From contig JAICWO010000013.1 of the NCBI GenBank assembly GCA_025934775.1, positions 1 to 64,000 of the forward strand: DNA of 64,000 bases, given 5' to 3'. Position 1 is the first letter of the stretch, and every line of letters starts with the position of its first letter. Positions 1 to 64,000 of the stretch are shown here, piece by piece. Below the pieces are notes generated by a model, which was not told the DNA's origin, did no database searches, and was given only the letters and a program-made list of their open reading frames with translations. Both the position numbers and the translations under genes were made by a program. This stretch comes from Gemmatimonadaceae bacterium. Its GTDB lineage: Bacteria > Gemmatimonadota > Gemmatimonadetes > Gemmatimonadales > Gemmatimonadaceae.

Positions 1-1656
1 GATGCACCAGGTTGTTGCGAATCTCTATTATCTGTATTATCGCGTTCTCCGCACGTGCGGGGATGCACCGGACGGGCCGGCGCCGTGCGCGATTGAGCCG
101 CCGCGATCTCCGCACGTGCGGGGATGCACCGATCGGCTCGTACGCGGAGATCGGCTCGGGCGCGCGTTCTCCGCACGTGCGGGGATGCACCGGCGGGAAT
201 CATTGCGGCCATCACGCACGATACGCGTTCTCCGCACGTGCGGGGATGCACCGAGAATCGCCGCGAGCGCCGCCGCGCCCAACATGCGTTCTCCGCACGT
301 GCGGGGATGCACCGTAACACCAGAGGAGATTTTTATGAGCGAAAACGCGTTCTCCGCACGTGCGGGGATGCACCGGTGCTCGGGATTCAGGATCAGGGCG
401 GCTGGACGCGTTCTCCGCACGTGCGGGGATGCACCGGATGGGCCGGCTCCGGGTGCACCTGCCCAACCGCGTTCTCCGCACGTGCGGGGATGCACCGAAG
501 AAGCGTCTGCGCGGACACGCGAAGCCTGAGCGTTCTCCGCACGTGCGGGGATGCACCGCATCGCGCGTACATGGCGAGCGAGACGCGAAAGCGTTCTCCG
601 CACGTGCGGGGATGCACCGTTCGCGGCGGCATTGCTGCCGCTTCAATTGGCGCGTTCTCCGCACGTGCGGGGATGCACCGCGACACGTGACGTGGACATG
701 GGAGAAGAAGCAGCGTTCTCCGCACGTGCGGGGATGCACCGCCGCCGCTCGAATGGCCGCCGCGCGAGAGCTTGCGTTCTCCGCACGTGCGGGGATGCAC
801 CGACGTAGATCTGTGCCTCGATCCGTGAGTCCAGGCGTTCTCCGCACGTGCGGGGATGCACCGCTGGGACGTTCTCGATGAAGACCACGGCGGGTGCGTT
901 CTCCGCACGTGCGGGGATGCACCGCTCGCCGCGTGAGTCCCCGCGCGAGCAGCTCGGCGTTCTCCGCACGTGCGGGGATGTACCGTTGGAGTCCTGGTTC
1001 GGGTTGATCAGGTGGGAGCGTTCTCCGCACGTGCGGGGATGCGCCGTCTCGGCGGCCGCGCAGACCGCGGGCAGCGTCGCGTTCTCCGCACGTGCGGGGA
1101 TGCACCGCCGATCAACCAGCAGGTCGCGAGCGCGAACGCGCGTTCTCCGCACGTGCGGGGATGCACCGGCGAGAGATCCGTCGTGATGTGCATCGCGCTT
1201 GCGTTCTCCGCACGTGCGGGGATGCACCGCACGGATCGCGCGCGGAACAGATCGAGCGCGGGCGTTCTCCGCACGTGCGGGGATGCACCGCATATCATGT
1301 GCGAGACGCACCCTGCGCAGTGGCGTTCTCCGCACGTGCGGGGATGCACCGGGAAATGTTCGCATAGCCCGCGCTGGCCGCGAGCGTTCTCCGCACGTGC
1401 GGGGATGCACCGGTAGAGCGAGGTCGGCATCCCCACACCGCTCGGCGTTCTCCGCACGTGCGGGGATGCACCACTTCAGAGCGGCATATTCAAGTTGCTG
1501 AGTCCGCGTTCTCCGCACCTGCGGGGATGCACCGACGTTGTACGCGATTCCGAATCAAGGTGGCGGGCGTTCTCCGCACGTGCGGGGATGCACCGACGAT
1601 TCCCGGCGGCGACCAGGGCGCGTACGCGCGTTCTCCGCACGTGCGGGGAGCGGCGG
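1..1656 (+). CRISPR. Type I-E-like CRISPR array, trailer end (27 repeats plus one partial at the window edge)
   Basis: The 29-nt repeat begins GCGTTCTCC, carries the perfect palindrome CCGCACGTGCGG and ends GGATGCACCG. It recurs every 61 bp from 42 to 1656 with 32-nt spacers; the last 9 nt of a further repeat are at 1-9, so the array continues to the left. There are 27 complete spacers in view. Length, GGGGAT...CCG ending and spacer size match type I-E repeats, in which the last 8 nt become the crRNA 5' handle, so transcription should run rightward from a leader outside the window. Variant repeats: 103 (T to A), 957 (GTACCG end), 1018 (GCGCCG end), 1445 (final A), 1506 (CACCTG in the palindrome) and the last, 1628, which loses its final 7 nt. 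Variants cluster at the right, as expected for the old, trailer end. No cas gene is visible. Confidence 0.98.
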
Positions 1657-2330
1657 TTGCTTCGCATAGGCGAAGGCCTTCCAGGATCAGCGCGGGCACC
1701 AGTCGGGGAGCACGGGGTCGATGATCACCAGCGCTGCCGCCACGGGCTGCGGCCCGAGCATCGATTGGGTCAGCATCGAGAACACGCTGGCATTCCAAAG
1801 CTGCGGCGCATTCGCGCGAGGGTAGGCGCCGGGCGACGGCCACTCGGCGCGCGCGTATCCGCCCACCCCACACGCTGCCGAGGTGGTAGTCGATTGGATT
1901 GTACGAGCGTCCGCACGCCCCCCCGCTGAAGAGATCGGGCGCGAACAGCGTCCGACGACGCGCGGCAAATGTTCGTCGTCGATGATGCCGGTCGCCATGC
2001 GCTGCCCGACGTTGTCGTCGGCGTCGGCGGGCGTCACATCCTGTGACTGCCCGTTCCGCCGCCGCCACGGTGGACGATTTCCAGGTATATATATGCAAAC
2101 ATAAATACTTTTAGTGATATGAGCACATCCACATAGCCACGGCTGCCGATCGTTGATCGAAGCTGGAGCGACCGAAGGAACAGCGTTTCGCGAAGGTAGA
2201 ACCCGCTGGGCGGGAGCGCGTCGCCGCCTCGCCGTCGAGATCGGTGACGAGCAGCGACTGCCCGTGGCAGGCGGGGCGCTCGTTTTCGCGAATGGTGGCG
2301 TTCGGCATGCGTCCGGAACGTGCAGGAGGC
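1651..2330 (-). pseudogene. Collapsed glycogen debranching enzyme (amylo-alpha-1,6-glucosidase type) pseudogene
   Basis: Read on the minus strand, pieces of the bacterial glycogen-debranching-enzyme family appear in order but in different frames. Near 2310-2130 there is an N-terminal piece (SLLVTDLDGE, then GFYLRETLFLRSLQLR in the next frame). From about 2060 come C-terminal pieces: NVGQRMATGIIDDEHLPRV, then APDLFSGGACGRSYNPIDYH and LGSVW, then ANAPQLWNASVFSMLTQSML and IDPVLPDW, and finally LVPALILEGLRL, ending at the CRISPR junction near 1651. The intact family is roughly 650-750 residues; here about 200 remain, so most of the middle is deleted and at least four frameshifts are present. The family assignment rests on my memory of motifs such as YNPxxYHxGSVW. 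Confidence 0.75.
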
Positions 2331-2396
2331 ACGTCATGGATTGCCGGGGCTGGCACGTCCTTCGCACCTGGCCGCCCGAACGACAGGCGAGGCGTC

Positions 2397-2564
2397 ATGG
2401 AGATCCGGCTCGAGCCGCTCGCGGAACAAGTCATCGTGATCACGGGCGTGCATGACCGGGGCATCGACAGCGCGGCGGTGACGCTGCATCTCGGCCGGCG
2501 TTCACTGCGCCATCGACGCGAGGCGTCGCGCACATCCACCGAACCGCCCGCGCGGGCGGATTGA
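2397..2564 (+). pseudogene. Short-chain dehydrogenase N-terminal stub
   Basis: The ATG at 2397 opens a 55-codon frame beginning MEIRLEPLAEQVIVITG, which matches the first beta strand of classical short-chain dehydrogenases (xLKPLxxQVxVITGAssGIG). The glycine-rich NAD(P)-binding loop is already eroded to GVHDRGID and the frame ends about 40 residues later, where a real enzyme would run 250-330 residues. It ends 13 bp before the DUF2231 start. It is either a remnant or a short upstream frame that happens to be translated; no function is expected. Confidence 0.55.
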
Positions 2565-2577
2565 GGAGGCCACCACC

Positions 2578-3066
2578 ATGGAAGCACGCGCCAAAGTCGT
2601 CGGACATCCGGTTCATCAAATGCTCATCGTGTTTCCGCTCGGGCTGCTGGCCACGGCGGTGATCTTCGACGTCATTCACCTCGTCACGGGCAGCACGACG
2701 GCCTCCGTGGTCTCGTTCTGGGTGATCGCGGCCGGCGTCATTGGCGGACTGTGTGCCGCCGTGTTCGGCGCGATCGATTGGTCGGGCATTCCGAGCGGCA
2801 CCCGTGCACACCGACTCGGCCTGCTGCACGGCCTGGGCAACGTGTGTGTCGTCGGCTTGTACATCGTGAGCTGGTTCCTGCGGCGGCCGGATCCGGGCCA
2901 TCCGTCGGTTCTCGCGCTCGTGTTCATGCTCGTGGGCGCGGGGCTGAGCCTCGTCACCGGGTGGCTGGGCGGCGAGCTGGTCGACCGGCTCGGCGTGGGC
3001 ATAGACGACGGGGCGAACCTCGACGCGCCCAGCTCGCTCTCGAAGAAATCCGCGCGGGTCGTGTAG
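2578..3066 (+). CDS. DUF2231 membrane protein
   Basis: 162 residues with four predicted membrane segments (about residues 16-38, 42-66, 80-100 and 110-132) and the family's opening signature HPVHQMLIVFPLGLL close to the N terminus. The start ATG is preceded by a strong GAGGAGG-type ribosome binding site. The C-terminal 30 residues are polar and likely soluble. DUF2231 proteins are small inner-membrane proteins of unknown function, sometimes beside cytochrome genes. A second member of the family is at 12306. The gene sits alone between a decayed region and a convergent MarR gene, so context gives no role. Confidence 0.9.
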   Translation: MEARAKVVGHPVHQMLIVFPLGLLATAVIFDVIHLVTGSTTASVVSFWVIAAGVIGGLCAAVFGAIDWSGIPSGTRAHRLGLLHGLGNVCVVGLYIVSWFLRRPDPGHPSVLALVFMLVGAGLSLVTGWLGGELVDRLGVGIDDGANLDAPSSLSKKSARVV

Positions 3067-3142
3067 CGCGCAGGCATCCGCCGCCGCCCCTTCGCGTGTC
3101 ATCGTCGCCCGATGATGACATAAACGGCACGACCGATCGACA

Positions 3143-3595
3143 CTACGCGCTGCGAGGGTCTGGTCGTGCGGCAGCTTTCGCCGCGTCGACGACTTCGACG
3201 AGCTGCGACGCCAGCCTGCCCCAGGCTGTCGTGCCAAATTCGCCGAGAAACGCGTCCTGCGCCTTCTGCCAGTGTGGGAGCGCGGCCGCAACGCGTTTGG
3301 CGCCGAGCTTCGTGAGCGCCACGACCTTGGACCGGCCGTCGCCAGCGTTGATGACGATCAGGCGTTGCCGGCGGAGCGGCTCCAGCGCACGATAAAGCGA
3401 CGTGCGCTCGAACACCTGCTGCTCGGCCAACGTGCTCAGAGCGACCGGACCCCTGTTGCCGGCCAACGATCGCAGGATGGAGAACTGCGTCGTCGTGAGT
3501 CCGACTTCCGCCAATCGCGCGTCGTAGAGACGCGCGATGGAGCGCGTGGCGCGCCGGAGGGTGCCGGCAGCGCAGGTGGATGCTGGATTGGACAT
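3143..3595 (-). CDS. MarR-family transcriptional regulator
   Basis: About 150 residues with the MarR winged helix-turn-helix layout: an N-terminal helix pair (TLRRATRSIARLYDARL), then VGLTTTQFSILRSLAG, a recognition helix in TLAEQQVFERTSLYRALEPL and a wing with GDGRSKVVALT. The longer frame back to 3640 is possible, but MSNPAST at 3595 aligns better with family N termini; no clear ribosome site decides it. It lies 31 bp downstream of the alpha/beta hydrolase on the same strand and so probably shares its transcript. MarR proteins usually repress neighbouring detoxification or transport genes; the ligand is unknown. Confidence 0.88.
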   Translation of the reverse strand: MSNPASTCAAGTLRRATRSIARLYDARLAEVGLTTTQFSILRSLAGNRGPVALSTLAEQQVFERTSLYRALEPLRRQRLIVINAGDGRSKVVALTKLGAKRVAAALPHWQKAQDAFLGEFGTTAWGRLASQLVEVVDAAKAAARPDPRSA

Positions 3596-3626
3596 AGAAT
3601 TTATTAAATCTTCGTTTCGTAACCGA

Positions 3627-5048
3627 CTAGCGACTCGCAAAATGTTGATTGATCCACGAGGTGATCAGCTCGAGGACCTGCGGAGCGATCGTCTGGTCGA
3701 TGGAGACGTATTCCGCGGCCAGACCGGTCGTCGCTGGTTGGAATAGGTGATTGAGGCCTGGCAGCTCGACGACCCGATAGTCGCGATTCCCGGCAGCCTC
3801 GAGGGCAGCCTTGATGCCAGCGAGATCCTGCTTGGCCGGAACCTGCGTGTCCAGCGACCCGTCGAGCGCCAACACGGGAACGTGAACGCGGCGCAGTGTG
3901 TTCGGCGCGTTTGACGCGAGGAAGAAGCGCATCCATGGAGTCAGCAGGCGCGCGTTCGACTGAGCCAGCACACGCGAAGCGGAGTCTCGCTTCTCCGGCG
4001 GAAGCTGCGCAACCATGTCTCTCTCGGCGGCGGCGAGTCGCCGCACCGCGTCGGTCGAGTCTCGCGCGCCGCGCACCGCCTCGAACAGCATTCGATTCAC
4101 GCGAAGGGCGTCATTGACGCGGTCGATCGGGGCACCGACTGCCGATGCCTGCGCGACGATCTGCAGCAGCGTCAGCGAGTCGCCGGAGACGCCTGGACCG
4201 GCGAGCAACACGAGAAAACCGACGTCGCGCGTTCGCGTGGCCACCATCGGTCCAATCAGGCCGCCTTCACTGTGGCCGAGGATGCCGATCGTGGACGCAA
4301 GCTTGGGAATTCCCTTGACGAAATGAACCGCCGCTTCCGCGTCGGCGGCGAAATCGGCGCTCGTCGACGACACGAAGTTGCCCGTCGATTTCGCGGTGCC
4401 TCGGTCATCGTACCGGAGGGAGGCGATCCCATGACGCGCCAGATAATCCGCGATGACCAGGAACGGACGGTGGCCAGCGATCGCCTCGTCGCGATCCTGT
4501 GGACCAGAGCCGGTCACGAACACCACGGTTGGGAACGGGCCGGCCCCTGGTGGAACGACGAGCGTGCCCGCCAATCGAACGCCGGGCGCGGACTCGAACG
4601 TGACCTCCTTCGTCTGATAGGGGAACGGCGGTACGGGATCCTGCGGCCGCCCACTCGCCACCGGCCCGTCAGATCGGACGAACGTCAACGGAAACGCTTG
4701 GCCTTGGACGAACGTGCCTCGAATGGTGTCGCCGTTCGCGCTCATCGCACCCGCATACGTGACTCGCTGGGCAGGGATGGCGAATGACACCGAGTCACCT
4801 CGCGCGTCGACAGTTGCCGGCAGCTCGGCCCCGCCCTGATCGATCGCCTTCATGATACCGGCGAACGCTCCGGCGGTATCGCGCCGAATCGTGAGCTGCA
4901 ATCGTACGCGCCGAGCGCCGACCGCTAACTGCCCCGCCCAAACGCCGACGGCGTGGGCCGCGGCGCGCGACTGCTGCGCGTTCGCGTGCAGCGGCACAAT
5001 GCTCAGCGAAACGAGGGCGGCAGTCAGCGCGCGGTTTGGGATCTGCAT
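3627..5048 (-). CDS. Exported alpha/beta hydrolase (prolyl-oligopeptidase-like fold)
   Basis: About 473 residues. The start MQIPNRALTAALVSLS at 5048 gives a signal peptide ending near HANAQ and has GGAGA seven bases upstream. Residues about 30-140 form an N-terminal beta-rich domain typical of secreted esterases, followed by an alpha/beta hydrolase domain with oxyanion region VFVTGSGPQDRD, nucleophile elbow GHSEGG, acid in LDGSLDTQVP and a histidine in LNHLFQ. The catalytic Ser-Asp-His set is complete. Substrate is unknown; relatives are annotated as S9-like peptidases or esterases. Probably periplasmic. The MarR gene follows in the same direction. Its 5' region carries a long palindrome shared with 7754-7777. 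Confidence 0.88.
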   Translation of the reverse strand: MQIPNRALTAALVSLSIVPLHANAQQSRAAAHAVGVWAGQLAVGARRVRLQLTIRRDTAGAFAGIMKAIDQGGAELPATVDARGDSVSFAIPAQRVTYAGAMSANGDTIRGTFVQGQAFPLTFVRSDGPVASGRPQDPVPPFPYQTKEVTFESAPGVRLAGTLVVPPGAGPFPTVVFVTGSGPQDRDEAIAGHRPFLVIADYLARHGIASLRYDDRGTAKSTGNFVSSTSADFAADAEAAVHFVKGIPKLASTIGILGHSEGGLIGPMVATRTRDVGFLVLLAGPGVSGDSLTLLQIVAQASAVGAPIDRVNDALRVNRMLFEAVRGARDSTDAVRRLAAAERDMVAQLPPEKRDSASRVLAQSNARLLTPWMRFFLASNAPNTLRRVHVPVLALDGSLDTQVPAKQDLAGIKAALEAAGNRDYRVVELPGLNHLFQPATTGLAAEYVSIDQTIAPQVLELITSWINQHFASR

Positions 5049-5127
5049 TCGGCGTCTCCAAGATGCAACGGGGGTTGTCGCGTATGATGTATATGCATCA
5101 TACGACGGACGCCGCACAAGGGTTTCG
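5045..5127 (-). promoter_or_regulatory. Copy 1 of a repeated 5' element: palindrome plus GGAGA ribosome site and ATG
   Basis: Contains CGTATGATGTAT followed by ATGCATCATACG at 5081-5104, a 24-bp palindrome with one mismatch, about 32 bp upstream of the hydrolase start codon. The stretch from the palindrome to GGAGACGCCGAATG is conserved in a second copy at 7721-7800. The symmetry and position suggest an operator, with the nearby MarR protein as one candidate ligand, but nothing in the sequence proves which protein binds. Confidence 0.6.
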
Positions 5128-5215
5128 TTCCTCCTCCCGTCGCGCATGGTAACCGGCGGTTACGAGCGGCAAGCGGGGCCGGCCAGCACCCTTCATCGCC
5201 AACGGCCTGACCGCC

Positions 5216-5716
5216 TCAACGACCAAGATCGGCCAGAAATCGGTCGGTGAACGAGTCTGGATTGTCGGTGTTGGGATCGCGCGCGATCACGAACAACGGC
5301 ACGTTGGCGAGCAAGGACATCACCATGCGCGCCAAGGCCTCGGGCTTCCCGACGAGGCGGCCGATCTGCGGGCGATAGATCGCACGGTTTGCGACGTGGA
5401 TGGCATCCAGGCCGCTCGTGCGCGCGCGCTCGGGACGACCGACGGCGCTCGCGCGCAGGAGATAGAGCGCCGTCAAACGCGCTGCGCCCGGATGTCCATT
5501 GGTCCCAGCGGCGTCGAACACCGAGTATTTCGGTATGCCGCGGCGGACCGCGTTTGCGGAATCCGCCGCGAGCCCGAGATGGGAGAGTGCGTCGCCCCAT
5601 AGCTTGAGGCGCGCAACCGATGGCCAGACTCGCGGACCGCTCGGCGATGCAAGGTCCACGGGACAGACGTCATCGGCCAGCACGCGAAAGCCACGCTGTC
5701 GAAGACTCGCCGCGTT
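5216..5716 (-). pseudogene. HPr-kinase-like protein, 5' half deleted
   Basis: The minus-strand frame reads SLRQRGFRVLADDVCPVDL, then RVWPSVARLKLWGDALSHLG and about 120 further residues. This matches the C-terminal half of HprK-related kinases that accompany asparagine-synthase or lasso-peptide type clusters (RGFxLLADD, then PxxKLWxDAL). The upstream P-loop half (GxxGxGKST) is absent: the frame meets two TAG codons at 5717-5722, exactly where the oppositely oriented asparagine-synthase homology begins. A GTG at 5683 could start a 155-residue product, but without the nucleotide-binding loop it cannot be a kinase. Confidence 0.65.
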
Positions 5717-7106
5717 CTACTACGCGCGCTCGGGCCGTCGGCTCGTGTTTTCGAGCAGCATTCAGAATGTCCTCAATGCGCCGGGAGTCTCCGATGCGTT
5801 CGTGCTCGCGGTTCTCCTCGACAGCGCCACGACCTCGATCGACCGAACACATTTCACGGACATCCGAAAGCTGCCGGGGGGTCATCGCCTCACCGTGACG
5901 ACGGAGCACGAGCGAGTCGAGCGCTACTGGTATCCGGATCGCGTGCCGGCAGTCCGCTTCGCGCGAGACGAGGACTATGCCGCGGCCGCGCGCGAGATCC
6001 TGTCAACCGCCGTTCGCGACCGGCTCCCCGAGCAGCACGTGACCGGAGTCCATCTCAGTGGCGGGCTCGATTCGTCGACCGTCGCGGTGCTGGCCGCGCG
6101 AGAACAACGCGCACGTCGCGGCACATTGCCCGTCGCGTTCTCCTGGAAGCCGTCCCCGAGTCCCGATACGACATCCTCGGAGGCGCATCGCTGCATCGAT
6201 GCCGTCGCGCGGCAAGAAGGATTGGCCGTGCACCACTGCCCGCCGGTTGCCGGCGACGTGTTCGACATCCTGCGGATGGATCCGGCGCGGGTGCCAACGA
6301 CGCCGACGATGCTCATCGAAGCAACCACGCAGCGATGCGCGGCGGCACACGGTGTTCGCTTCATGCTGAGCGGCTTCGGCGGCGATGAGGGGCTTTCGTC
6401 ATATGGGGCCGGCTACCGGGCCGAGCTCCTGTTGCGGGGACGTTGGAGCACGTTGTACCGTCACTGCCGCGCGCGCGGAGAACGCCCATGGCGCTCGATG
6501 ATGATCGAAGCGCTGCTGTCGCTGTTTCCGGATCGGTATTCGGCGGTCCGGCGGCTCACGAACCAATCGCGTGAGAGCCGTCTTCGAGCCACGCCCTGGG
6601 TTCGACCGGACACGATCCTCCGTCGGCATCGATTGCGTACGCCTCCGTTTCGCCACACGAGCGTGCGCGCCACGTTCATTCGATGGTGGAATAGTGGCGG
6701 CCTGGCCGAGCGCATGGAGTCGTGGTGCGCCCATGGGGCACCGCACGGGCTCACCTACGCCTATCCGCTCGCCGATCGGCGTCTGCTGGAGTTTCTGATT
6801 GCGATACCGGCGGAACAGTTTGCACGCGGGCCGTCGCCGAGGAGCTTCATGCGACGCGTCGCGAGCGGCATTCTCCCCCCCGAATTCGACTCCGTACCCG
6901 ACAAGCTCGTCGCGACCTCCGAGTGGCAAACCGTGGCGCGCGAAGCGCTGCGGCAGGTGGGCGTCCGGCTGCGAAGCGCCGGGACGCCCGCGCGAGCGCG
7001 CTACGTCGATGTCGCGAAGCTCGCGCCCCATCTCGCGCCCGAGGCGCTCGAGCGCGACGTCCGCCTGGGACGCCTGTTGCGAACGGCGCAGTTTTTGGAT
7101 TTTTAA
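5703..7106 (+). pseudogene. Asparagine-synthase-like protein, N-terminal glutaminase part deleted
   Basis: From AFYYARSGRRLVFSSSIQ onward the frame matches asparagine synthase homologues: end of the class II glutamine amidotransferase domain (LPGGHRL), then the ATP-pyrophosphatase domain with the PP-loop HLSGGLDSS at about 6056-6080, the LSGFGGDEG motif, and a long helical C terminus ending FLDF. About 464 residues remain of roughly 600. The frame stays open upstream to 5499, but that part is merely antisense to the HprK-like stub. The amidotransferase core and any Cys2 nucleophile are missing. The synthetase half is intact, so a residual amide- or macrolactam-forming activity cannot be excluded, but the gene has no native 5' end. 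Confidence 0.7.
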
Positions 7107-7159
7107 ACGATTGTATTATTATTAGATTTGCAGGCACATCGCGATGCGGGTCCGCGCGT

Positions 7160-7705
7160 GTGAGTGGACCTCCGACCGAGCGCTCCAAGGAAGCGCTCTG
7201 CCGCTCGTGCGGCCTGTGCTGCGACGGCACACTGTTCGCCCGCGTGCGTCTCCGGCAGGACGAGTCCGCGACGACCCTTCGCCGTCGCGGACTCGCCATT
7301 CTCGAGCGCGATGGTCACCGGTCCTTCGAGCAACCGTGCGCCGCCTACGCGCACGGCGACTGCCACATCTACGCCGATCGTTCCAACGCGTGCCGCACGT
7401 ATCGATGCAAGCTGCTGCGATCCTACGAGCGGGGGGCCGTCTCGTGGGATGAGGCAATCGCGCGGGTGCGGCGTGTCCGCGCGCTCCAGCGCGAGATCGA
7501 GACCGAGCTGACGCACCTCGCGCCGGCCGAACACGCCCGATCGAGCGCGGCGATCCGCAGCCTCCTGCCAACGGACGCTGAGCTGTCGGCGACGCCGGGA
7601 CTCCGCCGAACGTGGGCGCCCGTGTTGCTCCGGCGAGCGGCGCTGCTCGACATCCTACTGTCGCACTTCCAAGCCAGGCGAGCCGGCAAGACCGCGCCGG
7701 AATAA
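7160..7705 (+). CDS. YkgJ-family cysteine cluster protein
   Basis: 181 residues starting at GTG 7160 (the frame is open further upstream but has no better start). The N terminus carries the family signature CRSCGLCCDG, and a second set of cysteines follows in QPCAAYAHGDCHIY and NACRTYRCKLL, giving at least eight cysteines suited to binding zinc or an iron-sulfur cluster. The C-terminal half is helical and lacks motifs. It lies 54 bp after the asparagine-synthase-like gene on the same strand and may belong to the same former cluster. Biochemical function of this family is largely unknown. Confidence 0.82.
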   Translation: MSGPPTERSKEALCRSCGLCCDGTLFARVRLRQDESATTLRRRGLAILERDGHRSFEQPCAAYAHGDCHIYADRSNACRTYRCKLLRSYERGAVSWDEAIARVRRVRALQREIETELTHLAPAEHARSSAAIRSLLPTDAELSATPGLRRTWAPVLLRRAALLDILLSHFQARRAGKTAPE

Positions 7706-7720
7706 GTGCTGCTCGGAGCC

Positions 7721-7800
7721 GCATTCGGCGTCTCCATGATGCGGCGGCCTTCCCGTATGATGCATATGCATCATACGCTCGCGGTCGAACACGCGTTTCG
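7721..7800. repeat. Copy 2 of the repeated palindrome/ribosome-site element
   Basis: Aligns with 5045-5127 over its full length: shared GCATTCGGCGTCTCCA, then CGTATGATGCAT followed by its perfect reverse complement at 7754-7777, then a shared GTTTCG edge. On the minus strand it preserves GGAGACGCCGAATG, a ribosome site and start codon that here lead only into antisense of the YkgJ gene. On the plus strand it lies about 136 bp upstream of the Ser/Thr kinase and could act as that gene's operator. Confidence 0.7.
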
Positions 7801-7912
7801 ACTTTTCTCGGATCGCGAACGGCTCCCAACCGCAACTCGGCGCTAAGGGTGGCCGAGCGAGCTATCTTGAACCCCCGCCTGCCGATATATTCGCCCATCC
7901 CTCCCGCCGGGC

Positions 7913-10336
7913 ATGCAAGCCGACTCCATCCGCACCGACCTTCAGACGTCGCTCGGCGACGCCTACACCATCGAGCGGGAGCTCGGCGGCGGGGCGATGT
8001 CGCACGTGTTCGTCGTCACCGATCGCGCGCTGGGGCGGCGGCTCGTCGTCAAGATTCCGCCGATCGCCGCCGCGGGATCGCTGTCGGTCGAGCGCTTCGA
8101 GCGCGAGATCCAGGTCGCCGCGCGCCTTCAGCATCCGCATATCGTGCCGCTCATCGCCGTCGGCATCACCACCGGCGGCGCGCGATACTACACGATGCCG
8201 TTCGTGCCGGGCGAGTCGCTCCGCAACCGCATGCAACGCGGCCGGCTTCCCGTCGCCGAAGCGATTCGCGTGCTTCGCGACGTCGCTTCGGCGCTCGCCT
8301 ATGCGCATCGTCAAGGCGTCGTCCACCGCGACATCAAACCCGAGAACGTGCTCCTGCACGACGACGCAGCGGTCGTCACGGATTTTGGAATCGCCAAGGC
8401 CAAGGAGCTGCTGCGCGGCGTTGACGTCGCGGGCGCGGGCACGCTGACGGCCGCCGGGATGTCGCTCGGCACGCCGCTCTACATGGCGCCCGAGCAGGCG
8501 ACGGGCGACGAGATCGATCAGCGTGTCGACATCTACGCCTGGGGGATGATGGCGTACGAATTACTGAGCGGCGCGCACCCTTTTGCCGAGAAAGCAACCG
8601 CGCAGCAGATCATCGCCGCACAGATCACGGAGGCCCCTTCACCGCTGACGGCGCCGAACCTGCCGCCGGAGGTGGTCGCGCTCGTGATGCGATCCGTCGC
8701 GAAGAACGCGGGCGACCGTCCGAAATCGGCCGCCGACGTGGTCAAGACGCTCGATGCGGCCGCGCGCGATCAAGGCGAAACAATCAAGATCAACGCGTCC
8801 GGGCTTTCGCGCACATCCCCGCGAAACGCCCGCCGTCGTTGGACTGCGAGCGCGTTGGGCGCCATCGTCCTGACCGCCCTGATCGTCGCGGCGGCGCGCC
8901 GCGTGAGCGGTCGTGGGGGCGCTGCTGCCTCGGCGAAGAGCACGCTCGCGGTGCTCGGGTTTCTGAACGAGAGTCGCGATTCGGCGTTCGACTACCTGGC
9001 TGAGGGGCTGAGCGATGAGTTGCGCAGCCGACTCACCGGGATTCCGAACCTGGCGATCAAGGGCGCGGCGTCGTCCGCGCCGTTTGTCGGACGGGTCGAT
9101 CCACGGGACGTCGGCAAGAAACTCGGCGTCACTCACGTGATCGTTGGGACCGTGCGCCGCACGGGAAATCAGGTCCACGTGACGGCTGAACTCGACGACG
9201 CGGGAACGGGCGACGCGTTGTGGAGCGAGACGTTCGACCGCGACGTGCACGAGCTGGCGAGCCTGCGCGACTCGATGGCGTACCAGGTCATGGACGCGCT
9301 CCAGGTTCGGACGGCGGCGGGCGATGTCGCCGACCATGAGACGAAGGATTTCGAAGCGTACGACGCTCTTCTCCAAGGCCAGCACGCTTTTTCCCGACTC
9401 GATTTCACACACGCCGCCGCGCATTACCGCGACGCAACCGAGCGAGATCCATCATACGCGCGTGCCTGGGCCAGCCTCACGATCGCGCTGGCTTCGGAGC
9501 CACGAAACGGACACACGCCGGTGGACTCGGCGCTGGCCGCGGCGCGTGTGACATTGGCGCGCGCGACTGCCCTCGACGCGAGCTCGCCGCTCGTCCGGGT
9601 GGCCGATGCGTCGGTTCGCGTGGCGGCGTTCGATTTCCGCCAGGCCGCCGCCATTCTCGCCGACGTCGTGAACCGCCATCCCGACGACGTGTTGCCGATG
9701 CAGCTCTATGTGCACGTTCTGGGGTGCTTGGGTCGCGTGAGTGACGCGCTCGAGATCGTCGAGCGAATCCGCCGCATCGATCCGCTCAATCCGTTCGTGT
9801 ATCTCGCGCACGAGCACACGTTGACGCTGCTGCATCGCTTCGATGAGGCGGCCGACGAGGGTCGCAACGATCTCGAAGCGCATCCCGGAAACGTGCTCGC
9901 GCAGCGAAACCTGGCCACGGCCTATGCCTTCTTGGGAAAGCCCGACAGTGCGGTTCGCATGATGGAGGCCGCGTGGCGCGGCGACTCCGATGCATTCGCG
10001 TCGCGCGGCGGCCTGGCGTTCGCCTACGCGGCGGCCGGTCGATGGGCGGACGTGGATCGCCTGGAGCGCGGCGGCTCGCAAGCTCGGCGCGACAACTCGC
10101 CCGATTTCGACGCCGCGCTGTTCGACATCGTGAACGGCCGGTCCGGCAGTGCCATGACGCACGTGGAGCGAGGTGTTGCCGCGAAGCAGCCGATGTTCGC
10201 GACGGCGTGGATCGCATGCACTCCGGAGTTCGACCCGCTCAAGCGCGATCCACGCTTCGGCGCGCTCATGTCATCCATTGGGGCACAGGCGTGCGCACCC
10301 GTCGAACATTTTCCGATTCCGACGCGGCCTCGTTAG
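7913..10336 (+). CDS. Receptor-like Ser/Thr protein kinase with FlgO/TolB-like and TPR domains
   Basis: 807 residues. Residues about 18-280 are a Hanks-type kinase with glycine loop GGGAMSHVFVV, lysine in VVKIPP, catalytic loop HRDIKPENVLL near residue 137, DFGIAKA near 156 and APEQ. A single membrane segment follows at about 314-332 (ALGAIVLTALIVAAA). Outside the membrane, residues about 345-470 resemble the FlgO/TolB-type domain (LAVLGFLNES, LAEGLSDELRSRL, VGTVRRTGNQVHV), and the remainder is a run of TPR helices to the C terminus. This architecture is common in Gemmatimonadota and Acidobacteria; it presumably senses an envelope signal and phosphorylates cytoplasmic targets. All catalytic residues are present. 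Confidence 0.93.
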   Translation: MQADSIRTDLQTSLGDAYTIERELGGGAMSHVFVVTDRALGRRLVVKIPPIAAAGSLSVERFEREIQVAARLQHPHIVPLIAVGITTGGARYYTMPFVPGESLRNRMQRGRLPVAEAIRVLRDVASALAYAHRQGVVHRDIKPENVLLHDDAAVVTDFGIAKAKELLRGVDVAGAGTLTAAGMSLGTPLYMAPEQATGDEIDQRVDIYAWGMMAYELLSGAHPFAEKATAQQIIAAQITEAPSPLTAPNLPPEVVALVMRSVAKNAGDRPKSAADVVKTLDAAARDQGETIKINASGLSRTSPRNARRRWTASALGAIVLTALIVAAARRVSGRGGAAASAKSTLAVLGFLNESRDSAFDYLAEGLSDELRSRLTGIPNLAIKGAASSAPFVGRVDPRDVGKKLGVTHVIVGTVRRTGNQVHVTAELDDAGTGDALWSETFDRDVHELASLRDSMAYQVMDALQVRTAAGDVADHETKDFEAYDALLQGQHAFSRLDFTHAAAHYRDATERDPSYARAWASLTIALASEPRNGHTPVDSALAAARVTLARATALDASSPLVRVADASVRVAAFDFRQAAAILADVVNRHPDDVLPMQLYVHVLGCLGRVSDALEIVERIRRIDPLNPFVYLAHEHTLTLLHRFDEAADEGRNDLEAHPGNVLAQRNLATAYAFLGKPDSAVRMMEAAWRGDSDAFASRGGLAFAYAAAGRWADVDRLERGGSQARRDNSPDFDAALFDIVNGRSGSAMTHVERGVAAKQPMFATAWIACTPEFDPLKRDPRFGALMSSIGAQACAPVEHFPIPTRPR

Positions 10337-10358
10337 CGGCGCTCGTCGAGCGCGCGCG

Positions 10359-11555
10359 ATGAATCGCACGCGCACGAGCGCGGATCTGCGCCGCGCGGGC
10401 GTCGCGGCCGCATTCGCGTTCGTGTTCACGATGGGTATCGTGAACCTGTTCGGCGACGTGACGTACGAAGGCGGCGCGGCGATCAACGGCCAGTTCCTCG
10501 GCTCCCTCGGCGCGAGCGCCGCCGCGACCAGCATCATCGCGGGCGCCGGCGAGTTTCTCGGCTACGCGCTGCGCTCCGTTTCGGGATGGACGGCCGACAA
10601 AACGGGCAAGTATTGGCCGGTCACGTTCATTGGCTTCGCGATCAATCTGTTCGCCGTTCCGGCGATGGCGCTCGCGGGCAATTGGCAGGTCGCCGGGTTG
10701 CTGATTCTCGCCGAGCGAACGGGACGCGCCATTCGCAAGCCGACGGTCGAGGCGATGCTCTCGTACTCGACGGGCGCGCTCGGCACCGGGTGGGTGTACG
10801 CGCTCAATACCGCGCTCGACGAAACCGGCGCGACGATCGGTCCGCTGCTCATGGCCTTCGCGATCTACCGGCACGCGAGCTATCGCGCTGGCTACTCACT
10901 CTTGCTCATCTCCGCGGGGCTGGCATTCATCGCGCTCATCGTGGCGCGCGTGATGTTTCCCGTTCCCTCGAAGCTCGATGAGAGTGAGCGAACCGCCATG
11001 GCCGAACGCTTCACGCCGGCGTTCTGGATCTACATGGTGGGCGCCGCGTGCTTCGGCGCGGGCTTGATGAGCTTCGAATTCATCTCATTTCATCTCGCGA
11101 GCCATCACACGGCGAGCGGTTACTGGATACCGGCATTTCTCGGCATCGCGACCGGATTCGGTGTGCTCGCGAATCTGGTGCTTGGCCGGTTGTACGACCG
11201 CAATGCAATCGGCACGATCGTCGGCGCGGTGTTCGTGAGCGCGCTCTTTTCGCCACTCGTGTTCCTCGGTGGATCGGCCGTCGCGCTCATCGGCATGCTG
11301 CTCTGGGGAATCGGGTACGCGGTGCAGGATACGTTGTTCAAGGCCGTCGTCGCCGATCGCCTTCCCGAGGGGCGTCGAAATTTTGCATTCGGAATCTTTT
11401 ATACCGGCTACGGGGTCGGTTGGCTGATCGGCAGCATCGCGATCGGTTTGCTCTATGACGTTTCGATCACCGCCGTCATCGCGTTCTCGATGGCGGTTCA
11501 ACTTGGCTCGATCCCGTTGTTTCTCTACGCGCGGCGGAAGGAACGCGCCGCGTGA
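10359..11555 (+). CDS. MFS transporter
   Basis: 398 residues starting at ATG 10359, 22 bp after the kinase stop, so probably cotranscribed with it. About twelve hydrophobic segments run from FAFVFTMGIVNLFGD to LGSIPLFLYA, with the loop motif GWTADKTGKYWP between segments 2 and 3 that corresponds to the MFS signature loop, and a charged stretch AERTGRAIRKPTVEAM. The frame extends upstream to 10173 but that part overlaps the kinase. Substrate unknown; the chain ends in a basic RRKERAA tail. Confidence 0.88.
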   Translation: MNRTRTSADLRRAGVAAAFAFVFTMGIVNLFGDVTYEGGAAINGQFLGSLGASAAATSIIAGAGEFLGYALRSVSGWTADKTGKYWPVTFIGFAINLFAVPAMALAGNWQVAGLLILAERTGRAIRKPTVEAMLSYSTGALGTGWVYALNTALDETGATIGPLLMAFAIYRHASYRAGYSLLLISAGLAFIALIVARVMFPVPSKLDESERTAMAERFTPAFWIYMVGAACFGAGLMSFEFISFHLASHHTASGYWIPAFLGIATGFGVLANLVLGRLYDRNAIGTIVGAVFVSALFSPLVFLGGSAVALIGMLLWGIGYAVQDTLFKAVVADRLPEGRRNFAFGIFYTGYGVGWLIGSIAIGLLYDVSITAVIAFSMAVQLGSIPLFLYARRKERAA

Positions 11556-11577
11556 CGTCCTCTCAGTGGGCTCCGGA

Positions 11578-11994
11578 TCATTGCGGAGCCGGCTGGAAAA
11601 GCTCGACCGGATTTCCTGATGGATCGTCCAGGAGAATCTCCGACCCACCGGGGCCTTCGAGAATGTCGCTGCGGAAATTCAAGCCCGCGTGACGGAGGCG
11701 ATCGACCTCGCGCGGCAGGTCGTCGACGTTGAGAATGATGCGATTCCATCCGCCGGGTTCGGCTTTGCGGCCATCGCGCATCGGCTTCGCGGCGCCACCT
11801 GGTCCGAACGGCGTGCTCAGAACCAATTCGAGATTGCCGCGCGTGAGCATCGCGAAATTGGGGTTTGGTCCTGACTTCGCATGAAACCCGAGATGCGTCG
11901 TATAGAATGAAACCGCGGGTTCGATCGCGCTGACCATGTAGCGGACGCGGACGCTGCTTCCGTGACCGTCGTTCGTGCCTTGTGCGTTTGCCAT
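11578..11994 (-). CDS. VOC-family (glyoxalase/bleomycin-resistance-like) protein
   Basis: 138 residues from MANAQGT at 11994. It has the two beta-alpha-beta-beta-beta modules of the vicinal-oxygen-chelate fold: VRVRYMVSAIEPAVSFYTTH with LELVLST in the first and NRIILNVDDLPREVDRLRHA, then GSEILLDDPSGNPVELFQP in the second. The closing DPSGNPxELFQ motif is typical of the family, with its Glu a usual metal ligand. It converges with the MFS gene 22 bp away. These proteins may be metalloenzymes or ligand-binding resistance proteins; nothing here picks one. Confidence 0.9.
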   Translation of the reverse strand: MANAQGTNDGHGSSVRVRYMVSAIEPAVSFYTTHLGFHAKSGPNPNFAMLTRGNLELVLSTPFGPGGAAKPMRDGRKAEPGGWNRIILNVDDLPREVDRLRHAGLNFRSDILEGPGGSEILLDDPSGNPVELFQPAPQ

Positions 11995-12305
11995 GGGACA
12001 CCGATCCTGTATGGGACATCTCGACCTGAGCAGCGAGGTGATGCGCCGGTCGGTGAGACGCGCCGCAGGTTGTGGGCCCCGAAGACTCTGTGACAGAGGA
12101 TTCCGATGCCGTATCGTCGGCGTGGTGTTCCTCTCGGACGGCATTTCCGCCTGTGGGCACATCGACCCGCGCGCTTGCGAACGTTAGCGCTCATACCGCC
12201 CCGAGCAGAATCAGGCAACTTCGGACTATATGTGGACGAACGCCGGATGGGCATCTTTGCGGAAGTCGAGCAGCTTCGAGCAACACCTGAATTGGAGCTC
12301 GTTCG
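11995..12305. other. Intergenic region, about 310 bp, between VOC gene and second DUF2231 gene
   Basis: The two flanking genes diverge, so promoters for both should lie here. Frames that cross it are shadows without recognisable similarity. I see no clear promoter hexamers, hairpin or repeat. Confidence 0.5.
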
Positions 12306-12851
12306 ATGCTTCCCAATCCGCTGCATCCGGCGATCGTGCACTTTCCGATCGTTCTCGCTCTCCTTCTTCCGTTATTCATCGGCGGCGCTTTATGGTCGAT
12401 TCGGCGAGGGGCCGTCGCACGACGCGCGTGGCTCGTGCCGACAGCGGTCGCCGCGGCGCTCGTCGCGAGCGCCTGGCTCTCCGTCGAAACGGGTGAGGCA
12501 CAGAGCGAACGGGTCGAGCGAGTCGTTGGCGAGGCCCCGCTCGACGCGCATGAAGATCTCGCCGAGGCATTCCTCACCGCGTCGGCCGCAATGGCGGTGC
12601 TCACAGGCCTCGGCCTGCTCGGCGGCAAGCCAGGCCGAACGGCACGCGCGCTCACGGGCATCGGCTCGCTCGCGCTTGCGGGCCTCGTGGTGCGAGTCGG
12701 CCACACCGGTGGTGAGCTCGTGTATCGCCACGGCGCAGCGAGCGCATACACCGCCCCTGCCGGTGCCGGCGGGACCCACACCGCCGCGATGACCGCGGCA
12801 CCGGCGCCGGACGGCCGGCACCGCGCCGCGGCTGCCGCGAACGAGCAATGA
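12306..12851 (+). CDS. DUF2231 membrane protein (second copy)
   Basis: 181 residues. The N-terminal signature HPAIVHFPIVLALLLPL is that of DUF2231, and four membrane segments follow (about residues 15-32, 45-62, 90-108 and 118-137). The C-terminal 40 residues are Ala/Gly/Pro/His rich and low complexity. It is a distant paralogue of 2578-3066. No operon partner is evident; the next gene starts 320 bp downstream. Function unknown. Confidence 0.88.
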   Translation: MLPNPLHPAIVHFPIVLALLLPLFIGGALWSIRRGAVARRAWLVPTAVAAALVASAWLSVETGEAQSERVERVVGEAPLDAHEDLAEAFLTASAAMAVLTGLGLLGGKPGRTARALTGIGSLALAGLVVRVGHTGGELVYRHGAASAYTAPAGAGGTHTAAMTAAPAPDGRHRAAAAANEQ

Positions 12852-13171
12852 GCCCCTGCGCCACACGTTCGAGAATCACGACCAGCTCGAGTCCGCCGGG
12901 CTAGGATTCGATTATCATAAAGCGTGTTCCATCATACTAGATATCATAGCTTTTGATCGGCGCGCCCCGCGAAGAGCGACGTTCGTGACAGGAGGCGCCG
13001 CGCCGGATCGCGGGTCAGCGATCAGACCGCGCGGCGGCGACGCTCGCTGTCGGCGACGGGTCTGACCAACGGCGCATTGCGCCGTCGGATGATCGCGCCG
13101 GGAAATACTTCGCTAATTCGCACAGGCGATGGTATGTTCGTGACGCATTCCGAGCCCTCAACCGAGGCATT
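12852..13171. other. Intergenic region with an AT-rich island
   Basis: 320 bp without a convincing gene. Bases about 12910-12955 are strikingly AT-rich against the surrounding high GC, with the recurring word ATCAT (TTATCATAAAG, CCATCATACT, GATATCATAG). This is a plausible promoter or operator region for the fusion gene at 13172, but no clean -35/-10 pair can be assigned. Confidence 0.5.
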
Positions 13172-16100
13172 GTGCCGCTCGCTCTTTTCCTGGCAATCGT
13201 GGCGAGCGCTGCGGCTCCGCAAGCCGGTCCGCAAGCCGGTCCGCAAGCCGGACCGCAAGACATCGCCATCGTCGGGGTAAACGTCGTCGACGTCGTGCGT
13301 GGGCGATCCGTCGCGGATCGCACCGTCGTCCTTCGAGGCTCGCGAATCGTGACCGTCGGCGCGCGCGCCAACGTAGTCGTCCCCGCCGGAACGCGCGTCG
13401 TTGACGGCCGAGGCAAGTATCTGATGCCGGGGCTGTGGGACATGCACGGGCATCTGTTCCAGCATTCCTCACGACCCGGCACCGACGAGCACGCGCTGCA
13501 GTTCCCACTGTATATCGCGAACGGCGTGACGGGCGTGCGCGACATGTGGACCAACCTCGAAGATCTGACGCGCGTTCGCCACTGGAATGCAGATCGCGCA
13601 ACCGGAGCATTGCTCGCACCGCGGATCCTGCCAACCGGCCCGATGTTCGACGGCGAGGGCGGCATCCTCAACAACGTGCTCGTCGTCACGTCCGCGACTG
13701 ATGCGCGTCACGCAGTCGACTCGGTCGTCGACGGCGGCGCGCGGGCGATCAAGATTCACGACGCCTTGTCACGCGAGGCTTTCCTGGCCATCGCCGCTCG
13801 CGCGAAGGAGCGCGGGGTTCCTCTGATCGGTCACGTGCCGGCATCGGTCACGGTGCGGGAGGCGGTGAGCGCCGGCCAGCATTCGATCGAGCATCTGAAC
13901 GGCATCGCGGATGGCTGCGCATCTGCCAAGGCCGAAGGCGAAGCGGCCCGGATCCGCGGCGATCGAGCGCAACGTGCGTCGGCCGGGAAGGTTCAGCAGT
14001 TGATCGTCGACGGCTACGACGAACATCGCTGCCTTGACCTCATGCGCGAGCTCGCGCGCCGCGGCGTCTGGCAGGTGCCGACACTGATCGCCGCGCAGCG
14101 CCGGTTGATCTTGCCCGATTCCATCGTGACGACTCGCGCTGATCTGCGCTACGTGTCCGCGGCCGATCGAGAGGATTGGCGCAAGCAGCTGGAGGTCCAG
14201 CGGCAGCGCCAATCGCCAACGATCGAACGGTCGCGCCGACTCGTGTTCGCCCAAGACATGCGCGAAGTCTTGGCGATGAACCGCGCCGGCGTGCCGTTGC
14301 TCGCGGGCACCGACATCACGAACCCATGGCAGGTGCCCGGCTTCAGCCTGCACGAGGAGCTGGCGCTGCTCGTTGAAGCGGGGCTCACGCCGGCCGAGGC
14401 GCTCCGCGCCGCGACTGTCTCCGCGGCGCGTTACGCGAACATGACGGACTCGCTCGGCACCGTCGCTCGCGGCAAGCTCGCCGATCTCGTGTTGCTGGAC
14501 GCAAATCCGCTGTTGGACATCGGCAACGCGGCGCGAATCCGCGCCGTCGTACTGAACGGGCGATTCCTCGGACGGCTGACGCTCGATTCCCTGCTCGAGC
14601 GGCCGATATCGCCGTCGGCATCGACGCCCGAACGTGCCGTGATCAACGACAATCGACGCGCCGCGGGTACGCTCCGCGACGGAGTGCTCACCGTTCGCCT
14701 CGAGGCGCGCGAAACGGAATGGCACTTGGAGGCTGATTCGAGCCGCGGGGTGAACGTGCGGGCCTTCGCCGTCGAGGGCGGCCCACCGCTCGTTCCCGGC
14801 CCTTTGCTGCGCGTTCCGCAAGGAACGGAGATTCACGCGTTCATTCATAATACTCTAATTGGGAAGCGACTGCTCCTGCACGGCCTGAACACACGAGGCA
14901 TCAACATCGGCGACACGATCGCGGTAGCCGCCGGTGAGACGCGCGAGGTTCAGTTCACCGCGGCTCGCATCGGCACGTACTTCTACTGGGGCGCGACGAA
15001 CGGCGCCGCGATCAACGGCCGTGACGGAGTCGATACCCAACTATCGGGCGCGTTCATCGTCGATCCGCCGGATGCGCCGCCGCCGCACGATCGCGTATTC
15101 GTCATCGCGGGCTGGAGCGGTCGAGTGCTCGCGGGCGGCGACAGTGTGGGAACGTTCCGGTTCACCATCAATGGCAAGTCGTGGCCGAATACCGAGCGAC
15201 TCACGTACGACGTCGGCGATTCCGTTCGCATTCGCGTGATCAACACCGGGGTGGCGCCGCACCCGATGCATCTCCACGGTTTCTATTTCAACGTCGACAG
15301 CCGCGGTGCTGAACAAGCCGATTCCATCTACGGCACATCGTCATCGCCACACCTCGTGAACACCGAGCGGCTGCCAAGCGGTCGCACGTTTGCGCTGACG
15401 TGGGTACCGACGCGAGCGGGCAATTGGCTGTTTCATTGTCACGAGCCCGCGCACATCGCGACGCCGAACGTCGAGCTGGACGGCAGCCCGCCGATGCGCG
15501 ACGCCGACATGCACGGCACCGACATGCTCGCGATGATGAGTGGTCCGGTCATCGGGATCACCGTGCGCGAGCGCGCCGACCGCAAAGCCGCGATCGAACC
15601 GGAGCCACGGCGTCGCCTGCGTCTCGTCGCTCACGAGGAGTCGGGCGGCACCACGAGCGAACCAGCCTTCGCCTACGCGCTGGAAAGCGGCAACGGACTC
15701 GGTGTCTCCCCCGGAGCGTCCGCACCGACGATCGTGCTTCAGCGCGGCGTGCCGGTCGCCATCACCGTCGTGAATCATCTGCGCGAAGCCACGTCGGTGC
15801 ATTGGCACGGTATCGAGCTCGATAGCTATTACGATGGAGTGGCCGGGTTCTCGGGACACGAAGCGCATCTCGCCCCGGAAATCGCGCCGAACGATTCGTT
15901 CGTCGCGCGCTTCACCCCTCCGCGCTCCGGCACATTCATGTATCACCCGCACGTGGGCGAGCTGCGGCAGCAGCAGGCCGGCCTCGGAGGAGCCCTGATC
16001 GTCGTCGACTCGCTCGATGGCTACGATGCGACGACCGACATCGCCCTCCTCGTCACGACACCGCGAACGGCGATCGAGGACAAGAACGCCGTGGTCTATC

Positions 16101-16441
16101 TGAACGGCACGTCGAAGCCGCCGCAACGCGAGCTGCACGTCGGCACGACCTATCGCCTGCGGCTGCTCAACCTCCACAACAATCGCGGCGCGATGATCAT
16201 GCGGCTCGTGCGCGATTCGACGGTGCTCGCGTGGACGCCGGTCGCGAAGGACGGAATGGATTTACCCGCCGATCAGCGCATCGCGCGTGCTGCCGCGCAG
16301 CAGATGTCCGCCGGAGAGACATACGATTTCGCGTTCACTCCCGCGGTCTCGGGAGATATGCGCTTCGAGATCCACACGGCTCGGGGGCAGTTGCTTCTCG
16401 GGATGCCGATACGGGTGACCGTGCGCGCAACCGATCGGTGA
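13172..16441 (+). CDS. Amidohydrolase - multicopper oxidase fusion protein
   Basis: 1089 residues from GTG 13172, with a short signal-like N terminus followed by three AGPQ repeats. Residues about 30-480 are an imidazolonepropionase-like amidohydrolase with MHGHLF, carbamyl-lysine candidate IKIHDALS, LIGHVPAS, HSIEHLNG and LAGTDITNP, a complete metal site. Residues about 500-1085 are cupredoxin domains of a multicopper oxidase: a first domain with LLLHGL and TYFYWGAT, then HPMHLHGF (about 699) and HCHEPAHI (about 755), then VHWHGIELD (about 877) and YHPHVGEL (about 925). All four copper motifs are present, but the pair usually near the C terminus precedes the pair usually near the N terminus. 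Upstream codons are also open, so the true start could be earlier. Likely exported. Substrates unknown. Confidence 0.9.
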   Translation: MPLALFLAIVASAAAPQAGPQAGPQAGPQDIAIVGVNVVDVVRGRSVADRTVVLRGSRIVTVGARANVVVPAGTRVVDGRGKYLMPGLWDMHGHLFQHSSRPGTDEHALQFPLYIANGVTGVRDMWTNLEDLTRVRHWNADRATGALLAPRILPTGPMFDGEGGILNNVLVVTSATDARHAVDSVVDGGARAIKIHDALSREAFLAIAARAKERGVPLIGHVPASVTVREAVSAGQHSIEHLNGIADGCASAKAEGEAARIRGDRAQRASAGKVQQLIVDGYDEHRCLDLMRELARRGVWQVPTLIAAQRRLILPDSIVTTRADLRYVSAADREDWRKQLEVQRQRQSPTIERSRRLVFAQDMREVLAMNRAGVPLLAGTDITNPWQVPGFSLHEELALLVEAGLTPAEALRAATVSAARYANMTDSLGTVARGKLADLVLLDANPLLDIGNAARIRAVVLNGRFLGRLTLDSLLERPISPSASTPERAVINDNRRAAGTLRDGVLTVRLEARETEWHLEADSSRGVNVRAFAVEGGPPLVPGPLLRVPQGTEIHAFIHNTLIGKRLLLHGLNTRGINIGDTIAVAAGETREVQFTAARIGTYFYWGATNGAAINGRDGVDTQLSGAFIVDPPDAPPPHDRVFVIAGWSGRVLAGGDSVGTFRFTINGKSWPNTERLTYDVGDSVRIRVINTGVAPHPMHLHGFYFNVDSRGAEQADSIYGTSSSPHLVNTERLPSGRTFALTWVPTRAGNWLFHCHEPAHIATPNVELDGSPPMRDADMHGTDMLAMMSGPVIGITVRERADRKAAIEPEPRRRLRLVAHEESGGTTSEPAFAYALESGNGLGVSPGASAPTIVLQRGVPVAITVVNHLREATSVHWHGIELDSYYDGVAGFSGHEAHLAPEIAPNDSFVARFTPPRSGTFMYHPHVGELRQQQAGLGGALIVVDSLDGYDATTDIALLVTTPRTAIEDKNAVVYLNGTSKPPQRELHVGTTYRLRLLNLHNNRGAMIMRLVRDSTVLAWTPVAKDGMDLPADQRIARAAAQQMSAGETYDFAFTPAVSGDMRFEIHTARGQLLLGMPIRVTVRATDR

Positions 16442-16472
16442 GAACCGTGATGCGCGGCGCAGGTGCGCTTGC

Positions 16473-16805
16473 TTACGGGAACACCGTGCGCGGTGGCGCG
16501 ACTGCGTGCGGTTCCGTCTCGCGCGCGTGAAACGCGGCAGCCGCCTGCACCTGTCCGCGAAGCTGCCGGCCCTGGCGCGCCAGCGGTGGGACGTGCTCGA
16601 TCAGGAACAGCGCGAGACACAGCTGCCGGTCGAGCGGCATTGGTTCACGACCGTTCAGGTAGTGTTCGAGTGTCGAAACCGGAACGACCAGCTCGCGCGC
16701 GATGGATTCGAGGTCGAACCATCCGGTAGCGACGAGTCGTAGGAGCAGTTGCGCCGCGCGAGAGAGCGAGCGGACGGATTTGGGTCTGGTATCGTCAGCA
16801 GCCAT
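16473..16805 (-). CDS. Conserved hypothetical protein, possibly HTH-like
   Basis: 110 residues, not recognised with confidence. After a polar N terminus, residues about 17-62 (AAQLLLRLVATGWFDLESIA through VSTLEHYLNGREPMPLDRQ) look like an all-helical module in which LESIARELVVPVSTLEHYL could be a helix-turn-helix. The C-terminal third is Ala/Arg/Pro rich. Its start overlaps the end of the next upstream gene (16795-17133) by 11 bp, so the two are translated from one transcript. Confidence 0.6.
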   Translation of the reverse strand: MAADDTRPKSVRSLSRAAQLLLRLVATGWFDLESIARELVVPVSTLEHYLNGREPMPLDRQLCLALFLIEHVPPLARQGRQLRGQVQAAAAFHARETEPHAVAPPRTVFP

Positions 16806-17133
16806 CGCTGAAGTACGATTCGATCGTCAGCTCAATGACGCGGTTCCGCATATCCTCGCGCTTCTGAACGGCGAGCGCGTCGCGTTCGGGCACCGTCGCG
16901 AGCGTATTCTTCAGCTCGACGAGGAGTCGTTCGGGCGGCATTTTGTCTTGCCGGGCGAAAACACAAAGCAAGCGGATCAGCACCCGTAGATGATCGCGGC
17001 CCGAGCCGTCGCCATCATGTGACTGGATCGCCTCGCGCACAGCGACCAGCGCCTCGGCAACATTAATCGGATGCTCCACGCCGTCGTGCGTCGCAACTGA
17101 AGAGGAATTCTGCTGCCTGCGCCAGATGCTCAT
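16795..17133 (-). CDS. Conserved small helical protein (REDMRNRVIxxxIESYF family)
   Basis: 112 residues, soluble and helical. The C-terminal part (HLRVLIRLLCVFARQDKMPP, then LKNTL and REDMRNRVIELTIESYF) is recognisably related to the protein at 21822-22157, which ends MRRVILWCVEAYF. Both therefore belong to one lineage-specific family of unknown function. It is the first gene of a two-gene unit with 16473-16805. Upstream, on its own strand, lies an AT-rich stretch with TTGACA near 17235 but no well-spaced -10. Confidence 0.65.
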   Translation of the reverse strand: MSIWRRQQNSSSVATHDGVEHPINVAEALVAVREAIQSHDGDGSGRDHLRVLIRLLCVFARQDKMPPERLLVELKNTLATVPERDALAVQKREDMRNRVIELTIESYFSDGC

Positions 17134-17294
17134 ACCGCCCTGATCCGAAACCGAGGCCGTTCGAACCGCCGCAAGCGTGTTCGCCGTCCCGTTCCTCTCA
17201 GTCTATACCGGCGTGGCTTGGCCACAAGTCATTGTCAAGAAATGTTTTGCGATATTTTATATGTCAGAAACCGTACACAGAAAAGTGGCTTACA

Positions 17295-18047
17295 TCAGTT
17301 CGGTTTCTTCGATCCAGGTGCCGAGGACGTGCCGTCGGGCAGCAATCGCTCATACGCCGCCTGCATCGCCGGATAACATTCGCACGCCGCGTCTTCTAGC
17401 CCTTGCCGATTGAGGACCGTGATCTTTCCGCGCGTGTAGTCGATGAGCCCTGCCTGCTGAAGCGCCGACGCGGCGAGCGTCACGCTCGTGCGGCGCACGC
17501 CGAGCATGATCGCCAAGAAATCCTGCGTCAGCGGTAGCACGTCGGATTCGACGCGATCATGCGTCATCACGAGCCACCGCGCGCAACGCTCCTCGACGGA
17601 GTGCACCGCATTGCACGACCCGTAGCGGCCGATCTGATCGGTCCATACCTGCGCGTAGCGGCGCATCACACCCATCAACTCGCTGCTCGACTGAAGCTCT
17701 GCGATGAACGCCACGCGAGGAATACGCGTCGCCGAACCGTCCACCTGGACGATACACTTCGTCGGTACCGACTCGACGAGGTTGACGAAGGACACGCCGC
17801 TCATGCCCTCGTGGCCGATCGTGCCCACTTCCACCGCGTTCCCGTCGTCCATGACGGTGAGCATGGAGAGGCAGCCCGCCTGCGGGAAATGCGCGTAGTC
17901 GATCGTCGCACCCGCTTCGAACAACACTTCGCGATACGCCAGGCCGATGGTCTCAGACTGGGCAATAAGCCGGCGGTAGGACGACTCGGGGAGCGCGGCC
18001 AACAGCCAATTGGCTTCGCCGCGCGAGGAATCTCGGCGCGTCTTCAT
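17295..18047 (-). CDS. Crp/Fnr-family transcriptional regulator
   Basis: 250 residues from MKTRRDS at 18047 (an in-frame ATG ten codons upstream is an alternative). The N-terminal cyclic-nucleotide-binding-like beta barrel covers about residues 15-125 (YREVLFEAGATIDYAHFPQ, VEVGTIGHEGMSGV), a dimerisation helix follows (MRRYAQVWTDQIGRYGSC), and the C-terminal winged helix contains LTQDFLAIMLGVRRTSVTLA. No N-terminal cysteine cluster is seen, so it is not an oxygen-sensing FNR. The GHEGMSGV barrel type is common in regulators whose ligand is unknown. It neighbours an FAD oxidoreductase transcribed the same way. Confidence 0.92.
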   Translation of the reverse strand: MKTRRDSSRGEANWLLAALPESSYRRLIAQSETIGLAYREVLFEAGATIDYAHFPQAGCLSMLTVMDDGNAVEVGTIGHEGMSGVSFVNLVESVPTKCIVQVDGSATRIPRVAFIAELQSSSELMGVMRRYAQVWTDQIGRYGSCNAVHSVEERCARWLVMTHDRVESDVLPLTQDFLAIMLGVRRTSVTLAASALQQAGLIDYTRGKITVLNRQGLEDAACECYPAMQAAYERLLPDGTSSAPGSKKPN

Positions 18048-18220
18048 CGTAACTCTGCCTTTGTGGGAGAAACTCACCCAGCAAACGGCAGAGGTTTCGA
18101 GCTTCGCCTCTCGTCGCGTGTTGAATGCTGGCCGCGGGCGGCCACCTTACATAGAAAGATAACAGCGGTCGCGCGGCTCATGGCCCTCGATTTTCGTAAT
18201 CTTTGAAAGGCCTGCCGCTA

Positions 18221-19393
18221 TTACGTGACTTTCCGACCGTCCCGCACTGACCCGATCGCGTGCCGGCCGGCGCCCACCGACCCGTACACGTTCCAGTAGA
18301 GCGCGCCCCGCACCCGCCCGTCGCGCAGATAGGTCACCGTACCTTCGACATCGGGGATTCGCCAGTCTTCGATCATCTCGAGCCGTGCATCGATCTCGCC
18401 AACGGCTTCGTAGCCCGCCTCGAAGAGATCGGAGTAGAAGAACGGCAGGTATTCGTATCGAACAGCCCGGCCGGCCATGGCAACGCCCGCATATCCGCCC
18501 GTATTGTTGGCGTTGTCCGCGTGCTCCACCCGGCGCCACGCGTCGAGCGCGGCGTTGTAGATCGACGCGGCATCGCCGGCCGCGTAGATGTCGGGATGGC
18601 TCGTGCGCAGCGAAGCGTCGACGCGAATGCCGTCGTTCACCTCCAGCCCCGCGGCGCGCGCCAAGTCGACATTGGGATCGACGCCGATTCCGGCGATCAC
18701 GCCATCGGCGGCGATCGTGCGCTCGCGGCCTGAGCCGACGTCCTGAGCGATGAGAGTTTGCCTATTGCCGTGCGGCTCGCAGCCGATGATCCGCGTTCTC
18801 GGCACCACATCCACGCCGTTCGCCCGGAAGAGCGTAGTCACCGCTTGCGCCAAATGGGCCGGGTACAGCCGGCTGCCGATCGCGTCGTCCGGAAAGACGA
18901 GCGCCACTCGCGTGCCGTTCATCGCCAGCGCCGCCGCCATCTCCGACCCGATGAACCCCGCGCCAATGACGACGAGCGTGCCGCCCCGCGCCGCCAACTG
19001 CCGCACGCGCTCGTAGTCGTCGAGCGTGCGGTAGTAGATGATCTCGTCGCCGCCGAACGGCAGCCGGCGAGGCGTGGAGCCAGTCGCCAGGAGCAGTTTA
19101 TCAAACTGGTACACGACGCCCTGATCGTCCGTGATCTGCTTGCTGCGCGGATCGAGCGCGCAGGCGGTCCGCCCCTGATGGAACGTGACCGTCGCACTGT
19201 TGGCCTTTCGCCAGATGCTGCTCAGCGGTTTTCCTCGCCAGAGCCACTTGGAGAGCGGCGGACGATTGTACGGTGGATGCGCCTCGGCCGTGAGGACGCC
19301 GATCGAACCCGCAGGATCGATCTCGCGAATGCCCGTGATCGCGGAGGCGGCAGCCATACCGCCGCCGACGATCAGATACTTGTAGTCTTGCAT
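18221..19393 (-). CDS. FAD-dependent NAD(P)/FAD oxidoreductase (ferredoxin-reductase/AIF-like)
   Basis: 390 residues. FAD-binding Rossmann motif IVGGGMAAASAITGI at the N terminus, PPYNRPPLSK typical of rubredoxin or ferredoxin reductases, ATGS (LLLATGSTPRRL), a second Rossmann fold for NAD(P)H (LVVIGAGFIGSEMAAALAMN) and the FAD-contacting IYAAGDAASI. A C-terminal reductase domain completes the fold, so the protein is full length. It probably transfers electrons from NAD(P)H to a ferredoxin or acts as an apoptosis-inducing-factor-like oxidoreductase. No ferredoxin gene adjoins it. The Fsr-like pump gene ends 88 bp upstream on the same strand. Confidence 0.92.
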   Translation of the reverse strand: MQDYKYLIVGGGMAAASAITGIREIDPAGSIGVLTAEAHPPYNRPPLSKWLWRGKPLSSIWRKANSATVTFHQGRTACALDPRSKQITDDQGVVYQFDKLLLATGSTPRRLPFGGDEIIYYRTLDDYERVRQLAARGGTLVVIGAGFIGSEMAAALAMNGTRVALVFPDDAIGSRLYPAHLAQAVTTLFRANGVDVVPRTRIIGCEPHGNRQTLIAQDVGSGRERTIAADGVIAGIGVDPNVDLARAAGLEVNDGIRVDASLRTSHPDIYAAGDAASIYNAALDAWRRVEHADNANNTGGYAGVAMAGRAVRYEYLPFFYSDLFEAGYEAVGEIDARLEMIEDWRIPDVEGTVTYLRDGRVRGALYWNVYGSVGAGRHAIGSVRDGRKVT

Positions 19394-19481
19394 CGATCTC
19401 TTCCAACGTTGAGTGCCGCGCGGTCGCCAGGGTGCCCAGCTTCCGCGCTCAGTGCCGCGGTCCTCTTCGACTTCGCCGCCC

Positions 19482-20882
19482 TCACTCGTGTTCGTCCAGC
19501 AGCGGCGTCACGTGCTCGGGCGGCCGGACGTCCGGCAGAAACACCGCGAGCAATCCCAGCAGCGGGAGAAACGCACAAACTCTGTAGACGAACTCGATGC
19601 CGAAGCGATCGGCGAGCACGCCGAGCACCGCGGCACCGATGCCGCCCAAGCCGAAGCTGAACCCGTAGAATAGGCCTGACACCATCCCGATCCGGTGCGC
19701 CAGCATGTCCTGCGCATAGACGATGATCGCCGGGAACGCCGAGGCGAGCACCAGGCCGATCACGATGCTCAGCGCGATGGTCCAGCCGAGGCCGACGTAC
19801 GGCAGCAGGAGCGTGAAGGGCGCGCAGCCCAGAATCGAGAACCAGATCACCCGCCGGCGTCCGACGCGATCCCCGAGCGGCCCGCCGATGAGCGTGCCCG
19901 CCGCGACAGCGAATAGAAACAGCGCGAGCAGATTGGCGGCCGCATGCGCGGACAGTTCGAATTTACGAATGAGATAAAACTCATAATAGCTGCTGATGCT
20001 GGCGAGATAAAAGAACTTGGAGAAGATCAGCGCCAGCAGAATTCCGACCGTGCGGCGGACGACGGGCGCGGGAAAGCGCGAGTGTTCGGCCACCGCGCGC
20101 GTTCGCACCCGCGCGACCGTATGATGTTTGTACCAACGGCTCACCTGCAGCAGGATCACGATCGACAACAGCGCCGCGAGGCCGAACCAGCTCGCGCGGG
20201 AGCGTCCCAGCTTGAGGATCACGGCGGCGGCGAACACCGGCCCCAGCGCCTGGCCGGTGTTCCCGCCAATCTGGAACAGCGACTGCGCAAGCCCATAGCG
20301 TCCACCCGACGCCATGCGCGCCACGCGCGAGGATTCGGGATGGAACACCGAGGAGCCGCAGCCGATCAGCGCGACCGCGATCAGCAGCACGCCATACGAT
20401 GGCGCCACGGACAACAGCACCAAGCCGCTCAACGTGAAGCACATGCCAACGGGCAGCGAGTACGGCAGCGGGTGCCGGTCGGTGACCGTTCCGACGACCG
20501 GCTGCAGCAGCGACGCCGTCAGTTGGAACGTGAGCGTGATCAATCCAATCTGGACGAAGCTGAGCGAGAACTCGTCCTTGAGCAGCGGATAGATCGTCAC
20601 GATCACCGACTGCATCATGTCGTTGAGGAGGTGGACGAAACTCACCGCTCCAATGACGCTGAAGCGCGTGGGTCCTTGTGCGGCGGACGTCGCGGCGATC
20701 GTGGCCGGCGCGGCGTCGGATCGGGCTGGGACTGCGCTCACAGTGGTGGACCGGGCTGGTGCGTTGGATGCGCGCAAGGCCGCCGATCTGGATCGCCTGC
20801 GGCCGAGCTCCTCGAACAAAGCACTGCGAAGTATCGCGGCGTCGGAAGGATGCGCAACGCCCGGCAGCCCGCCTCGATTCAT
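19482..20882 (-). CDS. fsr: MFS transporter, fosmidomycin-resistance (Fsr) family
   Basis: 466 residues if started at 20882; a GTG at 20741 would remove an Ala/Arg-rich leader that looks untranslated. From FSVIGAVSFVHLLNDMMQS the protein follows Fsr: twelve membrane segments, PLLKDEFSLSFVQIGLI, PVVGTVTDRHPLPYSLPVGM, a HPESSRVARMASGGRYGLAQ loop and GGPLGDRVGRRRVIWFS. Fsr-type proteins are proton-driven drug exporters of the inner membrane. Only the family can be inferred, not the drug. The N-terminal 45 residues have no counterpart in the family and decide little. Confidence 0.85.
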   Translation of the reverse strand: MNRGGLPGVAHPSDAAILRSALFEELGRRRSRSAALRASNAPARSTTVSAVPARSDAAPATIAATSAAQGPTRFSVIGAVSFVHLLNDMMQSVIVTIYPLLKDEFSLSFVQIGLITLTFQLTASLLQPVVGTVTDRHPLPYSLPVGMCFTLSGLVLLSVAPSYGVLLIAVALIGCGSSVFHPESSRVARMASGGRYGLAQSLFQIGGNTGQALGPVFAAAVILKLGRSRASWFGLAALLSIVILLQVSRWYKHHTVARVRTRAVAEHSRFPAPVVRRTVGILLALIFSKFFYLASISSYYEFYLIRKFELSAHAAANLLALFLFAVAAGTLIGGPLGDRVGRRRVIWFSILGCAPFTLLLPYVGLGWTIALSIVIGLVLASAFPAIIVYAQDMLAHRIGMVSGLFYGFSFGLGGIGAAVLGVLADRFGIEFVYRVCAFLPLLGLLAVFLPDVRPPEHVTPLLDEHE

Positions 20883-21140
20883 TCAGCTCGCATACTCGTG
20901 AGCGGGTCGACACGCGGGAGCATTCCGGCCAAGAGCCGCGCTCCGAGCATTGCGCCACCGACACCGACAGCGATTCGCACGAGCGAGGACCCCGTAAATG
21001 CCGATGGGGGCGAGCGTGAGTGCGATGACGCCAAAGCTCGTCGCCAAGCCAAGCGCAAACCGCCGAGGCGCGAGACTCGCGCCAATGACGTCGTCGAGAG
21101 TTTTCACGTCGCGAACGGCAAGCAACGGATCGTCGCACAT
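20880..21140 (-). pseudogene. ADOP/MacB-type ABC permease C-terminal remnant
   Basis: The minus strand reads DPLLAVRDVKTLDDVIGASL, then RRFALGLATSFGVIALTLAP and IGIYGVL, the region before the last membrane segments of ADOP-type permeases. It then continues in another frame with SLVRIAVGVGGAMLGARLLA and MLPRVDPLTSM, the closing segment. A frameshift and deletion separate them, and everything before and after is missing. It lies directly upstream of the Fsr-like gene. A second, 5'-type fragment of this permease family is at 58746-59470. Confidence 0.75.
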
Positions 21141-21440
21141 CCGCGCCTCGTCGTTCTCCCGCGGCGTCTCACTCCGTCGCTGTTGCGCGCGTTTGCCGCG
21201 TCACGCTGAATTACGGCGCAGCCGGACGAGAATGCGCCGCGGAGCCATCGGCCTGCGCCTCGGCGTGTACCCGCGTCAATGGCTCCCAGCGGCTCGTGGA
21301 TCGACGCGACAGGTTGCGAGTCAACCGCCGGCGCCAATCCGAAAAGAATGTCTCATTCGGCGACGCCGCGGTCGTCACCGGAAAAGGCGTCGCCTCCGCG
21401 GCAACCTCCTCCGGCGTGGCGACCGGTGACCACATGCAGG

Positions 21441-21737
21441 TCACTTCGGCGGCTCGGCCGGTGCGTCGGCAACGGCGTTTGCTTGCGCCCTGCGTTGCGA
21501 CCAGTGCGTCCGGACCTCCCGCGGCCGGGCACGGTCGAGCAGGAGTTGCATGTGCCACGCCACCATCCGCGATCGAAGATTTCGCGGCGTGTCACCAGGC
21601 TCGGTTCGGAACGCCGCATACCGCTGCGAATCACCGCTGACGTTCAGCCACCACCAGTCGGTACCTGGCGTGGCCGGCGACGATGCGCTGCGGCAGGTGA
21701 GCGTGCGACCGTCGTCTTCGAATTCCAGGAAATCCAC
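21441..21737 (-). CDS. Conserved small protein (TPGxxWWWxxVxG family), copy 1
   Basis: 98 residues from a GTG at 21737, chosen because GAGGAG lies six bases upstream. The core SPATPGTDWWWLNVSGDSQR, then YAAFRTEPGDTPRNLR, is shared with 51154-51480, and both close with DRARP...HWSQRRA. The three consecutive tryptophans and RYAAFR motif mark a small soluble family that I cannot name. It lies near the gene at 21822-22157, also a paralogue of another gene in this window, so both may be parts of a dispersed lineage-specific set. Confidence 0.75.
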   Translation of the reverse strand: MDFLEFEDDGRTLTCRSASSPATPGTDWWWLNVSGDSQRYAAFRTEPGDTPRNLRSRMVAWHMQLLLDRARPREVRTHWSQRRAQANAVADAPAEPPK

Positions 21738-21821
21738 GAGTGCTCCTCGAGAGAGAGATTCACGCCTCGCGTCGGAGGCGTCGTACCCCAACGTGGTACC
21801 TGCGCGCGCCGTTCGAGGGCA

Positions 21822-22157
21822 CTAGCCGGTCGGCGGGCCTCCGTCGATCTCGCCCCCGAGATGCCCGAAGTACGCCTCGACACACCACAGGATGACGCGT
21901 CGCATGACGGCTTGCTGTTCCATGTGCGAGTTGGAGGGTGACCGCTCGATCAACTCCGTCAGCGTCAGGATCACGCGCCCCGGAGACGTTCCGGCATGCC
22001 GTTCTTCGCCGACATAGGTCCACACGCCCCGGCGCAGCATCGATTCGTCGATCGGACTCGCCGCAAGCGCCGCGGAGATGACCGACTCCAGATCCTGCGT
22101 GTCTTCGTGCTGAGCGAGCGTGCGCGTCGGGGCGCGTGGCGTGAATGGCCGATTCAT
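21822..22157 (-). CDS. Conserved small helical protein (MRRVIxxCVEAYF family)
   Basis: 111 residues from ATG 22157, with GAGG four bases upstream. The frame continues upstream, but that part is antisense to the duplicated AI-2E transporter fragment. The protein is helical: SVISAALAASPIDESMLRRG, then GRVILTLTELIERSPSNS and VMRRVILWCVEAYFGHLGG. The C-terminal half resembles 16795-17133. Function unknown. Confidence 0.7.
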   Translation of the reverse strand: MNRPFTPRAPTRTLAQHEDTQDLESVISAALAASPIDESMLRRGVWTYVGEERHAGTSPGRVILTLTELIERSPSNSHMEQQAVMRRVILWCVEAYFGHLGGEIDGGPPTG

Positions 22158-22411
22158 GGAGCCTCGCGATACGTCGAGAGCAGGCTGACCAGAAATGGCT
22201 CGAGGCGTGCCGCGCGCATCGAGCGCGACGAGGACCGCCGAAAGGGGCAGCAAGAGCTGCTCGCCAGCTAGACTGTAGTCTAATCGATCACGCGCGTCGC
22301 CGCTCGCCGTTCGATCGTCCGGAGGGCGCGCAACCGTGCCGATTGGCACCGGCACCCAGCGCGTGGCACACTCTGCCGGACGAGGAGCTCGAGGACTTGC
22401 GCTCGCGAACG

Positions 22412-22533
22412 GCTGTTCGGGTGGATGTGGGGAATTCCCGGCGCCGTGCTCGCCGTGCCGCTCACCGTGTGCGTTCGGCTCGTGTGCGACTCCGTCCCCG
22501 CGCTGGCCCATGTGGGCGAGCTGCTCGATAATT
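22412..22533 (+). pseudogene. AI-2E transporter 3' fragment (duplicated segment, copy A)
   Basis: Encodes about 40 C-terminal residues (LFGWMWGIPGAVLAVPLTVC onward, ending VGELLDN and a stop) identical to the end of the transporter at 47382-48464 apart from one codon. The DNA identity with 48341 onward is about 99% over 237 bp. No start or upstream portion exists here, so this is the broken end of a segmental duplication. Confidence 0.9.
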
Positions 22534-22557
22534 AACGAACGCGCATCCCGCTGCTCG

Positions 22558-23223
22558 TCACCCGCCGTCCCGCCGGTGGTACGCCGCGATCTGTAGCCGC
22601 GTGTGCAGCGCCAGCTTGTCCATCACATTGCGCACGTGGCTCTTGACCGTGTGCGACGCGATGTTGAGGCGCTGCGCGATCTCCTTGTTGCTCAATCCCT
22701 CGCCGATCAGCTCGATCACCTCGCGCTCGCGCCGCGTCATGCGCACGTCCTCGATGACCCGGGCGGGTTCGGCGCTTTCCACCGCCTTGGCGATCTGCGA
22801 GAAGAGCGACTGCGTCATGCGCGCCGGCAACACCTTGTCGCCGGCCGCGACCGCGCGGATCGTGTCAACGAACTCCTCGAACGTCGCGTCCTTGAGCATG
22901 AACCCGCACACGCCCGCGTTGACGAACTGCATGGTGTCGTCGCTCATCGGCAAGAGATCCATCACGATGATCTTCGCCATCGGAAAGCGCTTCACGAGCG
23001 CCGTCGCCACGCTCAGGCTGTCATCGTCGGCCAAGCCGACGTCGAGGAGCACGACGTCGGGATGCGTTCGCTCCATGAACGCCGGATCCGCCACGGCCGC
23101 GGCGACGACGATCAGGTCGGGAACTTCACCCAGCATTCCAGCCAACGCTTCGCGCACGAGTCGATTGTCATCGACGACCGCCACCGTAATGGTGCGATCG
23201 CCGTCGGGAGAGATGGACGTCAT
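22558..23223 (-). CDS. NarL/LuxR-family response regulator
   Basis: 221 residues. Receiver domain residues about 8-125 with acidic pocket VVDDNR, phospho-acceptor in PDVVLLDVGLADDD, and an MLKD segment at the place of the usual Lys. The C-terminal LuxR helix-turn-helix spans about 158-215 (MTRREREVIELIGEGLSNKE, then LNIASHTVKSHVRNVMDKL). The gene is complete, unlike its duplicate at 48552-48790. No histidine kinase adjoins it. In the duplicate locus the regulator lies convergent to an AI-2E transporter, so the pair was probably ancestral neighbours. Confidence 0.95.
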   Translation of the reverse strand: MTSISPDGDRTITVAVVDDNRLVREALAGMLGEVPDLIVVAAAVADPAFMERTHPDVVLLDVGLADDDSLSVATALVKRFPMAKIIVMDLLPMSDDTMQFVNAGVCGFMLKDATFEEFVDTIRAVAAGDKVLPARMTQSLFSQIAKAVESAEPARVIEDVRMTRREREVIELIGEGLSNKEIAQRLNIASHTVKSHVRNVMDKLALHTRLQIAAYHRRDGG

Positions 23224-23400
23224 GAGCCGCCTCGTGCAGCGTACCGCCGATGTGCGCGAATCCGCGGTATGCGGATGGGCACTTCAAGGATACACCGGCT
23301 GCGTCCTTCACGTCGCGACCGATCCTTCGAGAAGCGAAGCGGGGATGGCCGACGAACCTCGTCGACCATCCCCGTGCCGCCCATGCAATCGTTGGAACGA

Positions 23401-24273
23401 TTAGAACCAGTTCATCCCGAGGAGGATCGGCACCGCACGCGCCGAGAGCGCATTCGGGGACTTGAAGTCGATCAGGCGTGATTCGACGAACAGCTCCTTG
23501 TGATTGAACGCGAGCGTCGCGCCGCCGCCGCCGTTCCATCCGAGCTTTCTCCCGCTACTCGGCGCCGAGGTGTTCGTCGGGCCGGTGCCGCAGCAGACGC
23601 CCGAGCGCAGGTCCATTTGCAAGTCGCGATACGACGCGTAGGTGAGGCCGCCGACGCCGTACAAACTGAAGCGCGGCGAGAGACCAAGAAGATGCGTGAG
23701 CACCGGGAGTCGGAGACGCACATCGGCGTTGCCGGTGAGCAGTTGTCCGTTGACGTGCGACTGCGCATATGCAGCGTCCTGACCAAAGCGCGCGTAGTTC
23801 ACGTCGCCCCGGATACCGAGCGGCACTCCGGGAATGTCCCATCCGAGCTGCGCCTGCCCGCCCATGCCGGCGTTGTTCGCTTGAAAGAGCGAGCCGGTCG
23901 GCGATGTGGTCCCGGCCGCGAGGCCGAAGTACAGCCCATCGAGCACATGCTGCAGCGAGGCCGCCGGCATCGGCGCGACCGCCACGGTGTCGTAGCGCGT
24001 CAACCATACGGTATCGGAGCGCCCGCGCATCCGCACGGTGTCCACGCGGTACGAGGCGACGGTATCGACGCGCGTGCGGTAGACGGTCACCGTGTCGCGG
24101 CGAGCGCCGACCTCGCCGCTCGCGCCGGCCTCCTTGGTGATCGGAATCCGCTGCGCGGACGTGGGATTCGTCTTCGTGGATCCGGGAGCGCCCTGCGCGA
24201 GGAGCATCGGCGCGGCCAACAACAGGACGGCCGCGGCCGCGAGGATGGTGCGTTCTGACATCGACTGTGACAT
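23401..24273 (-). CDS. Outer-membrane beta-barrel protein
   Basis: 290 residues from MSQSMSERTI at 24273, which has GGAGGG just upstream. Signal peptide to about residue 27 (AAPMLLAQ). Residues 40-90 are rich in repeated DTV-xx-R words (RRDTVTVYRTRVDTVASYR, RSDTVWLTRYDTV), probably a periplasmic beta or coiled segment. From residue 105 a barrel of amphipathic strands follows (YFGLAAGTTSPTGSL ... FSLYGVGGLTYASY), ending in VPILLGMNWF, whose terminal aromatic residue is the usual barrel-assembly signal. Role unknown. Confidence 0.82.
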   Translation of the reverse strand: MSQSMSERTILAAAAVLLLAAPMLLAQGAPGSTKTNPTSAQRIPITKEAGASGEVGARRDTVTVYRTRVDTVASYRVDTVRMRGRSDTVWLTRYDTVAVAPMPAASLQHVLDGLYFGLAAGTTSPTGSLFQANNAGMGGQAQLGWDIPGVPLGIRGDVNYARFGQDAAYAQSHVNGQLLTGNADVRLRLPVLTHLLGLSPRFSLYGVGGLTYASYRDLQMDLRSGVCCGTGPTNTSAPSSGRKLGWNGGGGATLAFNHKELFVESRLIDFKSPNALSARAVPILLGMNWF

Positions 24274-24463
24274 GAATCCCTCCGGGATTCGGGGAGTGGT
24301 ACCTCTCACGCATGGTAGCACTCATCCGCGCCCGGGAACCATCACACGTAAGGAGTAATCCCCTTGGGAGAGGATCACCGCCGCTCCGCGAGATGCTCAC
24401 ACCGATTGGGGACCGACGCAGCCATCGCATCGGTTCCCGCTCTCCCCGCACGTCGCGATCTGC

Positions 24464-27400
24464 TCAGGGCGCTCGCCGATGCCCGCCGAGCGCGATGTCC
24501 ACGGTATGGCGCAACCCATCGTCGACCAGATTGATCCAGCCGTCCGTCACGGCCGTGCCATCCACCACCATCGACAGAACGCCGCGCGACCCGTTCGTGG
24601 AATTTGTCACGCTGACCGCGTAGACGCTGCCGCCGAAACGATAGTCGAGTTCGAAGCCCGGCCACGCCGCGGGCATGCACGGGTCGAACCTGAGCTGTGC
24701 GCCGCGCTTCTCGAACCCGAGGATGCCTTCCAGCGCGACGCGGTAGCTCCAGCTTGCCGCGCCCGTGTACCACGACCATCCGCCGCGCCCTTCGTGTCCT
24801 GGTGCGGCGTACACATCGCCGGCGATGACGTACGGCTCCGTCGCGTAGCGGCGCGCGTCGTCCGGCGTACGCGTGCGCGAGAGCGGGTTGAGCATTCTCA
24901 TAAGCGCCGCGGCGCGATCGCCGTCGCCGAGCCGCGCGAACGCGAGCACGGTCCAGAGCGCGGCGTGCGTATACTGTGCTCCATTTTCGCGTGTGCCCGG
25001 GAGATAACCCTTGATGTAGCCTGGATCGCGCGGCGACCGATCGAACGGCGGCGCCAGCAGGAGGAGCAGGCCGGTGTCGTCGCGAATCAGGTGCGCGTTC
25101 ACGGACTGCATGGCGATCCGCGCGCGCTCGGGATCCCCGGCGCCGGACAATACGGCCCAACTCTGCGCAATGGCGTCGATGCGGCATTCGTCGTCCGCGG
25201 CGGCGCCGAGCGGCGCGCCGTCGTCGTAGAACGCGCGACGATACCACGCGCCGTCCCACCCGCTGCGCTCGGCCGCGGCGGCATAGCCGTCGGCGCGCGC
25301 ACGCCACCGCATCGCGGAATCTGCGTCGCCTCGCCGTTCAGCGTGTCGCGAGAAGCCACGCAGTGTCGCCGCGAGGAACCAGGCGAGCCAGACGCTCTCG
25401 CCCTTCCCTCGCACGCCGACGCGGTTCATGCCGTCGTTCCAATCGCCCGCGCCGATGAGCGGCAATCCATGATCGCCCACCGTGCAGGCGCGCTCGATCG
25501 CGCGCATGCAGTGTTCATAGAGCGATCCCGTGTGCGAGCTCACGGCGGGAAGATCGTACGCCTCTTGCTCGCCCGGGAGCAGTTGGCGCATATCGAGGTA
25601 GGCGACGCGTTCGTCCAAGACGCTGCTGTCGCCGGTGACGCGAAGGTAGTGGTCGGCGACGAACGGCAACCACGCGAGATCGTCGGAAAACCGCGTTCGC
25701 ACGCCGCGTCCGGACGGCTCGTGCCACCAGTGCTGGACGTCCCCCTCGACGAACTGGCGGCTTGCCGCGTGCAGCAGATGGGCGCGCGTGACCGCCGGTT
25801 CGGCATACACCATCGCCATCGAATCCTGGAGCTGGTCGCGAAAGCCGTACGCTCCACTCGATTGATAAAACGCTGATCGCGCCCACATGCGGCAGGACAG
25901 CGCTTGGTACAGCGACCACCGATTCAGCATCACGTCGAAGTCCGGATCGGGGGTTCGCGCCGTGATGACCGACAGCCGGTCGTTCCACGCGCCGGCGGCC
26001 TCGCGAATCGCGTTCGCGGCGGCGCCCGTCGCCGCGTACCGCTCGATCAGGCCTCTCGCCGCGTCGTCGTTCTCGGCGACACCGAGCAGCACCACGACGT
26101 CGCGGGCCTCACCGGGGTCGAGCACGATCGAGCAGCGCAACGCGGCGCAGGGATCGTAGCCCGCGCCGGCGGCGCCGGAGAGCTGCGCCGCCGGCAGACC
26201 AGCCGGCGACACGAGGTCGCCATTGCGCCCGATGAACTGGTCGCGCCGCGCCGTGTAGCTCGTGACGCGTTCGCTGATCCAGGAGAACGCCACGCGATTC
26301 GCGAAATCGGGCGCGAAAAAATTCTGCGCCAACACGGCGCCCGACGTCGCGTCGTATCGGGTGTGCAGTTGGTGGCGCGAATGCTCGCGTTGCGGGCCGA
26401 GGACCCATTCGACGTAGCTGGTCAGCGACAGATGCCGCGGTTTGGCGGCATGATTCACAATTCGTAAATGAGCGATTTTGACCGCATCCGCGCGCGGGAC
26501 TCCGAGCGTCAGTTGCGTCGCGAGGTCCCCGCGAGTGTGCGAGAAGCGCGTCATGCCCGGCGCATGTGTCACCTCGTATCGCGGCGACGGCGATGCGCGG
26601 CCCGCGGCGGGGTTTGGCCCGGGCGTCGGCGACCACGTTTCGCCCGTCTCGGTGTCACGGACGTAGATGACCTCGCCGCAGGGATCGCAAATCGGATCAT
26701 TCGACCACGGCGTCAACCGGAAGAAGTAGCTGTTTTCCGCCCACGCGAAACCGCCGCCCCTTTCGGTGACGCAAAACCCGATGGCCGGATTCGCGATGAT
26801 ATTCGCCCACGGCGCCGGCGGCACTTGCTCTCCGGCGACATCGACGGCGTAGTCGCCGGCGGCGGTCAGACCGCCATATCCATTCGCCGGCGGCGCAACG
26901 CGCCAGCCGTCGACGTCGGCCGCGGGGGACCGCGCACCGTCGTCGTCCTTCGCGCTCGCCTCAGCGGGCGCACGGGCCGCGTGACTCAAGAGATTGGCCG
27001 CCACGATCTCGCCGAGCCCGACGCCGTCGCACGCGACCTGAATGCGCGCGACGGTGCGTAGCAGCGCGATTTCGTCGGCGGACAAGTGATCGGCGCGCCG
27101 AACGAACACGCCGCCGGGTTGCTCGAGCACGCCGCCTTCGCTCGATGCCATCGCGACGGTCATCAGTTGATCGTGCAGCTCCTGCGCGTACGAATGCACC
27201 TTCGTGTTCAGAATCACGAGATCCGAGCGAATGCCCTTCATTCGCCAGTACCGGTGCGCCACGAGCAGTTGGCGCACGCTGGCCAAACCGGCGGGCGCGC
27301 GGATCGTCGCGAGCACGATCGGCCAGTCGCCCGAGATTCCCTGCGTCCACAACGCCGTCTGCCCGATCGTCACGGCGGCGCGCTCGGCGGCCGACGCCCG

Positions 27401-30400
27401 GAGCGCTTCGCGCGGGTAGATGAGCGCGCCAGCGAGCTCCTGAAAGAGCGCGACGTCCGCCGGAGCGATGTCGAGATCGCGCAGCTCGACTTCGGCTTCC
27501 GTGCGCGCCAAGCTCAATGCGCGATCGCTCGCGGCGCTGTCGCGATACCGGTCGGCAAGTTGAAGCGCCGCCTCTCGAGTCGAGGCCACCGCCGTCGTGA
27601 ACGCAATTGCCGCCGAACGGCCGGGCTCCACTCGAACGCGTACGCGCAGCGCGACGATCGGATCGAGCACCGCACCGACGGTCCCGGACAACGCGCCATC
27701 GCGGTCGAGCGCGAGTGGCGCGCGCGCCGTTCTGCCGCGGCCCAAGAAGCGCGCGCGATCGGTCTCACAGGAGATGTCTCCGATCAGCTCGCGGCCGCCG
27801 GCGACCACGTGGACGCACCACGGCCACGCCTCGTCGGCGGAGCGCGGCCGGCGGCTGGCCAACAGCGCGCCGTCCTGGACGCGTTCCGTCTCCACGAAGA
27901 GTTTCTGGAACGCCGGGTGGGCGCGATCCGCATCGCCGGGACAGAGCACGACTTCGCCGTAGCTGGTCAGCTCGACATCGCGCGTTACACGCGAGCGGTT
28001 GACGAGCGTCACCCGCCGCACCTCGGCCTGTTCGCTGGCGACCACGACGACTTCGGTGCGCGTCTCCACCGCGCCGTCGCGCCGCGCGAAGACGGCGCGA
28101 TCGGCCGCGAATGATGCCCGGTACCACGACGCCGGTGCACACGTCGGCTGGTGGCCGGCGGACCACACCGTCGCCGCGGTGAGATCCTTGATGTAGATCC
28201 AATGCCCGGTGTCGTCGCGCGTGCCGTCGGCGCGCCAGCGCAGGACATCGATGTTGTTGGCCCTGCTGTATCCGCTTCCCGCATTCGTGAGCAGCACGCT
28301 GTACGCGTGACCGCCGAGCAGCGCGACCTGCGGCTCGGGCGTGTGCGGCGTGCCGACTTCGCGCACGGCGATTCGCGTCGCCGACGCCGGGACTGGTATC
28401 GCCACGGGCGCGTTGGACTGCGCGGGCCGCGGAACGTACCGGCGCGGAATGCGCTCGTCGAGCAGCAGCGCGGTGGCGCGAACCGCGGCGTCGGCCATGA
28501 ACCGCCGCTGCCAGATTCCTTCATGCTCCGCGTCAGCGACGCTCAATGCATTGTCGAACGCGACGAGGGTCATCCCGATGTGATGGGCCATGTGCGTGCG
28601 CACGACCGCCGCGCGCTCGTCCTCGTCGTGCCGCGTGTAATCCAGCGCATCATAAAATCCGTAGGGGCCGAGTGCGCCCCACCGCTCGAGCTCCGCCATG
28701 TTGCGCAACGCCTCGTGGGCATCGGCGGCGAGCGCGAGCGCCGTTGCGTACGGCGCGACGACGAGATCCGAAGCAAGGCCGCGCTTGAGCGCGAGATCGG
28801 GCACACCGAACGCGCGGTACTGATAGGTGTCGTGACGATCGCGAAGATTGTACGCGGATTCCGAGACGCCCCACGGCACGCCGCGGATTTCGCCGTACGC
28901 GATTTGCCGCCGCACCGCCGAGTGACAGGTTTGATCGAGCAGCGAGAACGGCCGCGCCGGCATGACGAGGAGCGGCATGAGATACTCGAACATCGTGCCG
29001 CTCCACGACACGAGCGCCGTGGCGCCGTCGGCGACGCTGAGCGATCGCCCGAGATGGAACCAGTGTTCGACCGGCACGTCGCCTTTCGAGATCGCCATGA
29101 AGCTGGCCAATCGCGACTCCGAGGCGAGCAGGTCGTACAACGACTCGTCACGCGTGCCGGAGCGTGCATCGTAGCCGATCGAGAACAACCGCCGCCGTTC
29201 GTCGTAGACGAGTCGGAAGTCCATCGCCGTCGCCATCACTCGCGCGCGCGCCGCGAGCGCGTCGAGGCGCGCGACGAGGGCCGCGGCCGCGGGCGACGAC
29301 ACCGCGATCGCTCGAAGCGAGACCGACGCATCGCATTCCGGATCGAGATCGAAGCTCGACAATTCGTCCGCCGTGGCTTGCAGACGCTGTCGCTCCCACA
29401 GCGCCGCCGCCGCACTGTCGGAATTGGCCGTCGCGCGCCGGCGCAGCTCGAGCATCGCGGCCTGATAGGCGAGCAACCGCTCGCCGATCCACGTGCCCCG
29501 CGCGTTCTCCCGTGATCCGCTCTCGATTTCGATCGCGGCCCACACGCGACCGTCATCGACCGGCGCGATTGCCATCTCCAAACACCCCTGCGCGAGCGCG
29601 ATGAGATGCCCCGCGAGATTGCCCGAGTCGACAGTCGAGACATACGGCGGATCGAGCACGGCGAGATCGGACAGATCGTACCAGTTGTAGAAATGGCCGT
29701 GGATGCGCGGCATTCTGTCCATGGCATCGAGCGCCCGTTCGAGCCGGCCCACCGTCTCGCCGCGCGTCAGCAATCCAAGATCGGCGGCTGACGCCGTCGC
29801 GAGCAGTTGGAGTCCGATGTTCGTCGGCGAGGTGCGCGACGCGATGAGCGGTTTCGGCGTCTCCTGGAAATTATCCGGCGCGAGCCAGTGCGTTTCCTCG
29901 GTGACGAACCGCTCGAAGTATCTCCAGTGATGGAGCGCATACCGCAACGCCGCCGCGCGCTCACCGTCGTCGAGCACGAGGGACCGACGGCGAAGGGGCG
30001 AGCCCAGGGCCAGCGCCGCCTCCGGTACCAGCATCCACGCGCAGGTCAACGCGGTCCACGCGCCGGCCGTCAGCCACCACGCGGCGTCTCGCACGATCGG
30101 ATCGGCGGCGGCGTGCCACGCCACGCCGGCCATGATGCTCGCGCCCAACAGCACCGATGGCCACATGCGCCGCCACACCGATCGTCGATCGTGTCCGGTC
30201 GTTTGTTCGGCGTGCGACGCCGTTTGCCACTCGAGCATACGGCGGCGTGTCCAACACACGCGCACCAGCGTCCGCCCGATCGCGTCGATGGCCAGCAGCG
30301 CCTGGTCGGGCAGCAGGACCACGGCCAACGCGAGCTGCTCGAGCGCGCGCGATGCATCGCGCGCGATTGCCCTGTAGTACGGCCTCCACGCCTGCTCGCG

Positions 30401-33046
30401 TGGCGGGCGCGCCGCCGCGAACACCAGCGGCGCGATCCACGGAGTCGCGAACGCCGCGAGCGCAGCCGCCGTCCACGCCATCCACGATCCGGGCAGGATC
30501 ATCAATCCGGCGGCGATCCAGAGCAGCACCGCGGCCGGCGTCGCGCTGCGACGCAGATTGTCGGCGATCTTCCATCGTGAGAGCGCCGACAACGGATGGC
30601 GATTGGCGCCGGCATGACCGGGTACGCGCGCCGACAGCCAACGAAGCAGCTGCCAGTCTCCGCGAATCCATCGGTGTGCACGACGCCTCGACGTGAGATA
30701 GCGCGACGGGTAATCGTCGAACACTTCGATATCAGTCACGAGTCCCGCGCGCGCGAACGTTCCTTCGAGCAAGTCGTGGCTGAGCAAACTGTTCTCGGGA
30801 AATCGGCCGTCGGTCGCTTGTCGAACGACGTCGACGTCGTAGATCCCCTTGCCCGTGAACGTGCCCTCGCCGAAGAGATCCTGGTACACGTCCGACACGG
30901 CGGTCGTGTACGGATCGACACCGGGATGCCCGGAATAGATCGCGGCGAATCGCGACTCGCTCGCACTCGGCAGCGACACGCTCACGCGCGGCTGCAGAAT
31001 CCCATAGCCGCGTACGACGCGGCCGCGCGACGGGTCGTACACGGCGCGATTCAGCGGGTGCGCGATCGTTCCGACCAGCGCCGCGGCGGCGGACCGCGGA
31101 AGGATCGTGTCGGCGTCGAGCGTGATCACGTAACGGGCGTGGCGCAGCCATTCGAGGTCGCCCTCGCGGGTCGCGAACGCATCGCGGCCCGCGCCCCGAA
31201 TGAATTCGTTGAACTCGACGAGCTTCCCGCGCTTGCGCTCCCAGCCCATCCACACGGCGTCGGCGGCGTTCCACCGCCGCGCGCGATGCAAGAGGTAGAA
31301 AGGCGCCTCCGACTCGCGTTCGCCGCGATGCGCCTCGTTCAATGACCGAATGCCGGCGACCGCGGCCTCGACGATCGCCGCGTCGTCTGCGCCGTGCTCG
31401 GTGGCCGCATCGCGAAAATCGCTCAGCAGCGCGAAGCGCACCTCAGGATCGCGGTTCGCGAGGAACTGCGCTTCGATGTGATCGAGCGCGCGCGTCACCG
31501 CGTCCAGACCAGCCAAGAGCAACGGCACGACGACGATCGTGCGATCCTGCGCCGGAACGGCGTCGGCATAGTCGAGCCGCGGAAGACGCGACGCGGGAAT
31601 GACGAGGTTGACGAACTGATGGACGATCGCGACGGCGGCGTCCGCGGCGGGAAGACCCGCCAACGCGGCCGCGATCGCGAACCACAGCGTGCGATCCGCG
31701 GGCGCGACGACCAGCAATGGCGAGAGGAGCGCGCCCAGCGCCGCCGCGAACACGACCGACAGCGCCCCGAAATACGACGCGGCAGGATGCGCGAGAATGC
31801 TCGCTCGAAGCCGCGCGGCGTATTCACCGCGAAATTCACAAACGCGCTCGAATGCCGGCCGCCCTTGGCCGATCAAATAGTGGCCGACGTGATGACACCG
31901 CGCGTCGGCGCCATCTTCGGCGGCCGCGCGCGCGGCACCAATGGCCTTCGCGGCGACGTCGTGCTCGTCGAGCCTCGAGCCTTTGGCGATTCGCTCGACC
32001 GCGTGCCGGTACTGATCGCGCGTGGCGCGCGTCATCTGGGCGTACGTCCGTGATGGATCATCGCGCAACGTCGCTTCGACGACGCTCACCGCTTCCACCA
32101 GCGAGGTCCAATCGATGTTCACGACGTGGCGCAGGCTCGCGATGGAGTTTGCCATCACGAGCTGTGTCAGGGCCAGTTCTTGGGCCGAGCGCTGCGCCGC
32201 ATCTTCCACCGTCATGATGTCTTCGGCGAGCCACTGCTCGAGCCAGACGAGCGGCATGAAGTCGGCTCGCCGGCTCCGAATCTGCTGGAGGAATCGCGTG
32301 AGAAAGGCCGGCGACAGGCGCGGGCCACGGTGGACGAACGCCGCGAGCTCGTGCTCGTCCGCTGGACTTGGCGCGATGAGGCGCGACACCCAGGCGTCGG
32401 CGGAGGCCCGATCGGCCACATCGCGCGACGCCCGGAGCGCCATGCGTCGAACGTTCTCGAGGTATCCGATCCGCAACATCGCCGGGATCGCCCAGAGCTC
32501 ACCCAACGTGAGCGCGCTCACGCGCTGGTATTCGGCGACGATGAGCGCCACGCTCCCCTCCTCGAGCCGGCCATCCGTGTGCGTGATCAACTCGACGATG
32601 ATGTCGTAGATCCGCGGATACCCGTCCCGTGGTCCGTCGCCCGCGAGCTTCGGCAATTCCCGGTAGTAGCCGGCCGGGAGCATCGACCGGATCTCCGGCA
32701 GTTGCTCCATCACGACGAAGAAGTTGTCGAGCAGCCATGCGCCCGCGGGTCCAACGTCCTCGCCGTTCGCGGACGCCGCCGCGAGTGTGTCGCGCGCCGC
32801 GATCAACGCGCGCTCAGTCGCGTCCAACTGCGCGATGAGCGGTCCACGGTCGCGGCGCCGAAACCACTGCGTCGACGCGACGGGCGCCAGCGTGTGCCGT
32901 CGCGCCAACCGTCGCGCGTGCGACGCGAGGCGCGCCGCACCGAAGATCTCGCCCTTCATCGGGCGCCGCTCGTGCGAGTCGTGCTCCTCGAGCGCATCCG
33001 GCGCGGCGGCGGGCGGCCGGCGGAGCGTTCGCGAATGGGCCGTCAC
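24464..33046 (-). CDS. ndvB: Cyclic beta-1,2-glucan synthase
   Basis: 2860 residues, the usual length of ChvB/NdvB/Cgs (about 2800-2870). The N-terminal third contains inner-membrane segments and the GT84 glycosyltransferase: RYVITLDADTILPRSAAA near residue 645 (DxD-type site) and the substrate-channel motif RRAHRWIRGDWQLLRWL near 789. The middle and C-terminal parts are GH94-type: glucoamylase-like and phosphorylase domains, with the GH94 motif GAGDWNDGMNRVG near 2535 that carries the general acid Asp. The protein makes and cyclises periplasmic beta-1,2-glucans, adjusting chain length by phosphorolysis. Its start overlaps the stop of the 33043-33336 gene by ATGA, so both are cotranslated. 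No cyclic-glucan exporter (ndvA) gene is in view. Confidence 0.96.
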   Translation of the reverse strand: MTAHSRTLRRPPAAAPDALEEHDSHERRPMKGEIFGAARLASHARRLARRHTLAPVASTQWFRRRDRGPLIAQLDATERALIAARDTLAAASANGEDVGPAGAWLLDNFFVVMEQLPEIRSMLPAGYYRELPKLAGDGPRDGYPRIYDIIVELITHTDGRLEEGSVALIVAEYQRVSALTLGELWAIPAMLRIGYLENVRRMALRASRDVADRASADAWVSRLIAPSPADEHELAAFVHRGPRLSPAFLTRFLQQIRSRRADFMPLVWLEQWLAEDIMTVEDAAQRSAQELALTQLVMANSIASLRHVVNIDWTSLVEAVSVVEATLRDDPSRTYAQMTRATRDQYRHAVERIAKGSRLDEHDVAAKAIGAARAAAEDGADARCHHVGHYLIGQGRPAFERVCEFRGEYAARLRASILAHPAASYFGALSVVFAAALGALLSPLLVVAPADRTLWFAIAAALAGLPAADAAVAIVHQFVNLVIPASRLPRLDYADAVPAQDRTIVVVPLLLAGLDAVTRALDHIEAQFLANRDPEVRFALLSDFRDAATEHGADDAAIVEAAVAGIRSLNEAHRGERESEAPFYLLHRARRWNAADAVWMGWERKRGKLVEFNEFIRGAGRDAFATREGDLEWLRHARYVITLDADTILPRSAAAALVGTIAHPLNRAVYDPSRGRVVRGYGILQPRVSVSLPSASESRFAAIYSGHPGVDPYTTAVSDVYQDLFGEGTFTGKGIYDVDVVRQATDGRFPENSLLSHDLLEGTFARAGLVTDIEVFDDYPSRYLTSRRRAHRWIRGDWQLLRWLSARVPGHAGANRHPLSALSRWKIADNLRRSATPAAVLLWIAAGLMILPGSWMAWTAAALAAFATPWIAPLVFAAARPPREQAWRPYYRAIARDASRALEQLALAVVLLPDQALLAIDAIGRTLVRVCWTRRRMLEWQTASHAEQTTGHDRRSVWRRMWPSVLLGASIMAGVAWHAAADPIVRDAAWWLTAGAWTALTCAWMLVPEAALALGSPLRRRSLVLDDGERAAALRYALHHWRYFERFVTEETHWLAPDNFQETPKPLIASRTSPTNIGLQLLATASAADLGLLTRGETVGRLERALDAMDRMPRIHGHFYNWYDLSDLAVLDPPYVSTVDSGNLAGHLIALAQGCLEMAIAPVDDGRVWAAIEIESGSRENARGTWIGERLLAYQAAMLELRRRATANSDSAAAALWERQRLQATADELSSFDLDPECDASVSLRAIAVSSPAAAALVARLDALAARARVMATAMDFRLVYDERRRLFSIGYDARSGTRDESLYDLLASESRLASFMAISKGDVPVEHWFHLGRSLSVADGATALVSWSGTMFEYLMPLLVMPARPFSLLDQTCHSAVRRQIAYGEIRGVPWGVSESAYNLRDRHDTYQYRAFGVPDLALKRGLASDLVVAPYATALALAADAHEALRNMAELERWGALGPYGFYDALDYTRHDEDERAAVVRTHMAHHIGMTLVAFDNALSVADAEHEGIWQRRFMADAAVRATALLLDERIPRRYVPRPAQSNAPVAIPVPASATRIAVREVGTPHTPEPQVALLGGHAYSVLLTNAGSGYSRANNIDVLRWRADGTRDDTGHWIYIKDLTAATVWSAGHQPTCAPASWYRASFAADRAVFARRDGAVETRTEVVVVASEQAEVRRVTLVNRSRVTRDVELTSYGEVVLCPGDADRAHPAFQKLFVETERVQDGALLASRRPRSADEAWPWCVHVVAGGRELIGDISCETDRARFLGRGRTARAPLALDRDGALSGTVGAVLDPIVALRVRVRVEPGRSAAIAFTTAVASTREAALQLADRYRDSAASDRALSLARTEAEVELRDLDIAPADVALFQELAGALIYPREALRASAAERAAVTIGQTALWTQGISGDWPIVLATIRAPAGLASVRQLLVAHRYWRMKGIRSDLVILNTKVHSYAQELHDQLMTVAMASSEGGVLEQPGGVFVRRADHLSADEIALLRTVARIQVACDGVGLGEIVAANLLSHAARAPAEASAKDDDGARSPAADVDGWRVAPPANGYGGLTAAGDYAVDVAGEQVPPAPWANIIANPAIGFCVTERGGGFAWAENSYFFRLTPWSNDPICDPCGEVIYVRDTETGETWSPTPGPNPAAGRASPSPRYEVTHAPGMTRFSHTRGDLATQLTLGVPRADAVKIAHLRIVNHAAKPRHLSLTSYVEWVLGPQREHSRHQLHTRYDATSGAVLAQNFFAPDFANRVAFSWISERVTSYTARRDQFIGRNGDLVSPAGLPAAQLSGAAGAGYDPCAALRCSIVLDPGEARDVVVLLGVAENDDAARGLIERYAATGAAANAIREAAGAWNDRLSVITARTPDPDFDVMLNRWSLYQALSCRMWARSAFYQSSGAYGFRDQLQDSMAMVYAEPAVTRAHLLHAASRQFVEGDVQHWWHEPSGRGVRTRFSDDLAWLPFVADHYLRVTGDSSVLDERVAYLDMRQLLPGEQEAYDLPAVSSHTGSLYEHCMRAIERACTVGDHGLPLIGAGDWNDGMNRVGVRGKGESVWLAWFLAATLRGFSRHAERRGDADSAMRWRARADGYAAAAERSGWDGAWYRRAFYDDGAPLGAAADDECRIDAIAQSWAVLSGAGDPERARIAMQSVNAHLIRDDTGLLLLLAPPFDRSPRDPGYIKGYLPGTRENGAQYTHAALWTVLAFARLGDGDRAAALMRMLNPLSRTRTPDDARRYATEPYVIAGDVYAAPGHEGRGGWSWYTGAASWSYRVALEGILGFEKRGAQLRFDPCMPAAWPGFELDYRFGGSVYAVSVTNSTNGSRGVLSMVVDGTAVTDGWINLVDDGLRHTVDIALGGHRRAP

Positions 33047-33336
33047 GCCTCGGGCAGCACCGTCGCGGCGCCCAGAAGATCCTCGAGCTCATCCTCGCGC
33101 ATCTCGTCCCACCGCGCGGGAATGGGCGTGAGTTGCCGGCGGTGGCGCGCCGACTCGAATTGCAAGCAGGGCGTCGCGAGGTCGCGCGTCGCAAATCGCG
33201 CGGCCCCGGCGACGCGTCCATGCGAGCGCGGCGCGTTCCGCCGCTCCCGCGCGCCGATGAGCGTGAGCACGCGCGGCGGCGCCTCCGACACCGTCCACGC
33301 ACGGCCATCGCGGTCCGTGAAGCTGCGACGAATCAT
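33043..33336 (-). CDS. Small conserved hypothetical protein upstream of the glucan synthase
   Basis: 97 residues from MIRRSFTDRDGRAWTV at 33336; an upstream ATG at 33387 is open but has a less typical N terminus. The opening RRSFTDRDGRAWTVSEAPPR looks like a small beta-rich module, and the C terminus is acidic (MREDELEDLLGAATVLPEA). Its stop overlaps the start of ndvB by four bases, which argues for a real, translated gene. I do not recognise a function. Confidence 0.65.
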   Translation of the reverse strand: MIRRSFTDRDGRAWTVSEAPPRVLTLIGARERRNAPRSHGRVAGAARFATRDLATPCLQFESARHRRQLTPIPARWDEMREDELEDLLGAATVLPEA

Positions 33337-33379
33337 GATGGCCGTTCCGATGACCGGCGCGCGCGGATCGTCACTCGGC

Positions 33380-33560
33380 GGGCGCATCGGTGCGCGCGTC
33401 GTGAACGTACGTCAACGGGTCCCACCGGCCGCCGCTGGTCGCGATGACGGTGTATCCGTTGGACTCGCGAGTCGCGCGAAGCGCGCGCGTGAGTCGGCGT
33501 CCGGCTCGACGCCGAGGACGGTTCGGTCAGCGGTTCGGCGCATCGCGCACCCGATCAGAG
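33380..33560 (-). pseudogene. Possible degenerate response-regulator receiver fragment
   Basis: On the minus strand RTVLGVEPDADSRARFARL in one frame is followed one base out of phase by SNGYTVIATSGGRWD. Together they resemble beta1-alpha1-beta2 of a receiver domain (VLVVEDDxDxRxLLxxLLExxGYxVxxAxxG). No phospho-acceptor region follows. The resemblance is short and the call tentative. Confidence 0.3.
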
Positions 33561-33911
33561 GACAGCTGGACCGAGAGGCTCTCGAGTCGCCGGGGCCGTA
33601 ATGCCCGCGAGACCAGGGGGAGGTGGCCGCACGGGCCACACACCAGCACCTGAAATATACACCAGCACGGGGTCCTTCGCTCGGCGCCGGCGGAAACCCT
33701 GGACGATTTAGAAAACCAAAAACTCGAGCAGCAGCAGCCGCAGCTCGAGGGCACGGCGCGTAATGTGCTAGATTGCGACAGAGCTGGTGAGCAGCCGTGT
33801 GGCTGCCCGTTTGGGGCTTCGGCATCGCGACGCGCGCGCCGGCCCTCCGAGCCATTCCTGGTCAGCCCACTCCCGTGTTCGCGGAGGCACCATGGTTCGG
33901 TCGCGCCCCGA
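33561..33911. other. Intergenic region upstream of the seven-gene KaiC/EPS operon
   Basis: About 350 bp with no convincing gene. The frames that cross it are Ala/Arg-rich shadows. It should contain the promoter of the operon starting at 33912, but no clear hexamers are visible. A direct repeat of ACCAGCAC occurs at about 33643 and 33661. Confidence 0.4.
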
Positions 33912-34316
33912 ATGCTGACGGATGCGTCGGCGTGCCGGGTCATTCTCGTCGCCGAGCGCGATCGCAACGTTCGCGATCTCCAGTCGTTCGCGCTCGAGTC
34001 CGCCGGCTTCGTCGTTGCATTCGTCGACGACGGCGAAGCGGCGTTCGCCTACGCGACCGCGAACGCGGCCGCGCTGATCGTCACCGAGATCCTCATTCCC
34101 AAGCTCGACGGCCTGACGCTCTGCCGCCGGCTTCGCGCCGAGCCGGCGACGCGGGACGTCCCGGTGCTCGTGTTCAGCATTCTCGCCGCCGCGACGCGCG
34201 CCGAGGAAGCGGGCGCCAGCGCATTTCTCCGCAAGCCGTTCATCGAGTCCACGTTCATCGCCACGGTCAGTGCGCTGACCAAAGTCCAGGATCACGTTAT
34301 GGCAGTTGTCACATGA
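33912..34316 (+). CDS. Receiver-only response regulator with Glu at the phosphorylation site
   Basis: 134 residues, a single receiver domain. The beta3 strand reads ALIVTEILIPKLDG where family members have LVxTDIxMPxxDG, so the phospho-acceptor Asp is replaced by Glu. The acidic pocket (VAERDRN) is altered as well, but the conserved Lys is present in FLRKPF. A Glu here often mimics the phosphorylated state, so this protein may be permanently active or a scaffold. It is the first gene of the operon: its stop overlaps the start of the KaiC-like gene (ATGA at 34313). Confidence 0.88.
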   Translation: MLTDASACRVILVAERDRNVRDLQSFALESAGFVVAFVDDGEAAFAYATANAAALIVTEILIPKLDGLTLCRRLRAEPATRDVPVLVFSILAAATRAEEAGASAFLRKPFIESTFIATVSALTKVQDHVMAVVT

Positions 34317-35740
34317 GTAGTCTATTACAACCCGAACGCCGCCTGGTGCGTGATCTCGGCGGCGAGAGCGGCGACCGCATGCGGTCGGGCAATCGCGAGG
34401 CCGACTACATCCTCGGCGGCGGGTTCCCGACGAATTCGATCAACATCGTCATGGGCCACCCGGGCTCCGGCAAGACGATCTTCGCCGAGCAGCTGATCTT
34501 CGACAACGCGGCGGGCGACCGGCCCATTCTCTACTTCACGACGTTGTCGGAGCCGCTCTCCAAAGTCGTGCGCTATCTCCAAGGCTTTCGCTTTTTCGAC
34601 GAGACCAAGCTCGGCACGGAGGTCATCTACGAGGATGTCGGCGACCAGTTGTCCAAGGAGGGGCCGGCCATCCTGATTCCGGTGCTCAAGGAAGCGATTC
34701 GCACGCTCGCGCCAAAGATCATCGTCATCGATTCGTTCAAGGCCGTGCACGATCTCATGCCCTCGGACGGCGACCGGCGCCGGCTCGTCTACGAGCTCAC
34801 GGCGCTGCTGACGGCCTATGGAACGACGGCCTTCCTCCTCGGCGAATACACCGAGGACGACATTCTGCGGTACCCCGAGTTCGCCATCGCGGACGGCATC
34901 GTCGAGATGTCGCGCCGCCGGCTCGGCAATCGCGACGAACGATATTTCCGCGTCTACAAGCTGCGCGGCAGCAAGTATCTCGAAGGCGCGCACGCATTCC
35001 GGATCACCGATGCGGGCTTGGACATGTATCCGCGGCTCGTGAGCCCCTCGATGCCCGAAGGGTACGAGCCGCCGGACGAGCGGATTTCGACGGGCATCGC
35101 CGGCCTCGATCGCATGCTCGAGGGCGGTATCTGGCGCGGCACGACGACGCTCCTGGCCGGACCATCGGGTGCCGGAAAGACCACGATCGGCCTGCAATTC
35201 GCGCTGGAGGGCGCGCGCCAGGGCGAGCCAAGTCTGTATATGAATTTTCAGGAAAACCCCTCGCAGCTCATGCGCACCATCCGCAGCCTGGGGGTCGACT
35301 TGGAAGAAGCGCAGGCGCATGGACTCCAGCTCGTGTACGCGTCGCCGGTCGAATTGCAGATCGACAGCATCATCGTCGACATGTTTCGCCGCATTCAACA
35401 GGGCAAGATTCGCCGAGTCGTCATCGACGCGCTCGGCGATCTCGCGAGCGCGGCGACGGATCAACAGCGGTTGCACGATTATCTCTATGCGCTCGTGCAG
35501 CATTTCGCCGTGAGCACCATTACGAGCATCCTCAACTTCGAGACGACGGCCAATTCCGTGTCCATTCAGGGCGTGCAGAACGCCATGAGCTATCTGTCGG
35601 ACAATGTCCTGCTGCTCACCGTGGGTGGCGAGGAAACCACGCGCCGGACGATCCGCATTCTCAAGACGCGCGGCAGCGCGCACGACCTCCGGATTCGAGA
35701 GGTGATCATCACCGGCGCCGGCGTGGAGATCGTGGAGTGA
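34313..35740 (+). CDS. KaiC-like double RecA-fold ATPase, copy 1
   Basis: 475 residues from ATG 34313. Two tandem KaiC domains: the first with Walker A GHPGSGKT and Walker B KIIVIDSF, the second with GPSGAGKTT and RRVVIDALGDLA. The usual catalytic acidic pair is SE in the first domain (TTLSEP) and QE in the second (NFQENP). No kaiA or kaiB gene is present, so this is one of the KaiC relatives used in bacterial signalling rather than a clock. It is flanked by a receiver and a histidine kinase with start/stop overlaps on both sides. It probably forms ATP-dependent hexamers that relay signals to the kinase. Paralogue at 42219. Confidence 0.92.
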   Translation: MSSLLQPERRLVRDLGGESGDRMRSGNREADYILGGGFPTNSINIVMGHPGSGKTIFAEQLIFDNAAGDRPILYFTTLSEPLSKVVRYLQGFRFFDETKLGTEVIYEDVGDQLSKEGPAILIPVLKEAIRTLAPKIIVIDSFKAVHDLMPSDGDRRRLVYELTALLTAYGTTAFLLGEYTEDDILRYPEFAIADGIVEMSRRRLGNRDERYFRVYKLRGSKYLEGAHAFRITDAGLDMYPRLVSPSMPEGYEPPDERISTGIAGLDRMLEGGIWRGTTTLLAGPSGAGKTTIGLQFALEGARQGEPSLYMNFQENPSQLMRTIRSLGVDLEEAQAHGLQLVYASPVELQIDSIIVDMFRRIQQGKIRRVVIDALGDLASAATDQQRLHDYLYALVQHFAVSTITSILNFETTANSVSIQGVQNAMSYLSDNVLLLTVGGEETTRRTIRILKTRGSAHDLRIREVIITGAGVEIVE

Positions 35741-36939
35741 TGATCGGAGGTCAGGCCCGCGGCGTGTCGCCGCGGGTTGAGCAACTTCGAAAGCTCTCTG
35801 ACATCAATCGGGCCTTCTCGTACACCACCTCGCTCGACGAAGTCGCCCGGCTCACCGTCGAACAGGGTGTCGAGCTGCTGTCGGCTCCCGCAGCCGTGTT
35901 GATGCTCCAGGATATCAACGATCTGCTGCAGGTGCGCGCCGCCTACGGCGTCGCGCCGGATCGAGTGGCGCGCTTCCGGGCTCCCTTGTCGGACGAGGTC
36001 GTGGCACGGCTCGGCGGACTGCTCGACGTGCCCGGCGATCAACTGCTCGCGGTCCCGCTCGTCGCCCGCGGAACGGTGATCGGGCTCCTCGCCCTCGCGC
36101 TCGACCGGCCGGCCGTCGACATCGATGAATGGCTGCTCTCGGCGCTCGCGGATCAAGCCGCGTCCGCGCTGGAGAACGCGCGCCTCTTTGGCGAGGTGCG
36201 CGTGGAGTTGGCCGATCAACTTCGCGCCAGCAAAGGCGCCACCGACGCCAAGGATCGCGCGCTCTCCACGCTCGCGCATGACATCCGCAGTCCCCTCGGC
36301 GCGATCGAGGGATACTGCACCATCATGGAAGATGGGTTGTACGGCGAGATCACGGGCAAACAGCGCGAAGGGTTGGGCCGCATCCGCATGGCGGGGCGGC
36401 ATCTCCTCTCGCTGCTCGACAACGTCATGGACATGGCGCGGCTCAGCGCGGGCGCCATCACCGTCCGCAGCGAGCCGGTCCGCCTCCTCGAGGTCGCGAG
36501 CGAAGCCGTGGATTTGCTCACGCCGGCTTCGTACGCGAAGCGGCAGCGGCTCCAGCTGCTCGGCGGACCCGACGTCGTGGTGATCGGCGACGGGGCGCGG
36601 CTGCGCCAGGTGCTGGTGAATCTCGTCGGCAACGCCGTGAAGTTTACGGGCGCCGAGGGCTCGATCACGTTGAGCACAGCGGAACGCGTGAACGACCTTG
36701 GCCCATGCGGCGAAGTTCGCGTGTCGGACAATGGGCCCGGCATCTCGCGCGCCGATCAAGCGTCGATCTTCGAGCCGTATTATCGCAGCGAGACGACGGC
36801 GGCCGCGCCGGGCGTGGGACTTGGGCTGGCCATCTCCGACGCGCTCATCAGGCAGATGAACGGACGGATGGAGGTCGAAAGTCACCTTGGCGCGGGCTCG
36901 TGCTTCTCGATCCAACTGCCGATGGCGGCCGCCATATGA
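35740..36939 (+). CDS. GAF-domain sensor histidine kinase
   Basis: 399 residues from ATG 35740, overlapping the KaiC stop by one base. A GAF domain spans about residues 20-165 (LTVEQGVELLSAPAAVLMLQ ... DQAASALENARLF), then HisKA with the phospho-His in STLAHDIRSPLGAIEG, and HATPase_c with N box VLVNLVGNAVKFT, VSDNGPGIS and GVGLGLAISDAL. No membrane segment, so it is a cytosolic kinase likely reading a small-molecule or protein signal through GAF. The next gene is a canonical response regulator, its probable partner. Confidence 0.95.
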   Translation: MIGGQARGVSPRVEQLRKLSDINRAFSYTTSLDEVARLTVEQGVELLSAPAAVLMLQDINDLLQVRAAYGVAPDRVARFRAPLSDEVVARLGGLLDVPGDQLLAVPLVARGTVIGLLALALDRPAVDIDEWLLSALADQAASALENARLFGEVRVELADQLRASKGATDAKDRALSTLAHDIRSPLGAIEGYCTIMEDGLYGEITGKQREGLGRIRMAGRHLLSLLDNVMDMARLSAGAITVRSEPVRLLEVASEAVDLLTPASYAKRQRLQLLGGPDVVVIGDGARLRQVLVNLVGNAVKFTGAEGSITLSTAERVNDLGPCGEVRVSDNGPGISRADQASIFEPYYRSETTAAAPGVGLGLAISDALIRQMNGRMEVESHLGAGSCFSIQLPMAAAI

Positions 36940-36943
36940 CGTC

Positions 36944-37354
36944 GTGACCGCCGTTCGCGAAGCGCCCCAGGTCATCGTCGTCGACGATGATTCCGAGCTG
37001 GTCGCGATGATTCGGTTCGGCCTCGAGTCATCGCACTACTCGGTGGCGACGTATGACAACGCGCCAGAGGCGCTGGCGGCGATGATCGCATTGCCGACGC
37101 GCGGTCCGCCGCGTCTCGTGCTGCTCGACATCGACTTGCCGGGCATGGACGGTCACACACTTCACGAACAGCTGCACGCGGCCCGTCCGGGCCGCTTCAT
37201 CGTGGCGTTCCTCAGCACGCGGGACAGCGACGCCGATCAGGTGCGCGCATCGGCAGGAGGCGCCGTGGATTTCCTCGTCAAACCGGTGAGCATCCCGGTG
37301 CTGCTCGCCAAAGTCCAAGTGTGGCTCGAGCCCTGCATCGACGGCGCCGAGTGA
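36944..37354 (+). CDS. Receiver-only response regulator
   Basis: 136 residues from GTG 36944, four bases after the kinase stop. Complete receiver: VVDDDSE acidic pocket, RLVLLDIDLPGMDG with the phospho-acceptor Asp, FLSTRD for the Thr/Ser switch and FLVKPVS with the Lys. No output domain, so it must act by protein-protein contact, for instance on the HEAT-repeat protein or glycosyltransferase encoded next. Confidence 0.93.
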   Translation: MTAVREAPQVIVVDDDSELVAMIRFGLESSHYSVATYDNAPEALAAMIALPTRGPPRLVLLDIDLPGMDGHTLHEQLHAARPGRFIVAFLSTRDSDADQVRASAGGAVDFLVKPVSIPVLLAKVQVWLEPCIDGAE

Positions 37355-37370
37355 TCAGGCCGATCAGTCT

Positions 37371-38438
37371 GTGATCGGCGGCATCGTTATCGTCGTCGTC
37401 GGCGCCCTCCAGGCGCTGTTCATCGCGGCGTTGCTCATCGTCCTCGCGGTGGCGCACCGTCGAAGCGGGCGCGGCGAGGCGGAGGACGATGCAATCGCCG
37501 CCGCGCTTCGTCCGCCGGCGCGCGCGCTCGTCCTTGGCGACGACGAGGGCGAAGCGCTCGCGGGGGCTCTTGCCGGTCTCAGTCCGGATGTCGCGTCTCG
37601 ACAGTTGCGATCGATCGCCGCGTCGCAGATCGCGTCGGAACAGCTGCGGCATTTGGCGGCGCATGTGCGTCCGGCGGCCTGGGTGGAGCTCAAACTTGCG
37701 GATGGAACCTCGACGCGCTGGTGGAAGCGGATGGAAGCAGCTCGCCTCCTCTCCGTCGTCATGGCGCCGTCGGATCTGCCGCTGCTCGCGCGCCTCCTCT
37801 GCGACGAAAATCCGGCGGTGGTCAGCGCCGCCACCGGTGCTATCGCGGGCCACGCGGACGCCGGACTCGCCACGCTCATCATCCGCCGCCTCTCCGCGCG
37901 GGCGCCGACGGTGCGCCAGCAGCAGATGCGCGCGCTGCGCACCTGCGCGGAGGTCTCGACCACGATTCTCGTCGACGAGCTCGAGGCGGAAACGCGGCCG
38001 GATCAGATCCGGGCCCTGGTGCAGCTTGCCGAAGCGCTCGGCACACCGCGGGCACTGGCGGCGGTCGTTCCGCATGCATCGCATCCCAACGCGGACGTGC
38101 GCGCGACGGTCGCGCGTGCGTTGCGCTGGTGTTCCAGCGCGGCCGCCGTGGACGCGGCACGGCGCGCGTTGACCGACGGCGACTGGCGCGTGCGGGCGGC
38201 GGCGGCGCGCGCGCTGGCCAGTCTCAACGCCGTCGAGACGATTGGCGAGCTCGAGGAAGCATTGCGCGATGCGTCATGGTGGGTGCGCTTCCGCGCCGCG
38301 CTCGCCCTCGGCTCCTTCGGCGCGGCGGGCGAGGAGGCGCTGGCCACCGCCGCGATCTCGGACGACGACTTTGCGCGCGACATCGCCATCGTCGTGGGCG
38401 GTCTCAGCGAGTCGGCCCGCATCGAGTTGAGCGCGTGA
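37371..38438 (+). CDS. HEAT-repeat membrane-anchored protein
   Basis: 355 residues from GTG 37371. One N-terminal membrane segment (about residues 3-28, GGIVIVVVGALQALFIAALL) is followed by a cytoplasmic array of HEAT-like helical pairs, for example ALGTPRALAAVVPHASHPNA and DGDWRVRAAAARALASLNAV. Such arrays are protein-binding solenoids. The stop overlaps the GTG start of the glycosyltransferase gene by four bases. Placed between a response regulator and a glycosyltransferase, it may be the adaptor that carries the signal to the polysaccharide synthase. Confidence 0.87.
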   Translation: MIGGIVIVVVGALQALFIAALLIVLAVAHRRSGRGEAEDDAIAAALRPPARALVLGDDEGEALAGALAGLSPDVASRQLRSIAASQIASEQLRHLAAHVRPAAWVELKLADGTSTRWWKRMEAARLLSVVMAPSDLPLLARLLCDENPAVVSAATGAIAGHADAGLATLIIRRLSARAPTVRQQQMRALRTCAEVSTTILVDELEAETRPDQIRALVQLAEALGTPRALAAVVPHASHPNADVRATVARALRWCSSAAAVDAARRALTDGDWRVRAAAARALASLNAVETIGELEEALRDASWWVRFRAALALGSFGAAGEEALATAAISDDDFARDIAIVVGGLSESARIELSA

Positions 38439-39877
38439 CGGCGGGCCTCGCACTCCACGCCGCGCTTCGTGCGGCGACCGCGCTCATCGTCCTCTTCATG
38501 CTCGCGCTGAATTCGTTCTACGCGCTTCTGCTGATCCTGTCGATCCCGGAACTGCTGCGGCACTGGAGAATCGCCGACGACGTGAATCTCCGCCTGCTGC
38601 GGGCCGCGGACGTGATTCCACCGCTCTCCGTGCTCGTGCCGACGTACAATGAGGAGAGCTCGATCGTCGCCAGCGCGCTGTCATTCCTGTCGCTCGAGTA
38701 TCCGCGACACGAAGTCGTCCTGGTGAATGACGGATCGACCGACGGCACGATGCAACGGTTGATCGACGCCTACGCGCTCGTCGAGGTGCCCGCCGCGTAT
38801 CCCGCCGTCGTGCGCACCGCCGCGGTCAACGCATATTACCGCTCGACCGTGCACGCGAAGCTCGTGTGCGTGGACAAGGTGAATGGCGGCAAGGGCGACG
38901 CGTTGAATGCCGCGCTGAATGCCGCGCGCTACCCGTATGTGGTCGCGGTCGACGCCGACACCTTCATCGAACGCGATGCGCTCCTTCGGATCGCGCGGCC
39001 GTTCCTGCTCGGCGAGCGTGTCGCCGGCGTCGGCGCGACGATTCGCGTCTCGAACGGATCGACCGTGGAACACGGGCGGGTCGCTGACGCGCACGTCGAC
39101 CGCCGTTGGCTGCCGGGTATTCAAACCGTCGAGTACCTGCGGGCCTTCTTGTTCGGCCGGCTGGGGTGGAACCGGCTGGGCGGCGGCTTGATCATCTCCG
39201 GCGCATTCGGGTTGTTCAAGCGGCAGCACGTGCAGGACATCGGCGGCTACAACGCCGGCACGGTCACCGAAGACCTCGACCTGGTCGTGCGCCTGCACAA
39301 GCATCTGCGCGACTCCGGCTCGAGCGACATCCTGACGTTCGTTCCCGACCCCGTGGCGTGGACCGAGGCGCCGGTCACGGTCGCGGTACTCGGCACACAG
39401 CGCGAACGCTGGCATCGCGGGCTGATCGCGACGGTCGTCAAGCACCGCGACATGCTGTTCAATCCGCGCTACGGTGTCGTTGGCCTCGTCGCGTTTCCGT
39501 TCTACATGCTCGGCGAGGTGCTCGCGCCCGTCGTCGAGGCGCTCGGCTACCTCGTCGTGGTCACGAGCCTCCTCGTCCGCGCCAGCGGCGATTCCGCGGC
39601 GTTCGCGTTTCTCGGCGTGTCGATGGGATTCGCATTTCTCCTCTCGCTCTGGGCCGTCGTTCTCGAGGGGATCAGCTTCCGGCGGTACACAACGAGGAAC
39701 GACGTGTTCAAACTCCTGTGGTTCTCGGTGCTCGAGTCGTTCGGCTATCGCCAGCTCACCGTGCTGTTCCGTCTGCGTGCGTTTCCGCGCTACCTGCGCG
39801 GCGACCTGCGTTGGGGCTTGATGCCGCGCGAGGGTCCGCTGCCGCACAAGGCCGAGGCCGCGGGGGTGGCGTCATGA
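38435..39877 (+). CDS. Family 2 membrane glycosyltransferase (polysaccharide synthase)
   Basis: 480 residues from GTG 38435. An N-terminal membrane segment leads to a GT-A domain with VLVPTYNEESSIVASAL, LVNDGSTDGT, GKGDALNAAL, the nucleotide-sugar DxD in VAVDADTF, the acceptor-site VTEDLDLVVRL and the processive signature QRERWHRG (Q/RxxRW). Three or four C-terminal membrane helices follow (GLVAFPFYMLGEVLAPV onward). This is the layout of processive synthases such as PgaC, HasA or BcsA. It probably polymerises a sugar and extrudes the chain across the inner membrane. The stop overlaps the start of the barrel gene. Confidence 0.94.
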   Translation: MTAGLALHAALRAATALIVLFMLALNSFYALLLILSIPELLRHWRIADDVNLRLLRAADVIPPLSVLVPTYNEESSIVASALSFLSLEYPRHEVVLVNDGSTDGTMQRLIDAYALVEVPAAYPAVVRTAAVNAYYRSTVHAKLVCVDKVNGGKGDALNAALNAARYPYVVAVDADTFIERDALLRIARPFLLGERVAGVGATIRVSNGSTVEHGRVADAHVDRRWLPGIQTVEYLRAFLFGRLGWNRLGGGLIISGAFGLFKRQHVQDIGGYNAGTVTEDLDLVVRLHKHLRDSGSSDILTFVPDPVAWTEAPVTVAVLGTQRERWHRGLIATVVKHRDMLFNPRYGVVGLVAFPFYMLGEVLAPVVEALGYLVVVTSLLVRASGDSAAFAFLGVSMGFAFLLSLWAVVLEGISFRRYTTRNDVFKLLWFSVLESFGYRQLTVLFRLRAFPRYLRGDLRWGLMPREGPLPHKAEAAGVAS

Positions 39878-40689
39878 TATCGGCAATGACGATGTTCGCG
39901 GCACTCGCATCGTTCACATCGTACCCGCGCGTCGGCGGCGACACGACCGCGGTGCGCGACACGACCGCGGTGCGCGACACGACGCGCTCGCTCGACGTCC
40001 CGCCGTGGTGGGAGGCGAGCGTCGCGATGGCCGGCGAGTCGTTCGTGTCGCGGCTCGCGTCGTGGCAGTGGCACAGCGTCGCGCTACGCTATCGCGGCAA
40101 ATCGGCGTCACACGCGATCGAAGTGTTCGCGGCGCGGCGATACGATCAATGGAACGGCGGCGTGGCCGTCGAAGAGTCGAGAACCGTCGGCCGCGGCGCC
40201 TACGTCGCGCTCCGGGCGCAGTTTGCCCCGCGGGCGACGATCGTCGCGCACTCCGACCTCTCCGCGTCCTGGTACCAGGCGCTCGGCCACGGGTGGGAGA
40301 CGGTGCCGTCGGTGCGCATCATGTCGTTCGCCGAACGCATTCCGATCATCGGTCTTGGCCTCGGCCGCTACACCGGTCTCTGGTACGTGGCCGGCCGCGC
40401 GAGCGACGCGATCGAGCGCGGCGCGCCCGGCGTCACGGCAACCGGCGAGATCCGCCGCTACGCCGGCGACGCGTCGTCGACCTTCGTGGACCTGACGGCG
40501 TCGCACGGAAGCGATCTCGTCGTGCTCGGGCCGTCGAGCACCGTGCTGCGCACCACATCGTCGGTCGCGGTGCGCGGGCAACGGATGATGGCGCGCGGCC
40601 TCGGGATTTCGGTCACCGCAACCTACGACGCCAACGCTTCCCTTCCCGACCGGCGCGGGGGCGTTCTGTCGGCGTTCGTCCGATGGTGA
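39874..40689 (+). CDS. YaiO-like outer-membrane beta-barrel protein
   Basis: 271 residues from ATG 39874, overlapping the glycosyltransferase stop by four bases. A short signal-like N terminus is followed by the tandem DTTAVR repeat and then alternating beta strands (HAIEVFAARRYDQWNGGVAV, GAYVALRAQFAPRATIVAHS), closing with AFVRW, the aromatic end of an outer-membrane barrel. YaiO-type proteins are found with polysaccharide synthases. Here it may be the outer-membrane exit for the polymer made by the preceding gene. It ends the seven-gene unit. Confidence 0.82.
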   Translation: MISAMTMFAALASFTSYPRVGGDTTAVRDTTAVRDTTRSLDVPPWWEASVAMAGESFVSRLASWQWHSVALRYRGKSASHAIEVFAARRYDQWNGGVAVEESRTVGRGAYVALRAQFAPRATIVAHSDLSASWYQALGHGWETVPSVRIMSFAERIPIIGLGLGRYTGLWYVAGRASDAIERGAPGVTATGEIRRYAGDASSTFVDLTASHGSDLVVLGPSSTVLRTTSSVAVRGQRMMARGLGISVTATYDANASLPDRRGGVLSAFVRW

Positions 40690-40709
40690 CGCGGCGAGGC
40701 CGATCGCCG

Positions 40710-40739
40710 TTCGACCGGGCTCATCTATTAGAATATTAT
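40710..40739 (+). promoter_or_regulatory. Candidate promoter of the DUF3943 gene
   Basis: TTCGAC at 40710 and TATTAT at 40734 are separated by 18 bp, in an AT-rich stretch that contrasts with the GC-rich surroundings. The start codon follows about 27 bp later with GAGAAGGA as ribosome site. This suggests the gene is transcribed separately from the preceding operon. Confidence 0.5.
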
Positions 40740-40765
40740 AAACATTTTCTCGAGAAGGACGGACC

Positions 40766-42199
40766 ATGCAACGTGCCATTCGCTTCGCGGTCGTACTCGC
40801 CTGTAGCGCGGCGCACGCCGCCGCCGCGCAAGCCGGCGCGTCGGCGGACACGTCGGGCGGCAAGAGCAACGTCCTTCCCGTCGTCGAGATCGCGAGCTTC
40901 CTCACGTTGCTGAGTGCCTACGATCGCGTGGCGTACGCCAACGAGATGCAGGACGGCAAGCGCGTGTACAGCGCGACCATCGCGAGCACGTGGTACCATC
41001 TCCGCACGCAGCGCTGGGTACACGACCAGGATCCGTTCAACGTCAATCAATTCGAGCATCCGTATCAGGGCGCGATGATGTACGGTCTGGCGCGCTCGAG
41101 CGGCCACACGTTCTGGGCGTCGCTCGCCGACGCCAACATCGGCAGCTTCATATGGAAGATGGCCGGTGAAACCGATCCGCCGTCGATCAATGACATGATC
41201 ACGACGGGCCAAGCGGGAAGTCTGCTGGGCGAAGCGCTCTATCGCGTGGCGGATCTCGTGCTCAAGGACAAGCCCGCGGGCGGCAAGTCGCCGCGTTGGC
41301 ACGACTACGTCGCCGACGCGATCTCGCCCCCCCGGGCCGTCAACCGCCGCGTCTTCGGCGAGCACTTTCGTGCCGAGCTGCCGGACAGCACCCCCGCGAC
41401 CTCGTGGCAGGTGCGGTTGGGGGCGTCGCTCGACGCCGTCGCCCACAACACGGCGGTGCCGGGGACGCTGCTCAACCGAGGCGCGACGGCGGAGCTCTGG
41501 TTGTCGTACGGTCTGCCGGGAAAGCCGGGCTATGCGTACACGCGTCCGCTCGACTACTTCGACCTCCAGATGTCGCTGCTGGCCAACACGAGCAACCCGA
41601 TCGAAAACGTGATGATTCGCGGCCTGCTCAAGGGCGCGGCGACGAGAGAGACGCCGACGTCGCGCGGCGTGTGGGGATTGTATGGAACGTACGACTACAT
41701 CTCGCCGTTCCTGTTTCGCGTGTCGAGCACCGCGGCATCGCTCGGCACGACGCGGCAGTACTGGCTCACGCCCGCGCTCGCCCTGCAGGGCACGGCGCTC
41801 GGCGGCGTGGGGTATGGCGCCGCGGGCTCGACGACGATCATTCCCAGCACGCCGGCCAACGCCGCCATCCGCGACTACCATTTCGGCGTGACGCCGCAAG
41901 CGCTGGTGACACTGCGGTTGATCGCCGGCGATCGGCTGATGCTGGACATGGCGGCACGCGAGTACTACGTGAGCGGCTTGGGCTCCGACGACGTGCACGG
42001 ATCCGAGACGATCTTCCGCGGCAACATCGGCTTCAACGTGCGGATCGTCGGCGGGCACGCGCTGGGCGTGCGGTTCGTCGAATCAACGCGCAACGCGCGG
42101 TACGGGAAGTTGCCGAACGTCGCGTCGTCCGAAGGAGCCGTGACGATCGCGTATTCCTTCCTCGGCGCCGACCGGTTCAGCGCCGTGAAGTGGCCGTGA
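40766..42199 (+). CDS. DUF3943 outer-membrane protein
   Basis: 477 residues with a signal peptide (cleavage near AAAAQ). The N-terminal part carries the family signature DPFNVNQFEHPYQGAMMYGL and several hydrophobic helices. From about residue 215 alternating beta strands suggest a barrel (WQVRLGASLDAVAHNT ... AVTIAYSFLGADRFSAVKW). DUF3943 proteins are predicted outer-membrane proteins of unknown function. It has its own promoter-like sequence, so its relation to the upstream polysaccharide operon is uncertain. Confidence 0.85.
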   Translation: MQRAIRFAVVLACSAAHAAAAQAGASADTSGGKSNVLPVVEIASFLTLLSAYDRVAYANEMQDGKRVYSATIASTWYHLRTQRWVHDQDPFNVNQFEHPYQGAMMYGLARSSGHTFWASLADANIGSFIWKMAGETDPPSINDMITTGQAGSLLGEALYRVADLVLKDKPAGGKSPRWHDYVADAISPPRAVNRRVFGEHFRAELPDSTPATSWQVRLGASLDAVAHNTAVPGTLLNRGATAELWLSYGLPGKPGYAYTRPLDYFDLQMSLLANTSNPIENVMIRGLLKGAATRETPTSRGVWGLYGTYDYISPFLFRVSSTAASLGTTRQYWLTPALALQGTALGGVGYGAAGSTTIIPSTPANAAIRDYHFGVTPQALVTLRLIAGDRLMLDMAAREYYVSGLGSDDVHGSETIFRGNIGFNVRIVGGHALGVRFVESTRNARYGKLPNVASSEGAVTIAYSFLGADRFSAVKWP

Positions 42200-42218
42200 T
42201 TCCCGTTGCTCGTCGTAC

Positions 42219-43718
42219 TTACACGCTCGGCACACGCGCCGGCGCGGCGAGCGTCGGCACGCCGGTGGTAATGCCGTGATAATCCGCCAACGACGCGCCG
42301 ATGACCGCGCCGGTCGCCGTGAGCCGGTACGTGCGGAAGTCGGTCGCGTGCTCGCTGCCGCGCATCTTGACCACCGACAGGACCTTTTGCAGCGCGCCGT
42401 CGATCTCGACGTAGCGCTGCACGAGAATGTCGTCCGTGATGAACGACACGCGCTCGTGCGTGAAGCGGCCGCCCGGCGTCGCGTCCACCACCTCGTCCGT
42501 CATCAGGACGGTCACACCCGACACCGTGAGCGCCCCGACCAGCCGGTATAACGATTCTCTAAAGTCGGCGCGGTAGCTCGGCGCGAGCGCCACCTCGAAG
42601 CCCGAGAGCGAATCGATGACGACGCGGCTGGCGCCGATGCGCTGAACGGCGCGCTCGATCTCGGCCAGCATCTCGTCCACCGACAAGTCGAGCGGACGCA
42701 GATACGTCACGATCAAACGCCCGACGTCGATCATGTGATCCAGGCCGGTGGAGACGACCTTGGCGCGCGTCAAATACGCGTCCGGATATTCCTCGAACAC
42801 CGCGACGACGCACGCTTCGCCGTCCACCAGCCCCTGCGCGACGAAATGCGTCGCGAACGTCGTCTTGCCGCTGCCCGCGGGGCCGGTGAGCAGCACCACG
42901 TCGCCAGCCGGGATGCCGCCGCCGGTCATGGCGTCCAGTCCGGGAACACCGGTGCCGAGACGGGCGACCGGCTGCTGACGGCGCGGGCGCACCTGTTCGG
43001 GAATGCGCGGGAATACCTGCACGCCCGAGGCGTTGAGTCGAAACGTGTGCAATCCCGGCATCGGATTTCGGCCGCGTACTTTCACCACGCGCAGCTTGCG
43101 CGTCGCCGAGTTGCGGTCGACGTCTTCGGACAGCCACAGAATGGTGTCGGCAATCGTGAACACCGGCTGCCGCTGCTCGGTGTCCGAATACTCGCCGATC
43201 AGGAACGACGTGACTTCCCACGTCGTGAGCTGCTGGGCCAGACGGTTGACGAAATGCGCCATGTCCAGCGACTCGGGCGATTCCGCCGCTCGGCCTCCGC
43301 CGACGATCGTGCGAAAGGAGTCGACCGCGACGAACGCCGGCTGGGTGGCCGCGACCTCGGCGATGACGCGCTGCAGCACCACCTCGAGGTCCCCGCTCGA
43401 CGCTTCGGCAGCGAGATTGACGAATCGCACCGCCGCCGGCACCAGGGCGGCATTAAAGAACTCGAATTGCCGCTGGTAGCGCAGCATCTTCACCGTCGGC
43501 TCGCCGAGTACCGTGAAATACAGCGCCGGCCGTTCGCGCGTCGCGTTGGCGAACAAGATCTGTTGCACCAGCGTCGTCTTGCCCGACCCCGGGGCCCCCG
43601 CCACGAGGTTGAACGCATACTCGCAGAGCCCCCCGCCAAGCACGGCGTCGAGCCCGGGCACACCGGTGGCGATGTTCCGCATCACCGAGTCGTCGGATAC
43701 GAATGGAGAAGCGGTCAT
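42219..43718 (-). CDS. KaiC-like double RecA-fold ATPase, copy 2
   Basis: 499 residues. Two KaiC domains: Walker A GAPGSGKTT and FVAVDSFRTI in the first, GPAGSGKTTF and RVVIDSLSGFE in the second. The second domain keeps the canonical acidic pair (VFEEYP). It is a diverged paralogue of 34313-35740. Its start overlaps the stop of the small gene upstream by four bases, and a response regulator and GAF kinase precede on the same strand, repeating the make-up of the first locus. No kaiB. Probably an ATP-driven signalling hub for a two-component pathway. Confidence 0.92.
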   Translation of the reverse strand: MTASPFVSDDSVMRNIATGVPGLDAVLGGGLCEYAFNLVAGAPGSGKTTLVQQILFANATRERPALYFTVLGEPTVKMLRYQRQFEFFNAALVPAAVRFVNLAAEASSGDLEVVLQRVIAEVAATQPAFVAVDSFRTIVGGGRAAESPESLDMAHFVNRLAQQLTTWEVTSFLIGEYSDTEQRQPVFTIADTILWLSEDVDRNSATRKLRVVKVRGRNPMPGLHTFRLNASGVQVFPRIPEQVRPRRQQPVARLGTGVPGLDAMTGGGIPAGDVVLLTGPAGSGKTTFATHFVAQGLVDGEACVVAVFEEYPDAYLTRAKVVSTGLDHMIDVGRLIVTYLRPLDLSVDEMLAEIERAVQRIGASRVVIDSLSGFEVALAPSYRADFRESLYRLVGALTVSGVTVLMTDEVVDATPGGRFTHERVSFITDDILVQRYVEIDGALQKVLSVVKMRGSEHATDFRTYRLTATGAVIGASLADYHGITTGVPTLAAPARVPSV

Positions 43719-44116
43719 GAATCGTCGGCGTGAAGGAGGTTGCGTACCATGTCCGCTCCGATGAGGGCGGTGAGAATGTCGACGAGCGCCGCCAGCACGG
43801 TCTCCACGGCGGCACGCGCCGCGTCCGCTCCGTGCATCTCGATCGCCGTAACGATGTTCAACGGCATGCCGGCGTCGGCGGCGCGCCCGATGCTCGCGAC
43901 AACCGGGTGTCCGCGCTGCGCCTGCGCCATCGCGCGATCGAGCAAGGCATCGAGCCCGTCCGCGCCCACAGCGCCCTCGAGATCGCCGAGGATTCGTCCC
44001 ACGGCGCGCTGTATCGCCGCGGAGAGCGCCTCCGCATCCAACTCCCCGTTCACCTCGCGGTCCATGAGTTCCCGAGCCAGCGAACGGGCGTTTGCGGCTC
44101 CCTCGTTGTCCGGCAT
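43715..44116 (-). CDS. Small helical protein coupled to KaiC-like copy 2
   Basis: 133 residues, wholly helical, no recognised domain. The N-terminal half is acidic (LARELMDREVNGELDAEALS), the C-terminal half hydrophobic and Ala-rich (ARAAVETVLAALVDILTALI). Four-base overlap with the KaiC-like gene makes a physical partnership likely, perhaps as a small regulator comparable in position, though not in visible sequence, to KaiB. Not recognised beyond that. Confidence 0.75.
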   Translation of the reverse strand: MPDNEGAANARSLARELMDREVNGELDAEALSAAIQRAVGRILGDLEGAVGADGLDALLDRAMAQAQRGHPVVASIGRAADAGMPLNIVTAIEMHGADAARAAVETVLAALVDILTALIGADMVRNLLHADDS

Positions 44117-44236
44117 GCGATCAACTGTCCGGGAAGCTGGATCAGCACCGCCCGCGACACGGGTGAGAGGCGGAATGCCTGAGTCTAGCGTACCTGCCCG
44201 GCGCGCGCTACCACGCGCACGGCAGACGCCTCCTTC

Positions 44237-44638
44237 TTACGGAGCGCCTGCGACGGTCGCGTCAAGCACCTGCTGCACGCTCTCGAGCACGCGTGCCAAG
44301 CTGACCGGCTTCGCGAGATACAGCGCCATGCCGGCCTCGCGCGCCCGCTCCGCATCCTGCGGCAGTGCCATGGCCGTCAGGGCGATGATCGGAATATCCC
44401 TCGTCACCGCGTCCTCGCGCAGCGCTCGTGCGGCCATCCATCCATCCATTCCGGGAAGCGCGACGTCCATCAGGATTACATCCGGATGCATCGACCGCGC
44501 GAGCGCGACGCCGCACGTGCCGTCGTGCGCGAGCACGACGTGGTAGCCGGCGTGCTTCAGCCAGACGGACATGATCAACGCGTTGTCTTCGTTGTCCTCG
44601 ATGATGAGCACGGTCGCCGCCACTGGAGTCGTGCTCAC
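44237..44638 (-). CDS. Receiver-only response regulator
   Basis: 133 residues, a complete CheY-like receiver: LIIEDNEDN, DVILMDVALPGMDG with the phospho-acceptor, IIALTAMAL and YLAKPVS. No output domain. It overlaps the stop of the kinase gene upstream by four bases (44635-44638), so kinase and regulator are made together. About 120 bp separate it from the small KaiC partner gene. Confidence 0.95.
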   Translation of the reverse strand: MSTTPVAATVLIIEDNEDNALIMSVWLKHAGYHVVLAHDGTCGVALARSMHPDVILMDVALPGMDGWMAARALREDAVTRDIPIIALTAMALPQDAERAREAGMALYLAKPVSLARVLESVQQVLDATVAGAP

Positions 44639-46005
44639 GAGTCCGTGGCGCGCCGCGACTGCCCCGCGGCGGGAAGCGTCAGACGAAACGTGGAGCCGAC
44701 GCGCAGCGCGCTCGTCACCGATAGCTCCCCGTCCATGCCGCGGGCGAGTTGCCGGGCGATCGCCAGGCCCAGGCCGACGCCGCCGCCGCGGTCCGCCGTC
44801 GCTCCCGGCAACTGCACGAATGGCTCGAAGATGGACTCGAGCTTATCGCTCTCGATACCCTCGCCTTCATCGCACACTTCGACGTACGGGCCGGCCCAGC
44901 TCGTTCCGCAGCGGACGAGGAGCCGCGCCCGGTCGGGCGAATACTTCATCGCGTTCGTGATCAGGTTGATGAGAATTTGCCGAATCCGGTCGGCATCGCC
45001 GAACCCCACCGCCACTCCAGCGAAGCACGATTCGTACGCGACCAGTTGCCCTTTCGCCTCGATGAGCGGGGCGATCATCTCGGCTGCCTCGACCGCGGCC
45101 GGTCCGAGATCGACGTACGTGAGCGTGAACTCGGCTCGTCCGGTATCGACCCGAACGAACGCGAGTATCTGGCTGATCAACGAGAGTAAGTGCTGCTGGT
45201 TCCAGCGAATGCGCTCCAGGTCGCGACGCTGGTCGTCCGTGACCGGCCCGCGGAGGCCCATCGCCATCAGCTCCGCGTACCCACCGATCGCGCTGAGCGG
45301 CGTGCGCAGCTCGTGTGTCACATGCCCCAGGGCATTGACCCTCGCGCGCTCGGAATCCTCGGCCGATTTGCGGCGCCGGTCCATCGCCGCGAACTGGCGC
45401 GACGTGTGGACCGCGCGCGCGCAGGCGGCCGCCACGCTTTCGGCAAACTCGATCTCGTCCGGCGTGTACGCCGTCCGGGCGCTGCGCGCGACGAACGTGA
45501 TCGCGCCCCGGATACGGCCGCCCACCCGAATGGGCACCACCAGACATGCGGCGAAGCCCAGCGCCCGTAGAATCGCCACGTTCTCCGGAGTGTGACCGGC
45601 CGCGGCGAGCACCTCGTCCATATGCTCGACCAGGGCGATCGTGTGTTCAACGCGCCTGGCGGCCGGATAACCGAACGGGTCGTCGTCGCGGGGAGTCCAC
45701 CGTCCGTTCAACTCATCCGCGATCGCCTGGTCCGCGGGATCGGCTCTCGGGATCGCGAGGCGAAGCAGATGATCGTCGCTCTCGAGGAGATCGACGATGG
45801 CCCACGAGTCGGCGCCGGGGAGGCAGACGCCCGACAGGGTCGTGCGCATCGCCGTCTCGTCGAGCGATGCCGCTAATCGCTCCTGGAGGCCGGCGAGGTA
45901 GTCGAGCCGCTCCGACCGCCGCTCGGCCGCGTCGGCGCGATCTGTTTCGGCGAGCGCGGCCACGATCAGCCGTCCGGCGACGGTGTGCTCGTCGAACTTC
46001 GTCAT
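44635..46005 (-). CDS. GAF-domain sensor histidine kinase
   Basis: 456 residues from ATG 46005; the frame is open further upstream without similarity. An N-terminal coiled segment (ADAAERRSERLDYLAGLQER) leads to a GAF domain (about residues 45-205, ACLVVPIRVGGRIRGAITFV), then HisKA with LGHVTHELRTPLSAIGG, and HATPase_c with ILINLITNAMKYS, CDEGEGIES and GGVGLGLAIARQL. No membrane segment. With the following receiver it forms a cytosolic two-component pair beside the second KaiC-like gene. Confidence 0.95.
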   Translation of the reverse strand: MTKFDEHTVAGRLIVAALAETDRADAAERRSERLDYLAGLQERLAASLDETAMRTTLSGVCLPGADSWAIVDLLESDDHLLRLAIPRADPADQAIADELNGRWTPRDDDPFGYPAARRVEHTIALVEHMDEVLAAAGHTPENVAILRALGFAACLVVPIRVGGRIRGAITFVARSARTAYTPDEIEFAESVAAACARAVHTSRQFAAMDRRRKSAEDSERARVNALGHVTHELRTPLSAIGGYAELMAMGLRGPVTDDQRRDLERIRWNQQHLLSLISQILAFVRVDTGRAEFTLTYVDLGPAAVEAAEMIAPLIEAKGQLVAYESCFAGVAVGFGDADRIRQILINLITNAMKYSPDRARLLVRCGTSWAGPYVEVCDEGEGIESDKLESIFEPFVQLPGATADRGGGVGLGLAIARQLARGMDGELSVTSALRVGSTFRLTLPAAGQSRRATDS

Positions 46006-46320
46006 GCGGTTCGGCTGGCGCGTCGATGTGTCCGGCTCGTCGCTCCCATCGCTCGGATCATGATGCTCGACTCCACTGGACTTGTATCTACGTCTTCGTG
46101 ATGACGAGCACAATGGCGGCCATGGCGGCCGCTCGCGTGATGCAGTCGGAAGACGCGACGGAGCTCGCACACACCACGCCGCGTGCGACCAATCACGATG
46201 CGCGCAGCTCCTGGGAGGCGACGTCGAGCTGAAGAGCAGCAGCGATGAATGAAGCACGATTCTCGTACGTCCGCTCTACGACCGCCGTCTGCCCCGTTCG
46301 CGCGGGTCGCCGAACGCGAC
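46006..46320. other. Intergenic region, about 315 bp
   Basis: Upstream of the GAF kinase gene; it should carry that gene's promoter. Reading frames through it are shadows. No repeat, hairpin or RNA gene is evident. Confidence 0.4.
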
Positions 46321-46674
46321 TCACGGTGATGGGATGGTCAGCGCGAAGGCGGCGGCTTCGAGAACCCGCGCACGAACCGGCACCCATCGCAATTGGCCCG
46401 AGATGAGCGACGGTCGATCGGCGCCGCACGCACGTCCCGTATCTTCGACCACCGCGCCGAGAAACGCGAACACGGCCGGATCATCGAGACCGCCGGATCG
46501 CAACTCGCGGCTGGCATCGCCCACGGCATCATCGAGTTGCCGGCGGCACGAGTGACTACGGCCGCGCAGCGCATCGACGAGCGCGCGACCGAGGCGCCCC
46601 CGCGTGCTCCTCGTGAGGCGTTCGGCGAGAACGGAGAGGTGCGGAAGACTGCTCGTTATTCGATTCATCATCAT
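46321..46674 (-). CDS. Conserved hypothetical small protein
   Basis: 117 residues from the MMMNRITSSL start (any of three adjacent ATGs; no ribosome site decides). The chain is basic at the N terminus (LAERLTRSTRGRLGRALVDA) and then has a regular segment DDPAVFAFLGAVVEDTGRA followed by RWVPVRARVLEAAAFAL. Amino-acid pattern and absence of a competing frame suggest a real gene. Function not recognised. Confidence 0.5.
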   Translation of the reverse strand: MMMNRITSSLPHLSVLAERLTRSTRGRLGRALVDALRGRSHSCRRQLDDAVGDASRELRSGGLDDPAVFAFLGAVVEDTGRACGADRPSLISGQLRWVPVRARVLEAAAFALTIPSP

Positions 46675-46859
46675 AGGGTAATCGTTGCCGCACGTTCTCC
46701 CCATCGCACGAAGGGATGAGCCGCCGCCCGCGCGCGACGAGCACTAGCCCGTTCGTGCGATTGCGCGGGCCGTCCGCGATTCCTACGCTGCGTCTCACGC
46801 TCGTCGCTCGACGCCGTTCTCACCCTGCCCGCCGCACGCGCGGACGCTGAGCAGCCATC

Positions 46860-47378
46860 ATGATGATGCAGGACAAGCACAAGATTCCGATCACGATTCT
46901 GATCTGTGACGAGGATGCGGAAGACCGACGGCGCACGCAGCAGACGCTCGAGGATGCGCACGTTGTCAATGATCTGCGATTCGTCGAGGATGGCGAGCAG
47001 TTGCTCGACTATCTGCAACGGCGCGGCGCCTACGTCGGCGAGACCGGGGCCGCGCCCCGTCCGGGGCTGATTCTCGTCGCATTCGACGGCCCGCCGGCGA
47101 ACGGACGCGCGGTGCTCGAGCGAATCAAGCGCGACACAGCGATCGCCGACATTCCGCTGGCGATTCTCACGGCGCCACGGCTCGAGTCGGGCGGCAGTGA
47201 TCGGCTCGAGAACGATCGGCTCGAGAACGATCGGCTCGAGAACGATCGGCTCGAGAACATTCGGCTCGGCGTGCGGGCGTTCATCGCCAAGCCGCTCACC
47301 TTCCCGGGATTGATCGAGGCGATGAACGGACTCGGCCACTATTGGCTCGAGTTCTGCGAGTCCACGCCGGCGGCCTGA
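46860..47378 (+). CDS. Degenerate Rcp1-type receiver with a DRLEN tandem repeat
   Basis: 172 residues. The fold follows Rcp1-like receivers (LICDEDAEDRRRTQQTLED, FVEDGEQLLDYLQRRG, FIAKPLTFPG), but the beta3 strand reads GLILVAFDGPPANG: the phospho-acceptor Asp is replaced by Ala, so phosphorylation there is impossible. After LTAPRLESGGS the loop before beta5 is expanded by four perfect DRLEN units and a fifth changed one, encoded by a 15-bp tandem repeat at 47199-47258. The AI-2E transporter gene begins three bases after its stop, so the two are probably cotranslated. Confidence 0.85.
   Translation: MMMQDKHKIPITILICDEDAEDRRRTQQTLEDAHVVNDLRFVEDGEQLLDYLQRRGAYVGETGAAPRPGLILVAFDGPPANGRAVLERIKRDTAIADIPLAILTAPRLESGGSDRLENDRLENDRLENDRLENIRLGVRAFIAKPLTFPGLIEAMNGLGHYWLEFCESTPAA
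47199..47273 (+). repeat. 15-bp tandem repeat inside the receiver gene
   Basis: Four identical copies of GATCGGCTCGAGAAC (47199-47258) followed by one diverged copy. Being a multiple of three, copy-number change keeps the frame and alters only the number of DRLEN units. Perfect identity between units points to recent expansion. Confidence 0.95.
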
Positions 47379-47381
47379 CCG

Positions 47382-48464
47382 ATGGCGATGCTGCCGGAGA
47401 TGTTGCACCCGCCGAGCGATGCGCACCCGCGGCGGTCCTCGCCCGTCTCGATCGCAGCTTGCAGCGTGTTCGTGATCGCGACCCTTCGGGTGGGACGCGC
47501 GCTCGCCCTGCCGATCGTCATCGCGGTGCTGCTCACCCTCACACTTCGCGCGCCCGTTCGCTGGCTGGCGCAGCACCGCATTCCCGCCCGGCTCGGGGCG
47601 GCGCTCGTCGTCTTCGGCGTGATCGCCGTCGCCGGCGGAGCGACCGCGCTGATCGCGTCGCCCGCGATGGAATGGATCGCGTCCGCGCCGCACACGATCC
47701 AAACGGTCGAGACGAAAGTTCGCCGCATCATGAAGCCGTTCAATGCGCTCGAGCAATCCGCCGATCGCATGCAGCAGGCAGCCGGGCCATCCGGCACACG
47801 ACCGCCGACGATGGTGCAGGTCGCCACGCCAGGGGTGGTGGAGCGCCTCACGACCGGTTCGCTCCTGGCCATCCCCGCGACGCTCAGCGTCGTCTTTCTG
47901 ACATACTTTCTGCTCGCGAACAACGCGCTCGCTCGGCGCAAGCTCGCCCGCCTGCTGCCCGGACCCGTCGAGCTCGACCGGCGTGAACGCGTGCTCGATC
48001 AGATCGAGCTCGCCGCGTCGCACTTTCTGGTCACCGTGTCCGTAGTCAATCTCGGTGTCGGGCTCGCGACCTCACTGGCGCTGTGGCTGATCGGCGTTCC
48101 CAACGCGGTGCTGTGGGGATCCATCGCGGGGGTGTTGAACTTCGTCCCGTATCTCGGCCCGATGGTGACCACGACGCTCATCGCGATCGCGGCGACGGCA
48201 AGCATCGACTCGCTCACGCACGCGCTGGTCGCGCCGGCCGTGGTCCTCGCGATTCACCTGACGGAGAGCAACGTGGTGACCCCGTTCGCGCTCGGACGCC
48301 ACCTCCCGTTGAACACGGTGGCGATCTTCCTCGGCCTGCTGCTGTTCGGGTGGATGTGGGGAATTCCCGGCGCCGTGCTCGCCGTGCCGCTCACCGTGTG
48401 CGTTCGGCTCGTGTGCGACTATGTCCCCGCGCTGGCCCATGTGGGCGAGCTGCTCGATAATTAA
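47382..48464 (+). CDS. AI-2E family transporter
   Basis: 360 residues with about eight membrane segments: a pair at residues 25-55, one near 70-90, a long soluble segment with TIQTVETKVRRIMKPFNALE, then LAIPATLSVVFLTYFLLAN, and four to five C-terminal helices including the conserved PNAVLWGSIAGVLNFVPYLG and HLTESNVVTPFALGRHLPLN. These are hallmarks of the AI-2E (YdiK/PerM/TqsA) family, whose members export or exchange small molecules. The final 40 codons are duplicated at 22412-22533. The start ATG lies three bases after the upstream receiver stop. Confidence 0.93.
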   Translation: MAMLPEMLHPPSDAHPRRSSPVSIAACSVFVIATLRVGRALALPIVIAVLLTLTLRAPVRWLAQHRIPARLGAALVVFGVIAVAGGATALIASPAMEWIASAPHTIQTVETKVRRIMKPFNALEQSADRMQQAAGPSGTRPPTMVQVATPGVVERLTTGSLLAIPATLSVVFLTYFLLANNALARRKLARLLPGPVELDRRERVLDQIELAASHFLVTVSVVNLGVGLATSLALWLIGVPNAVLWGSIAGVLNFVPYLGPMVTTTLIAIAATASIDSLTHALVAPAVVLAIHLTESNVVTPFALGRHLPLNTVAIFLGLLLFGWMWGIPGAVLAVPLTVCVRLVCDYVPALAHVGELLDN

Positions 48465-48551
48465 CGAACGCGCATCCCGCTGCTCGTCACCCGCCGTCCC
48501 GCCGGTGGTACGCCGCGATCTGTAGCCGCGTGTGCAGCGCCAGCTTGTCCA

Positions 48552-48790
48552 TCACGTTGCGCACGTGGCTCTTGACCTGTCATCGTCGGCCAAGCCGACG
48601 TCGAGGAGCACGACGTCGGGATGCGTTCGCTCCATGAACGCCGGATCCGCCACGGCCGCCGCGACGACCATCAGGTCGGGAACTTCACCCAGCATTCCAG
48701 CTAACGCTTCGTGCACGAGTCGATTGTCATCGACGACCGCCGCCGTAATGGTGCGATCGCCGTCGGGCGAAATCGACGTCATGAGCCACC
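48552..48790 (-). pseudogene. LuxR-type response regulator remnant (duplicated segment, copy B)
   Basis: The first 80 or so codons match the regulator at 22558-23223 (TSISPDGDRTIT, VVDDNRLV, PDVVLLDVGLADDD), after which a deletion of about 370 bp relative to that gene removes the rest of the receiver and most of the DNA-binding domain and shifts the frame. The last about 60 bp of the gene survive out of frame at 48481-48577. It cannot make a working regulator. Confidence 0.92.
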
Positions 48791-48852
48791 TTGTGCCAGC
48801 GTACAGCGATCGATGAGTGCCGATCCGCACCGTGCGGATCGGCCGCTGGACA

Positions 48853-49623
48853 TTACCTCCCGGCCGCCAGCGCTTCCGTCAACGTCAACGTGATCGGCGT
48901 ACCGACGGGCACCACCACATCTCGGTAGGCGTACCGCACCGCGACTGCCGTTCCCGCCGCGGCGCCAACGGCTCCGCCGATCACCGTGCTCTTGGTGTTC
49001 TTGCCGATCACCTGCCCCGCGATCGCACCGATCGCCGTGCCCGCGGCGACCCGCGCCGCTTCGTCCTTCGTGATGCCGCGGCCGACCATTTGATGCGCGA
49101 TCGGATCGAGATGGGCCGAGATCGGAACGACCGTGCCGTCGATCGTGACCGACGTGACGATGAGCGACAGGCGTCCGTCCGGCTGACTCTGATCGCTGCC
49201 CGGATCGATATGGTCGACGGAAAGCGCGATCCGCGAACCCGCCGGGACCACAACGCGACCATACGAATCCATCACGTCGGCGCCGACGACGGCCCGCACC
49301 ACGTCACCCGAATGATTGACGCGCGACGACAACGCATCCTCCGTCGTGGCGTCGATCCGCGTTCCCGCTGCCAGGGTTCGCGCGGTGGACGCCGCTTTCG
49401 TTGGCCGGCTCTCCACCGGCTTTGGCCGGCTCTCGACGGCCTTTGGCCGGTTCACCGCGGTGGCACGCGCGTCTTTCGGCCGGCTCAGCGCGGTGTCGCT
49501 CGGCACCAGGTTCGCCGAGCTCGCGGTCTCTTGCGACACGTCCTTCGCCGCGCCCGTGCTGCATGCAACGAGCACGGATGCGATCACGAACGCGAACATA
49601 CTCCTACGAATGTGTCTCAACAT
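48853..49623 (-). CDS. Glycine-zipper lipoprotein
   Basis: 256 residues. The N terminus is a lipoprotein signal with lipobox VLVAC, so Cys21 is probably lipidated. Residues 45-80 hold degenerate SRPK words (NRPKAVESRPKPVESRPTK). Residues 85-185 form a beta-rich domain (GTRIDATTEDALSSR, GDVVRAVVGADV, VVVPAGSRIAL). From about 195 a glycine-zipper pair (GTAIGAIAGQVIG and GGAVGAAAGTAVAV) could insert in or lie on a membrane. The C terminus closes with VPVGTPITLTLTEAL. Probably a periplasmic envelope protein. Confidence 0.85.
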   Translation of the reverse strand: MLRHIRRSMFAFVIASVLVACSTGAAKDVSQETASSANLVPSDTALSRPKDARATAVNRPKAVESRPKPVESRPTKAASTARTLAAGTRIDATTEDALSSRVNHSGDVVRAVVGADVMDSYGRVVVPAGSRIALSVDHIDPGSDQSQPDGRLSLIVTSVTIDGTVVPISAHLDPIAHQMVGRGITKDEAARVAAGTAIGAIAGQVIGKNTKSTVIGGAVGAAAGTAVAVRYAYRDVVVPVGTPITLTLTEALAAGR

Positions 49624-50086
49624 GTCATTCCGCCGTGCGGAGAAAGAGTGTGAGGGCGTACTTCATGTCGCCGCCGCACGTCGTGGCGATCCGGGAGGTG
49701 ATAAAGAAACGCTGAAGCGACACGAGTCATCCTCCGGATTCGAGAATTCGTACGGCGGCGATGATACGACCTGGAGAGTACTCGCGACCGCGCCGCGCAA
49801 CCATCGCCCGAGAGGATGGCTCTTCAGCTCCCCCAATCGTGCGACACGGGTGCGCCGCCGCCATACAGATGAGCTGCGCCTGCGCGCCATGCCGCGGATC
49901 AAGACGGAGCGTTTGTCGATAGCGGGCGCGGCGCCCGCACGGACTCGCGCGGAGGCGTTGTCTTGGCGGCCCCGATTGAGTATATTTAGAAGGCGGCCCG
50001 CGAGGACGATTCCGCGGCCGCACTATCGAAAGAACCTTCCACGGGCCCGCTCACATCAGGGTCCCTTTTCATTTCCGGGACAATAG
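49624..50086. other. Intergenic region, about 460 bp, between lipoprotein and desaturase genes
   Basis: The flanking genes diverge, so both promoters should be here. An AT-rich spot, GAGTATATTTAGAA, lies near 49977-49990 and could be part of the desaturase promoter. No convincing coding sequence or structured RNA is seen. Confidence 0.4.
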
Positions 50087-51121
50087 ATGCCATCCACTGC
50101 GAAGCAGGCAGGCGGACCCGCCGGCGCCGACTGGCGCGCGATCGTTTCACGCTATCAGCGGCCGGACGTCCGGCGCGCCGCGACGCAGCTCGCGACGACG
50201 CTCGGTCCGCTCGCGGCCGTCTTCTTTCTCATGTACCGGTCGGTTTCGGTATCGTACTGGATCACGGTGCTGCTCGCCCTTCCCGCGGCCGGCCTGCTCG
50301 TGCGCACGTTCATCATCATGCACGACTGCGCGCACGGCTCGTTTCTCCCGTCGAAGCGCGCAAACACCGTGATCGGTTGGGTGACCGGCGTACTGACGAT
50401 GACGCCGTTCGGACTGTGGCGGCACGGTCACGCGCTGCACCACGCGTCGTCGGGCGATCTCGATCGCCGCGGGAACGGCGACGTGGACACCTTGACGGTG
50501 CGCGAATACGCAGCGCTGTCGCGCGGAGCGCGGCTGCGCTACCGGCTGAAACGAAATCCGCTCGTGCTGTTTGGCGTCGGCCCAATCCATTTCGTGTTGA
50601 TGAATCGAATGCCGCCGCGCGGCGCCGACGCCACGGCGCGCCTCCGGCGCAGCGTCTGGGGAACCAACGCAGTGATTCTCGCGCTCGCCGCCGCCGCCGT
50701 CGCATGGATCGGATCGCCCACCGTGCTCCTGATCTACGGCCTGCCGATGTACCTCGCCGCCGCGGCCGGCATCTGGCTCTTCTATGTGCAGCATCAATTC
50801 GAGGGCACATATTGGAAGCAGCACGCCGATTGGGATTACGCGACCGCGGCGATTCACGGCAGCTCGTACCTCGAGCTTCCGCCAGTGCTGCGGTGGTTTA
50901 CCGGCAGCATCGGACTGCATCACGTCCACCACCTCGGCCCGCGCATTCCGAACTACGCGCTGAAGCGCTGCCACGAGGAGAACGCCCTGTTCCACGACGT
51001 GACGACGCTGACGCTCGCCCAAAGCGTTCGCACGTTACGACTCACGTTGTGGGATGAAGCACGGGAGCAGCTCGTGGGCTTTCGCGACGTGACTCTCACA
51101 CGCTCGGCGAATGCCGCGTGA
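50087..51121 (+). CDS. Fatty acid desaturase
   Basis: 344 residues. The three histidine boxes of membrane acyl-lipid desaturases are present: HDCAHGS near residue 81, HGHALHH near 109 and HHVHH near 275. Four hydrophobic segments (about residues 40-55, 57-75, 185-205 and 215-235) place the di-iron site on the cytosolic side. The enzyme introduces a double bond into fatty acyl chains of membrane lipids, a usual response to cold. All histidine ligands are intact. The next gene starts 32 bp downstream on the same strand. Confidence 0.94.
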   Translation: MPSTAKQAGGPAGADWRAIVSRYQRPDVRRAATQLATTLGPLAAVFFLMYRSVSVSYWITVLLALPAAGLLVRTFIIMHDCAHGSFLPSKRANTVIGWVTGVLTMTPFGLWRHGHALHHASSGDLDRRGNGDVDTLTVREYAALSRGARLRYRLKRNPLVLFGVGPIHFVLMNRMPPRGADATARLRRSVWGTNAVILALAAAAVAWIGSPTVLLIYGLPMYLAAAAGIWLFYVQHQFEGTYWKQHADWDYATAAIHGSSYLELPPVLRWFTGSIGLHHVHHLGPRIPNYALKRCHEENALFHDVTTLTLAQSVRTLRLTLWDEAREQLVGFRDVTLTRSANAA

Positions 51122-51153
51122 TGGACGCTTAGCCTTCTCGAATCGAGGTACTG

Positions 51154-51480
51154 ATGAACCGCATCGAATTCACGGACGGCGATCGAACGTTCACTTGTTG
51201 CGCCGAGACGTCGCCGGCAACGCCGGGCACGCTCTGGTGGTGGGTGGGGGTCACGGGTGAGTCCGCGAGGTACGCGGCGTTCCGCGCGGAAGCCGGCGAT
51301 ACGGCACTCACCCTTCGCGCGCGCATTCTCGCGTACTACGAACAATTGCTCGCCGACCGCGCGCGTCCGGCGACCTTCCGGTCGCACTGGTCGCAACGTC
51401 GTGCGGCTGCGCCGGCGGCCGCGCCGGCGAACGCGCCGGAGGGAGCGGCTGTCGATCCGGCGGCAACCATCCCGTCGTAG
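51154..51480 (+). CDS. Conserved small protein (TPGxxWWWxxVxG family), copy 2
   Basis: 108 residues. The core SPATPGTLWWWVGVTGESAR, then YAAFRAEAGDTALTLR and HWSQRRAA, matches 21441-21737; the Pro/Ala-rich C-terminal tail is longer here. The start ATG has GAGGTA upstream. It follows the desaturase by 32 bp. Function unknown. Confidence 0.78.
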   Translation: MNRIEFTDGDRTFTCCAETSPATPGTLWWWVGVTGESARYAAFRAEAGDTALTLRARILAYYEQLLADRARPATFRSHWSQRRAAAPAAAPANAPEGAAVDPAATIPS

Positions 51481-51599
51481 AGCCGGTTAGGGCGTAAGCT
51501 CGATCAACGCGCGACGGCCAGGCTCGCCACACAGATCGTGTGCATCGGGGATGAGCCGGTACCAGTGGAACATGCAGCGGGCCAGCTTCGCGGGACGCG

Positions 51600-51770
51600 G
51601 TCAGCCACAGACGCAGCTCATCGAGAAGCCCACGCTCCAGCAGTAGCTTGCTGACCGCGCCGAAACCGTACTGCACGACGTCCCGACCGCGACGGCTACG
51701 CGGCTGCCATCACGTCATTGGTGCGCCGCCCCATGAGCACCGTATCGCAGGTGTCGAGGAGGTCGATTTT
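51600..51770 (-). pseudogene. RibD-C/dihydrofolate-reductase-like fragment
   Basis: On the minus strand TCDTVLMGRRTNDVMAAA (ending in a TAG) and, in another frame, GRDVVQYGFGAVSKLLLE followed by LLDELRLWL match the RibD C-terminal/DHFR-like family, whose members have DxxLLGRxTY and QYGFGxVSRxLLExGLLDELRLW. Most of the enzyme, about 180 residues normally, is absent and the two parts are out of phase. The fragment overlaps the tail of the alpha/beta hydrolase gene in a different frame. Confidence 0.65.
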
Positions 51771-52668
51771 GTATGGCCGCGGCTCGCTTGGCGTTAAGGA
51801 AGTCGAGCGCGGTGGTGGCCAGGAGCGGAGCCGCGCCAATCTCGTAGTGGGTGAGGTTCGGCAAGATCGCGAGCCGATTCTTGGACATGTGTTCGCGAGC
51901 CCAGCCGGCGTCTCGCAGACCACCACCGAGCAGGTGGTAGAACGACACCATGTGCTCCGGACGAACCATGTCGCCATCACCGTAGACGAGCATGACCGGC
52001 ATCGCGAGCTGCTTTGCCTCGTCGGACCAGTCGTAGGGCTGGCGCATGAACTCGCCCATCGCGTCGAGTAACCGCGGGAAATCCTGCGGGCGTGGCGCGA
52101 CCGCAACATAGGATTTGTACATCGGCGTGTCCTTCAACGCATCGGCCATCGCTCCACTCACCGCGGCTTGCTGCGCGAGCATCTCGGGGAACCAGCCGTT
52201 CTGCGCGTATGGCGTCGATACGAGGATCAGCCGCCGCACCAACGTGGGGTATTGGACGGCGAGCTGAAACGCGACGCTGCCGCCGAGCGAGTGTCCCATC
52301 ACATCGACGTGGCGTACACCGAGCTTCTCGAGCACGACACCAAGATCACGGCCCATGTCGACGGGACTGATCTTTCGCGTGCCGAGCGCCGTTCGCCCGT
52401 GCCCGTACAGGTGGATGCCGATGACGCGGCGGTGCTTGGCCAGCGTGTCGAGCACTGGGCCAAACATCTCGGTGGTGTACAGCCCACCGTGCAGCAGGAG
52501 GAGCGGTTCGCCGCTGCCGCGGATCTCGAACCAGTAGTTGACGCCGTTCGCGGCAACGTAGCCGCTCGTGTCTGGCCTGATCACGGCCTGCTGCGCCTCG
52601 GCAGCGGCGGGCGCCGCGCAGATGGCAAGCGCCGATGATGCGATGAGTGCGATCCTGAGTCGAAGCAT
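51715..52668 (-). CDS. Exported alpha/beta hydrolase with an aberrant C-terminal tail
   Basis: 317 residues from MLRLRIALIASSALAICA at 52668, a signal peptide with GGAA upstream. Fold landmarks: LLLLHGGLYTTEMF, nucleophile GHSLGG, LVYGDGDMVRPE for the acid and LTHYEIG for the histidine, all present. The last 25 residues (about AAAIQNRPPRHLRYGAHGAA) are encoded by out-of-frame DNA of the reductase fragment described at 51600-51770, so the original stop was probably lost by recombination. The catalytic domain itself is complete and may work. Likely periplasmic; substrate unknown. Confidence 0.85.
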   Translation of the reverse strand: MLRLRIALIASSALAICAAPAAAEAQQAVIRPDTSGYVAANGVNYWFEIRGSGEPLLLLHGGLYTTEMFGPVLDTLAKHRRVIGIHLYGHGRTALGTRKISPVDMGRDLGVVLEKLGVRHVDVMGHSLGGSVAFQLAVQYPTLVRRLILVSTPYAQNGWFPEMLAQQAAVSGAMADALKDTPMYKSYVAVAPRPQDFPRLLDAMGEFMRQPYDWSDEAKQLAMPVMLVYGDGDMVRPEHMVSFYHLLGGGLRDAGWAREHMSKNRLAILPNLTHYEIGAAPLLATTALDFLNAKRAAAIQNRPPRHLRYGAHGAAHQ

Positions 52669-52773
52669 GTCGGTCGTTCCGGTTTCTGGCGTGCGTGATT
52701 GCACGCTCCGTCAACACGTCGTTCGACGGGCCTCGAAATCGACACGGACCGGAGGCCGAGCCGCGAAGTTGTG

Positions 52774-53247
52774 CTATCGAGGCGGCTCTGTCTTGCTCAG
52801 AAGCGACAACGTCTGCTCGCGCTTCCCGATTTTGCTCGGCGTCACGCCGATCAACTTTCGGAGCGAGCGGGTCAGGTGCGGCTGGTCGTAGTAGCCGGCG
52901 TCGTGAACCGCGTCGATGACCGAAGCGCCGCGGATCAGGCATGCACGTCACCATGACGCGCCGCCTCGACGGCCGCGTCCAGGACGAGCAGGTGCGCAGT
53001 CGCAAGCCGTCCTGCGGGTTCACGTCCACCCGGTGTCGGCCGAGCACTCGGCGGCCGTGGCTCGTGTCTCTGGACCGCGGAGCGTCAACGTCGTGTCGCC
53101 CGCTCGGCGGGTCACGACGAGCTCGCAGTGACTCGATGCGACGGACATCATCGTTCCCGCACGCCCGCTGTGCGCCCGCCACACTCGCTCTACGAAGATC
53201 GAATCTGATGCCCTTTCACTAGTTACGAGATGGTCATTCGAGATCAT
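52774..53247 (-). pseudogene. AraC-family regulator pseudogene (DUF6597-type N terminus)
   Basis: The 5' part from MISNDHLVTSERASDSIF through SHCELVVTRRAGDTTLTLRG to the TGA after SADTGWT resembles the N-terminal domain of AraC regulators of the DUF6597 type. After a stretch in other frames the C-terminal helix-turn-helix appears as SVIDAVHDAGYYDQPHLTRS and LRKLIGVTPSKI, ending in TAG at 52774. The central part is missing and at least one stop intervenes. It lies upstream of the alpha/beta hydrolase on the same strand and may once have been encoded with it. Confidence 0.8.
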
Positions 53248-53371
53248 ACGATCACCGATTAGCCGAGCCGAGACACGAGCGCCTTGAATCCCGCGGGGCA
53301 CAGAGGTCGTCGGCGCTCGAGTCTAATGCATCGTTAAGGCGGCCTACCGCCGCAGCTCTATCGCCGATTGG

Positions 53372-53404
53372 TCTAACCTGTTAGGATCAATCTTTCAGGT
53401 TAGA
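53372..53404 (+). promoter_or_regulatory. Inverted repeat overlapping the ribosome site of the 7TM sensor gene
   Basis: TCTAACCTG at 53372-53380 and CAGGTTAGA at 53396-53404 are perfect inverted arms around a 15-nt loop; the left arm also forms CTAAC-CT-GTTAG with the first loop bases. The right arm runs into GAGAGG, the ribosome site of the gene at 53413. It could be a repressor operator or, in RNA, a hairpin that hides the ribosome site. The coupled CGNR regulator is a candidate binder. Confidence 0.6.
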
Positions 53405-53412
53405 GAGGCTCC

Positions 53413-54786
53413 ATGCCATTCACGGCCGTGCCGTTGATCGCCATGCTGGCACTCGCCGCACACCCTGACGCCCGGGTGCGGCCGGTCCCCGTCGTCGTCG
53501 GCCACGGTGTCGTCGCGCTCACCGGACCGTGGGCGTTTCACACCGGCGATGACCCGCGGTGGGCGGACCCCGCGTTCGACGATTCTGGGTGGGAGATGGT
53601 CGATCTCGCGGCCCCGCCGAACTCGCACGATGGAGACGTTGGCCTGACCGGCTACGTGGCTGGTTGGACGGCTCGCGGTCACGCCCGATACTCCGGATAT
53701 GCGTGGTATCGCTTGCACGTCACGCTTTCGGCCGCCGCCGGCGACTCCGTGGCGCTGAGCGGTCCGTCCGATGTCGAGGACGCCTATCAGATATTCGTGA
53801 ATGGATCGCTGCTCGGCGGCTCCGGGCGATTCGATGGGCCGAAGCCGGTTGTCTTTGGCCCGCAGCCGCGGGTGTTTCCACTCCGTCTCAGTCGGTCGCC
53901 GGGCCGCGCAGATGGCATCGACTCCGCCGATGTCGTCGTCGCCGTGCGCGTCTGGGCGTCGCCCTCGACCATCGCTGGCGCGCCGCGCGACGCCGGCGGC
54001 ATTCACATCGCTCCAGCGATCGGTGAGGCGAGCGCGATCGGAGCCCGCTATCGCCTGCAGTGGCTGGAAGTCGTCAATGGCCTCGTCGTCGAAGTCGCGC
54101 TCCCCGTGTCATTCCTGCTACTGACCGTCATGGCGTTCAGCCTGTATCTCACCGATCGCCGCGATCCGTCGTACCTGTGGCTCGGCGCCGCCCTCGTTGC
54201 CACCGGCCTCCTTCGCGGCAATCAGGCGTTCTTCTTCTGGACACAGGCGGAGAGCGCCAACGTGTTCGCCGTGGTGAAGGAAGTGATCCTCACTCCGCTG
54301 GCGCTCGGCACCTGGATGATGGCGTGGTATTCCTGGCTCCGACCCCGCGCGGCTACGATCGTGCCAAGAGCGATTGCCGCGCTCACGACGTCATTCGCGC
54401 TCTCGCAGCTGTTCGCCACCCCCTATTCAACGCCGCTCGTGACACAATCGATCAGCGCCGTCTTCCAGGGGATATCGATCGGATTGCACGTGTGCTTTGC
54501 CGGGATGCTGGTCGCCATCGTCTACTTCGGTATGCGACAGCACGGGTTGGACTCGCTCGCGATCCTCGCCGTCGTCCTGATGGCGATCGCGCTCTTCGCG
54601 TACGAGCTCAGCGTGTTGCACGTGCCCGGAATCTGGTTTCCGTTTGGCGTGGGCGTCTCTCGCGCGCAATTCGCTTACGCGGGAATGGATATCGCGCTCT
54701 TCGCGCTCCTGCTTCGACGGCACCTGACCGCCGGACACAGGGCTGCCGCGCACGCGGTTGCGACCGCGGCGGCGGCGGCGGCGTGA
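53413..54786 (+). CDS. 7TM membrane sensor with extracytoplasmic GH2-like sugar-binding domain
   Basis: 457 residues. A signal-like N terminus is followed by a jelly-roll domain (about 35-210: GPWAFHTGDDPRWADPAFDD, SGYAWYRLHVTL, DVEDAYQIFVNGSLLGGSG) like the glycoside hydrolase family 2 sugar-binding fold seen in 7TMR-DISM receptors. Seven membrane segments follow from about residue 225 (VALPVSFLLLTVMAFSLYL) to about 435 (FAYAGMDIALFALLL). No kinase, GGDEF or phosphatase domain follows; the chain ends in poly-Ala. Its stop overlaps the start of the CGNR regulator gene by four bases, so the regulator is the likely output. Confidence 0.85.
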   Translation: MPFTAVPLIAMLALAAHPDARVRPVPVVVGHGVVALTGPWAFHTGDDPRWADPAFDDSGWEMVDLAAPPNSHDGDVGLTGYVAGWTARGHARYSGYAWYRLHVTLSAAAGDSVALSGPSDVEDAYQIFVNGSLLGGSGRFDGPKPVVFGPQPRVFPLRLSRSPGRADGIDSADVVVAVRVWASPSTIAGAPRDAGGIHIAPAIGEASAIGARYRLQWLEVVNGLVVEVALPVSFLLLTVMAFSLYLTDRRDPSYLWLGAALVATGLLRGNQAFFFWTQAESANVFAVVKEVILTPLALGTWMMAWYSWLRPRAATIVPRAIAALTTSFALSQLFATPYSTPLVTQSISAVFQGISIGLHVCFAGMLVAIVYFGMRQHGLDSLAILAVVLMAIALFAYELSVLHVPGIWFPFGVGVSRAQFAYAGMDIALFALLLRRHLTAGHRAAAHAVATAAAAAA

Positions 54787-55358
54787 CGACACGCGAATTT
54801 CAATTCATCGCCGGCGACCTGGCGCTCGACTTTGTGAACACGGTTGGCAACCGGCTCGGCGCGGCCGATGAGTATTTTCGTACGGCGGCTGACGTGACAC
54901 GGTGGGCGCGTCTCGCGGGGCTGCTCGGCGCGACGCAATCGCTCCGATTGACGGATCCGCAACTGCGCGCGATCACGACGACGCGCGAAACGCTGTACCG
55001 CGTCTTTCGCGCCGTCTCGGCGAGCGCTCGCACGTCGGCCGCGATGGTCGCGAGCGTGGACGCGCTGTTCGCGCGCGTCGCGCCGAATCACCGACTCGTC
55101 ATTCGCGATGGACTCGTGCGTTGGGAATGGCGCGTGCCGGCAACTCATCCGGCGCGTGTGCTCGGCCCCGTCCTGGCGAGCGCCTGCGCCCTCTTGGTGT
55201 CCGGGACATTCGCGATGATTCACGAATGCGACGGCGAACACTGCGGCTGGCTGTTCCTGGACCGGTCGCGGGCCGGCCGGCGGCGCTGGTGCAGCATGCG
55301 CGACTGCGGCAACCGCGCGAAGGCGCGCCGCCACTACGATGCGATCCGTCGCGCATGA
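54783..55358 (+). CDS. ABATE-domain CGNR zinc-finger transcriptional regulator
   Basis: 191 residues from GTG 54783. The N-terminal ABATE domain (FIAGDLALDFVNTVGNRLGA onward) probably binds a small ligand, and the C terminus carries the CGNR zinc finger: ECDGEHCGWLFLDRSRAGRR, then RWCSMRDCGNRAKARRHY, with the four cysteines in place. Such proteins are stress-linked transcription regulators. Translational coupling to a 7TM sensor is unusual and suggests a sensor-regulator pair. Confidence 0.92.
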   Translation: MTTREFQFIAGDLALDFVNTVGNRLGAADEYFRTAADVTRWARLAGLLGATQSLRLTDPQLRAITTTRETLYRVFRAVSASARTSAAMVASVDALFARVAPNHRLVIRDGLVRWEWRVPATHPARVLGPVLASACALLVSGTFAMIHECDGEHCGWLFLDRSRAGRRRWCSMRDCGNRAKARRHYDAIRRA

Positions 55359-55429
55359 ACGGGCTCTGTCGCGCATCAGGCAGCGCGGCCATCGACGAAC
55401 GGCGAGCTGCTGATCGTCTTCAGCGGCTA

Positions 55430-55627
55430 TCATAAGTTCTCGCACCCGCAGGATCTCGGAAATATTGCGGCATACGATTTCCAGGGCGAGCGCCCCAAGA
55501 TGGCCAGCATCGTATGCAGTCGGATCGCGCGATCCACGCTCAATGCTTTGAGCGTCGCGTCTCGCGGAGACTCAGTCGCTTTTTTCCAAACTGCTGCGAC
55601 ATCCGCCTGCGCCAACTCTTGCTCCAT
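55430..55627 (-). CDS. Small hypothetical protein
   Basis: 65 residues with AAGGTGA just upstream of its ATG, a good ribosome site. The N-terminal part (QADVAAVWKKATESPRDATL) is amphipathic helical and the C terminus holds two cysteines (RSCGCENL). I do not recognise a family. It lies alone between the CGNR and ArsR genes, which are both on the other strand. Confidence 0.45.
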   Translation of the reverse strand: MEQELAQADVAAVWKKATESPRDATLKALSVDRAIRLHTMLAILGRSPWKSYAAIFPRSCGCENL

Positions 55628-55709
55628 GTGTCACCTTCGGCATGGTTCTAAGATCTGGATCGTCACGTCGCGCCACGGAGTAGAACGCCGGCGCCCGCGG
55701 AGGCCGACG

Positions 55710-55745
55710 TTGACACAATTACACGGTGTCGTGTAATATGCGTCG
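55710..55745 (+). promoter_or_regulatory. ArsR-operon promoter with embedded operator; apparently leaderless
   Basis: TTGACA at 55710-55715 and TAATAT at 55734-55739 with an 18-bp spacer form a near-consensus sigma-70-type promoter. Within it, ATTACACG and CGTGTAAT (55718-55737) are perfect 8-bp inverted arms around GTGT, covering the spacer and half of the -10, as expected for an autorepressor site. Transcription would start about seven bases after the -10, at the A of the ArsR start codon (55746), giving a leaderless mRNA. Confidence 0.82.
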
Positions 55746-56138
55746 ATGCGCTGCTCGTCGGATACGGGACGGATTCCCGCCGCGCTCGGCAAGCCTGAAC
55801 CGCGCCAACGGCCGCTGATCGATCCGCGCCGCGCCGCGGAGCTCAGCCGCTTGTTCAAGATGTTCGCGAACGATACGCGCCTTCGTCTCTTACACGCGAT
55901 CGAGCGCGGTCACGAAGTGTGTGTCACGGACCTCGCCGCCGAGGTCGAGATGGCGCCGCAAGCCGTCTCCAATCAGCTCCAGCGATTGGCCGATCGCGGT
56001 CTCGTTGCCGCACGGCGTGAGGGGACGCGTCTGTATTATCGCATCGCGGACCCATGTGTCGGCGGGTTCCTCGATCTGGGGCTTTGCCTGTTGGAAGAGA
56101 CCGCGAAGCCCGCACGGCGTCGGATGCGCAAAAAATGA
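55746..56138 (+). CDS. ArsR-family transcriptional regulator
   Basis: 130 residues. The winged helix-turn-helix spans about residues 28-110: LFKMFANDTRLRLLHAIERG, then VCVTDLAAEVEMAPQAVSNQ, LQRLADRGLVAARREG and LYYRIADP. The alpha3 segment VCVTDLA has one cysteine where metal sensors carry CxC, so metal binding by the classical site is uncertain. The N-terminal 25 residues are extra. Its stop overlaps the start of the hydrolase gene (ATGA at 56135), heading a four- or five-gene unit. Confidence 0.92.
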   Translation: MRCSSDTGRIPAALGKPEPRQRPLIDPRRAAELSRLFKMFANDTRLRLLHAIERGHEVCVTDLAAEVEMAPQAVSNQLQRLADRGLVAARREGTRLYYRIADPCVGGFLDLGLCLLEETAKPARRRMRKK

Positions 56139-57013
56139 GTGCCACGGCGCAGCCTCAGAAACGCGTTGTAGAGGTGGGCGACGCACGAGTCGCCTGCATC
56201 GATGACGATCGCCACGGCGGCGGCACACCGGTGCTCCTACTCCACGGCTGCCCGTTTGCCTCCTTCGTGTGGCGCCGCATCATTCCGGTATTGGCGCCGA
56301 GCCATCGGTGTATCGCACCCGACTTGCTGGGGCTCGGTGATACCGAAACCGGAGCAGACGCGGACTGGTCGCTGCCTGCGCAGGCGGCGGCGGTCGTCGG
56401 TCTGCTCGACGCGCTCGGCATCGAGCGCGCGCACGTGGTTGGCCACGACCACGGCGGCGCGGTCGCGCAACTTCTCGCCGCGCATCATCCCTCGCGACTC
56501 GAGCGCCTCGTCCTCGCGGACGCCGAAGCGTACGACAACTGGCCGTCCGCGGAGGAACGCCCATTCGTTCGCATCACCCAGTTGCCGCTGCTCGGCGGCG
56601 CTGTGCTTTGGTTGTGGTCGCGCAAAACGGTTCTGCGGTCGACGCTCATTCGCGCGAAGGCGGTGTACGACCCTCGCGCGCTTACCTCCGAGTTCCTCGA
56701 TGCACTGATTCGCGCAAACCTCGGCGATCGGCGGCGGAGAAATAGGACGAAGCGGTTCCTCGCTGGACAATTCGATCCGCGAAACAACCGCGTCACGATG
56801 GAATTGCTCGACGGCCTCCGCCGCTTCGATCATCCCACGCTGCTCATCTGGGCGCAGAATGATCCACACTTTGGGCCGGAGTGGGGCGAGCGGCTACGCC
56901 AGGAGATTCCGGGCGCCGTGCAACTCGTGCTGCTCGAGTCAACCGGCCACCTGCTCATGGAAGAGCGTCCAGAACGCTTCGCGGCGCTCGTCCGCGACTT
57001 CCTTGCCAACTGA
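56135..57013 (+). CDS. Alpha/beta hydrolase with Asp nucleophile (haloalkane dehalogenase/epoxide hydrolase-like)
   Basis: 292 residues from ATG 56135. Fold landmarks: PVLLLHGCPFASFVWRRIIP with the HG oxyanion element, nucleophile elbow VVGHDHGG, in which Asp takes the nucleophile place as in haloalkane dehalogenases and epoxide hydrolases, cap helices around residues 140-215, acid region LLIWAQNDPHFGPE and catalytic His in ESTGHLLMEE. Complete enzyme, no signal peptide, so cytosolic. Being second in an ArsR-controlled unit it may be induced by the compound it degrades. Confidence 0.9.
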   Translation: MSATAQPQKRVVEVGDARVACIDDDRHGGGTPVLLLHGCPFASFVWRRIIPVLAPSHRCIAPDLLGLGDTETGADADWSLPAQAAAVVGLLDALGIERAHVVGHDHGGAVAQLLAAHHPSRLERLVLADAEAYDNWPSAEERPFVRITQLPLLGGAVLWLWSRKTVLRSTLIRAKAVYDPRALTSEFLDALIRANLGDRRRRNRTKRFLAGQFDPRNNRVTMELLDGLRRFDHPTLLIWAQNDPHFGPEWGERLRQEIPGAVQLVLLESTGHLLMEERPERFAALVRDFLAN

Positions 57014-57028
57014 CGATTGGAGAAATGC

Positions 57029-57409
57029 ATGACGTTCAGCGTTAGGCGCGCGTGGTTCTCGCTCGTTTCGATTGTCCTCGTGCTCTGGGGAATCGTCTTC
57101 GCGTTCTTTGGCTTGGGCGTTCTACCAGTGGAACGCAGGGTACTCCTGTCATGGGAGAGCGCCATCTACGGTGCGATCATGATGGGCTGGGGCATCACGC
57201 TGTTGCTCGTTGGGCGGATCGCGTTCGTGCGCAAAGATCGACAACTGACGACCGCCCTGTTCGTCGGCATCGCCGTGTGGCTGTTGGCGGAAGCGGCCTT
57301 TTCTGCGCGATACGGCGTGTGGTTCAATGTCGGCGTCGACGCCGGCGTCCTGCTCCTGTTCGGCGTGCCACTGATTGACAACGTCCGATCACGCGAAAAC
57401 GGAGGGTGA
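57029..57409 (+). CDS. Small membrane protein, four segments
   Basis: 126 residues from ATG 57029, which has GGAG seven bases upstream; a TTG at 57017 is less likely. Four hydrophobic segments (about residues 7-27, 40-62, 72-90 and 97-115) leave only short loops. No recognised domain. Third gene of the ArsR-led unit; its end overlaps the GTG start of the next gene by four bases. Confidence 0.72.
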   Translation: MTFSVRRAWFSLVSIVLVLWGIVFAFFGLGVLPVERRVLLSWESAIYGAIMMGWGITLLLVGRIAFVRKDRQLTTALFVGIAVWLLAEAAFSARYGVWFNVGVDAGVLLLFGVPLIDNVRSRENGG

Positions 57410-58044
57410 AGATCTTGCCGGCATTCGAGGTTCCGAGATCGCTCTTACGAATCAGCGGCGTCGCGAGCATTGCGGCGGGTATTCTGATGACAGTGGGGTT
57501 CGTTCTGCACCCGGCCGGCGAAGACGCAACCTTCGGAACGAGCCCGATGTGGATTCCCGCTCATGGTCTGCTCTGGCTGGCCTTCGTCCTCGCGCTTCTC
57601 GGCTGGGTCGGGATTTACTTGGTCCAAGCCTCGAGAGCCGGACAATTCGGCGTTCTCGCATTTGTCATTCTCCTGGTCGGAACCGCGCTGGCATCATGGA
57701 TCTTCAGCAGCGACGTCACCTTCGTCCCCGTGATCGCGGCGGAATCGCCGGCACTGTTTACAAAGATCTTCACGACCACGCATACGCTCATCGGGGTAGC
57801 GAGCGTGTTGAGCTGGGTGCTCGGCACTGTCTTATTCGGCAGCTCGATCATCCGCGCGAAGCGGTTCCCGGCGTGGTCGGGTGCGCTGCTCATTACCGGA
57901 ACCTCGATCATCCCGATCGCCTACCTGACTGGACTGTCCATACGCGTGGTCGCCGTCGGCGGCGGGATCGCTGCCATCGGACAGCTGCGCCTTGGCTATC
58001 AACTTCTCCGAGGTCCTGAACCCGGAACGCCATCAGGAGAGTGA
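57406..58044 (+). CDS. Membrane protein, six segments
   Basis: 212 residues from GTG 57406. Six hydrophobic segments, for example VASIAAGILMTVGFVL, LLWLAFVLALLGWVGIYLV, FGVLAFVILLVGTALASWIF and VLSWVLGTVLFGSSI. It resembles small DUF4386-like membrane proteins in layout, though I cannot claim membership. Coupled to the preceding membrane-protein gene by overlap. Confidence 0.7.
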   Translation: MKILPAFEVPRSLLRISGVASIAAGILMTVGFVLHPAGEDATFGTSPMWIPAHGLLWLAFVLALLGWVGIYLVQASRAGQFGVLAFVILLVGTALASWIFSSDVTFVPVIAAESPALFTKIFTTTHTLIGVASVLSWVLGTVLFGSSIIRAKRFPAWSGALLITGTSIIPIAYLTGLSIRVVAVGGGIAAIGQLRLGYQLLRGPEPGTPSGE

Positions 58045-58045
58045 C

Positions 58046-58558
58046 ATGCGGATCGGCTTGAATTTCAGACGCGCGGAGCGGCAGGCGCCAACCTATGCGT
58101 GCATGGCCGGCACAATGTTCGTCCTGACGGCGCTGGTATCGCGCATCGACCGCCCAAATACTGCCGTGGCGGCAAAGCCGCCACAAAGCACGACTCTCTC
58201 GATCACCGCCACCGGCTTCAGGAACACGAAGGGCCAGGCGATCTTCGCGCTGTTCGACTCGCCGGAACGCTGGCTGAAGAATGAGAAGGCGACTCGCACG
58301 GCAACGGTGAAGATCGCGGGACCTGCGGTCACCGTCACATTCACTGATCTCCAGCCGGGCGTATACGCCGCGTCGGCCATTCACGACGAAAACGAAAACG
58401 GCAAACTCGACATGCGGTACTTCCCCATTCCTCGGCCGCGTGAAGGAGCGGGCGTATCGAAGGGCGCTCGAAAGCGCCTCGGGCCGCCGTCGTGGGACGA
58501 CGCGAAGTTTGTCCTCCCGGATAGTGCGTATGCGATCACGATCGCATTGCGTTACTAG
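58046..58558 (+). CDS. DUF2141 exported protein
   Basis: 170 residues from ATG 58046 with AGGAGAG upstream. A hydrophobic N-terminal segment (TYACMAGTMFVLTALVS) is a signal or anchor. The body follows DUF2141: ITATGFRNTKGQAIFALFDS, VTFTDLQPGVYAASAIHDEN and NGKLDMRYFPIPRPREGAGV with FVLPDSAYAITIALRY at the end. The family folds as a small beta sandwich of unknown role. It is the last gene of the ArsR-led unit, two bases after the preceding stop. Confidence 0.87.
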   Translation: MRIGLNFRRAERQAPTYACMAGTMFVLTALVSRIDRPNTAVAAKPPQSTTLSITATGFRNTKGQAIFALFDSPERWLKNEKATRTATVKIAGPAVTVTFTDLQPGVYAASAIHDENENGKLDMRYFPIPRPREGAGVSKGARKRLGPPSWDDAKFVLPDSAYAITIALRY

Positions 58559-58745
58559 GAAGACCGCGAGTCGCGTCGCGACCGTGTTCCGGGCGGACCA
58601 TCTCGATGCTCACGTCTGGCGTCAACGCCGAGCGGGCGTCACAAGGCCAGCCGGGTAAGCTGGCATTAGAGAGTTTGAAATGCGTTCGTGTCATCCACCC
58701 GCGGACCGCATAAGTATCTGCGTACAATTGACTTTCGCTGCGACA

Positions 58746-59470
58746 TCAGTAATTGCCGGTCGAGTGGCCCCCACGCCAAAACCGCGCGCCGCCAAAGCGC
58801 TCACGCCACAACTGATCGCTCAACAGCACGACGTGATCGTTGCCCGGCTCTTCTTCCGCCGCCGTGAACGTGCGCCCGATGATCGGAGCGACGCCGAGGG
58901 TGGCCGGGAGACTCGCCGTGATCTGTCCCGCGTTGAGTGGCTCCGCGTCACCGGTGCCGGTGAGCGTCATCTGGCTCCCCTGCAAGGTGGCGATCGACGC
59001 GAACGCGCGCGACGGCGTCGCCCGCAACTCGGCGAAGGTATGATCGCTCAGGTTGTGCGGACCGTTCGGCCGTGCACGGACCGATGCGAGAGAATGACCA
59101 GTTGGTCGGAATGCGGGAACGGCAGCGGCGCGAGCAGCGCGCCGTTGACGATCGTGAACATCGCCGTGTTGGCACCGATGCCGAGAGCAAACGTGACAAC
59201 GGCGACCGCGGTGAATGTCGGCGAGCGGCGCAGCCCTCGCGCCGCACAACGGATGTCGCGAACGAAGGCGTCCCACGACGCGCCGCCCCACATCTCACGC
59301 GTCACCTCGGCGACATGCGTGACGTTGCCGAACTCGCGGAGCGCATTCTCGCGAGCCTCCGCCGGCGATTCACCGCGCGCGATCCGCTGCGCCACGGCCA
59401 TGTCGAGATGCGCCTGGAGCTCTTCGGCGAGCTCCGCCTCGCGCGCCTTGCGTGGCCACGGCCATCTCAT
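58746..59470 (-). pseudogene. ADOP-type ABC permease, 5' fragment with frameshift
   Basis: Starts properly at 59470 ([20 protein letters not shown]), overlapping the PadR stop by four bases. It keeps the ADOP N-terminal domain ([20 protein letters not shown]) and the first membrane segment ([20 protein letters not shown]). Near 59070 the frame shifts: SVHGR is followed in another frame by [20 protein letters not shown], then QMTLTGTGDAEPLNAGQITA and VVLLSDQLWRERFG. Homology stops near 58770 and the frame ends at 58746; about two thirds of the roughly 800-residue permease is gone. Non-functional. Confidence 0.88.
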
Positions 59471-59823
59471 GCTTCGCCCTCGGTGATGCGCGGGTTGAGA
59501 ATGCCGGCGATCGCCCGCGTCATCCGCTCCCACTTCGTGCGCTCCGCGGCGAGGCGTTTACGGCCGGCCGCCGTCAGCCGATAGACGCGCACGTGCTGAC
59601 CTTTCTCGGAGCGGTCCCACGTGGCGGCGATCAGCTTGGCGCGCTCGAGGCGATGGAGCGCCGGGTACAGCGACCCGGTGTCCACGTGCAGCGTGTCGCT
59701 CGAGTGGGCGCGAATCATCTGCGCGACCCCGAAGCCGTGTTGCGGTCCCCACCGGAGCGTTTGGAGGATGATGAAGTCGAGCGTCCCCTGAAGGAGCTCG
59801 ATGCGTGATTGTCCGCCGGCCAT
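59467..59823 (-). CDS. PadR-family transcriptional regulator
   Basis: 118 residues. The PadR winged helix is clear: [52 protein letters not shown] and [17 protein letters not shown], ending with a dimerisation helix. It is translationally coupled to a now broken ADOP permease, the usual target of this regulator type. Two perfect operators lie just upstream of the gene, so it most likely represses itself. Confidence 0.95.
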
Positions 59824-59842
59824 CGGCGATCCGCCCGAAAGG

Positions 59843-59900
59843 TGTAGACGATCTACAGCAAAGCTGTAGAATGTCTACATCAAACGAGGCCGCGCGTCAA
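59843..59900 (-). promoter_or_regulatory. PadR promoter with two perfect TGTAGA-N3-TCTACA operators
   Basis: Two 15-bp sites, TGTAGA-N3-TCTACA, at 59843-59857 and 59865-59879 are separated by 7 bp whose flanks make a further palindrome. On the minus strand TTGACG (59895-59900), a 17-bp gap and TAGACA place a promoter whose -10 lies inside the upstream operator. This fits autorepression by the PadR protein. Confidence 0.8.
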
Positions 59901-60190
59901 TGGTCATAACTGCAGACACCCAGCTTTGCTTCCGCGCCGAATCGGGCGCCCAACTCCGCGATTCGCTGACGCGAAACGATCGCAAATCGCTATCCCACGG
60001 CGATGTCGGCTCAACGCGAAGTCTGTAACGACGAACGGTCCCCACGCCCTGAACTGTCGGGGACCGTTCTGGGGACCGTAAGAAAAACGTCCCCGCTAGG
60101 CTGCTCGGACTGGCTCGCCAACCAGCCCACCGAGGCGCTTAGCACCACCGGACGGTAAATCGGTGCGCGGCGGTGGCTTAGAGTCCACGC
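59901..60190. other. Intergenic region between PadR and the toxin-antitoxin genes
   Basis: About 290 bp with no convincing gene. It contains an inverted repeat, GAACGGTCCCC at 60033-60043 and GGGGACCGTTC at 60059-60069, followed by a further GGGGACCGT at 60071-60079 and CGTCCCC at 60088-60094. This could be a terminator-like hairpin or a remnant of an inserted element. Confidence 0.5.
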
Positions 60191-60245
60191 TTGACACACT
60201 GGACATTTTGTAGTACATTGTCCGTACAATACGCTGGAGCTATTG
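60191..60245 (+). promoter_or_regulatory. Toxin-antitoxin promoter with inverted-repeat operator
   Basis: TTGACA at 60191-60196, a 17-bp spacer and TACATT at 60214-60219. Overlapping and following the -10, TTGTA (60209) and TACAA (60225) flank further GTAC half-sites, an inverted repeat of the kind bound by antitoxin or toxin-antitoxin complexes to autoregulate. Confidence 0.7.
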
Positions 60246-60548
60246 ATGTCTGTCCACGCGGCCCAAGCCTATCTCGATCTACCGGCGGACGACCGGCTCG
60301 AAACTCGTCTTCCCAAGGTCCTAAAGCGACATGCCGAAACCGTCGCCAAAGTCCGCGGGGAGACGCTTTCCGAGTATGTCGTCGAAGTGTTGGCTGAGCG
60401 TGTCGCCGACGAAATTGCTAGTGCGCAGGAGTGGCGCTTGACCGTGACGGAACAAGCCGAGCTACTTCGCATTCTCGCCGCGCCCGCTCCTACAACAGCG
60501 GCGCTCGAAGCTGCAACACGTAGTGCCGAGAAGCTCTTCGGCGTCTGA
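60246..60548 (+). CDS. DUF1778 (TacA-like) antitoxin
   Basis: 100 residues from ATG 60246 (a TTG immediately before is an alternative). The N-terminal part has ribbon-helix-helix character (RLETRLPKVLKRHAETVAKV, then GETLSEYVVEVLAERVADEI), and the C-terminal part (LTVTEQAELLRILAAPAPTT, then RSAEKLFG) is the toxin-neutralising tail typical of DUF1778 proteins. It precedes a GNAT acetyltransferase in the usual order, separated by 90 bp. Confidence 0.85.
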   Translation: MSVHAAQAYLDLPADDRLETRLPKVLKRHAETVAKVRGETLSEYVVEVLAERVADEIASAQEWRLTVTEQAELLRILAAPAPTTAALEAATRSAEKLFGV

Positions 60549-60561
60549 CTCGTTGCACGGC

Positions 60562-60609
60562 GACGCAGGTCGAACGATAAGGGCACGGGGCCTTCACTCG
60601 ACCTGCGTC
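60562..60609 (+). repeat. Inverted repeat between antitoxin and toxin genes (12-bp arms, 24-nt loop)
   Basis: GACGCAGGTCGA at 60562-60573 and its perfect complement TCGACCTGCGTC at 60598-60609, with a 24-nt loop. It follows the antitoxin stop by 13 bp and precedes the toxin start by 29 bp. It may be a hairpin that lowers readthrough into, or translation of, the toxin. Confidence 0.75.
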
Positions 60610-60638
60610 CGATAGGCAAGACTCGGGACTTATGCAAA

Positions 60639-61169
60639 ATGAGTTCTCCTTCTGGACCGCGGTTTCCGCTCGTCCAGCTCGCGTCTGATCACGACGTTCG
60701 AGGCTTCACCAGCGGCAATCGCCCAGGCGCGCGCGAGATCGACGAGTATTTGAGAACGAGCGCCCTCGCCGAACAAAACGCCGGCCTCAGTCAGGTTTGG
60801 GTCGCCACCGACCCGCAGGCACGAAGCGCCGATGAGAGCATCGCAGCGTATTTCACGCTCTCACCTCTCTCGATTCCGCTGACGCCTGCCGTGCTCGACT
60901 TACTCGGCTTGGGATCAGCTCCCTACCGAGCCGCCGGCGGATACCTTCTCGGGCGGCTCGGAGTCGCCGCGCGGTTACAGGGTCAGGATCTTGGCCGCGA
61001 TCTCATCGCGGCCGCAATAAGAATCGCGAGAAAGGCGCGCACCGACGTCGGCGGGGTGTTCCTCGCCGTCGATCCAAAGAATGACAAGCTTCTCGATTGG
61101 TACCAAAAACTCGACTTCGGTTTTCAGAAGCTCGATGCCAGCAAGCGAAGGATCATCCTGAAGCTCTGA
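60639..61169 (+). CDS. GNAT-family (TacT-like) acetyltransferase toxin
   Basis: 176 residues. After FTSGNRPGAREIDEYLRTSA and LSQVWVATDP the chain shows the GNAT core: IAAYFTLSPLSIPLTP, the acetyl-CoA site GGYLLGRLGVAARLQGQDLG (Q/RxxGxG/A-like RLQGQDLGRDL) and the C-terminal FLAVDPKNDKLLDWYQKLDF with the Tyr of the family. TacT-type toxins acetylate aminoacyl-tRNA and stop translation; the DUF1778 gene upstream should encode the antitoxin. Complete gene. Confidence 0.87.
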   Translation: MSSPSGPRFPLVQLASDHDVRGFTSGNRPGAREIDEYLRTSALAEQNAGLSQVWVATDPQARSADESIAAYFTLSPLSIPLTPAVLDLLGLGSAPYRAAGGYLLGRLGVAARLQGQDLGRDLIAAAIRIARKARTDVGGVFLAVDPKNDKLLDWYQKLDFGFQKLDASKRRIILKL

Positions 61170-61285
61170 GCTGGACAATCGTCTCCAAAATGCCAGTTGG
61201 ATTCGCTGGCATTGTGTGGCGTTGCTCGATGTTTAGAGAACTCGAACACCACTGCCTTCACGGCATTTGCGGATAGGAATTCGCG

Positions 61286-61333
61286 CAACGGTAACCATGC
61301 TCGCGAGCTTGGTTCCCGTCGTGGTTACCGTTG
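61286..61333. repeat. Inverted repeat downstream of the toxin gene (12-bp arms, 24-nt loop)
   Basis: CAACGGTAACCA at 61286-61297 and TGGTTACCGTTG at 61322-61333 are perfect complements with a 24-nt loop, the same geometry as the repeat at 60562-60609 but unrelated sequence. Outside the arms GCGC pairs with GCGC across a one-base bulge. Confidence 0.75.
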
Positions 61334-61352
61334 GCGCTACCTATTTACCGCC

Positions 61353-61387
61353 AAAATGGCCCGCCGAACTCGGCGGGCCATTTCGTT
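61353..61387 (-). terminator. Hairpin terminator after tRNA-Gly(CCC)
   Basis: ATGGCCCGCCGA and GGCGGGCCAT form a 10-bp GC-rich stem flanked by AAAA on one side and TTT on the other, so it can act in both directions. It lies 26 bp beyond the 3' end of the minus-strand tRNA-Gly gene. Confidence 0.8.
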
Positions 61388-61412
61388 AAGTGTCAATCGA
61401 AGATGTTCGCAG

Positions 61413-61485
<73 letters not shown>

Positions 61486-61561
61486 GTCCCTGCAAGATAC
61501 TCCTCGTCCGCCCCGCGATCAACTCGCACCCTCGATCCCATCCGATTCCACGAACACCACA

Positions 61562-61591
61562 CAGCCCGGCGCCCCGTCCGGCGCCGGGCTG
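61562..61591 (-). terminator. Hairpin downstream of the OmpA-family gene
   Basis: CAGCCCGGCGCC and GGCGCCGGGCTG form a perfect 12-bp stem with a 6-nt loop, 37 bp after the minus-strand OmpA stop. The following bases on that strand (TGTGTGGTG) are only weakly U-rich. Confidence 0.65.
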
Positions 61592-61628
61592 CGCTCACAC
61601 GAGCCCCACCCTGTTCACGATCACGATC

Positions 61629-62285
61629 CTACCTCGGAACGACCGAATCCCCCGGCGCCATCGCCACGGTCGACTGTTGCGCCGCCGTCTCGATCACGAA
61701 CACCGCGCGGCGATTGAGCTCCGCGCCCGGCTCGTCGTGCGACGCGCCCGGCGTCACGAGACGGGTCTTGCCATAGCCGACGGTATTCAGCAGATCGGCC
61801 GACATGCCCTGCGCGACCAGGTACTGCTTCACCGCGTCCGCGCGACGTTGCGACAGGCCGAGATTGTAGCGCTGCGTGCCGGCCGGGTCGGCGAATCCTT
61901 CCACGGTGACCTTGGAGCCGGGATAGTACGCCTGCGCGATGCGCGCGAAGCGCTGCAGGGCCGGCTGATCCTGATCCCGCACGGTCGCGTCGTTGAACGC
62001 GAAGTTGACCGGCATCGCGAAGTGGAGCCCATCTTCGAGCATCGCGATCTTGGCGCCGAATTGGGTGCGCATGCTATCGAGATCCACACGGAGCGAGTCG
62101 ACGCTGCCGCGCACCATCCCAAGCTGCTGCGCGAGCGCGCTGTCGGCGGCGGCGCGTGCGGTGCGTTCATTCGCGAGCTGCATGCTCTGCATGTCGCTCG
62201 AATGCTTCAATTGACTCTGAGTGGCGAGACAGCCGCTCAACAGGACGCTCGCGCCCACGAACGCGAGCCGGGTGGCGTGACGCAT
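61629..62285 (-). CDS. OmpA-family peptidoglycan-associated lipoprotein
   Basis: 218 residues. Lipoprotein signal with lipobox LLSGC; a coiled-coil stretch at about residues 25-85 (MQSMQLANERTARAAADSAL ... SLRVDLDSM); then the OmpA/MotB domain with VNFAFNDATVRDQDQPALQR, VTVEGFADPAGTQRYNLGLS and QRRADAVKQYLVAQGM. The acid and Arg residues that bind diaminopimelate in this domain (FADPAG, NLGLSQRR) are kept. It probably tethers the outer membrane to peptidoglycan. Confidence 0.92.
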   Translation of the reverse strand: MRHATRLAFVGASVLLSGCLATQSQLKHSSDMQSMQLANERTARAAADSALAQQLGMVRGSVDSLRVDLDSMRTQFGAKIAMLEDGLHFAMPVNFAFNDATVRDQDQPALQRFARIAQAYYPGSKVTVEGFADPAGTQRYNLGLSQRRADAVKQYLVAQGMSADLLNTVGYGKTRLVTPGASHDEPGAELNRRAVFVIETAAQQSTVAMAPGDSVVPR

Positions 62286-62656
62286 TGGTGCAGTTCCTCC
62301 GTCTGGGTTCCCGATCGAATGCGGCGGTGCCGCGGATATGACGATACGACCCGTGCGCTCTGCAAGTTCTGCGCGGCTGTGCCAGCGTTGTGATGATGAT
62401 CACGACGATCGCGTGACGATCGTGCGACGGAGCGCCGGGCGCATGATGACATCGTGAACATCCGTGTCGGCTGGCGAGCCGGAGCGGGGTGGCGGCGGGT
62501 GACGGGCGTCACGGGCTCATGCCAATATTCAAATTACAATACGCTCACCGACGCACGAATCCGAGCGCTGGCCGCTCCGGTGGCGGGTCGCGGGCCGCGG
62601 GTTCGAGTTGCGCGTGCCGCGCGGCCCCGTGGCACACGCGCAACAAAACAAAAAAA
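62286..62656. other. Intergenic region upstream of the OmpA-family gene
   Basis: About 370 bp between the OmpA start and the terminator of the tRNA cluster. Frames here are shadows; promoter elements for the OmpA gene must lie here but none stands out. Confidence 0.4.
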
Positions 62657-62676
62657 GGGCGTCCCGAAGGACGCCC
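62657..62676 (-). terminator. Rho-independent terminator of the tRNA cluster
   Basis: GGGCGTCC and GGACGCCC with a four-base loop; on the minus strand the stem is followed by a long T tract (CTTTTTTTGTTTTG). It lies 17 bp after tRNA-Thr(CGT), the last tRNA of the cluster. Confidence 0.95.
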
Positions 62677-62692
62677 TTGGTCGAGCCATCAG

Positions 62693-62764
62693 AGCCAGCG
62701 GTCGGGATTGAACCGACGACCGCTCGATTACGAATCGAGTGCTCTACCACTGAGCTACGCTGGC
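62693..62764 (-). tRNA. tRNA-Thr(CGT)
   Basis: Minus-strand cloverleaf with acceptor GCCAGCG/CGCTGGC, anticodon arm CTCGA-TTCGTAA-TCGAG (anticodon CGT) and T-loop GGTTCAATCC. Last gene of the cluster. Confidence 0.96.
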
Positions 62765-62799
62765 AACGTGCCGGTACCGCATCGTACCGCGATCGTGCA

Positions 62800-62881
62800 T
62801 GCCCTGGCGCGGACTCGAACCGCGACGCCTTGCGGCACCACCCCCTCAAGATGGCGTGTCTACCAATTTCACCACCAGGGC
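62800..62881 (-). tRNA. tRNA-Leu(GAG)
   Basis: 82 nt with a long variable arm, as in class II tRNAs. Acceptor GCCCTGG/CCAGGGC, anticodon arm CCATC-TTGAGGG-GGTGG giving anticodon GAG, T-loop GGTTCGAGTCC. Confidence 0.94.
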
Positions 62882-62994
62882 GACTACAGCAGAGACGGGA
62901 GATGGGAGGCTCGAGGCTGGGACGAGAACGGCGCCTGCCAATCTCGTATATCCAAGCTCTCATCTCCGACTTCTAATATCCGGCCTCTGTCCAA

Positions 62995-63069
62995 CGGGAG
63001 CGACGGGGCTCGAACCCGCGACCTCTCGAGTGACAGTCGAGTGCTCTAACCAAACTGAGCTACGCCCCC
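62995..63069 (-). tRNA. tRNA-Asp(GTC)
   Basis: Acceptor GGGGGCG paired with CGCTCCC (one G-U pair), anticodon arm CTCGA-CTGTCAC-TCGAG giving anticodon GTC, discriminator G as expected for tRNA-Asp. Confidence 0.95.
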
Positions 63070-63142
63070 AAACTTGTGAACCATACCTTCTCGCTTCGGC
63101 GGTTGCGCGCCTCGGCTCGACGTACCACAGGCCCGATCACGA

Positions 63143-63214
63143 TAGCCCGTAGGGGAGTCGAACCCCTCTCTGCACCGTGAAAGGGTGCCGTCCTAACCGA
63201 TAGACGAACGGGCC
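63143..63214 (-). tRNA. tRNA-Glu(TTC)
   Basis: Acceptor GGCCCGT paired with ACGGGCT (G1-U72), anticodon arm GCACC-CTTTCAC-GGTGC giving anticodon TTC, T-loop GGTTCGACTCC. Confidence 0.95.
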
Positions 63215-63244
63215 GATATCACACCCCGCGTTCCACGTTCCCAA

Positions 63245-63317
63245 TAGCGGTAACGGGATTCGAACCCGTGTTTGGGCCTTGAGAGGGCCCCGTCCTAGTC
63301 CCCTAGACGATACCGCC
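63245..63317 (-). tRNA. tRNA-Glu(CTC)
   Basis: Acceptor GGCGGTA paired with TACCGCT (G1-U72), anticodon arm GGGCC-CTCTCAA-GGCCC giving anticodon CTC. Its 5' seven bases are also one end of a 20-bp inverted repeat formed with the leader (63311-63353). Confidence 0.95.
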
Positions 63318-63353
63318 GACGGCTCCCGCCGAAGGCGGGAGCCGTCGGCGGTA
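63311..63353 (-). terminator. Perfect 20-bp hairpin that includes the 5' end of tRNA-Glu(CTC)
   Basis: 63311-63330 and 63334-63353 are perfect inverted complements around three bases; on the minus strand the loop closes as C(TTCG)G, a very stable tetraloop. The seven bases nearest the tRNA (TACCGCC on the plus strand) are the tRNA's own 5' acceptor strand. It may act as an intergenic terminator or processing signal between tRNA-Trp and tRNA-Glu; there is no T tract. Confidence 0.6.
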
Positions 63354-63479
63354 CGCTCGATTTGAAGTCGCAACGGCTGCGCCGCTGCTCCCTCTCCTCT
63401 TCCCACGAAACCACCATGGCGGCACAGCCACGGCGTTTCGTACTTCGTCCTTTCCCTTCACTTGTCAAACAACCCTATG

Positions 63480-63552
63480 CAGGCCGGGAGGGACTCGAAC
63501 CCCCAACCGCTGGTTTTGGAGACCAGTGCTCTACCAATTGAGCTACCGACCT
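63480..63552 (-). tRNA. tRNA-Trp(CCA)
   Basis: Acceptor AGGTCGG paired with CCGGCCT, anticodon arm CTGGT-CTCCAAA-ACCAG giving anticodon CCA, discriminator G as required for bacterial tRNA-Trp. Confidence 0.96.
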
Positions 63553-63591
63553 AGCGTCCGATGCCTGAAGCCGAGGCACTTCTCCCGGCAG

Positions 63592-63666
63592 GGTGACTGA
63601 CGGGAATTGAACCCGCAACCCCCGGAGCCACAGTCCGGTGCTCTAACCGATTGAGCTACAGTCACC
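63592..63666 (-). tRNA. tRNA-His(GTG)
   Basis: Acceptor GTGACTG paired with CAGTCAC, plus the extra G at position -1 opposite C73 that marks tRNA-His. Anticodon arm CCGGA-CTGTGGC-TCCGG gives anticodon GTG. First tRNA of the cluster. Confidence 0.96.
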
Positions 63667-63777
63667 ATGGAAGAGCATAGCCCCACTGCTCTTACAGACA
63701 GACTTCCATCTTAATCAGACGACGCCACACGAGCAATCGGTCGAGCCGCGCAGCACCGCACCTACCGCGACGCGCTC

Positions 63778-64000
63778 CTACTTCGCCCGCTCCTGATACT
63801 CGCCCGTCGTCGGATTCACCTTCACCTTGTCGCCCGTGCCCACGAACTCGGGAACGTTGATCGTCACGCCGTTCTCGAGCTTCGCCGGCTTCGACGACGC
63901 GGTCTTCGTCGCCGTCTTCATGACCGGCGCGGTGTCCACCACCTCGAGCACCAGCGAGTTCGGCAGCTTGATGCCCACCGGACGGCCGTCGTAGTACTCG
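63778..64000 (-). CDS. efp: Elongation factor P, C-terminal part (runs off the window)
   Basis: The last about 73 codons of EF-P: EYYDGRPVGIKLPNSLVLEV, then APVMKTATKTASSKPAKLEN and GVTINVPEFVGTGDKVKVNP, ending GEYQERAK. These match the OB-fold domains II and III of EF-P, which helps the ribosome through proline stretches. The N-terminal domain with the modified Lys or Arg lies outside the window. An internal ATG at 63978 is not the true start. Confidence 0.95.
   Translation of the reverse strand, partial: EYYDGRPVGIKLPNSLVLEVVDTAPVMKTATKTASSKPAKLENGVTINVPEFVGTGDKVKVNPTTGEYQERAK

What the first reader, a model, noticed from the sequence alone, without database searches (positions are those of the whole stretch)
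33912..40689. Seven-gene KaiC-kinase-polysaccharide operon led by a phosphomimetic receiver
Receiver, KaiC-like ATPase, GAF kinase, receiver, HEAT-repeat protein, processive GT2 and YaiO-like barrel follow each other with overlaps or gaps of at most 16 bp. The first receiver carries Glu in place of the phospho-Asp, which should lock it in an active-like state. The order suggests a complete path from an ATP-dependent switch through a kinase and regulator to a synthase and exit pore. This is my best candidate for an undescribed system: a KaiC-type control of exopolysaccharide secretion without KaiA or KaiB.
Basis: partly seen in the sequence, partly recalled or inferred. Interest (0 to 1): 0.75.

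Follow-up and report, generated by a model that had tools for sequence, protein, structure and literature searches.

The report
Clock-like signalling cassette beside polysaccharide module
The seven genes are real and tightly packed, but they are two separately conserved units that meet only in this genome: a KaiC-type signalling cassette, and a receiver/HEAT-protein/sugar-polymer synthase module that recurs across many bacterial phyla and in archaea and seems not to have been described.

Summary
The seven ORFs are exactly as described. The interpretation as one conserved KaiC-to-exopolysaccharide system fails its own test. A same-genus genome (G004) carries pseudo-receiver, KaiC-like ATPase and kinase (87, 96, 91% identical) followed directly by DUF3943. 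The receiver-HEAT-GT2-YaiO block (window 36941-40818) is absent there.

In 23 further loci of this KaiC clade, none has GT2, HEAT or YaiO nearby; 19 of them show genes beyond the kinase. Conversely, of 80 relatives of the synthase from at least 15 bacterial phyla and archaea, 76 have a HEAT gene next to it, 67 a receiver, 22 YaiO, and none a KaiC. So this is a junction of two cassettes.

The Glu at the phospho-site is invariant in 14 of 14 orthologues, with Arg in the metal pocket: a conserved pseudo-receiver. Receiver-HEAT-GT2 is a cross-domain synthase module with no description found in open papers.

Most likely wiring (inferred): the cassette's kinase phosphorylates RR2, which acts through the membrane-anchored HEAT solenoid on the synthase. 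Two KaiB-KaiC loci lie elsewhere in the genome.

The parts
33912..34316 (+). RR1, single-domain pseudo-receiver (cassette A): Glu at phospho-site, Arg at second acidic position
   Evidence: Pfam Response_reg 3.8e-17; Glu in 14/14 orthologues, one clade at 100/98
34313..35740 (+). KaiC1, two-domain KaiC-family ATPase (cassette A); both Walker A motifs intact; first Glu of each catalytic pair replaced (TLSEP, FQENP); no C-terminal KaiA-binding tail
   Evidence: Pfam KaiC 4.7e-68; PDB KaiC matches; motif alignment
35740..36939 (+). HK1, soluble GAF-HisKA-HATPase histidine kinase (cassette A)
   Evidence: Pfam; 91% identical in G004 without the polysaccharide block
36944..37354 (+). RR2, canonical single-domain receiver with phospho-Asp (module B)
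   Evidence: Pfam 1.7e-20; in the tree it lies among receivers of HEAT-GT2 modules, sister to L129 at 100/93
37371..38438 (+). HEAT-repeat protein: N-terminal hydrophobic helix followed by an alpha-solenoid (module B)
   Evidence: Pfam HEAT_2 8.8e-20; AlphaFold pLDDT 93.5, helix 2-54 then solenoid; HEAT-type fold matches
38435..39877 (+). GT2, membrane processive glycosyltransferase, PgaC/IcaA-like but below that family's cut-off (module B)
   Evidence: Pfam Glyco_tranf_2_3 1.7e-21; TIGR03937 115.8 bits against cut-off 422; conserved catalytic motifs
39874..40689 (+). YaiO-family outer-membrane beta-barrel (module B, optional member)
   Evidence: TIGR04390 75.7 bits, over cut-off 32; near GT2 in 22/80 loci
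40766..42199 (+). DUF3943 protein; in G004 it directly follows HK1, so it marks the far side of the junction
   Evidence: Pfam DUF3943 4e-29; synteny
36941..40818 (.). Segment absent from the syntenic locus of G004 (108 bp there)
   Evidence: blastn of window against L095; junction alignment
42219..46257 (-). Convergent second KaiC block: HK2, RR3, 133-aa protein, KaiC2; neighbour, not part of either unit
   Evidence: KaiC2 and its 133-aa partner occur in all six genomes of the genus

Best explanation
The seven-gene run is a junction of two independently conserved cassettes. Cassette A is pseudo-receiver, KaiC-family ATPase and histidine kinase. Module B is receiver, membrane-anchored HEAT solenoid and processive GT2 synthase, with an optional YaiO barrel. 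Shown here: the anatomy, the conservation of A without B and of B without A, the family membership of RR2 in B, and the absence of B from the syntenic locus of G004. Inferred: in this strain both are read as one transcript. The KaiC ring with its non-phosphorylatable partner RR1 sets the activity of HK1 according to ATP state or a GAF ligand. HK1 phosphorylates RR2, since RR1 cannot accept a phosphoryl group. RR2~P acts through the HEAT solenoid on GT2, whose polymer leaves through YaiO. Module B elsewhere can sit behind unrelated kinases, so A would be an interchangeable input.
For: G004 has RR1-KaiC1-HK1-DUF3943 without B. 23 further loci of the KaiC1 clade: receiver immediately upstream in 18, kinase downstream in 19 of 21 visible, and no GT2, HEAT or YaiO nearby. 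GT2 relatives: HEAT next to it in 76/80, receiver in 67/80, no KaiC (the three weak hits read as RadA and ImuA-like RecA proteins, judged by eye). HEAT and GT2 overlap by 4 or 1 bp in 51/74. RR2 lies inside the module receivers, and the phospho-Asp is kept in 59/64 of them. Other kinases lie upstream of module B in 16/80, and in Haloarcula the order is kinase - receiver - HEAT - GT2 - kinase. More distant GT2 paralogues of the same genomes (L028-L036) show no HEAT match in the 1.5-kb flanks held.
Against: Gain of B in this strain and loss of B in G004 cannot be told apart: G004's copy also shows decay (NdvB and KaiC2 remnants). Composition does not mark B as foreign. No interaction or phosphotransfer is shown, and HK1 could serve another receiver.
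Confidence: 0.62

Rival explanations
1. One dedicated KaiC-controlled exopolysaccharide system: all seven genes evolved together as a path from ATP switch to exit pore.
For: Overlaps and gaps of at most 16 bp across all seven genes. Plausible functional order. HK1 directly precedes the canonical RR2.
Against: Order found in no other genome examined; each half is conserved without the other.
Confidence: 0.1
2. Pure neighbourhood: module B landed behind HK1 in a gene-dense signalling hotspot and is controlled by some other kinase. KaiC1 and HK1 do not influence polymer synthesis except by sharing a transcript.
For: The junction is absent elsewhere. The region turns over quickly, with a duplicated and decayed copy in G004. 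In most module B loci no kinase lies next to the module (upstream kinase in only 16/80), so receivers are often served from afar.
Against: The HK1-RR2 spacing (4 bp) and the order kinase-receiver-HEAT-GT2 match loci where a kinase does lie upstream (L201, L203, L208). RR1 cannot accept phosphate, so HK1 needs another receiver, and RR2 is adjacent.
Confidence: 0.28
3. Ancestral union, then loss: the seven-gene order is old in this genus and B was deleted from G004 and other genomes.
For: G004's locus shows deletions elsewhere (NdvB interior, start of KaiC2). B's composition matches the genome.
Against: B is absent from all five other genomes of the genus. 23 other cassette-A loci, most of them in other genera, lack it. 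Many independent losses would be needed.
Confidence: 0.12

Closest known systems
KaiABC / KaiBC timing systems (Synechococcus; Rhodopseudomonas palustris KaiBC, PMC4794148)
   Same: Double-domain KaiC-family ATPase with intact Walker A motifs, linked to a histidine kinase. KaiA and CikA also carry pseudo-receivers (PMC12632262).
   Different: No KaiA C-domain and no KaiB at this locus. KaiC1 lacks the first catalytic Glu of each pair, has Tyr at the T432 position and ends before the KaiA-binding tail. The kinase sensor domain is GAF, not KaiB-like.
KaiC-like ATPases as signalling hubs in archaea (Makarova et al. 2017, cited in PMC5847659; itself not readable here)
   Same: KaiC-family ATPases combined with receivers and kinases outside the clock.
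   Different: Bacterial, separate genes, with a Glu pseudo-receiver as the conserved partner.
PgaABCD / IcaA poly-N-acetylglucosamine synthase; E. coli YaiP-YaiO
   Same: Processive GT2 with QxxRW; YaiO-family outer-membrane barrel (E. coli pairing from own knowledge).
   Different: GT2 far below the PgaC cut-off. No PgaD, PgaB or PgaA in the run. Receiver plus HEAT solenoid take the place of c-di-GMP-type control; the module also occurs in Gram-positives and archaea.

Membership tests
KaiABC-type circadian clock | KaiA (KaiC-binding C-terminal domain) encoded with KaiC | tested here: not met
   RR1 is a lone receiver of 134 aa with no KaiA domain in Pfam. The rest of the genome was not searched for KaiA.
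KaiABC-type circadian clock | KaiB adjacent to KaiC | tested here: not met
   KaiB only at C3 and C35, next to other KaiC genes
KaiABC-type circadian clock | Catalytic Glu pair and S431/T432 phosphosites in KaiC CII | tested here: not met
   FQENP (first Glu to Gln); Ser kept, Thr to Tyr; pattern shared by most orthologues
KaiC ATPase family (Pfam PF06745) | Two KaiC domains with Walker A motifs | tested here: met
   229.5 bits, cut-off 26.6, two stretches; GHPGSGKT and GPSGAGKT
Pseudo-receiver | Receiver fold with loss of residues needed for phosphotransfer | tested here: met
   Phospho-Asp to Glu in 14/14; second acidic residue to Arg in 12 of 13 covered; Lys kept
Pseudo-receiver acting as phosphomimetic | Active-like state that depends on the Glu | not testable with these tools
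   Needs a structure and an E-to-A or E-to-D swap with a binding assay
Receiver-HEAT-GT2 module (recurrent unit described here) | Receiver, membrane HEAT protein and GT2 adjacent, HEAT and GT2 translationally coupled | tested here: met
   Window genes match; HEAT in 76/80, receiver in 67/80, 4 or 1 bp overlap in 51/74
PgaABCD poly-GlcNAc system | PgaC at family score, with PgaD, PgaB and PgaA | tested here: not met
   TIGR03937 115.8 bits against cut-off 422.3; no other Pga family among the scanned neighbours
YaiO outer-membrane proteins (TIGR04390) | Score over curated cut-off | tested here: met
   75.7 bits, cut-off 32

The most novel reading that the evidence does not exclude
Receiver-HEAT-GT2 is an undescribed, domain-crossing class of polysaccharide synthase switched after translation by a phosphorylated receiver through a membrane-anchored HEAT solenoid. 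In this strain its input has been replaced by a KaiC-family ATPase with a conserved Glu pseudo-receiver and its kinase, so that polymer output follows an ATP-driven KaiC switch.
Probability: 0.3. Interest if true: 0.72.

Novelty: new variant of a known kind. Interest (0 to 1): 0.46.

Why it matters
It corrects a tempting story: dense gene order in one genome suggested a KaiC-driven secretion system, but comparison splits it in two. It also brings out two questions. Why does a KaiC clade keep a receiver that can never be phosphorylated on Asp, with the same Glu in every orthologue found? And how does a receiver plus HEAT solenoid, linked to a processive synthase in many bacterial phyla and in archaea, control polymer synthesis? 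The second can be tested in culturable hosts such as Haloarcula, Halobacillus or Solirubrobacter.

Tried and rejected
Horizontal transfer shown by composition: GC, GC3 and codon usage of the block are ordinary for the window, so origin is not settled this way. KaiC near GT2 in other phyla: three weak hits (L130, L132, L185), but they read as ImuA-like RecA (L130, L132) and RadA (L185), judged by eye from the sequences. Receiver RR2 as part of the KaiC cassette: rejected by the tree. Promoter and terminator scan: no more matches than shuffles, uninformative except a possible -10-like site before DUF3943. Structure of the 133-aa KaiC2 partner: helical, mean pLDDT 77, no PDB match. Literature on the receiver-HEAT-GT2 module: nothing found in the searches made; subscription papers are not held, and Makarova et al. 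2017 could not be read.

Full report
1. Observation. The window lies in a genome of 4.88 Mb (G000:C41). Its relatives in named collections are Gemmatimonadota. Gene calls and start codons reproduce the seven ORFs with overlaps of 1-4 bp and gaps of 4 and 16 bp. Pfam and NCBIfam give Response_reg, KaiC (two domains), GAF-HisKA-HATPase_c, Response_reg, HEAT, a GT2 nearest to PgaC/IcaA but far below that cut-off, and YaiO over its cut-off. The genome holds two further KaiC loci that do have KaiB.

2. The order is not conserved as a whole. A search with the window's GT2 in 59 relatives gave about 20 loci of 40-61% identity, none in the other five genomes of the genus; G004 has only a 37% paralogue. 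With neighbourhoods of up to 20 kb, receiver-HEAT-GT2 is recurrent (YaiO in some) and KaiC is never there. A search with KaiC1 in 288 genomes of the order and 395 of the phylum gave a distinct clade (52-96% identity). Of 23 loci of that clade outside the window, 18 have a receiver immediately upstream and 19 of 21 visible cases a kinase downstream. None has GT2, HEAT or YaiO within the held flanks (up to 7.5 kb), and 19 show at least one gene beyond the kinase.

3. The junction. In G004 (same genus) the window is syntenic from 33428 to 36940 (89% nt) and again from 40819 (91% nt). The 3.9 kb between them is replaced by 108 bp, and DUF3943 begins a few bases after the kinase stop. Protein identities are RR1 87, KaiC1 96, HK1 91, DUF3943 91%. 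Homology ends a few bases after the HK1 stop codon. Whether the block was gained here or lost in G004 is open, since G004's copy also carries decayed NdvB and KaiC2 pieces and composition is uninformative.

4. Module B is far wider than the phylum. A single scan of one genome per species with the GT2 alignment, which contains no HEAT or receiver information, returned 80 kept loci of at least 580. They come from Gemmatimonadota, Actinomycetota, Bacteroidota, Ignavibacteriota, Fidelibacterota, Acidobacteriota, Bacillota, Deinococcota, Chloroflexi, Myxococcota, Bdellovibrionota, Pseudomonadota, Elusimicrobia and other phyla, and from archaea. HEAT is next to it in 76, a receiver in 67, a kinase nearby in 22, YaiO in 22 and a KaiC in none. 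HEAT stop and GT2 start overlap by 4 or 1 bp in 51 of 74. An annotated Haloarcula plasmid reads kinase, response regulator, HEAT repeat protein, glycosyltransferase, GAF kinase. A Bacteroides plasmid has HEAT-GT2. More distant GT2 paralogues in the same relatives (L028-L036) show no HEAT match in the 1.5-kb flanks held, a negative control. In relatives the receiver is often part of larger proteins with Hpt or GGDEF domains.

5. RR2 belongs to B, RR1 to A. A tree of 64 module receivers, 14 RR1 orthologues (the window's own included), RR2 and RR3 puts RR2 inside the module receivers, sister to L129 (100/93), whose GT2 is the closest found (67%). All RR1 orthologues form one clade (100/98). Phospho-Asp is kept in 59 of 64 module receivers; Glu is present in 14 of 14 RR1 orthologues, with Arg at the second acidic position in 12 of 13. 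The tree has few columns and many forks are unresolved, but these two groupings are supported. The Glu is therefore an old, fixed feature of the KaiC cassette. Glu is the commonest replacement in bacterial pseudo-receivers, and the phosphomimetic hypothesis has been disproved in some (PMC12632262). The Arg in the metal pocket makes a salt-bridged, non-metal-binding state at least as likely (inference).

6. KaiC1. Both Walker A motifs are intact. CI reads TLSEP and CII FQENP where KaiC has a Glu pair; Ser431 is kept and Thr432 is Tyr; the protein stops before the KaiA-binding tail. From established KaiC biochemistry (own knowledge), the first CII Glu is the base for autophosphorylation. So KaiC1 is more likely an ATPase switch than an autokinase (inference).

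7. HEAT protein. AlphaFold gives a confident model (pLDDT 93.5): helix 2-54, whose start is hydrophobic, and then a continuous alpha-solenoid. Foldseek finds alphaRep, PP2A-A and other HEAT/armadillo proteins. A membrane-anchored adaptor between receiver and synthase is the natural reading; contacts are not shown.

8. Mechanism, with status. Shown: anatomy, independent conservation, membership of RR2 in B. Inferred: KaiC1 and RR1 tune HK1; HK1 phosphorylates RR2; RR2~P acts through HEAT on GT2; polymer leaves by YaiO. Since RR1 cannot be phosphorylated at the usual site and HK1 sits directly before RR2, in the position where other kinases sit in L201, L203 and L208, capture of B by A is the best single account. 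Mere neighbourhood remains a real rival.

9. Verdict. Observation confirmed; interpretation as one conserved KaiC-EPS system not supported. The more promising discoveries are the cross-domain receiver-HEAT-GT2 module and the conserved Glu pseudo-receiver that travels with a KaiC clade. No open-access description of either was found, which does not exclude one in papers not held.

Noticed in passing
43715-44116 (-): 133-aa helical protein without a Pfam or NCBIfam match over cut-off, 4-bp overlap with KaiC2; homologues precede KaiC in all six genomes of the genus, in L112, and at about 20% identity on Caballeronia and Paracoccus plasmids. Candidate undescribed KaiC partner.
   Followed up: partly
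42219-46257 (-): Second KaiC block (HK2, RR3, 133-aa protein, KaiC2) converging on the first; KaiC2 and its 133-aa partner are found in all six genomes of the genus, HK2 and RR3 complete in G001 and G004.
   Followed up: partly
24464-33046 (-): 2860-aa protein that I take to be a cyclic beta-glucan synthase of the NdvB type (not scanned against family libraries), divergent from RR1. G004 has one long copy (aa 1-2647 within the fetched stretch) and one reduced to a C-terminal remnant in a decayed duplicate of the region.
   Followed up: partly
L061 (G000:C3) and L062 (G000:C35): Two further KaiC genes of this genome each have KaiB and a kinase next to them, so four double-domain KaiC genes coexist in one genome.
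   Followed up: partly
40690-40766: Short AT-rich stretch before DUF3943 with a weak sigma-70-like match; DUF3943 has a different signal-peptide region in G004.
   Followed up: no
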